Source: an uncultured Bacilli bacterium
Lineage (GTDB): Bacteria > Bacillota_I > Bacilli_A > RF39 > UBA660
Direction of reading: 5' to 3'
Assembly (NCBI GenBank): GCA_947624955.1
Contig: CANQMM010000011.1
Coordinates: 1-33,859, forward strand
DNA length: 33,859 nt
Of this stretch, positions 1 to 33,859 are shown piece after piece. The notes under the pieces were generated by a model. It was given only the letters and a program-made list of their open reading frames with translations. It made no database searches and had not been told where the DNA came from. The position numbers and the translations under genes are program-made. How positions within the stretch are numbered: position 1 is the stretch's first letter; each line of letters begins with the position of its first letter.

Positions 1-2
1 TA

Positions 3-52
3 AAAATCTCTCAATTCAGCATAAACACTGAGTTCGAGAGATTTTGCTTTTT
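3..52 (+). terminator. Intrinsic terminator of an upstream gene
   Basis: aaaatctctc (3-12) pairs with gagagatttt (36-45), with an additional inner stem aattcag/ctgagtt, followed by gcttttt. Confidence 0.8.
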
Positions 53-163
53 AAAAACTGATAAATTCAGGATTATACTACAAAAATAAAAAAAATAAAA
101 CAATTCACTTATTCTCGTTTTTCACATAGATTATTAATGAGAATATATGAAAGGGTGAAAGAT

Positions 164-610
164 ATGAGTAATAATAATAGCAATCAAGGATCAACTTGTC
201 CTAACTGTGTGGCAGAAATCCTAAGTGTTATTTTAGTATTACAACAAAATGCGTGTCCTGAAAGTTGCTTGGACTCTTGTGACCGACCAATGCTTGGAGG
301 AGGTCCTAACTGTTTAATTTGTAATACGCGACCAGTAATGCTTTATACTTGTTGTGGAAATGGAACTCCTTGGAGTATGCCAATAACAAAAGATTCAACG
401 GCGACTTGTGGGGAAGCTAGTGCAACATGTTCTTCAGTATTTAGAGTAGAAAAGTTAGAAGGTAATTGTGCAACTTTTAGAGTTCTTGCCGATAACCCAG
501 ATACCAACAGTTTAAATCCATATGTGGCAACTAATTCTTTCTTTACAATGAACTTAGATTGTTGCTGTGTATGTAGATGTTTAACTGATACTTATGTAGA
601 ATGTGTTTAA
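164..610 (+). CDS. cotZ: Spore coat protein, CotY/CotZ family
   Basis: Cys-rich 148-aa protein with CNTRPVMLYTCCGNGTPW and a C-terminal NSFFTMNLDCCCVCRCLTDT pattern typical of CotY/CotZ. The start at 164 is preferred over 137 because AGGGTG lies upstream. Confidence 0.8.
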   Translation: MSNNNSNQGSTCPNCVAEILSVILVLQQNACPESCLDSCDRPMLGGGPNCLICNTRPVMLYTCCGNGTPWSMPITKDSTATCGEASATCSSVFRVEKLEGNCATFRVLADNPDTNSLNPYVATNSFFTMNLDCCCVCRCLTDTYVECV

Positions 611-612
611 TT

Positions 613-638
613 AAAAGGTCTACTGCTGTAGGCCTTTT
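613..638. terminator. Hairpin terminator between convergent genes
   Basis: aaaaggtcta / taggcctttt stem with loop ctgctg, between genes ending at 610 (+) and 637 (-). Confidence 0.75.
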
Positions 639-1533
639 ATGATGGGTTAGATTGGGTACTATATAAACGATAGAGATTGATCGACGGTTTATTAAAGAAA
701 CGAATTCTTAAAGCACTTGTACCTAACCCGGAAGAGATATATAGTTCAGTATTATTGATGGAGTAATGTTCTTCATAATACTTTTTACTACCTACTGGGG
801 TATATAAAGCGCCGACTATAGGAAATCTTACTTGACCGCCGTGCGAATGACCAGCGAGAACTAAATTAGGGGTTGCTGCACTAATATTGCTGATGCTATC
901 GGGTTCGTGAATTAAAATGATTTTAAAATTGTTATTTTCTTCATCTAAGATAGAGTAATCCGGTTCACCTTCTAATGAAGAAGGAAAGCCATAAAGCGAA
1001 ATAGGGGTTGCTCCTTCGTAGTAGATATCTTCCCGAACATTTTCTAAGTATTTAAAACCGGTATTTTGATATAGGGCATTAATATCGGAAGCGACATAAT
1101 CGTGGTTCCCACTAATTGCATATTTAAATAACGTGGCTTTAATTTGCGATAGATAATCTTGTAAGAGAGTAAGCTCTTCTTCACTAGGATTATGATCTTC
1201 ATCGATTAAATCGCCTGTAAAGACAACAATATCGGGGTTAAGTTCATTGATTTGAGCAACTAATGATTTTAATTCTTTTTCTTTAATCGTCGTTAGGTAG
1301 TGTAAGTCGGAAAAATGAACGATTTTAAGACCGTGAAAACTCGCAGGTAAATTAGCGGATTCAACTTTATATTCTTTAACGATTAAACCGCTAGTACTAA
1401 TGTATCTAGCCCAAAGCAAGCCAAGGATGATAACGATAGCAATAAAGATTAAAAAACTAACTAATTTGTTAGGTTTTTTAATTTTGGGAGTTTCTGTTTT
1501 TTCGGAAATTTCATTACTGATGATTTCTGGCAT
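637..1533 (-). CDS. Membrane-anchored calcineurin-like metallophosphoesterase (YkuE type)
   Basis: Motifs HFSDLH, VFTGDLID, SGNHDY, AGHSHGGQ. The start at 1533 is supported by AAGGAGG just upstream; the ORF extends to 1557. Confidence 0.85.
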   Translation of the reverse strand: MPEIISNEISEKTETPKIKKPNKLVSFLIFIAIVIILGLLWARYISTSGLIVKEYKVESANLPASFHGLKIVHFSDLHYLTTIKEKELKSLVAQINELNPDIVVFTGDLIDEDHNPSEEELTLLQDYLSQIKATLFKYAISGNHDYVASDINALYQNTGFKYLENVREDIYYEGATPISLYGFPSSLEGEPDYSILDEENNNFKIILIHEPDSISNISAATPNLVLAGHSHGGQVRFPIVGALYTPVGSKKYYEEHYSINNTELYISSGLGTSALRIRFFNKPSINLYRLYSTQSNPS

Positions 1534-1546
1534 GATAATCCTCCTT

Positions 1547-2215
1547 TTATAAAGCAATAAAAATTAATAATAGTGATAAACTGTTATGGAATATATGTAG
1601 CGAGATACTCGTGAAGATATTATCAGTTTTAGCATAAGCATATCCTAAGCCAATACCTAAAGCACTATAGGAAAAACCATAAAGGGCATTAGCTAAAGAC
1701 ATATCTCGATAGACGTGAGCAAAGCCGAAGAGTAAGCCGGTGATGATGGCAAATAGGTAAGGATTTTTAAACATCTTGCGGAAACCTTTACGGAAAGCAA
1801 GTTCTTCCCCAATAGGAGCAAGGATGGCAACCGTGGGAATAGCGTAGATAGCCATAGTATCGATTAAGGCCCGGTTTTCGGTTTCATTAACGGAAGCCGT
1901 CGTTTGGAAAATCATGGTAATAAGCATATTGATGAAGATAGATATTAGGTATCCGGTAATGTAATATTTAAAACCTTGTCTAAAGTATTGTCCGCCATTA
2001 TCTTTATATTCTTGCCATTCTTTTTTTAATTCGGGTAAATGAAAGAGCACTAAGGTAAGCGTGGTGACGGCTTGAATAACTAAAAGGGCAAGATTCGTAC
2101 CGAGATAATTAGGGTTTGGGTTAATTAATAAAAAGATTATTTGTAATAATAGGGGTAAATATAGATAAGTAAATAATAGGATGGGTCCCATTAGGTATTG
2201 TTGATACTTTTTCAT
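1547..2215 (-). CDS. CPBP/CAAX family intramembrane protease
   Basis: Multi-TM protein with APIGEELAFRKGFRK (EExxxR), FGFAHVYRD and HIFHNS motifs. Confidence 0.8.
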   Translation of the reverse strand: MKKYQQYLMGPILLFTYLYLPLLLQIIFLLINPNPNYLGTNLALLVIQAVTTLTLVLFHLPELKKEWQEYKDNGGQYFRQGFKYYITGYLISIFINMLITMIFQTTASVNETENRALIDTMAIYAIPTVAILAPIGEELAFRKGFRKMFKNPYLFAIITGLLFGFAHVYRDMSLANALYGFSYSALGIGLGYAYAKTDNIFTSISLHIFHNSLSLLLIFIAL

Positions 2216-2694
2216 GATTCTTCCTTATCCGTAATATAACCATAGCGTTTAAGATGAGCAATGATAGTGGTCTTATCTTTATCACCAACAAGACGACTAG
2301 CAGTAGAGATTTCTTCGCCATCTTTAATGAATACGGTAGTAGGGGTACCACTAGTATTGGCGACACTCTTTAAATAAGCACTGTCAGCATCATTATCGAT
2401 TTTATCTAGAACTACTTCATAAGCAGTTATATTATATTCTTTTAAGATTTTTTTTAATTTAGGTTTATAAGATTTGCAATGAGGGCATTCAGAACCAGTA
2501 TTAACCAAAATGAATGTTTCTTTATTTTCAATCTTTTCTTTCAACTCGCTAACCGTTAATTCAACTAAATGTTTATCTAGTTCATCATTTTCCTTTTTGA
2601 TAGTAACCGCCGCATAAATAATACCAACTAAAGCAGCAATAGCAACAATAATAGCTATTATTTTAACAACTTTTTTTTGTTTATCTTTCTTCAT
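2212..2694 (-). CDS. Membrane-anchored thioredoxin-like protein
   Basis: N-terminal TM; thioredoxin fold pattern FILVNTGSECPHCKSYKPKLKK (CPHC) and TSGTPTTVFIKDG. 4-nt overlap with the next gene of the minus-strand operon. Confidence 0.75.
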   Translation of the reverse strand: MKKDKQKKVVKIIAIIVAIAALVGIIYAAVTIKKENDELDKHLVELTVSELKEKIENKETFILVNTGSECPHCKSYKPKLKKILKEYNITAYEVVLDKIDNDADSAYLKSVANTSGTPTTVFIKDGEEISTASRLVGDKDKTTIIAHLKRYGYITDKEES

Positions 2695-2758
2695 AAAATC
2701 ACCATTATAAATATACCATAATTAGTTAGTATTAGCAATGATATTAATAAATATGGTA

Positions 2759-2787
2759 TTGTTCTTTTGCCTAGCGTGTGTTAAAAT
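2759..2787 (+). promoter_or_regulatory. Candidate sigma-A promoter for the Tad/T4SS cluster
   Basis: TTGTTC (2759-2764), 17-nt spacer, TAAAAT (2782-2787) with TG at the extended -10 position; gene start at 2815. Confidence 0.5.
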
Positions 2788-2814
2788 AAAATGTAGAAAA
2801 TAGGTAGGTGGACT

Positions 2815-3525
2815 ATGAGAAAAATTATATTTACAACTTTGGCAATATTAATCTTATTGATGCCGATAAGTGTTTGGGCCGAATGCGATGATGCGAAATT
2901 GAATGAACTGGCTTATAAAGCTGCGAATGTCAATCTGAATTGGGAACCGGCTAGTAAAGTAATCGCTATGGGCTCAGCTGATGGCGATGAACAACCAATC
3001 ACCGCTTACTACATAAAGGTATATCTTTATAATTTAAGTGAAGATTTAAGAGCAGTAGTAACTAATAATATCAATAAGAAAAAGATGGAATTTCAAGGAA
3101 AAGATAGTGTGGATAATCTAATTACTTTCGATTCTGATGATGTAAGAAACTTATATACTTATACGGTGGAGATTTATCCTACCGATACGACTTGTGATGC
3201 TTCTGCCTTATTTAAAACTTCAATCAGTCTACCAAAATTTAATGAACAACGACTTTATTATGGCAAATGTGATGAAACTCCAGAATTTGAATTGTGTCAG
3301 GAATACATTACACAAGATATTTCTTACGAAGATCTAGTTGCTAGACAAACGGAATATGCCGAAAGAAAATTAGAAGAAGCAAGTAAGAATGAAGAGGATG
3401 AAAGTAAAGGATTGTTCGATTTAATAAAAGAATATAAATATTGGGTTATTGGTACTGTAGCTATCGTTGGTGCAGTTGGGGTTTCAGCTTATGTGATAAT
3501 TAAAAAGAAAAGGAAGAGCGAGTAA
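2815..3525 (+). CDS. Secreted/membrane-anchored protein of unknown function, first gene of the cluster
   Basis: Signal peptide (KIIFTTLAILILLMPISVWA), ectodomain with Cys residues, C-terminal TM (YWVIGTVAIVGAVGVSAYVIIKKKRK). Confidence 0.6.
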   Translation: MRKIIFTTLAILILLMPISVWAECDDAKLNELAYKAANVNLNWEPASKVIAMGSADGDEQPITAYYIKVYLYNLSEDLRAVVTNNINKKKMEFQGKDSVDNLITFDSDDVRNLYTYTVEIYPTDTTCDASALFKTSISLPKFNEQRLYYGKCDETPEFELCQEYITQDISYEDLVARQTEYAERKLEEASKNEEDESKGLFDLIKEYKYWVIGTVAIVGAVGVSAYVIIKKKRKSE

Positions 3526-6500
3526 TGAAAGTAGATACTAATAAGAAAATAAATATTTTTATTCTATGTATGGCTTTAGTAGTTGGACTATTTAGTTATA
3601 TGGTTTTAAGAGAACCACAAAGTACATATGCTGTCGAAGATATACCGGATACTTTTGATGATGTAGAATCAGTTGTAATGTCTATAGTTAAGCCAGCAGA
3701 TTATTGTGGTAATTTTACTATTTCTGCTCCTCCTGGGACGACGGATTTAAACCTTGGAAATAAATCAAAATTCCATATATATGGAGCGGAAAGTCAATGT
3801 GCTGGGGATGAAGCTGAGTACGTTTCTTATTGCTTTGACCCACAGTTATCTGGACCACCAGATGGTGATGAATATACCGACTATGTCGAATCACGAAAAA
3901 TTGATCCTCAATCTAAGCAGTATACGGCTGCAGTAAAAAGATTTGATACGGGGTTGGTTTATCTATATCAAAATGCTTATCCGAATTGGAACTATAATGC
4001 TTATCCGGGAATAACAGATGAAAATGTCCAATATTCTATTACAAATGCGGTAGCTAGATTGTTAGTTTTCCATTCAGGATTTGCTTCTAACGTCGAAAGC
4101 AACGGGGAGAAATATAAAGTTTATAAATATACAACTTATTATTTAGACAACGGGACATGTGATGGAAGTGGAAACACTGAAGAATGTGAATCTAAACGTT
4201 GGAATGCAGACACTAATCCGGATGTATATAATATAGTTAAAGATTTATATGAAAAATCTAAAAATGCTACAATTGATGATATATGGCTTCATAATTTTAA
4301 AATAGAAGAGAAAGCAACAGTTGGGAAAACCAAAGTTGAAGAAACGGGAGAATTTACTAAAAAAGTAAAAGGTACATTAAGTGGTTTATCTTCTTTTGAT
4401 GGTGATGATCCAAGTAAGAGTTATATTAAAAATTTAAGAGTAACGTGTAGTGATGGAGTTAAGTGTGAACTCTTAGATGAAGCAGGGGAAAAAATCGATG
4501 CTAATACATTACTTAATAAATTGGGACGAGATGAATTAACTTATACGATAGTAATGAGTGGTAATTTAAAAGATATCAAAACTGATAGTATCGAAGTAAA
4601 GGTAAATGTCGATTATTTTGACAATCGGGATTATGGAACAGCAATGATAACTTATAGTAATAGTGGTAGTGTTACAAATATTCAAAGAATGTTATTATTT
4701 GCTAAAGATACGGAAAGAGGATTAGAACAAACTTTAAAAGTATCATTATGTGATATCGATATTTCTAAATTTAAAGATATTGAACCAGTAGAAGAATTCT
4801 ATTTTAACTACTGTGATAAAGCTTGTTATATATCTAATACATTAACACCAGGAAAAGAAGATTTTGATGAAGAAGCTTTTAAAGCAAATTGCTGTAGTAC
4901 GATTTCAGCGAATGATCCAGATTATGCTAAATATTGTACTTTCGATTGTTTAAATACTTATTTTCCAAATACTTGTGATGAATCATCAGATAAAGTAGAA
5001 GCTCATATTATCGAAGGAGTAGAAAAAGAAACAGGAAGAATAAACTATGATTATTGTGTAATCGATAAAGATCTATCAGCAGTTCAAGAAGCACCGAAAA
5101 AGGATTTAGCTGGTAATGATTTTGCATTAGCAACTGGTAATGTCGATTTATCAAATAATAGATATTGTTCAGTAGCTTGTATTGAAAGTTGGGAGTTTGT
5201 TTTACCAGGAGCTTTAGTAGGAGGTAAAAACATTATTAAGGCCGGTACTTATTTCCCAATCAGTGCTCAGATGAAAGGTACGAGAACTTGTGTATCTAAT
5301 GATATTAAGTATGGATCTCAAGGGGGACAATATAAAGCAGGATATTTCTTATATGATTTAGATAATTTAAATAAACAAATAGTTGATGCTTATAATGATT
5401 GGAAGTATTGGGATGAAGCGGTTAAAGCTCCAGAACAAACTGGTGATGAAAAGACGTGTGCTTCATATTCAATAGGAACTTGTAATGATTGTGGTGGTGT
5501 AGGTCAAAAAGCTTGTACTTCTTGTTGTCCAGGGCCTTCGACAATTAATAAAAATAATCAAAAGAAAAAGGAATGGGAAGCCGAACAATATCGTTATGTA
5601 GCTAGTGCTAGTAATCCTGGTAATGGTTATGTAGAACAAATTGCTAATAAAAAAGGTAAAGCAGCTATTGGTAAATGGGAAACTAGTGGTGACAGTTGTA
5701 GTAACTCTTGTACTTGGAATGCGGAAGATTGGAAGTATTTAACCGCTAATCGCGATAGTGCTAAAGCTTTATACGAGTCTTTAGTAGCGGAAAGAAAACA
5801 GATAATTCAAGAAATTCAAAATTGTTCTAGTTGGGAAAATGATTATAATTTTGATCCAAAATTATCTTATACTTATGAAGAAGATTACTATATGTCAAAG
5901 TTTGTAAAAAATAATAATTATTTCATAGCTCAAGTAGAGGATTCAGAATTAGTTGCAGAATCTGATCCACCACTATATTGCCAGGGTAGTTATGCAAATG
6001 ATTACTATGAATGTAGTGGTACATCAACATCACAAAAGGAAAACAAAATAGAGGTAAATTGCTCTATTGGTGGTGGTTGTTCAACAGCAACTGTTACTGT
6101 TCCGAAAAATCAAAATATTAAATTAACTAGTGCTAAAGAAGCATTATATAAACCATATACGGTTTATTATGCTATCCATCCAAATTCCGATATCGATGGT
6201 AGAGCTGTAGATTTAAAAGATGATAAATTAACTACGGGAACAGTTACGAGATTAGGTAGAGTTATGCCTTTAAGAGTAACTACTCCTAAAGGAATTTATG
6301 AATATGCCTTTGGTTTCAATCAAATTGGTCAATATAATGATTCCGATAAAGATTTAGGTAGATTAATGAATTATACAGGGGGAGTTACCTTACCAAATGG
6401 TAGTGAGTTAACAGTTAATAGTAGTTTTATTACTACACGACCTAGTGTATATAATACGATAAATTTAAAACCAAGTTATGAATGTAAATATGAAGTGTAT

Positions 6501-7034
6501 GAAGATGTTTGTCATTGCTGTGGTAATGATGGTTTAGGTAATAGTTCTAGTGGTTCTAGTGGTAATGTTCATAGTTGGGGATTTGACTCAGAAGGGCATT
6601 TAACATTCTATTACCGGCCAGTATCTCTTACGGATCCATTCCCTAATAGTACGAATGGCAACTTATCTACTTCAAGAGATCTACCAGATAACTGGTCTAC
6701 AGATAAAGGGAAATTAGTTTATAATCGAATTACGAGTGAAGGAGAATTTGCTTATGAAGAACCGGAATATTCATATGTTTTAACTCCTACGGGAATGGCG
6801 AATATTCGTGAATATAATCGTCAACAAGAAAGTAATGAAGGATTTAATGATTTTACCCTAACGTGTAACGAATATGGCTATGATTGTGTAAGTACTTTCT
6901 TAAATAATTTTGATGAGATAGTTGGTTATGATGCTACAAAAGCAAGAAAAACTGACTTTGAACATTATGAAGAAGATGCGTTGCGATATGATGAAGGAAG
7001 ATTACCAACTGGGTTGGGGCCTTCAATGAAGTAG
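3525..7034 (+). CDS. Large Cys-rich secreted surface protein with a thioester-domain-like N-terminal region
   Basis: N-terminal hydrophobic signal, then SYCFDPQL...LVYLYQNAYP...ITDENVQYSITNAVARLLVFHSG (thioester-domain-like). Many Cys motifs; no LPXTG or C-terminal TM. TAATG overlap with the previous gene. Confidence 0.6.
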   Translation: MKVDTNKKINIFILCMALVVGLFSYMVLREPQSTYAVEDIPDTFDDVESVVMSIVKPADYCGNFTISAPPGTTDLNLGNKSKFHIYGAESQCAGDEAEYVSYCFDPQLSGPPDGDEYTDYVESRKIDPQSKQYTAAVKRFDTGLVYLYQNAYPNWNYNAYPGITDENVQYSITNAVARLLVFHSGFASNVESNGEKYKVYKYTTYYLDNGTCDGSGNTEECESKRWNADTNPDVYNIVKDLYEKSKNATIDDIWLHNFKIEEKATVGKTKVEETGEFTKKVKGTLSGLSSFDGDDPSKSYIKNLRVTCSDGVKCELLDEAGEKIDANTLLNKLGRDELTYTIVMSGNLKDIKTDSIEVKVNVDYFDNRDYGTAMITYSNSGSVTNIQRMLLFAKDTERGLEQTLKVSLCDIDISKFKDIEPVEEFYFNYCDKACYISNTLTPGKEDFDEEAFKANCCSTISANDPDYAKYCTFDCLNTYFPNTCDESSDKVEAHIIEGVEKETGRINYDYCVIDKDLSAVQEAPKKDLAGNDFALATGNVDLSNNRYCSVACIESWEFVLPGALVGGKNIIKAGTYFPISAQMKGTRTCVSNDIKYGSQGGQYKAGYFLYDLDNLNKQIVDAYNDWKYWDEAVKAPEQTGDEKTCASYSIGTCNDCGGVGQKACTSCCPGPSTINKNNQKKKEWEAEQYRYVASASNPGNGYVEQIANKKGKAAIGKWETSGDSCSNSCTWNAEDWKYLTANRDSAKALYESLVAERKQIIQEIQNCSSWENDYNFDPKLSYTYEEDYYMSKFVKNNNYFIAQVEDSELVAESDPPLYCQGSYANDYYECSGTSTSQKENKIEVNCSIGGGCSTATVTVPKNQNIKLTSAKEALYKPYTVYYAIHPNSDIDGRAVDLKDDKLTTGTVTRLGRVMPLRVTTPKGIYEYAFGFNQIGQYNDSDKDLGRLMNYTGGVTLPNGSELTVNSSFITTRPSVYNTINLKPSYECKYEVYEDVCHCCGNDGLGNSSSGSSGNVHSWGFDSEGHLTFYYRPVSLTDPFPNSTNGNLSTSRDLPDNWSTDKGKLVYNRITSEGEFAYEEPEYSYVLTPTGMANIREYNRQQESNEGFNDFTLTCNEYGYDCVSTFLNNFDEIVGYDATKARKTDFEHYEEDALRYDEGRLPTGLGPSMK

Positions 7035-7050
7035 AGAGAGGTGACAATAA

Positions 7051-8577
7051 ATGTCAGAATCTTATTGGGCTTATTGGCTGGTACTTTTGGGTGTAGTATT
7101 TACGGTAATTATGATGTTGATTCAGGGGGCAACAACATCTAATACTCAAGATTATTACCAATTGAAGGAAATAACTGAATCTTCAATTGTCGATTCAGTT
7201 GATTATGCCTATTATAGAATGTATGGAGAGTTAAAAATCAATAGAGAAAAGTTTGTGGAAAACTTTTTAAGAAGATTTGCGGAAACTGTTAGTATTACAA
7301 CGCAATATCAAATAGATTTTTATGATTTATATGAAGCTCCACCAAAAGTTAGTGTACGAGTAAAGAGTATGACTAATTCTTTAAATGTTATTGGTGATGA
7401 GACAAGTTTTGATATTGTTAATAAATTGGATGCTATCTTAGAGATGTCAGAAGATAATAGTCAATGTAGTTACTATACTGATGGTGGTGGAAGTTCAAAT
7501 AATAGCAGTCAAAATAACAACAGTAGTGGTAATAACGGTAATAGTGGAAATACTGCCAATGGAAATAATAATTCCGTTGAAGAAAATGAGGAAAATAACC
7601 AAAGTAGTGGGGGCAATACTGAGAATAATAATTTAACAACCAATGATTTTAATATTAGCCCTACTAAATTAGCCGTTTGTCAAGAAGGAATTACTGATAC
7701 TAGTTTAAAAGGAATGCACGGGACTTCAATGTCTAATAGTAGTGCAAGAAATAGAGTTTATGAAAACTATAAATTGACTAAAACAGTAGGGAATGTAGTG
7801 CCTGGTAAGGTTTTTGAAATATTAGGAGCAATTGGGCAGTATTGGGCCGTTGCTTACGATGATGCTTCTTGTGGTTGGGTAGATAGTACATATATGGCCA
7901 TTAATCTTAAAGAATATATTCCAGAAATGTCTTATAATATTACCAATGCCTCTAGTAGTATTTATATTTCTTCGGGGGTGGAATTACCAGGAGTTACGGG
8001 AAGACAATTATATAGTGATGAATATAAATCTTTTGTACCAGCTACTTTTAGCTTCGCCCAAAAATTAAAAGTCGCCGCTCAAGCAGCCAGTAGAGGCGGC
8101 GATAGATTAGTAGTTTATGATGCTTATCGTCCAGTGAAAGTATCTACAGTTGCTAAAAATTCTTTACAAGAATTATATAATTCTAATAAAACAGTTAAAG
8201 ATAATATTGATAAAAGCATCGGAGCTAGCGGTAGTACTTATAAATGGGGACAAAGTTGGTTTTTAGCGCAAAGTTTGTCAGCCCATAATACCGGGTGTGC
8301 CGTAGATGTAACGATTGCTGGAGCAAATATGCCATCAGCAATGCACGAACTAAGTGTTGCAGCAATTAAATATTATGATGCAATAAAGGTTCGAAATCAA
8401 CCACTTAGTTATCATTCTGAGCATTATGCAAAGAATATGACCGATGCTGCTAAACGCTTAGATAAATATATGACAGAAGCTGGGTTAGACGACTTAGCGA
8501 GTGAGTGGTGGCATTATCAATCAGATACTTGTCATAAGACAATTGGTACGGGATTGAATTTTTGGTCAGCTGTTTAA
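7051..8577 (+). CDS. Pilin-like/TadE-like N-terminus fused to an SH3-like domain and a peptidase M15 (VanX/DdpX-like) domain
   Basis: N-terminal TM plus stalk, N/S/G-rich linker, then YDAYRPVKV, SAHNTGCAVDVT and EWWHYQ, which match M15 Zn-peptidase motifs. Confidence 0.7.
   Translation: MSESYWAYWLVLLGVVFTVIMMLIQGATTSNTQDYYQLKEITESSIVDSVDYAYYRMYGELKINREKFVENFLRRFAETVSITTQYQIDFYDLYEAPPKVSVRVKSMTNSLNVIGDETSFDIVNKLDAILEMSEDNSQCSYYTDGGGSSNNSSQNNNSSGNNGNSGNTANGNNNSVEENEENNQSSGGNTENNNLTTNDFNISPTKLAVCQEGITDTSLKGMHGTSMSNSSARNRVYENYKLTKTVGNVVPGKVFEILGAIGQYWAVAYDDASCGWVDSTYMAINLKEYIPEMSYNITNASSSIYISSGVELPGVTGRQLYSDEYKSFVPATFSFAQKLKVAAQAASRGGDRLVVYDAYRPVKVSTVAKNSLQELYNSNKTVKDNIDKSIGASGSTYKWGQSWFLAQSLSAHNTGCAVDVTIAGANMPSAMHELSVAAIKYYDAIKVRNQPLSYHSEHYAKNMTDAAKRLDKYMTEAGLDDLASEWWHYQSDTCHKTIGTGLNFWSAV
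7486..7635 (+). repeat. Low-complexity Asn/Ser/Gly-rich linker-coding tract
   Basis: Translation SSNNSSQNNNSSGNNGNSGNTANGNNN... Confidence 0.7.
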
Positions 8578-8598
8578 TAAAAGAGAGGATGGAATAAA

Positions 8599-9393
8599 AT
8601 GGGAAATATTTTAACGCCTTTTAAAAGGTTTCTAAGTAATAAGAATACTGTAACGATATTGGGTGTTTTATTGGGTATTGTGGTATTGTATGTTGGATAT
8701 AATATGCGAGTTAAGGACGCGATAAATCCCGTTAGTGTTCCTTATGCTAAGCAAGAGATAGGACCAAGAACACAGATTACGGAAGATATGGTTGGTTTTA
8801 CTGATGTACCTAGTAGTATGTTAAAAAATAATGCCAATTTGATTCAAAATTCGCAAGATGTTATCGATAAATGGACAACTTTATCGACGACGATACCGGA
8901 GAATAGTTTATTTTATAAGTCAGCTATTGTGCCAGAGCAAGCACTACCGGATAGTGCCCTAGAAGGTCTAGCAGAGAATGACCGAATTTTAGCTATTCCA
9001 ATTTCTACGGAAGTTTCGACAGTTAATATTTTTGCTCCAGGAAATTATATTGATTTATTCTTAAAAGCTGTAGATGATGATGGAAAAGTTATCTTTGGAG
9101 AATTTATTAAGAGTATTCAAATAAGACAAGTAGTAGATAATGAAGGAAATGATGTTTTTCAATCGACTGATGCTGGGGATCCAGAAGACTTATTATTTGC
9201 GGTACCAATCGATTTATTCTATCTTTTAAATAGAGCAAAATTTATTACTTCCAATTCGATTGAAATAATTCCAGTACCAAGAGGGAGATCTTATTCAGCT
9301 AATCCATCAGAGACGGAAGTTTCAAGTGAATATTTATATTCATTTATTCAAAGAAAGGTAGCTATTATACCAGATCAAGATACAAACAATTAG
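8599..9393 (+). CDS. cpaB: Flp/Tad pilus assembly protein CpaB/RcpC-like (SAF domain)
   Basis: N-terminal TM then SVPYAKQEIGPRTQITEDMVGFTDVPSSML (SAF-like), LAIPISTEVSTVNIFAPGNYIDLFL; located directly upstream of cpaF/tadBC. Confidence 0.65.
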   Translation: MGNILTPFKRFLSNKNTVTILGVLLGIVVLYVGYNMRVKDAINPVSVPYAKQEIGPRTQITEDMVGFTDVPSSMLKNNANLIQNSQDVIDKWTTLSTTIPENSLFYKSAIVPEQALPDSALEGLAENDRILAIPISTEVSTVNIFAPGNYIDLFLKAVDDDGKVIFGEFIKSIQIRQVVDNEGNDVFQSTDAGDPEDLLFAVPIDLFYLLNRAKFITSNSIEIIPVPRGRSYSANPSETEVSSEYLYSFIQRKVAIIPDQDTNN

Positions 9394-9411
9394 GAGAAAG
9401 GGTGTTGAGCA

Positions 9412-10728
9412 ATGCATGATGCGGTTTTTGAACAGATGGACTTTGGCCCATTAAATGAATTCTTAGAAAATGATGATATTACCGATATATCTTATAGTAA
9501 TGGTGGGCAAGTATGGTTAAAAACTTTAACTAAAGGGGTTTATCAAGTAGAAAGACCAGAAATTAATGATGCCTTTATGGAAAAGCTAGCTTTCCAATGT
9601 TCAAATGTTATGGGTGTGACATTCAATATGGCGCATCCATTCTTGGATGCTGAGAGTGCCGAGTTGCGTATGAACTTTATTCACGACTCGATTGCCACAA
9701 ACGGCATTGCTTGCGTTGTGCGTAAAACACCCGCAAAAATTCGTTTAAATAAAGAGAAGTTATTAAGCGAAAAATATGTTACGGAAGATTTACATGACTT
9801 TTTAATTAAATGTGTCGAAGGACATTGTAACATTATTGTTAGTGGGGAGACTGGTTCCGGTAAAACTGAACTAGTTAAATATTTAGCTAGTCATACCAAA
9901 GAGAATGAAAAAATTATTACGATTGAGGATACTTTGGAATTGCACTTGGATAGAATATTTCCTCACCGTGATATCGTGGCAATGAAGACCAATAATATTG
10001 CTTCTTATTCCGATGTTTTGGTTACTTGTATGCGGCAGAACCCAATATGGATATTACTATCTGAAGTCCGTAGTGCTGAGGCAGTTCTAGCAGTACGTAA
10101 CTCGATTTCTTCAGGACACCACATTTTATCGACTATCCATGCCGATAAAGCAAGTAGTATCCCAATGCGTATGTATTCTTTACTCGAATCCAGTCAAGAA
10201 ATCGATCAATTTTTAAGTTCGATTCATCGTTATGTACAAATCGGTATCTATGTTAAAGGTTATTATTCAAAAGAATTAAATCGTTTTCAAAGAGAGATAA
10301 TAGAAGTTTGTGAATTCTATGTCGATGATGATAATGTAGCAAGAACTAATACGATTTATCGTAAGACGATGGATGGGAAGATAACTTTAAATAATCCGAC
10401 GAGTCATCTAATAGATTATTTGAATATTGGTAATGTATTCTTACCGGAAGATGTATTCCATTTAAATGATGGAGAAAGAAAAGAAGAAGGGGAAGTGAAG
10501 AATACATTAAATGATGTATTAAATAGTAATGTAGAAGAAACTTCTAGTGATGAGGGAGAAAATAATTCGGGGGAGACTTTAACTACTAATAATGATGTTG
10601 ATAATGGTCCAACATTTGTAGGGGGAATGTCCATTAATAGTGGGCAACCAATCAGTATCGAACCAATGAAAATTCAAGAAGTTAATAATATTGAACCAAT
10701 GGTAGTAAATAATATAGAAACTTTATAA
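9412..10728 (+). CDS. cpaF: CpaF/TadA-family (VirB11-like) secretion ATPase
   Basis: Walker A GETGSGKTELVK, TIEDTLELHL (Asp box), Walker-B region WILLSEVRSAEAV, GHHILSTIHAD (His box). Confidence 0.9.
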   Translation: MHDAVFEQMDFGPLNEFLENDDITDISYSNGGQVWLKTLTKGVYQVERPEINDAFMEKLAFQCSNVMGVTFNMAHPFLDAESAELRMNFIHDSIATNGIACVVRKTPAKIRLNKEKLLSEKYVTEDLHDFLIKCVEGHCNIIVSGETGSGKTELVKYLASHTKENEKIITIEDTLELHLDRIFPHRDIVAMKTNNIASYSDVLVTCMRQNPIWILLSEVRSAEAVLAVRNSISSGHHILSTIHADKASSIPMRMYSLLESSQEIDQFLSSIHRYVQIGIYVKGYYSKELNRFQREIIEVCEFYVDDDNVARTNTIYRKTMDGKITLNNPTSHLIDYLNIGNVFLPEDVFHLNDGERKEEGEVKNTLNDVLNSNVEETSSDEGENNSGETLTTNNDVDNGPTFVGGMSINSGQPISIEPMKIQEVNNIEPMVVNNIETL

Positions 10729-10743
10729 AAGGGGTGATAATAA

Positions 10744-11637
10744 ATGGAATTACCAATACTTTTGATTATTGCCATATTTGTAATTACTTACCGGATGAAT
10801 ACGGGTGATAATGTCTATAAATTTTTTAAAGATTCGGTAGCAGAAATTTATGATAAGTATGCCCCATATAGTTTTAAGCAAGTAAGAGAAAAAACTAAAG
10901 AGTTAGGTCAAGAATATACGGCTAAACAGTATATTGCGCAAGTAGTTATTTTTGCTACGGTAGCAGCTGCTATTGCTTATTTATATTTTTTCAGCATTAT
11001 ATGGGCAGCTTTATATGCTTTAGTAGCCGTGGCTTTTATCCCTTATTTGGCGTACTTAAGATGTCATAGGGTATATAGTGAATATTTATTTGAACAAATA
11101 CAAGTATATACTACTAATGTTATTATGGAATTTAATACGACGCAAAGTTTTGTTAAGTCCTTAGAGGGAGTTAGAGATTCAGGAGTACTTGAAGAGCCAG
11201 TCCTTGGAGATGTGAAAACGATGATTAAGATGGCTTATGATAATGGTACTATCGATGAAGCATTAGTATTCTTTAATGAAAAGTATCCTTACTATATGGT
11301 AAAGAATATGCATCAATTATTCTTACAAATTACGAAAGAAGGGGCTAAAGATTCCGGAGAAGCTCTAGAAAATATGGCGATGGATATCGATGCTTTAGTT
11401 GAAGGAGTTTACCGAGATAGAATGGATCGAGCTAATTTCCATAAAAGATTTGTTACTTTTGGTTTAATCTTATTTTTATTAGTTATGGCTATGCAATTTT
11501 TATTAGGAACTGATAGTTATATTGAGTTATTAGAAAAATGGTATGTCAAATTAATTCTGCATGCAATTATTATTATTAATAGTGTTTTCTTAATTACTGG
11601 AGAAAAATATTATAATGAGAATGTAGGTGTAGAATAA
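10744..11637 (+). CDS. tadB: TadB-like inner-membrane platform protein
   Basis: Polytopic protein with GspF/TadB-like cytoplasmic region, immediately downstream of the CpaF gene. Confidence 0.65.
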   Translation: MELPILLIIAIFVITYRMNTGDNVYKFFKDSVAEIYDKYAPYSFKQVREKTKELGQEYTAKQYIAQVVIFATVAAAIAYLYFFSIIWAALYALVAVAFIPYLAYLRCHRVYSEYLFEQIQVYTTNVIMEFNTTQSFVKSLEGVRDSGVLEEPVLGDVKTMIKMAYDNGTIDEALVFFNEKYPYYMVKNMHQLFLQITKEGAKDSGEALENMAMDIDALVEGVYRDRMDRANFHKRFVTFGLILFLLVMAMQFLLGTDSYIELLEKWYVKLILHAIIIINSVFLITGEKYYNENVGVE

Positions 11638-12425
11638 TGTATTGGGAGATATTAATATTTGGCATTATACTTTTATTTCTTTTAAATTTATCAGGACTTA
11701 TTAAAGCTAATAAATTTATTACGGATAATCAAATATATTTTCAACGACTAAAGGAAGATGATTGGGACTTCTTTGTTAAAGCTAAATATGGTGATGCCGT
11801 CGATCCCGATGTTTTATTTTCAAGGAGATTAAGGAATGCTTTCATCGTTATTGTCGTTTTGCTATTTGTCTTTTTAACTAATTTAAGCTATGTAAATGTC
11901 TTAATGACATTTGTTATCGGAGCTTTTGTTTTTAAGATGGATTATATGAATATTAAATCATATTATAAGCGACATTTACACGAAATAGATTCAATGTTAC
12001 CTCATTATTTAAAGGGGTTAGAAATCTTAATTCAACACTATACTGTACCAGTAGCGATTGGTAAATCAATCGATGATGCACCGGCCATATTTAGAGATGG
12101 CTTACAGGAACTTATTAATGCAATAAATGCTGGGGATTCCTCAATTGAGCCATATATGGAATTTGCTAGGACTTATCCAGTAAGAGATTCGATGCGGATG
12201 ATGCGTTTGTTATATCGTCTAAGTTTAGGACGACAAGAAAGAAAACAAGAACAATTACTGACTTTTTCCAAAACGATATCAAATTTACAACAAAAAGCTA
12301 GGGAGACAAGATATAAAGAGAGATTAGAGAAAATGGAAAATAAAACGATGAGTATGTTAATTACGACCGGTATAGGGGTTATGATTTTACTCGTTGTAGC
12401 AGTTTTAATGATGATGAATATGTAA
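11637..12425 (+). CDS. tadC: TadC-like inner-membrane platform protein
   Basis: TM pairs flanking a GspF-like region (LLYRLSLGRQERKQEQLLTFSKTI...); starts at the stop codon of tadB. Confidence 0.6.
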   Translation: MYWEILIFGIILLFLLNLSGLIKANKFITDNQIYFQRLKEDDWDFFVKAKYGDAVDPDVLFSRRLRNAFIVIVVLLFVFLTNLSYVNVLMTFVIGAFVFKMDYMNIKSYYKRHLHEIDSMLPHYLKGLEILIQHYTVPVAIGKSIDDAPAIFRDGLQELINAINAGDSSIEPYMEFARTYPVRDSMRMMRLLYRLSLGRQERKQEQLLTFSKTISNLQQKARETRYKERLEKMENKTMSMLITTGIGVMILLVVAVLMMMNM

Positions 12426-12441
12426 AATAAATGAAATTATC

Positions 12442-12470
12442 TTGATAAAAATATGTAAACTGTTTATAAT
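12442..12470 (+). promoter_or_regulatory. Internal sigma-A promoter upstream of the first pilin-like gene
   Basis: TTGATA (12442-12447), 17-nt spacer, TATAAT (12465-12470); AAGGAGG at 12482-12488. Confidence 0.7.
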
Positions 12471-12496
12471 ATTAATAGAATAAGGAGGAATGATTA

Positions 12497-12739
12497 ATGA
12501 AAGAGGCAACTGGAGAATTAAATATGACAGTAATTACTGTAGTAGCAATAGCAGCAATTGCCGCATTCTTCTATGCTGTTATATGGCCAGCAATTAAAAC
12601 CAATTTATTAAATACAACTAAATGTAATAGTGCAGTATGTAGTTGTGATGCTGGAGCTAAAACCTGTAAATGTACTTATTTAGATGAAGAAGGAAACGAA
12701 GAAGAAATTACTTGTAAGAATCCAGATAAACAAAAATAA
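12497..12739 (+). CDS. Small Flp-pilin-like protein A with Cys-rich C-terminus
   Basis: MKEATG|ELNMTVITVVAIAAIAAFFYAVIWP leader plus TM, then CNSAVCSC...CKC...C. Confidence 0.55.
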   Translation: MKEATGELNMTVITVVAIAAIAAFFYAVIWPAIKTNLLNTTKCNSAVCSCDAGAKTCKCTYLDEEGNEEEITCKNPDKQK

Positions 12740-12761
12740 TTAAAGGAAGTGTTTTAGGAAA

Positions 12762-13001
12762 ATGAAGAGGGCTACCGGGGAATTAAATGCGACGTTAGTA
12801 GTTGTTACTTTGGTTGGATTGATGGCGGCTTTCTTCTTTTTTGTTTTGTGGCCAGAAGTAAAGAATATTTTTGTTAAGGATGCTAAATGTAGTGATGCAA
12901 TGTGTGATCGAAGTACAATAGATAGTAACGGAATGGTCGATTGTGTATATAAAGATGATGATGGGATAAAACACGATTTAAAGTGCGTATGGAAAGGATA
13001 A
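12762..13001 (+). CDS. Small Flp-pilin-like protein B, paralog of A
   Basis: MKRATG|ELNATLVVVTLVGLMAAFFFFVLWP, then CSDAMC...C...C; same layout as protein A. Confidence 0.55.
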   Translation: MKRATGELNATLVVVTLVGLMAAFFFFVLWPEVKNIFVKDAKCSDAMCDRSTIDSNGMVDCVYKDDDGIKHDLKCVWKG

Positions 13002-13008
13002 TTAGGGA

Positions 13009-13458
13009 ATGAAGGAAGCTATAGGTGGTGCTGGTATTTTGATATTTGCAATATTATTTATTCTTTTATTTGGTTCTTTTCTATCGGCTTCAGTTAATTA
13101 TTCTAAAGCTTTTAAAGTAAAAAATGAAATAGTAAATATTATTGAAAGAGAAAAGGGCGTTAATGATGCCACTTTAGAAAAAATATATGATTATATGACA
13201 GAAGTAGGTTATCGTACAACAGGAAACTGTGATGATGGTAATTGGAAAGGTTATAATACCAATTCTAAAGGTGATACATATCGTAATCCGATGATATGTA
13301 TTGATACGGTTAATGTCAATGGTAATTCTGTTGATGCTGTACCAACAGCTTATTATAAAGTAAGAGTATTTTATAATATGGATATACCAATATTTCAATC
13401 AGCTTTTCATTTTAGAATAGAAGGGACTACGAAAAAGATTATTTTTCCTAAAGCTTAA
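13009..13458 (+). CDS. TadE-like minor pilin/pseudopilin
   Basis: MKEAIG plus TM, NYSKAFKVKNEIVNIIEREKG, C-terminal YYKVRVFYNMDIPIF...FRIEGTTKKIIFP shared with the next gene. Confidence 0.5.
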   Translation: MKEAIGGAGILIFAILFILLFGSFLSASVNYSKAFKVKNEIVNIIEREKGVNDATLEKIYDYMTEVGYRTTGNCDDGNWKGYNTNSKGDTYRNPMICIDTVNVNGNSVDAVPTAYYKVRVFYNMDIPIFQSAFHFRIEGTTKKIIFPKA

Positions 13459-13476
13459 AGAGAAAGGAGTAGGAGT

Positions 13477-13986
13477 ATGCGGGAGTCAATAGGAATGACT
13501 TGGGTTTTTCAAATAATGTTAGTATTCATTTTATTATTTGCCGGTTTTTTAGCAATATATATTAATTTTTCTAAAACTTATAAAATTAAAAATGAAGTAC
13601 TTAACTTTATAGAGAAAAAAGAGGGTATGACTGATGGCATCGCTTCTAATCCGGGATCAATTAAGTTAATAACTAATTATTTAAAAACCCATAATTATGG
13701 TACTACCGGAGTATGTCCCAACGATGCGGGCTGGTATGGAGCAAAAGCATTGAATGGCAATTTATCAGATCTAACTGAAGCAATAAAAGGGGAAAAATAT
13801 TATTATTGTGTAAGAAAAGTAGACAGTAATGATAATAAGAATCCTAATAAAGTATTTTATGAAGTACGGGTATTTTTTAAATTTGATTTACCAGTATTTG
13901 GTAATTTACATACTTTTTCAATCGAAGGAGAAACTGTGGATATAGATTTTCCCGCAGATAATTTGGTGGTTGCACCAGCAGACTAA
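13477..13986 (+). CDS. TadE-like minor pilin/pseudopilin, paralog of the preceding gene
   Basis: MRESIG plus TM, NFSKTYKIKNEVLNFIEKKEG, C-terminal YEVRVFFKFDLPVF...FSIEGETVDIDFP. Confidence 0.5.
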   Translation: MRESIGMTWVFQIMLVFILLFAGFLAIYINFSKTYKIKNEVLNFIEKKEGMTDGIASNPGSIKLITNYLKTHNYGTTGVCPNDAGWYGAKALNGNLSDLTEAIKGEKYYYCVRKVDSNDNKNPNKVFYEVRVFFKFDLPVFGNLHTFSIEGETVDIDFPADNLVVAPAD

Positions 13987-14000
13987 TAGGAGTGATATAG

Positions 14001-15047
14001 ATGAATGTAATAGTAGCTAATAAATATGTAGCAATGTTATCTAATTTAAATATTGATTTAATTAAGAGTATGACGGGTGAATTTGAGGTTGATGATTTAA
14101 TTAATACCTTTGATAATTTTTTCTTTAATAAGATGATTTTAGATATTACGGCGGTTAAGAATTATCAAGATATCGAAACAATTCAAAAGTTATCTTTTGG
14201 TTTAGATATGAGTAAAGTTATATTATTACTCGATGATTCTAATGTAGTAAATTCGCCTAATTATTTATCACAATTAGTTAGTATGGGTATTTATAACTTT
14301 ACGAGAAATATCGATACCATTGCTTATTTAATTGATAATCCTAATACTTATAAAGATGTGGCTCAATTTCAACAACTAAGTGCGGGAGTTGGACATAATG
14401 AAGGATTTAGTAGTCACGGGGGGAAAGGCGATAAGTTTATCAATGATAATGTAATAATGCGTGGATTTGGGGGAACAAGGGTAATTGGTTTTAAAGATTT
14501 AACTGACCACGCGGGAGCGACAAGTTTAATTTATATGATAAAAAAACAAGCGGAGGTTAAATTTAAGGTATTGGCTGTAGAAGTAGATAAAAATGATTTT
14601 GTCTATTTGAATGATGGGGATTTAAGAAGTGTTAGTACGGCGGAATTACCATCAATTATTAAGAATCCTAATAGCGATTATGATATGATTTTAGTCGATT
14701 TAAACAGTAGTCCAGAAGAAAAGAATATAGGAGAAGTATTATATTTAATTGAACCATCGACGATTAAATTAAATAAAATGATTAGAAGAGACCGCAATAT
14801 TTTAGATAAATTACGGAATATGAAAATAATATTAAATCAATCTTTACTTAATGATATCGATGTAAAAGATTTTGAATATGAAGCTAAGTGTAAAGTATTT
14901 TTCAATATGCCACCTTTAGATGATAAGAAAGAACAGCATAAAGCAATCGATGATTTAATAAGTTTATTGGGCTTTGGACAAAAACAACCAGTTAGTAAGA
15001 AAACTAATAGAGGGGGAAGTTTCTTTCAGATAGTTAAAGATGAATAA
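14001..15047 (+). CDS. TadZ/CpaE-like (ParA/MinD-fold) protein with degenerate P-loop
   Basis: Receiver-like N-terminal half and ParA-like C-terminal half (RVIGFKDLTDHAGATSLIYMI, YDMILVDLNSSPEE, MKIILNQSL); position within the Tad block. Confidence 0.5.
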   Translation: MNVIVANKYVAMLSNLNIDLIKSMTGEFEVDDLINTFDNFFFNKMILDITAVKNYQDIETIQKLSFGLDMSKVILLLDDSNVVNSPNYLSQLVSMGIYNFTRNIDTIAYLIDNPNTYKDVAQFQQLSAGVGHNEGFSSHGGKGDKFINDNVIMRGFGGTRVIGFKDLTDHAGATSLIYMIKKQAEVKFKVLAVEVDKNDFVYLNDGDLRSVSTAELPSIIKNPNSDYDMILVDLNSSPEEKNIGEVLYLIEPSTIKLNKMIRRDRNILDKLRNMKIILNQSLLNDIDVKDFEYEAKCKVFFNMPPLDDKKEQHKAIDDLISLLGFGQKQPVSKKTNRGGSFFQIVKDE

Positions 15048-15070
15048 TTATGTAAATTGACATATTTTAC

Positions 15071-15099
15071 TTGACTTTTAAGGGGATAATCTATAAAAT
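15071..15099 (+). promoter_or_regulatory. Internal sigma-A promoter for the 104-aa VirB2-like gene
   Basis: TTGACT (15071-15076), 17-nt spacer, TAAAAT (15094-15099). Confidence 0.6.
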
Positions 15100-15123
15100 G
15101 ATTATGTAAGAAGGAGTGGTTTT

Positions 15124-15438
15124 ATGAGTCTTGGTTTTTGTACTAAAACTAAATCTATATGGAAATTAGTTGGGAAAGTATTTTTCATTTTCAAGATTGT
15201 TATACCTCTATTAATTATTTTATTTGGAATGATTGATTTAGGTAAGGCAGTTGTAGCAGCAAAGGATGACGAAATTAAGAAGTCAGTTAAGTCATTAGCA
15301 ATGCGTGCTGTTGCCGGTGTAGTAATATTCTTTATCCCAACATTAGTCGGATTTATTTTCGGAATAGTAGATGAGTTTGATGAAGTAACTAGTGACTATG
15401 ATATATGTGCTAAATGTGTTAGTTCATGGAATTGCTAA
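15124..15438 (+). CDS. Small two-TM VirB2/TrbC-like pilin candidate
   Basis: Two TM segments (VGKVFFIFKIVIPLLIILFGMIDLGKAVVAAKDDEIKKSVKSLAMRAVAGVVIFFIPTLVGFIFG) in a VirB2-type layout. Confidence 0.55.
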   Translation: MSLGFCTKTKSIWKLVGKVFFIFKIVIPLLIILFGMIDLGKAVVAAKDDEIKKSVKSLAMRAVAGVVIFFIPTLVGFIFGIVDEFDEVTSDYDICAKCVSSWNC

Positions 15439-15453
15439 TAAATAAGATAATTT

Positions 15454-15484
15454 AAACAATATTTATTTAAATATTGTTTTTTTT
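15454..15484 (+). terminator. Intrinsic terminator between the two VirB2-like genes
   Basis: Perfect 11-bp stem aaacaatattt/aaatattgttt followed by an uninterrupted T-run. Confidence 0.85.
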
Positions 15485-15485
15485 A

Positions 15486-15494
15486 TGGTATAAT
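15486..15494 (+). promoter_or_regulatory. Extended -10 promoter
   Basis: TGGTATAAT immediately after the terminator and upstream of the next CDS. Confidence 0.5.
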
Positions 15495-15507
15495 TTCTCT
15501 GTATGAG

Positions 15508-15930
15508 GTGTTTTTTATGAAATACGGATATATTTTATTATTGGCAGTGTTATGTAGTTTTACTTTAGTAATAAAAACACAAGCTTTAGAAATAGCCAAA
15601 TATGCTAGTGTTAGTTTAGCGGAAACAACCACTCAAAGAAGTACTAATTGTAAAGCAGTATTAGGGGATCCTAAAGATGAAAATTCTTTTGCTCATTTAT
15701 TACAAGATATATTTGATGTTATTAAATTTGCTACACCAATACTAGTTCTAGCTTTAACTATTGTGGAATATGCCAAAGTTATTGCTAGTAGTGATAAAGA
15801 TCAGATTGTTAAAGCTAATAAAAAGACTATTCAGAGAATAGTTTGGGGAGTAGTTCTTTTCTGTATTCCGATTTTATTGAATTATTTATTTGATTTATTA
15901 GGTATGTATGGTACTTGTGGTATTAGCTAG
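15508..15930 (+). CDS. VirB2/TrbC-like membrane protein with signal peptide
   Basis: Signal peptide followed by two TMs (FDVIKFATPILVLALTIVEYAKVIASSDKDQIVKANKKTIQRIVWGVVLFCIPILLNYLFDLLG), similar layout to the preceding gene. Confidence 0.55.
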   Translation: MFFMKYGYILLLAVLCSFTLVIKTQALEIAKYASVSLAETTTQRSTNCKAVLGDPKDENSFAHLLQDIFDVIKFATPILVLALTIVEYAKVIASSDKDQIVKANKKTIQRIVWGVVLFCIPILLNYLFDLLGMYGTCGIS

Positions 15931-15941
15931 GGGGTGAGTTT

Positions 15942-18290
15942 GTGTTATTTGATTTTGGTGAATCTATTTGGAAAATATTCGTTGGTATATTTTTACTAAT
16001 TGATGGAATTATTTATGGTTTTATTGATAAATGTTATCAATTATTTATGGCTCTAGCTTCAGCAAGAATTCTATCTAATGATGCTATCCAAACATTTGCA
16101 AATCGGGTATATATAATTGTCGGAGTGGTTATGTTATTTGTTCTTTCTTATTCAATATTGTCAACGATTGTTAATCCCGATAACACAAATAAAGGAAATT
16201 CAGGAGCAGGGAAGATATTGCAAAAAATTGTAATAGCAGTAATTTCTTTAGCAGTGGTTCCTTCTGTGTTTAACTTTTTGTATCGTATTCAAGATGTAAT
16301 GTTAAGTCAAAATGTTATTGGCAAAATTATTTTAGGGGGATTTGAAAGCAAAGCTAATGGGCAAACGATCACCGGGGCTACTTTACAAGCAACAGATGCT
16401 GAAGGTAATGTTACGGGAAGTTTTTCAGCGGGAACGTATACTTTCGATGAAACTGAAGCAGTATATGAAGCGGGCGGAAAAAACCTAGCAGTGGAAACTT
16501 TTACACCTTTTTTCCAGCCACTTGGTAATCCTGATGAAATAACTGCTCACACAGCTAACTATGTAGCAAATCCAACTCTTGTTAGTGCTGGAGGATGGCT
16601 TTGTGCGGCTTCTTTAATCGGTTCAGGGGTAGCCACAGTATTGTCAGCGGGCGGAGCTTCGATTTTTTTGGCGGCATCAGTAGGTCATTGTATTATTAAT
16701 CGTGGTGTTGCCGCTGCAAACACTGTTTCGGATATACTAAGTGGAAGAGAAACTAGTTATACAGAAGTTATGGCGGCCGCTGCCGGTGGCGATTGGCATC
16801 TTTTATCAATGTTGGCCGAAAATGTCGTTAATAATGAAATCGATTATACATTTATTATCTCATCAATTGTGGGAGCATTTATCGTTTACGTTTTAGTATC
16901 ATTTTGCTTAGATTTAGGAGTTCGAGCAGCTAAATTAGCTTATTTCCAAATGATAGCACCAATTCCAATACTGATGAATATCTTGCCAAAAGGAGATAAG
17001 GTATTTAGTACGTGGACGAAGAAAACAGTTAATACTTTTTTAGAGGTATTTATTCGAGTGTTAATTATTTATTTTGTAATATATTTAATAGCAACTTTAC
17101 CGGATTTAACTGGTGATTTCTGGGTCAACCCATTTAGTAATAGTCAAGTTATATTACCATCTAGTGGAGTAAAATTATTTGCTAAAGTGTTTATTATTTT
17201 AGGTTTAATTGTCTTTGCTAAACAAGCACCAAAATTAATTAGTGAGATGTTCGGTATTGATGGTGGAGGAATTAAACTTGGTATTCGCGAAAAACTTGCT
17301 GATGCGGGAGTTATGCGTGGAGCTGCAGCCATTGGCGGTGGATTACAAACAGCAGTTAGAAACTTTAATAATCAAAAAGGATGGCGAAGATTTACTAGTG
17401 CCGCAGCAGGTTTAGGTAGTGGTGCTGTAAGAGGATTTAATGGAGCCAAAGATGCGAAAACCTTCAGTGCGATGAATAAAGCAAGAGCCGAAGCGGTGGC
17501 TAAAGCGGAAGCTAGAAGAAATCAGCGAACTGAGAGAAGAAATTATCTTAATACAATGACTGATGAAGATGGTAATCAAGTTGGATGGTTAGAAGCTCGA
17601 GCAATCAACGCAAGAGATAATATTAAATCTTGGGCTGGTAGAGGACCAAGTACCGCGGCTTATGATATGTACGATAAGATTCAAAAACAAGAAAAAGCTA
17701 TTAAGGATGCGACAGCCGAGATATTTAGTAAATATGATAAGAAAGATTTCTTAATAAATATGGCGCGAGGAGACTTTAAAGGTGATAACGCTGATGCAGC
17801 TTTTGCAATGTATCAAAGATATATTGAAGGTTATGGTATGTCTTATAAGGAAGCGGAAGCGAGACTTAAACAAATGCAAGCTGAAAATATGTCGGGTAGA
17901 TCTGAAGCGGAACAAGTTCAACATGCGAGAGATGTTCAAGCAATGGAATCAATGTTAGCACAGTTGAAGAAAAACAGTATTTTAAAATTGGAAACAGATA
18001 TCTACAACAATCGTAATGCAACTGATTTAAGAGGTACGGTGTTAGATGGTGTTAAGATAGATGAAGTAAGAGATATTTCTTCAAAAATCAATGTATTTGC
18101 TGATGAGTTTAATCGTAGTGGTATAAATACAAGTGCCGATGGTAATACAACAATCAACTTTAATGCGGGAGATGCCGGTAAGTCGAGCGATGATATCGCT
18201 ACTGAAATGGGTCGATACAAGACTAAGATATCGCGAGAAATTGAAAGACAAAAACAACGAGAAGCAGCAACTAAGGGAGATAAGAAGTAA
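15942..18290 (+). CDS. VirB6/TrbL-like polytopic T4SS membrane protein with long charged C-terminal tail
   Basis: GTG start; N-terminal TMs, extracytoplasmic insertion, central TM bundle (IISSIVGAFIVYVLVSFCLDLGVRAAKLAYFQMIAPIPILMNILPKG), helical charged tail. Confidence 0.65.
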   Translation: MLFDFGESIWKIFVGIFLLIDGIIYGFIDKCYQLFMALASARILSNDAIQTFANRVYIIVGVVMLFVLSYSILSTIVNPDNTNKGNSGAGKILQKIVIAVISLAVVPSVFNFLYRIQDVMLSQNVIGKIILGGFESKANGQTITGATLQATDAEGNVTGSFSAGTYTFDETEAVYEAGGKNLAVETFTPFFQPLGNPDEITAHTANYVANPTLVSAGGWLCAASLIGSGVATVLSAGGASIFLAASVGHCIINRGVAAANTVSDILSGRETSYTEVMAAAAGGDWHLLSMLAENVVNNEIDYTFIISSIVGAFIVYVLVSFCLDLGVRAAKLAYFQMIAPIPILMNILPKGDKVFSTWTKKTVNTFLEVFIRVLIIYFVIYLIATLPDLTGDFWVNPFSNSQVILPSSGVKLFAKVFIILGLIVFAKQAPKLISEMFGIDGGGIKLGIREKLADAGVMRGAAAIGGGLQTAVRNFNNQKGWRRFTSAAAGLGSGAVRGFNGAKDAKTFSAMNKARAEAVAKAEARRNQRTERRNYLNTMTDEDGNQVGWLEARAINARDNIKSWAGRGPSTAAYDMYDKIQKQEKAIKDATAEIFSKYDKKDFLINMARGDFKGDNADAAFAMYQRYIEGYGMSYKEAEARLKQMQAENMSGRSEAEQVQHARDVQAMESMLAQLKKNSILKLETDIYNNRNATDLRGTVLDGVKIDEVRDISSKINVFADEFNRSGINTSADGNTTINFNAGDAGKSSDDIATEMGRYKTKISREIERQKQREAATKGDKK

Positions 18291-18772
18291 TGTATGTTGA
18301 TGAAAGAGAAGTAAACTCGTATAGAAGAATAACAGAGTTAATAAATGATTTATCGAGAACTTTAGAAAGTTATATCAGCGAAAATGGTAATAGTAGTTAT
18401 GCTGTTATTAATTTAAATGGTAATCGACTTACTCTACGGGAAGTGCAGATATTGATAAATGGTTTAAAAAGAAGTACTTCGATAGAAGATGCAAGGAGAA
18501 TGGTTCAATTAGAAAAACAGTTAGAAGAATTAATTAGGATAGTGAAAACAAAATTAATGATGGCTTCTTATACGGATAGTGATTTAAGTGAAATAAAAAG
18601 AGTGTTAGAAGCACTAACTACTCAATTACGGTATGGGAGAGATTTACCGGTGATAAGAGCTAACGAAAAAAGTAATTGGCGGTCTCTAACTTGGGATGAT
18701 GTAGAAAGAATCCAAAGACAGATAAGTAATAGACAAGTGGAATTACAAAGTAAAAGAGGATATAGATTTTAA
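18290..18772 (+). CDS. Predicted helical cytoplasmic protein of unknown function, T4SS-associated
   Basis: No TM; overlaps the VirB6-like stop codon (TAATG); charged helical composition. Confidence 0.5.
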   Translation: MYVDEREVNSYRRITELINDLSRTLESYISENGNSSYAVINLNGNRLTLREVQILINGLKRSTSIEDARRMVQLEKQLEELIRIVKTKLMMASYTDSDLSEIKRVLEALTTQLRYGRDLPVIRANEKSNWRSLTWDDVERIQRQISNRQVELQSKRGYRF

Positions 18773-18789
18773 AAAGTGGGTGATTAAAA

Positions 18790-19128
18790 GTGAATAGGTA
18801 TTTAATACCAGCAAACTCGAAGAAGTCGATGTTAATACTAGGATTTTTTACTCCTTTTGATTTAGTAATCTTTGGAGTAGGAGTAGCTTTTACATTAGGA
18901 ATGTTATTCTTGATAAAAGCAAGTAATATGTGGATGTTATTATTAATGCTGTCACCGGCATTAATTACGGCATTTTTGGTAATGCCAGTTCCGCATTATC
19001 ATAATGTAATGACATTACTAGGAAATATCTATAGATTTTATACTGGTAGAAGAGAGTATTATTGGAAAGGTTGGTGTGTGTGTGATGATTCAGAAAGAAG
19101 AAATGGCAGCAGGCGTAAAAACTTCTAG
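18790..19128 (+). CDS. PrgI/VirB3-like T4SS membrane protein
   Basis: GTG start; IPANSKKSMLILGFFTPFDLVIFGVGV, two TMs, C-terminal RFYTGRREYYWKGW motif; located immediately before virB4. Confidence 0.65.
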   Translation: MNRYLIPANSKKSMLILGFFTPFDLVIFGVGVAFTLGMLFLIKASNMWMLLLMLSPALITAFLVMPVPHYHNVMTLLGNIYRFYTGRREYYWKGWCVCDDSERRNGSRRKNF

Positions 19129-19663
19129 TAAATATACGGAAGATTGGTTACCAATTAAACAAATTATGAATGGGATGATTCAGCTAGATAATGGTTACTA
19201 TGTAACGGGGATAAAAATAGCGCCGAAGAATATTTTTATTCTCGATCAAGGAACGCAAGATGCCATAATATTTAATCTAAGAAATTTTTATAATATGTTA
19301 GATTATGAGTTTTGGTTAGTAATAGCTGATAGACCTGTAGATATTAATATCTATTTATCCCAATTACAGTTATTATATTCCAAGACCAATAGTGGAATTA
19401 TTAGAAAGTTAGTTATGCAAGATATCAACAAAGCAAATATGTTTATGGGAGCTGAGTATAACGTAGTCGATACGGAGTATTACATCTTATTTAAAGAGAA
19501 GAAATTAGAAGTAATTCAAAAGCGTATTCATAATATGATTAGTGCGTTAGCTAATTGTTCGCTTAATTCAACCCAAATATCGAATGCCGATATTCGAATG
19601 CTACTCGATAATTTCTTAAATGGGGGAGTTAAATCAACTTTAGGGACGGTGATGCCAGTATGA
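19076..19663 (+). CDS. VirB4 N-terminal domain as a separate protein
   Basis: WLPIKQIMNGMIQLDNGYYVTGIKIAPKNIFILDQ resembles the N-terminal region of VirB4/TraE ATPases; ATGA overlap with the ATPase gene. The true start may be 19085 or 19103. Confidence 0.6.
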   Translation: MCVMIQKEEMAAGVKTSSKYTEDWLPIKQIMNGMIQLDNGYYVTGIKIAPKNIFILDQGTQDAIIFNLRNFYNMLDYEFWLVIADRPVDINIYLSQLQLLYSKTNSGIIRKLVMQDINKANMFMGAEYNVVDTEYYILFKEKKLEVIQKRIHNMISALANCSLNSTQISNADIRMLLDNFLNGGVKSTLGTVMPV

Positions 19664-21444
19664 GTATCAAAAGTGAAATAGCTCCTAAGGGGTTAAATTT
19701 TAAACCGACAGAATTTATGATTGGTGATAAGTATGCAACAATATTGACGGCCATATCTTATCCAAAATATATCGATTATGGGTATCTATCGAATATTACG
19801 AATATTTCAGGCGTTAAAATTGTGGCTAAACATATACCAATAGAGTTTTCCACTTTACAAAAGATGTTAAATAAAGAAATTGCCGATTTGAAAATGCGTT
19901 ATCAAACGGAGAATGATAAAACTACGCAAGAAAGAATTCGGCAGGATTATGAATCTTTGGAACAATTTATTTCGATGCTAGCAGCAACGCAAGCCAGGAT
20001 TTTTGATTTTCAGTTACATATGATGATTATTGCGGATAATCAAGAAGAGTTGGAAATGAAAAAGATGCAATTACGGAGTTATATCGATGCTTTGGGAATG
20101 AGTGCAGTTCCTTTAATGTTCGAACAAGAAAAAGTTTTGAAATCAATTATTCCAATATTTCCTAAACAGGATATTGAAAGTAGAATTGGGACACCGATAC
20201 CATCAGTTACTATCGCGGCGATGTATCCTTTTGTCTTTGATAGTGTTAAAGATCCGGAAAATGCGATGTTATTAGGAGTCGATTTCTCCGGTGGGGTTGT
20301 CTTATTTAATCAATTCTTATATAAAATTAAAAGAGAACACAATCGCAATAATGCCAATATGATTATTCTAGGTACTTCTGGTAGTGGGAAATCGACAGCT
20401 GCAAAGTTATTGTTGCGAAGCCATATTAGAAATGGATATAAAGTAGTAGCTATCGACCCAGAAGGCGAACTAGAAGAAATGTGCAAGACATTGAACGGTA
20501 GCTTCCTCGATTTAGGTAAAGGCGGCGAGTTTGGGATGATTAATCCCTTAGAAATCGTTGTCGATGCTGATGAAGAGGAGATAGCCCAAGGATTGGGATA
20601 TACGGTATTAACAAGAACGATTCAATCTTTAAAAGCTTTTATGAAGTATTATTCACCTTCAATTGAAGATGATGTCTTAACGATGTTTAGTGAAGTAGTT
20701 CAAGATACTTATAAACGTTTTAAAATCGATTATGATACGGATTATCGGTCACTTACTTCGCAAGATTATCCAACTTTTGATGAGGTTTATGATACAATCA
20801 AAGGGCGTTTATTATCGATGCCGGAGAAGACACACGAACGCGATATCATGGAAAGATTGGAACTTAAAGTTCGACCATTAGTTAAAGAATTAAGATATTA
20901 TTTTACAGGTCATACGACTTTAAAAATTGATAGTGATTTAATTGTATTTAATATTAAAGAGTTAATGACAGCTGATGAGAATATTCGTAACGCTTTATTC
21001 TTTAATATCCTTAAATATGCTTGGGGACTTTGTCTTGATAAAGAAGTGACTTCGGTATTATCCGTTGACGAAGCCCACGTGTTATTATCTAGTCATAATG
21101 AGTTAGGAGCTGAGTTCTTAGCCCAAATTCAAAGAAGAAGTAGAAAGTATAATGCGGGAACAATTATTATTACACAACAACCAACCGATTTTGCTGCTCC
21201 TAATTTAATAATGCATGGAAAAGCGATATTCGATAATGCTTCTTATTATTTAATAATGGGACTTAAGAAACAAGCTATTGAAGATTTAAGCTTATTAATC
21301 GATTTAAATGAGAATGAAATGGATGGTATAAAATATTATAATCAAGGTGAAGCCTTATTTGTTTGTGGTAGTAGGAGAATGCGCATAAGGATTATATGTA
21401 CCCAAGAAGAATTAGATTCTTTTGGTGCTGGTGGCGGATTATAA
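19660..21444 (+). CDS. virB4: VirB4-family T4SS ATPase
   Basis: Walker A GTSGSGKSTAAKLLLRS, VVAIDPEGELEE, Walker B VTSVLSVDEAHVLL, QIQRRSRKYNAGTIIITQQPTDF. Confidence 0.9.
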   Translation: MSIKSEIAPKGLNFKPTEFMIGDKYATILTAISYPKYIDYGYLSNITNISGVKIVAKHIPIEFSTLQKMLNKEIADLKMRYQTENDKTTQERIRQDYESLEQFISMLAATQARIFDFQLHMMIIADNQEELEMKKMQLRSYIDALGMSAVPLMFEQEKVLKSIIPIFPKQDIESRIGTPIPSVTIAAMYPFVFDSVKDPENAMLLGVDFSGGVVLFNQFLYKIKREHNRNNANMIILGTSGSGKSTAAKLLLRSHIRNGYKVVAIDPEGELEEMCKTLNGSFLDLGKGGEFGMINPLEIVVDADEEEIAQGLGYTVLTRTIQSLKAFMKYYSPSIEDDVLTMFSEVVQDTYKRFKIDYDTDYRSLTSQDYPTFDEVYDTIKGRLLSMPEKTHERDIMERLELKVRPLVKELRYYFTGHTTLKIDSDLIVFNIKELMTADENIRNALFFNILKYAWGLCLDKEVTSVLSVDEAHVLLSSHNELGAEFLAQIQRRSRKYNAGTIIITQQPTDFAAPNLIMHGKAIFDNASYYLIMGLKKQAIEDLSLLIDLNENEMDGIKYYNQGEALFVCGSRRMRIRIICTQEELDSFGAGGGL

Positions 21445-21461
21445 AATAGGAAAAGGAGTGG

Positions 21462-23345
21462 ATGATGATGACTGATGAAGAAAAAGATTTAGCTTCTTCG
21501 GAAGTAGAAGATCCATCCTCTTTTTTTGATGATGAACAGCCAGAAATGGCAGATTTAACTGGGGGATTGGATGAAGAAGAAGTACCGGTAGATATTCAAG
21601 CATCAAGGAATAGGGGAAGTTTAGGAAAAGGTATTGGCCGGGTAAACCCAATGAAAACGAAGTATAAAAATACTGATGATGAAGGTTTAAAAACAAATAG
21701 ACATATAAGGGTTAATAAGAAAAGTAAAGATAGTAAAGATACCGAAAATAGTGAAGAAACGGATAATAGTCAAGCTTTAGTACCCCGTAGAGGTTTATTA
21801 GGTTCTTTATTAAATAAAAAAGATGAAGATAATAAGCAATCATCTGATGAAAGTGGTATGGATACCGTTAAGAAAGCGGTTAAAACAGTCACTGGAAGGG
21901 GCATTACATTAAAAGTTAAAATTGCAATTGTAGTATTACTCTTATTATTAGTTGCCTTACCAATCTTGCTGTTAGTGCTTTTGTCCGATTATGACGGGAA
22001 TAATCGGAGCGGTATAAGTAATGGGCGGTATTATAATGCTGCGTGTAGTTCAATTACCGTGGTCGAATCATCAACTAATAGTAACGGAACTTATGACTTA
22101 GAAGAATATGTTGCGGGGGTTGTATCACGTGAAGTTGGGGGATTTAATGACGATGTTGTCTATCAAGTAGCGGCCATTGCTGCTAGGACCTATGTACTTA
22201 GAAATCACGATAATTGTACGATAGCGGGGAATTCGACAAGACAAGCTTTTGCACCGACTAATAATGAAAAAATTATTCAGGCAGTAGCAGATACTAATGG
22301 GGCGGTATTAATGAAGAATGGGGAATTAATATCGACGATGTATGATGCCTTAGCTATTATTGGTGAAAGTGGTAATGATTATATTATTAGTCAACAAAAT
22401 CAACATATTCCTAAGAGTTGGATTTCGAGTCATCTAAGTGCTAAATCGATAGAATATTATAAGAACCATGCTCACGGTAAAGGAATGAGTCAGTGGGGAG
22501 CTTATTATTTATCGACGGAAAAAGGGTATGATGCCGAAAAGATTATAAAATATTATTATGGTGATGATGTGGAATTTGGTTCAATATTTGGCATTGGATC
22601 TTATGACAATTATACAATAGCGACATCATCGGGAGCAGCTGACCAAATCCACGAACCATTAAGAAATATTTTACAAAGTAGAGGGACGAGTGTTTCACAG
22701 TTTAACCAAGAAATGATGGAAAGTGTTATAGCAGCTGGTCCTGGTACGAGATACGGAGTAGTAGCAGCGGTTGCAGCAGTTGTTGGTAAGTTATGGGAAC
22801 AATATCAAATAAGATTACCTTATACTTATTGTGGTGCCCATAGTTGTAATATTTTAGTTAATGGTAGAAATGTTAATAAAACCGGAGGTACATACTACGG
22901 AATCGATCCGGATTGGGGTAGTTATATAGGTAATTTTTATTATGGCGCATATGGACCTTATAACTACTATGGACCGGATTGTTCAGGGTTTGTTTCTTGG
23001 GCAATATTCAATGGAGGATTCAGTGGTGCTGGTGGCGGGGCAAATTCGCAAGGTCAGTTAGGACCTAGACATTTGCTTTCTAGTGGATTTATGGCCCAAC
23101 CGGGGGATTTATTATCTAGTAGTGGACATATTATGATGATTATTGGGGTAGATCCGGAAAACCATTTGTATTATATAGCTCACGCTTCAAGTGGAGCAAG
23201 TGGTGTTAAAATAGATAAAGTCGATTATACTAATCGTAGTGATACAAGATATGTCGTAGATATGACAAACTTTTATAATACGCACGCTAATGTTACTGGG
23301 GCAGAAGATTATCGCAATAAATTTTTAAATAATATGTATACTTAG
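21462..23345 (+). CDS. Bifunctional cell-wall hydrolase: SpoIID/LytB domain plus NlpC/P60 domain
   Basis: Cytoplasmic N-terminus, TM, LEEYVAGVVSREVG...AIAARTYVL...HGKGMSQWGAYYLS (SpoIID), then GPDCSGFVSWAIF, PGDLLSSSGHIMMIIG, YYIAHASSG (NlpC/P60). Confidence 0.85.
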   Translation: MMMTDEEKDLASSEVEDPSSFFDDEQPEMADLTGGLDEEEVPVDIQASRNRGSLGKGIGRVNPMKTKYKNTDDEGLKTNRHIRVNKKSKDSKDTENSEETDNSQALVPRRGLLGSLLNKKDEDNKQSSDESGMDTVKKAVKTVTGRGITLKVKIAIVVLLLLLVALPILLLVLLSDYDGNNRSGISNGRYYNAACSSITVVESSTNSNGTYDLEEYVAGVVSREVGGFNDDVVYQVAAIAARTYVLRNHDNCTIAGNSTRQAFAPTNNEKIIQAVADTNGAVLMKNGELISTMYDALAIIGESGNDYIISQQNQHIPKSWISSHLSAKSIEYYKNHAHGKGMSQWGAYYLSTEKGYDAEKIIKYYYGDDVEFGSIFGIGSYDNYTIATSSGAADQIHEPLRNILQSRGTSVSQFNQEMMESVIAAGPGTRYGVVAAVAAVVGKLWEQYQIRLPYTYCGAHSCNILVNGRNVNKTGGTYYGIDPDWGSYIGNFYYGAYGPYNYYGPDCSGFVSWAIFNGGFSGAGGGANSQGQLGPRHLLSSGFMAQPGDLLSSSGHIMMIIGVDPENHLYYIAHASSGASGVKIDKVDYTNRSDTRYVVDMTNFYNTHANVTGAEDYRNKFLNNMYT

Positions 23346-23357
23346 AAAGGGGATTAT

Positions 23358-24065
23358 ATGAAAAAGGGTCTTTTACTTATTTTAAGTTTATTAATATTTA
23401 GTGGTTGTACAGCGGAATATAATTTAAATATTAAAGGGAATAACTTTAATGAAGAATTAGTATTTGTGGGAAGTACGCAAGAAGAGAAAGAAGAAATTAA
23501 ACAATATAAATTTTGGAATAATGCTTTTGTAGATGATCAAGTAAATAGTGAAACTAATGATAAATTAGAAGGAGTAGAGTATTATGACCAAGTAGTAATT
23601 GAAGATAATCTCCATTTTAAATATAGTTTTATGAAAAATAATTATCGCATGTCCAATATCGTTAATAGTTGTTATAAATCTTTTAATGCGACAGAAGTAA
23701 ATGGAAAATATGTTATATCGACAAGTAAAGACTTCTTATGTTTTGATAATTATCCGAATCTTGAGAAAGTAACGGTTAAAATAAATGTCGATTTTCCAGT
23801 AAAAGAGCATAATGCTAATAATGTTTCTGGGAATACCTATATATGGGAAATTGTAAAAGGAAAAGAAGATAACTCAATATTTATTCAAGAAGGTAGTAAA
23901 GATGTTAGTCAAGATAAGCCTAATCAAGATATCCAAGATGAAATAATTACGGATGAAGGGGTAGAAGAAAAGAATAGTAAACAAGAACTAATTTATATCC
24001 TTATTGGTCTAGGTGGATTTGGTTTGGTATTATTTATTTTAGGGATGATAAAAAAGGGTAGATAA
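23358..24065 (+). CDS. Lipoprotein with C-terminal TM, T4SS-associated, unknown function
   Basis: Lipobox LLIFSGC; C-terminal IYILIGLGGFGLVLFILGMIKKG. Confidence 0.65.
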   Translation: MKKGLLLILSLLIFSGCTAEYNLNIKGNNFNEELVFVGSTQEEKEEIKQYKFWNNAFVDDQVNSETNDKLEGVEYYDQVVIEDNLHFKYSFMKNNYRMSNIVNSCYKSFNATEVNGKYVISTSKDFLCFDNYPNLEKVTVKINVDFPVKEHNANNVSGNTYIWEIVKGKEDNSIFIQEGSKDVSQDKPNQDIQDEIITDEGVEEKNSKQELIYILIGLGGFGLVLFILGMIKKGR

Positions 24066-24077
24066 TGAAAAATTATG

Positions 24078-24086
24078 TGGTATAAT
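24078..24086 (+). promoter_or_regulatory. Extended -10 promoter for virD4
   Basis: TGGTATAAT, same element as at 15486-15494, 25 nt before the ATG at 24111. Confidence 0.5.
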
Positions 24087-24110
24087 ATCCCTAGTGTTTG
24101 GTGGTGAATT

Positions 24111-26492
24111 ATGAAATTTAGAATATCGTCAAAGGACTTATTAATTTTTGCAATATTTTGTATTTTACTTTTATATTTATGTGCAATTGGAGTTTTGAAT
24201 TTTGCAAGCATTGGTAATGATGGAACTTTTGCCGGACTTAATCCCTTTCCAGCATTTGGGCCAAAGTATTTACCGGTAACTTTAATTTTGTTTTTTATCG
24301 CTTTAATTATCATTTTTACGAGTGTTTCTTCGTATATTTTTGATAAGGAGAAGGGCTCGGGAATCGGAATTAAAGTTGGAGAAAAGAAAGAAAAGGGTTA
24401 TTCAAGATGGGCTAAAGAAAAAGAGATTAAGGAAGATAGAGATGTAGCGATGGTAAGACCAGAGATGGTCGATAGTGATGTAGCAGGTATTCCTTTAATC
24501 AATAACGGTAAAGAAATATGGATTGATAATGGGGAGTATCATAATTTAGTAATTGGTGCTACCGGTAGTGGTAAATCAGAAACGATAGTTAAACCGCTTT
24601 TAAATATTCTTGCGAAAAAGGGCGAAAGTATGATTGTTACTGACCCTAAAGGTGAATTATATAAATCGAGTGCGGAATATTTAAAAAGTAGAGGTTATAA
24701 GATTATTGTCTTAAATTTCCGGGAACCGCAACATGGTAATGCTTGGAATCCCCTTACTTTACCTTATCAATATTATAAAGAGGGTAATAGTGATAAATCG
24801 ACAGAGTTACTAGAAGACGTAGCATTAAATATCTTGTATGATCCGAATAATAAAGGAGAGCCATTCTGGGAGAAGAGTGCATCCGATTATTTCTCAGGGT
24901 TAACTGTCGGGTTATTTGAGGATGCTAAGGAAAATGAAATTAATTTAAATTCTATCAACTATATTAGTACAGTTGGGGAAGAAAAATTTGCCGCGAGTAA
25001 TTTTATTAAAGAGTACTTTACTTTAAAGGGTGAATCTTCTAATGCTTATGTATTTGCTTCAGCTACTATTAATGCGCCGGCCGATACTAAGGGTGGTATT
25101 TTAGCGATATTTAGACAGAAGATTAGATTATTTGCTTCCCGAGAAAATTTAAGTGAAATGTTATCCCATAGTGATTTTGATATGCGAAATATTGGTCGGG
25201 AAAAAACGGCGGTATTCATTATCATTCACGATGAAAAGACAACATATCACAGTTTAGCAACGATCTTTATAAAACAATGCTATGAATCATTAATCGATGT
25301 TGCCCAAGAAAATGGTGGTAAATTACCATATAGAACTAATTTTATCTTGGATGAGTTTGCCAATATGCCACCACTTAAAGATGTAACAACGATGGTTACA
25401 GCTGCCCGAAGTAGAGCGATTAGATTTACCTTTATAATCCAAAACTATGCCCAATTAAAGCAAGTTTATGGTAATGAAAATGCCGAGACGATTAAAGGTA
25501 ACTGCGGTAATTTAATCTATTTAATTAGTACCGAATTAGCAGCTTTGGAAGAAATTAGTAAAATGTGTGGGGAAGTTAAATCTAGCGAAAAAGATAAAAC
25601 GGCGAGTACGCCGCTTGTTACCGTTACCGATTTACAAAAGCTCCAGTTATTTGAAGCGATAATTATTAGATGGCGTTTATCACCATTTCAAACGAAGTTG
25701 ACACCAAACTTTAAAATGACTTGGGACCATAATTTTGGTTTAGCAGAATATCCGGTGAGAGAAAAAGAAGAAATCAAGCTATTTGAATTAAAAGATTTCG
25801 TTAAGGAAAAGAAAAGACAAAAGATGTTGAATTCACTAGCTACGACGGATGGACCAAAGAAAGATGGGGAATTAAATGTGCCATTAGGTAACGGCTTACC
25901 TATGGAGCCGCCTAAACCTTTTGGGGGATTTGGCGAAGGCAATAAAAATTTTGATTTAGATGCCATGATGCGTGATATCGATAAAAAGATTGCCGAATTA
26001 GATGCCGAAGAAGCAAGGCAGAAAGAACTTTTGGAAAAGAAGAAAGCGCCAACTAAACAGGTTGAAGTACCTAGCTTAAAGCAAGAAGAAAAACCAATGG
26101 TTAATAATTTCAATATCTATAATGAATTTGAAAATAAACCATTAGAAGAAGTAAGGCCAAAGGACGAAGCACCTAAACAAGTAGATATGTTGACTAATTT
26201 ACCAAAACCAGCAGAGATAAAAGAAGGCATTGATTTAGAAACGACTTTGGAGTTACCAAAAGTTGAAGTACCAATTAACGAAGAACCACCAAAAGCTGTA
26301 GAGCCACCGGTTATTACGGAATTACCAAAAGTAGATAGCAATTTACCTAAAGAAGAAGTAAAAAGTTCACAAGTCGAAGAGGTTAAAGAAAATAAGCCAA
26401 AAGTCAATATCGATGTTGATAGTGTCATCGTCGATGATAATGTCGTTAGTGATGATGAATTCTTCGATGACTTCTTTGGGGATGATTATTAA
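24111..26492 (+). CDS. virD4: VirD4/TraG-family type IV coupling ATPase
   Basis: Two N-terminal TMs, Walker A GATGSGKSETIVKPLL, TDPKGELYKSS, FILDEFANMPPLKDVTTMVTAARSRAIRFTFIIQNYAQL. Confidence 0.9.
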   Translation: MKFRISSKDLLIFAIFCILLLYLCAIGVLNFASIGNDGTFAGLNPFPAFGPKYLPVTLILFFIALIIIFTSVSSYIFDKEKGSGIGIKVGEKKEKGYSRWAKEKEIKEDRDVAMVRPEMVDSDVAGIPLINNGKEIWIDNGEYHNLVIGATGSGKSETIVKPLLNILAKKGESMIVTDPKGELYKSSAEYLKSRGYKIIVLNFREPQHGNAWNPLTLPYQYYKEGNSDKSTELLEDVALNILYDPNNKGEPFWEKSASDYFSGLTVGLFEDAKENEINLNSINYISTVGEEKFAASNFIKEYFTLKGESSNAYVFASATINAPADTKGGILAIFRQKIRLFASRENLSEMLSHSDFDMRNIGREKTAVFIIIHDEKTTYHSLATIFIKQCYESLIDVAQENGGKLPYRTNFILDEFANMPPLKDVTTMVTAARSRAIRFTFIIQNYAQLKQVYGNENAETIKGNCGNLIYLISTELAALEEISKMCGEVKSSEKDKTASTPLVTVTDLQKLQLFEAIIIRWRLSPFQTKLTPNFKMTWDHNFGLAEYPVREKEEIKLFELKDFVKEKKRQKMLNSLATTDGPKKDGELNVPLGNGLPMEPPKPFGGFGEGNKNFDLDAMMRDIDKKIAELDAEEARQKELLEKKKAPTKQVEVPSLKQEEKPMVNNFNIYNEFENKPLEEVRPKDEAPKQVDMLTNLPKPAEIKEGIDLETTLELPKVEVPINEEPPKAVEPPVITELPKVDSNLPKEEVKSSQVEEVKENKPKVNIDVDSVIVDDNVVSDDEFFDDFFGDDY

Positions 26493-26563
26493 TAAATCTT
26501 ATAATTATGGGGTTTTAGTTTAGGTAATAAATAAATACCATCATAGTATATAGTGGTGGTAGA

Positions 26564-26821
26564 ATGAAGAGGATTAAATATAGTGAGTATAATTCGAGTA
26601 TGGGGAAATTAATCGATATCGAAGATCCACTAACATATAGTGAAGGACATAAAAGAGAAAGTGTTAATATACCATATGAAAAATTATTATTTAATCATAA
26701 ACAATTATTAGAATATAATACTCCTTATTATATTATTTGTCGTAAAGGGGTAAAAAGTCGAAAAGCTGTAAATATTTTAGAATTTTACGGTTATAATGTC
26801 ACTCAAGTTACTAATGAGTGA
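26564..26821 (+). CDS. Small rhodanese-like domain protein
   Basis: IDIEDPLTYSEGHKRESVNIPY and YYIICRKGVKSRKAVNILEFYGY (CRxGxxS loop). Confidence 0.75.
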   Translation: MKRIKYSEYNSSMGKLIDIEDPLTYSEGHKRESVNIPYEKLLFNHKQLLEYNTPYYIICRKGVKSRKAVNILEFYGYNVTQVTNE

Positions 26822-27447
26822 TTTTTCTTTTTAAATGTATTATAATATTGTTAGTGATTGTGATGTTAGAGTGGCTAGATAATGGAATAGTTAATTTAAT
26901 AGAAAGTTTAGGAGTTTATGGACCGATATTAGGTTGTTTTCTTATACTTATTGAATCGATGTTACCGATGTTACCATTATTTGTATTTATTACTTTGAAC
27001 TTTATGGTTTTTGGTAATCTAGTGGGTTTACTAATCTCGTGGTTTTTTACGGTAGTGGGTTGTATGTTATCTTTCTTATTATTTAGATATAAGATTAGGG
27101 GAGTATTTGATAAAAAGTTAAGAATTAAAAAACAAGTTAATACGTTAATGAAAAAAATTGATAATATGCGCTATACGACTTTGGTAATGATGATGGCAAT
27201 ACCTTTTCTACCAGCTTTTATGATCAATATTGCTGGAGGACTTTCGAAAATTAGTACGAGGAAATATTTCTTTGCCTTATTAGTCGGGAAGATATTTTTA
27301 GTATATTTTTGGGGTTTTATTGGGACGAGTCTAATTGAGAGTTTAACCAATCCAAAAATTTTATTACATATATTGATAATACTAGGTATAGCTTATGTAA
27401 TAAGTTTAATTATTAATAAAAAATTATTTTTAGATGGAGATGATTAA
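26818..27447 (+). CDS. VTT domain (TVP38/DedA-type) membrane protein
   Basis: ESMLPMLPLFVFITLNFMVFGNLVGLLISWF and PFLPAFMINIAGGLSKISTRKYFFALLVGK. The true start may be internal. Confidence 0.75.
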   Translation: MIFLFKCIIILLVIVMLEWLDNGIVNLIESLGVYGPILGCFLILIESMLPMLPLFVFITLNFMVFGNLVGLLISWFFTVVGCMLSFLLFRYKIRGVFDKKLRIKKQVNTLMKKIDNMRYTTLVMMMAIPFLPAFMINIAGGLSKISTRKYFFALLVGKIFLVYFWGFIGTSLIESLTNPKILLHILIILGIAYVISLIINKKLFLDGDD

Positions 27448-28519
27448 GATGGAATATTTAATAATTGGTTTGTTAGTAATAGTAATTATTATTCTTTTAG
27501 TAATATTGTTAAGAGGCAATAAGAATGATGATATGATTGAAAGGTTAGGGAAATACGAAACGAATATTACGAAGGAGATAGGAAATTTTAAGGTAGATTT
27601 TAGTAATAATTTAAGGGATGATTTTGAACATTTAAATGATAAAGTTGAGAAAAAATTATTAGAGATTAATGACCGAGTTAATGAAAGAATAGAAAATAAT
27701 TTTGAAAAAACGAATAAGACTTTTACGAATATTTTGGAAAGATTATCGAAGATTGATGAAGCGCAAAAGAAGATAGATAGTTTAAGTACAGAGATAGTTT
27801 CTTTACAAAGTGTTTTAACAGATAAGAAAACAAGGGGTATATTTGGAGAAGTAAATTTAAATTATATTTTGACGAGTGTTTTTGGGGAAAAGAAAGTTAT
27901 CTATGATTTACAACATAAAATGAGTAATGGCTTAATCGTCGATGCGATATTATTTGCTCCTAAACCTTTGGGAACGATTGCGATAGATTCGAAATTTCCG
28001 TTAGAAAATTATCAGCGGATGACCGATAGAGAATTAAGTAATAGTGAAAGAGAGGTAGCTACCAAGTTATTCAAAAGCGATGTGAAAAAACATATCGATG
28101 CCATAGCTAGTAAGTATATAATACCGGGAGAAACTAGTGATGAAGCGATAATGTTTTTACCGGCTGAAGCGGTATTTGCGGAGATTAATGCATATCACGA
28201 AGACATCCTAGAATATGCTTATAAAAGAAGAGTATGGATATGTAGTCCTACAACTTTAATGAGTACTTTGTCGATTATTCAAATGATTATTAAAAATATG
28301 GAAAGAGATAAGTATGCGCAAGTAATTCATGAAGAGTTAAATAAATTGAGTTTAGAATTTGCTAGATATAAAGAACGGTGGGATAAGTTATCTAAGAATA
28401 TTGATTCGGTAAGTAAGGATGTAAAAGAAATCTATACAACGACAGATAAAATCACCAAAAGGTTTGAAGCTATCAACGGGGTAGATAGTAAATTAATTAC
28501 CCACGAAGATGATAAATAA
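27434..28519 (+). CDS. rmuC: RmuC family protein
   Basis: N-terminal TM plus coiled coil, then KTRGIFGEVNLNYIL, GTIAIDSKFPLENYQRM, EAIMFLPAEAVFAEI, WICSPTTLMSTLSII. Start may be 27449. Confidence 0.9.
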   Translation: MEMIKMEYLIIGLLVIVIIILLVILLRGNKNDDMIERLGKYETNITKEIGNFKVDFSNNLRDDFEHLNDKVEKKLLEINDRVNERIENNFEKTNKTFTNILERLSKIDEAQKKIDSLSTEIVSLQSVLTDKKTRGIFGEVNLNYILTSVFGEKKVIYDLQHKMSNGLIVDAILFAPKPLGTIAIDSKFPLENYQRMTDRELSNSEREVATKLFKSDVKKHIDAIASKYIIPGETSDEAIMFLPAEAVFAEINAYHEDILEYAYKRRVWICSPTTLMSTLSIIQMIIKNMERDKYAQVIHEELNKLSLEFARYKERWDKLSKNIDSVSKDVKEIYTTTDKITKRFEAINGVDSKLITHEDDK

Positions 28520-28537
28520 TTAAGTAAAGTTATTGTA

Positions 28538-28572
28538 AAAAATTGACACCAATTGTGTCAATTTTTATGTTT
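28538..28572 (+). terminator. Intrinsic terminator after rmuC
   Basis: aaaaattgacac/gtgtcaattttt 12-bp stem followed by a T-rich run. Confidence 0.8.
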
Positions 28573-28662
28573 TTTTAAGAAATTATCAAAAATTTAAAGG
28601 AAAATGCCTAGTGGACGTATAACAAATATAGTAGAAGGGGAAATAATACAAGGAGGGACAAT

Positions 28663-29571
28663 ATGACAAAAATTGATCCATTATGGCGAGATTTTTTAAT
28701 AGTAAGAATGTTAAATGATCCGCAAAATATCGACATCGTCGAAGAAATAATTGCTTTATTACTTAATGAACCTTTGGCAAATGTACGCGGGAAGGTTAAA
28801 GTATTAAATAGGAAACCGGAGATTAGGAGAGTTGATGATAGCCAAAAAGAAACCGATTTTGTTTGTGATTATGATGGGATCAAGATAAATATTGAATTTA
28901 ACGTTAAACTTTATGAAAAGGTTTTAAGAAGAAATCTCGTTTACGTTTCAACATATAATGCTCAGCAATATCTATCTAAACAAAAGAAAATCAAAGATAC
29001 AATTCAGTTTTTGTTTTGTGTTCAAAGTTTTAATAAATGTCATTTAATGGAAGAGTATCCTAATGTTAGTAACGGCAAGATTTTAAAAAATGGTTTACGC
29101 ATTGTAGTAATTGACCTTGCTAAAGTTAAAAATATGAGGTATACTGAATGTGGAAGACTAGAAAAATTTTGCCAAGCATTACAAACAAAAAGCTTGGAAG
29201 AATTAAAATATTGGATTGGAGGTGTATTTGAATTAATGACAACTGAAGAGAAACTATTGGCAAAGATGAGCAGCATCTATGAAGAAGTAACAGAAGAAAA
29301 CTACTATGAAAGAGCTATAATAGAAAATCAGATAGCGAAAACGATAGACTACTTAGAAATCGAAGCAGAAGAAACAATCAATGCGCATAAAGATGAGTGG
29401 TTTAAAGATGGTGAAGCTAAAGGTAGAGCCGAAGGAGAAGCTAAAGGCAGAGTTGAGGGGGAATCTAGAAAACAAGAAGAAATAGCTAGAGCGATGTTAA
29501 AAGACAAAATTGATAAGAATATCATTGCTAAATATACTCAATTGCCTTTATCAAAAATTATGCTCCTTTAA
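28663..29571 (+). CDS. Rpn/PD-(D/E)XK nuclease (transposase-like) family protein
   Basis: Starts DPLWRDFLIVRMLNDP; ETDFVCDYDGIKINIEFN; C-terminal GEAKGRAEGEAKGRVEGE tract typical of the family. Confidence 0.75.
   Translation: MTKIDPLWRDFLIVRMLNDPQNIDIVEEIIALLLNEPLANVRGKVKVLNRKPEIRRVDDSQKETDFVCDYDGIKINIEFNVKLYEKVLRRNLVYVSTYNAQQYLSKQKKIKDTIQFLFCVQSFNKCHLMEEYPNVSNGKILKNGLRIVVIDLAKVKNMRYTECGRLEKFCQALQTKSLEELKYWIGGVFELMTTEEKLLAKMSSIYEEVTEENYYERAIIENQIAKTIDYLEIEAEETINAHKDEWFKDGEAKGRAEGEAKGRVEGESRKQEEIARAMLKDKIDKNIIAKYTQLPLSKIMLL
29175..29571 (+). repeat. Direct repeat copy 1 (3' part of the Rpn-like gene)
   Basis: Highly similar to 29615-29974 (e.g. the aagatgagtggtttaaagatggtgaagc block and the 3' end). 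Confidence 0.9.
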
Positions 29572-29614
29572 TTAATATTATTATGATTTATTGAATGGTT
29601 AAAAAAATTCTTCT

Positions 29615-29974
29615 AGCATTGCAAAGAGAAAGCTTGGAAGAATTAAATATTGGAATGGAGGTGTATTTGAATTGATAACCACTAAAGAGGAATTATTGGC
29701 AAAGATGAACTGCATCTATGAAGAAGTAACAGAAGAAAACTACGATGAAAGGGCTATAATAGAAAATCAAATAGCAAAGACTATAGACTACTTAGAAATC
29801 GAAGCAGAAGAAACAATCAATGCCCATAAAGATGAGTGGTTTAAAGATGGTGAAGCCACAGGAGAAGCCAAAAAACAAGAAGAAATAGCTAGAGCGATGT
29901 TAAAAGACAAAGTAGATAAGAATATCATCGCTAAATATACTCAATTGCCTTTATCGAAAATTATGCTTCTTTAA
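29615..29974 (+). pseudogene. Truncated tandem copy of the 3' end of the Rpn-like gene (direct repeat copy 2)
   Basis: Lacks the N-terminal nuclease part; residual ORF 29672-29974 retains EEVTEENYDERAIIENQIAKTIDYLEIEAEETINAHKDEWFKDGEA. A 1-nt difference shifts the upstream frame. Confidence 0.8.
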
Positions 29975-30793
29975 TTATCTAAAATAGAAAATAACAAATA
30001 AACCAACAATAATACAGTAGATGGAGAATTTCCATAGTTTACCTTTCTTAACAATGTTAGATAACCATTGATAAGCAAAGTAAGTAACAATTATGGAAAA
30101 GATCATTCCAATGACATAAGGAATTAATACGGTATTTAAATTATTAGAACTAATTAAATCCGTAACTCCTAGAGCCATCGCAGCGAGAGAAACAGGGAAA
30201 TATAACATAAAAGTGTATTTTAAAGCTGTTTCTCTTTTAAAATGGCAAAGAAGGCATCCAACTAAAACTGTACCACTACGACTGATACCAGGAAGAATGG
30301 TAATCATTTGAATTAAACCAATAATAATGGCATCTTTATAAGTAATATCTTTGTCTTCTTTATCCCCTTTCATATTCCGAACTATAAAGAGCATTAAAGC
30401 GGTAAAAAGTAAAGCCACGCCAACAGCCCGAACACTCATTAAATTTTCTACTTTATCTTTAAATAGAAGTCCGGCGATACCAACAGGAATAGTACCAATA
30501 ATCACTAGTAAACAATATTTAAAATCATTATAATTTAATTTTCTTTTTTCCTTTTTAAAAACATAAGTGAAAAAACTTTTAACTAATTTAATAATATCGT
30601 TGCGAAAGATAAATAAGATAGCTAAAAATGAACCAAAGTTGACAATAGTTTCAAAGTTTAAATCATTAAACATATTCGTATTAAATAATTCTTTAAAGAT
30701 TAAAATATGACCACTGGAAGATATAGGTAGGGGTTCAGTAAGACCTTGAATAATACCTAAAATAGCATATTTAATAAGATTAATAATTTTCAT
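29975..30793 (-). CDS. uppP: Undecaprenyl-diphosphatase
   Basis: GIIQGLTEPLPISSSGHILI and LPGISRSGTV motifs. Confidence 0.95.
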   Translation of the reverse strand: MKIINLIKYAILGIIQGLTEPLPISSSGHILIFKELFNTNMFNDLNFETIVNFGSFLAILFIFRNDIIKLVKSFFTYVFKKEKRKLNYNDFKYCLLVIIGTIPVGIAGLLFKDKVENLMSVRAVGVALLFTALMLFIVRNMKGDKEDKDITYKDAIIIGLIQMITILPGISRSGTVLVGCLLCHFKRETALKYTFMLYFPVSLAAMALGVTDLISSNNLNTVLIPYVIGMIFSIIVTYFAYQWLSNIVKKGKLWKFSIYCIIVGLFVIFYFR

Positions 30794-30859
30794 AAGATCA
30801 CCTTTAATAATTATATAATATTTTATGAAATAGGGGAATAGATTATTATAGGGATTAAT

Positions 30860-31093
30860 ATGGTTAAAATAATAATGTTAATAATCGGGATATTATTAAC
30901 AAGTATAAGTATATTATTTATTATTTTATATACTAATTTAATGGTTATGGGGTATAGTTTTTTAGATTATGTGAAAGTTATTAGTAGTAGAGTAGAATGT
31001 CTAATAGGACTTTTAGGAATAAGTATAATTTTATTAGTATTGAAAGGATGGAAGATACGTGAAATATTATTACGATATAAGAGTAAATATTAA
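30860..31093 (+). CDS. Small two-TM hypothetical protein
   Basis: Hydrophobic 77-aa ORF overlapping the next ORF. Confidence 0.4.
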   Translation: MVKIIMLIIGILLTSISILFIILYTNLMVMGYSFLDYVKVISSRVECLIGLLGISIILLVLKGWKIREILLRYKSKY

Positions 31094-31697
31094 TGAGGAG
31101 TTATATGATTTTTATGAATGGAGTAAATTAGATGAAATAGAACATATTAAAAGAATACCGATATTTAAAATAAGTAGTAATGATTTTAATTTAATTATTA
31201 ATAATAGGATTAAAATAGATAGTGATACTTTAAAGATGATTAAGGGTAAAGTATTAGGATATAATAATGATTTAGTGATGAAAAATGGGATATTATTTAC
31301 GGATATGTATGGATCAGTAGTAGTAGAATTTAATGATAAAGGGGAAGAGATAGGAATAAGTAAATTATTAATGAGTGATGATTTAGATGTGATGGAGATA
31401 GTTCTAGCTATTCCTTTTAGTGAAGTAGTAATAAAAGGTATAGCTAAAAGAAATAGTAAATCTTTAAGACAGGATGAAATAGTGAGAAATTTCTTAAGAG
31501 TAGAATATAATACTTTATTAGATAATAATAATTATGAAAAATTAAAATTTCTAGGATATGAAAGATTTGGGAAGAATATAGCTAAAGATAGAGTATATAA
31601 AATGTTAATTAAAGATTTAGATAATATTCAGAAAATACATTATGATTTATACGAGTTAATTAAATTATCATATAAAAAAGTGCCAATGGGCACTTAA
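31059..31697 (+). CDS. Hypothetical cytoplasmic protein
   Basis: 212-aa ORF with plausible composition; no family recognised. Confidence 0.5.
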   Translation: MKYYYDIRVNINEELYDFYEWSKLDEIEHIKRIPIFKISSNDFNLIINNRIKIDSDTLKMIKGKVLGYNNDLVMKNGILFTDMYGSVVVEFNDKGEEIGISKLLMSDDLDVMEIVLAIPFSEVVIKGIAKRNSKSLRQDEIVRNFLRVEYNTLLDNNNYEKLKFLGYERFGKNIAKDRVYKMLIKDLDNIQKIHYDLYELIKLSYKKVPMGT

Positions 31698-32671
31698 CGT
31701 TCTAATCCTAGTAAATGATATACTTGTTTTAGTTTTTGACTAGCTATTTGGTTAGTTTTTTCTTTACCTTGATTTAATACTTCATCAATAATATTAGAAG
31801 AGATAATCGATTGATATTTAGTTTGAATATCTTGAAGAGTAGTAGCAACAATAGAAGCTACTTCTTTTTTTAATGTTCCATAATTAGTATCTTTAAATTT
31901 ATTTTCGACATCATTAAGTGGTATATCCGTAAGAGCAGAATATATAGTTAATAAATTAGAGATACCTGGTTTATTTATAGGGTCATACTTAATAGTATTA
32001 TCAGAATCCGTAACGGCACTCATTATTTTCTTTTTAGCTACTTCAGGATCATCTAATAGAAGAATAGTTCCTTTATAATTATCACTAGATTTACTCATCT
32101 TTTTAGTAGGTTCTTGTAAATCCATTATTTTAGAACCAACTTTAGTAATTAATGGTTCCGGTATTTGAAAGATATTACCATATTTTTTATTAAAACGAAT
32201 AGCAATATCTCTGGCAAGTTCAACGTGTTGTTTTTGGTCGATACCAACAGGAACATAATCAGCATCATACAAAAGGATATCGGCAGCCATCAATATTGGA
32301 TAAGTAAATAAACCGACAGAGACATTTTCACCTTTACTAGTTTTATCTTTATACTGAGTCATCCGACTAGCTTCACCCATATAAGTAGTACATTCTAAGA
32401 CCCAAGAAAGATTAGCATGGTATAAATTCTCAGATTGTAAATAAATCGTATTTTTTTGTGGATCAATACCACAAGCTAGATATAGAGCCACATTCTTTCT
32501 AATGCGTTCTTTTAATTCTTGGGGGTCTTGGGGGACAGTAATAGCATGTAAATCAGGAACAAATAAATAAGAATCATAATTATCTTGATATTCTTTCATT
32601 TGCTTAATCGTCATTAAACTACCAAGAGTTAATTCACCACTAGGTTTAAGACCGGTTAGAGTTTTCTTCAT
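31694..32671 (-). CDS. trpS: Tryptophan--tRNA ligase
   Basis: KKTLTGLKPSGELTLGSL, PVGIDQKQHVELARDIA, KMSKSSDN. The annotated ORF start (32845) is too far upstream; MKKTLTGLKPSG starts at 32671. Confidence 0.95.
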   Translation of the reverse strand: MKKTLTGLKPSGELTLGSLMTIKQMKEYQDNYDSYLFVPDLHAITVPQDPQELKERIRKNVALYLACGIDPQKNTIYLQSENLYHANLSWVLECTTYMGEASRMTQYKDKTSKGENVSVGLFTYPILMAADILLYDADYVPVGIDQKQHVELARDIAIRFNKKYGNIFQIPEPLITKVGSKIMDLQEPTKKMSKSSDNYKGTILLLDDPEVAKKKIMSAVTDSDNTIKYDPINKPGISNLLTIYSALTDIPLNDVENKFKDTNYGTLKKEVASIVATTLQDIQTKYQSIISSNIIDEVLNQGKEKTNQIASQKLKQVYHLLGLER

Positions 32672-32759
32672 AAATATCACATCCAATAATATTTTAGCAC
32701 AGAATGTATAATAAGTGTATAGATTGTACAAAATAAAAATAAGAAAGAAAGGGAATTTG

Positions 32760-33308
32760 ATGAAGAAAATATTACTAGTTATTGTTTCATTATTTTTTAT
32801 AGTAGGATGTTCTTGTGCGATTACCAATGATGCTGCAAGTGCCACAAGAGAATATTTTAATAAGTTTAAAATGCACGATGAAGGAATTATTAAAGAATTA
32901 GAAGATTATGTGGAAAAACAAGATTTAACGGAAAGCCAAAAAGAAACTTATCAAGATGTTTTAAAAAGACAATATAAAGATATGAAATATGAAATTATCG
33001 ATGAAAAATATGATGGCGATAAAGCAACAGTTAAGGTTAAAGTAACCGTATATGACTTATATAAAAGTCAACAAGATGCTGATAAATTTCTATTAGATAA
33101 TCGCGAAGAATTTAATGATGAGTCCGGAATACACGACGCCGCTAAATTCTTAGAATATAAATTAGAACAAATGAAAAAACAAGAAGAAACTGTTGATTAT
33201 ACAATCGATGTTAAATTAGAAAAAAATGAAAAAGATAACTGGGAAGTTCAACAGTTATCCGAAGAAGATTTAGAAAAAATTCATGGAATATATAATTATG
33301 AAAACTAG
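32760..33308 (+). CDS. Lipoprotein of unknown function
   Basis: MKKILLVIVSLFFIVGCSC signal/lipobox; start at 32760 with AAAGGGA upstream. Confidence 0.75.
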   Translation: MKKILLVIVSLFFIVGCSCAITNDAASATREYFNKFKMHDEGIIKELEDYVEKQDLTESQKETYQDVLKRQYKDMKYEIIDEKYDGDKATVKVKVTVYDLYKSQQDADKFLLDNREEFNDESGIHDAAKFLEYKLEQMKKQEETVDYTIDVKLEKNEKDNWEVQQLSEEDLEKIHGIYNYEN

Positions 33309-33311
33309 TAT

Positions 33312-33539
33312 TTAGTTTTCTTTTTTAGTATATGGTTTTTTTTCGTCAGTACGACCTAATAAATAATCAATAGATGTCCCATAGAAACTAGCTAACTTAT
33401 CTAATTTTTCAATAGGAATATTATTTACTCCTAGTTCATAACGCGAGTATTGCGCTTGCGTAATATCTAATATTTTAGCTACTTCACTTTGCTTTAAATC
33501 CCGGTCTTCTCTTATTTCTTTGATATTGGCAATATCCAT
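33312..33539 (-). CDS. XRE-family HTH transcriptional regulator
   Basis: IKEIREDRDLKQSEVAKILDITQAQYSRYELGVNNIPIEKLDKLASFYGTSIDYLLGRTD. Confidence 0.9.
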   Translation of the reverse strand: MDIANIKEIREDRDLKQSEVAKILDITQAQYSRYELGVNNIPIEKLDKLASFYGTSIDYLLGRTDEKKPYTKKEN

Positions 33540-33581
33540 AAAATCACCTAAAATTATTTTAACTTATATACCAATAGTGAA

Positions 33582-33639
33582 TTGACATTTATGCGTTTTA
33601 CGTATATAATTTGACTATAATATGCGTAGAACGTATGCA
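33582..33639 (+). promoter_or_regulatory. Tandem promoter/operator module upstream of the 33675 gene
   Basis: TTGACA-N17-TATAAT (33582-33610) containing ATGCGT-TTT-ACGTAT (33591-33605); TTGACT-N17-TATGCA (33611-33639) containing ATGCGT-AGA-ACGTAT (33622-33636). Confidence 0.7.
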
Positions 33640-33674
33640 AAATAGTATACTAATAGCAAAATTGGAGGTACATA

Positions 33675-33859
33675 ATGAAAGAGTTTAACCCCGAAAAAGA
33701 ATATAAAAAACTAAATAGAAAATTTACAAAAAAACATTTGCTAATAATAACAAGTGTTATTTTCGTATTAGCAATAATTGGCATATCTTTTGCTAATTAT
33801 TCAGTAAATCCTAATTCAATATTAATAATAGATAGTAAAGTAGGGGAATTTAGTAAAGG
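33675..33859 (+). CDS. Partial CDS: secreted/membrane protein N-terminus, truncated by the window edge
   Basis: GGAGG at 33664-33668, ATG at 33675: MKEFNPEKEYKKLNRKFTKKHLLIITSVIFVLAIIGISFANYSVNPNSILIIDSKVGEFSK... Confidence 0.65.
   Translation, partial: MKEFNPEKEYKKLNRKFTKKHLLIITSVIFVLAIIGISFANYSVNPNSILIIDSKVGEFSK

Follow-up and report, generated by a model that had tools for sequence, protein, structure and literature searches.

A conserved N-terminal hexapeptide ending in glycine in the pilin-like proteins of a divergent Tad-type operon of uncultured Bacilli

In type IV filaments, processing by an A24 prepilin peptidase is seen as both essential and defining. For prepilin processing, the glycine is the critical residue, while Glu5 is dispensable, and the known prepilin leaders range from 6 to 26 amino acids, with 6 in PilA of P. 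aeruginosa (PMC4471445). Many, though not all, known pilins carry Glu or Asp at +5 (PMC10191384), and the standard motif of the detection tool PilFind is [GAS]-X4-[DE] (PMC3244431). Two type IV filament machines, the MSH pilus and the mitochondrial type II secretion system (T2SS), have own loci or genomes without a prepilin peptidase; MSH genomes always carry an A24 peptidase from another system (PMC6668835). In Clostridia (Roseburia, Ruminococcus and Eubacterium), DUF5411/CpaF operons were predicted to be secretion-related (PMC9523054). The literature search found no paper on the pilins or the leader class described here, on a coupling of Tad to type IV secretion system (T4SS) genes, or on Tad-like loci in a bacterial family that lacks A24 peptidases.

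The window analyzed here, i.e., the whole stretch of 33,859 nucleotides from an uncultured Bacilli bacterium, contains a single run of genes on the plus strand, comprising a DUF5411/M15 gene, a CpaB-like gene, tadA, tadB- and tadC-like genes, four pilin-like genes (p1 to p4), a gene at the TadZ position and T4SS genes (Table 1). The T4SS part consists of a PF18895 pilin, a PrgI-like protein, VirB4, a SpoIID-domain protein and VirD4, and therefore includes both ATPases by which a T4SS is recognized. The Tad-like part shares with the Tad (type IVc) pilus and its Flp, TadE and TadF pilins the ATPase, the two platform proteins (assigned as TadB and TadC by position and membrane character, and kept in relatives), the CpaB-like protein, a small Flp-like pilin of 50-90 aa with longer minor pilins, and the monoderm organization of the locus without a secretin. 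In contrast to the Tad pilus, the pilins of the window have neither Glu+5 nor the Flp E-Y motif and carry a fixed, conserved leader of six residues; the operon has no TadV gene, A24 being missing from the whole window, and adjoins T4SS genes. The TadA of the operon and the canonical TadA encoded elsewhere in the genome share only about 26% identity. A short leader ending in Gly, a hydrophobic helix and a predicted helix-plus-sheet minor pilin are shared with type IVa and T2SS pilins with class III signal peptides; unlike these, the pilins of the window miss the PilFind motif (PMC3244431) and the Flp-like pair is polar from +1 to +5. The Clostridia operons likewise combine a CpaF-type ATPase, a platform protein and a DUF5411 protein, but in another lineage, and the available part of that report (PMC9523054) contains neither an analysis of the pilin leader nor the T4SS coupling seen here.

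Table 1. Features of the Tad-like operon and the adjoining T4SS genes (positions in the window).
Feature	Position	Strand	Evidence
DUF5411 (PF17424) and M15 peptidase domain protein	7051..8577	+	Pfam, ortholog starts, AF2 of the first 150 aa
RcpC/CpaB-like protein	8599..9393	+	weak, PF16976 E 0.02
TadA/CpaF-like ATPase	9412..10728	+	T2SSE E 5e-28
TadB-like platform protein	10744..11637	+	position and membrane character; no Pfam match
TadC-like platform protein	11637..12425	+	position and membrane character; no Pfam match
p1, Flp-like small pilin, 80 aa, starts MKEATGELNMTVITVV	12497..12739	+	Shine-Dalgarno-like stretch, orthologs (alignment A1), no Pfam family
p1 hexapeptide MKEATG, candidate class III leader	12497..12514	+	conserved in ortholog N-termini
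p2, second Flp-like pilin, 79 aa, starts MKRATGELNATLVVV	12762..13001	+	Shine-Dalgarno-like stretch, orthologs (A1)
p2 hexapeptide MKRATG	12762..12779	+	ORF N-terminus, ortholog N-termini
p3, minor pilin-like (TadE/F position), 149 aa, MKEAIG	13009..13458	+	orthologs, AF2 model
p3 hexapeptide MKEAIG	13009..13026	+	ORF N-terminus, DNA pattern count
p4, minor pilin-like, 169 aa, MRESIG	13477..13986	+	orthologs
p4 hexapeptide MRESIG	13477..13494	+	ORF N-terminus, DNA pattern count
Conserved gene, TadZ-like by position alone	14001..15047	+	no Pfam match
T4SS pilin PF18895, opens the adjoining T4SS part	15124..15438	+	E 3e-6
VirB4-like ATPase	19660..21444	+	PF19044 E 1e-12
VirD4-type coupling protein	24111..26492	+	PF02534 E 2.5e-57

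The gene order is retained in about 30 genomes from about as many genera of the window's family. Concerning how widespread this class of pilins is, a question raised in the preliminary description, the operon proved to be widespread in this Bacilli family and at least 468 p1 relatives could be confirmed in the contigs searched. The 80 loci with p1 relatives that were listed are labeled as uncultured Bacilli, "Tenericutes", Erysipelotrichaceae and similar, with a few bins labeled differently. The junction at which the Tad-like genes pass into the T4SS genes (PF18895 pilin, VirB4, VirD4; 14001-26492 in the window) is conserved across the family and was likewise observed in two loci of other families (L066 and L070). 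Upstream of the Tad-like genes, a large secreted Cys-rich protein (3525-7034), possibly an adhesin or cargo, is encoded, which is weakly conserved in relatives. Further downstream, a short ORF at 29672-29974 appears to duplicate the 3′ part of the ORF at 28663.

The preliminary description had reported four consecutive ORFs with the N-termini MKEATG, MKRATG, MKEAIG and MRESIG, and these are present as described, each preceded by a Shine-Dalgarno-like stretch. At the DNA level the motif was searched as ATG-MRN-GAR-KCN-AYN-GG, a pattern that covers three of the four genes because MKRATG has no E3. The pattern was observed three times in the window, with 0.00 occurrences expected from shuffles. 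The 1.17 Mb genome has four matches in all, the fourth of which lies in frame within a helicase ORF. According to these counts, the hexapeptide is a property of the p1-p4 operon and a chance motif could be ruled out. Since the codons used for it differ between p1 to p4, selection acts on the protein. An artefact of start codon prediction was also ruled out by the Shine-Dalgarno-like stretches and by the tag being kept across orthologs despite codon changes.

Gly6 was found in 154 of 161 distinct Flp-like N-termini, many of which form a biased set as they were collected via the leader itself, and in 133 of 140 distinct minor-pilin N-termini. In loci fetched by TadA instead, it is present in 33 of 35 Flp-like and 39 of 43 minor pilins. 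Seven apparent exceptions starting with MTV were left out of the N-terminus counts, as they are internal starts from gene calling. The expectation that the leader Gly is conserved in orthologs was therefore confirmed, and, as is typical of class III signals, a hydrophilic leader with Gly (or Ala) as its last residue precedes a hydrophobic helix. The leader as a whole is conserved but not invariant as had been proposed: the motif in orthologs is M-[KR]-[EQDA]-[AST]-x-G, with about 95% Gly6. The non-Gly residues among the 301 distinct N-termini are Ser (10), Glu (2), Lys (1) and Asn (1), and position 3 is Glu in 148 of 161 Flp-like and 94 of 140 minor-pilin N-termini. At L151:3974-4240, a further Flp-like gene encodes a protein whose N-terminus is longer and altered, MNEATKNSGMTVATGQLNTTVV. 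The absence of Glu at +5 holds for the whole set, as none of the 301 N-termini has Asp or Glu at this position, so that all fail the PilFind motif; acidic residues are completely missing from positions 8-26. Other properties ascribed to the leader had to be revised. With 6 aa it is not unusually short, this being the length in PilA of P. aeruginosa and within the known range (PMC4471445), and the hydrophobic helix follows Gly6 directly in p3 and p4 but not in p1 and p2, where a polar E-L-N-[MA]-T intervenes.

The canonical Flp pilins of the second Tad locus in the window's family served as a control. Here, length and sequence of the leader vary around a constant cleavage site, G/QALVEY or G/QALTEY (the slash marks the cleavage site), in 11 of 11 sequences. 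The divergent pilins thus keep the whole leader, whereas the canonical ones keep only the cleavage site.

As to pilin identity, p1 to p4 occupy the pilin slots of the Tad-like operon, in agreement with their original designation as pilin-like, although no Pfam pilin family covers them: neither Flp nor TadE/F was among the matches listed for members of the pilin alignments A1 and A2. A PDB sequence search with alignment A2 yielded noise alone. An AF2 model of p3 (41 homologs, pLDDT 90) consists of helices at residues 3-47 and 53-66 and four strands, and this predicted order of elements is that of a type IV pilin, while Foldseek found no significant match to the model in the PDB (none below E 0.48). 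Operon context, conservation and the predicted p3 fold assign p1 to p4 to a divergent Tad-family machine, p1 and p2 as its small Flp-like pilins and p3 and p4 as its TadE/F-like minor pilins. That they instead serve the adjoining T4SS as small accessory membrane proteins would agree with the continuation of the operon into T4SS genes and the missing Pfam and PDB matches, but is highly improbable, as the genes sit between those for TadC-like and TadZ-like proteins and corresponding genes in similar order occur in the compact locus of a second family, which is free of T4SS genes. The DUF5411 protein of the operon is a probable fifth pilin-like subunit. Its orthologs begin with M-K-E-S-[YFM]-W-[GA], i.e., with Trp at position 6, followed in most cases by Gly or Ala, and the AF2 model of the first 150 aa (long N-terminal helix and strands, pLDDT 79) resembles p3 at lower confidence. 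From this start and the pilin-like predicted architecture, DUF5411 may be a pilin family.

The search for a prepilin peptidase suggested in the preliminary description revealed one A24 gene (PF01478) in the genome. This sole copy adjoins a PilC-like gene. The same contig carries, at a distance of 14 kb, a separate canonical Tad locus (L068:11753-17313), which encodes Flp (SG/QALVEY), TadE (KG/QALVEF) and TadF (KG/QTLVMF). With a profile of 26 A24 sequences, the peptidase was detected in 274 of 292 genomes of the window's family (≥90% complete). The window-type TadA is retained in 11 of the 18 A24-less genomes, and since the absence is mostly sporadic and most of these genomes have an A24-positive sister species, assembly gaps are the simplest explanation for it. 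Nothing can be concluded from the co-occurrence of A24 and the operon within the family, since the canonical Tad and T4P-like (PilB/PilC) loci also use A24 and already account for its presence.

An A24 peptidase, as class III processing demands, is available in the window's genome. It is missing from almost all genomes of f7, a distant family within the class. The compact locus of f7 encodes a DUF5411-like protein, TadA, TadB, TadC, a minor pilin of 113 aa and a small Flp-like pilin, and recurs in the 30 loci read (L067, L069, L111-L138; e.g., L128, reverse complement 5180-9813). In many of them an acyl carrier protein gene follows. TadA (E ≤ 1e-30) was found in 112 of 123 f7 genomes, but A24 in only three, using the same 26-sequence profile. 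As 120 genomes lack the peptidase, among them the single-contig, 99% complete genome G267 with an intact locus L128 (Flp MSEIKGQFLG), assembly gaps were ruled out as the cause, and the archaeal-type peptidase PF06847 scored nowhere above the cut-off in 30 f7 genomes. With the Walker A motif GK[ST] of the TadA-type ATPase kept in 30 of 30 loci examined, the locus shows no obvious decay. In contrast to the MSH pilus (PMC6668835) and to mitochondria, which are not bacteria (PMC10128026), most genomes of a bacterial family lack A24 here.

The Flp-like pilins of f7 start with M-[SG]-E-x-[KN]-G-Q in 23 of 23 aligned sequences, and at the place corresponding to Gly6 the minor pilin varies among G, S, A and T. 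Gene order and the common M-x-E-x-x-G-[QE]-[LA] suggest homology to the window's pilins. TadA is 26-32% identical between the families, and between the Flp-like pilins hhalign aligned no more than the initial eight residues, at low probability; since this match is so short and weak, homology of the pilins rests mainly on operon position and motif. Measured from the membrane helix, G-[QE]-[LA] has the same position in canonical Flp (G/QALVEY), compact-locus Flp (G-Q-L-L) and the window pilins (G-E-L-N). Gly6 probably corresponds to the glycine at the class III cleavage site of Tad pilins, profile-profile comparison being only suggestive in this respect.

Because the genome has one A24 peptidase, encoded beside PilC and near a separate canonical Tad locus, cleavage of the candidate Gly6 site in trans by this enzyme is the best single reading and, on balance, somewhat probable. 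The conserved operon in about 30 relatives with its strong preference for Gly6, otherwise mostly Ser, the canonical Tad loci with G/Q sites in this genome and other family members, and the pilin-like p3 model speak for it, as do the presence of A24 in most genomes of the family and the critical role of Gly in processing, for which Glu5 is dispensable (PMC4471445). The pilin N-terminus would be inserted with the tag on the cytoplasmic side, and the A24 peptidase would most likely cut after Gly6. TadA, TadB and TadC would then polymerize the subunits without the Glu5 salt bridge, and Glu+1 of the Flp-like pilins may, more speculatively, replace Glu5 in charge neutralization. The rest of the tag (M, K/R, E3, A/S4) would have to serve beyond cleavage, e.g., in platform recognition, as the leader is more conserved than cleavage requires. 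The paralogs with E6 or N6, which should not be cut, the lack of a significant PDB or Pfam match and the very similar tag in the A24-less family count against cleavage. As the Flp-like pilin of f7 keeps this motif while A24 is missing in almost all genomes, conservation of the Gly alone is no proof of processing.

The compact locus and the conserved Flp motif of the almost A24-less f7, together with the conserved whole leader, the Ser, Glu and Asn paralogs, the varied residue in the f7 minor pilins and the empty PF06847 search, lend some plausibility to a retained hexapeptide on unprocessed subunits, a possibility that is less probable than cleavage in trans. The N-terminus with E3 and a small residue 6 would be part of the filament or dock on TadB, TadC or TadA, and Gly6 would serve helix packing. 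However, f7 is distant and its pilins align weakly, prepilin processing is considered indispensable in both bacteria and archaea (PMC10128026), and the strong preference for Gly is most simply a cleavage signature. A so far unrecognized non-A24 peptidase that cuts after Gly6, in the A24-less family if not more widely, would also explain the motif conserved there, and a precedent was proposed for the mitochondrial T2SS, which lacks GspO and may rely on a different protease instead (PMC10128026); the Pfam scan of the compact-locus genes (L067) revealed no candidate, and this explanation appears unlikely. The wider proposal that a Bacilli branch of Tad-type machines assembles without A24 and keeps the short tag on the mature subunit, the window operon being its T4SS-linked member, is tentative and rather doubtful.

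The pilins of a widespread gut-type lineage carry an unusual leader, one that a search with the standard pilin motif would overlook. In a second bacterial family, the Tad-like locus is almost universal and A24 almost universally absent; these pilins would be either assembled unprocessed or cut by another protease. The coupling to T4SS genes, not described in the literature found, suggests a pilus-assisted export or transfer machine.
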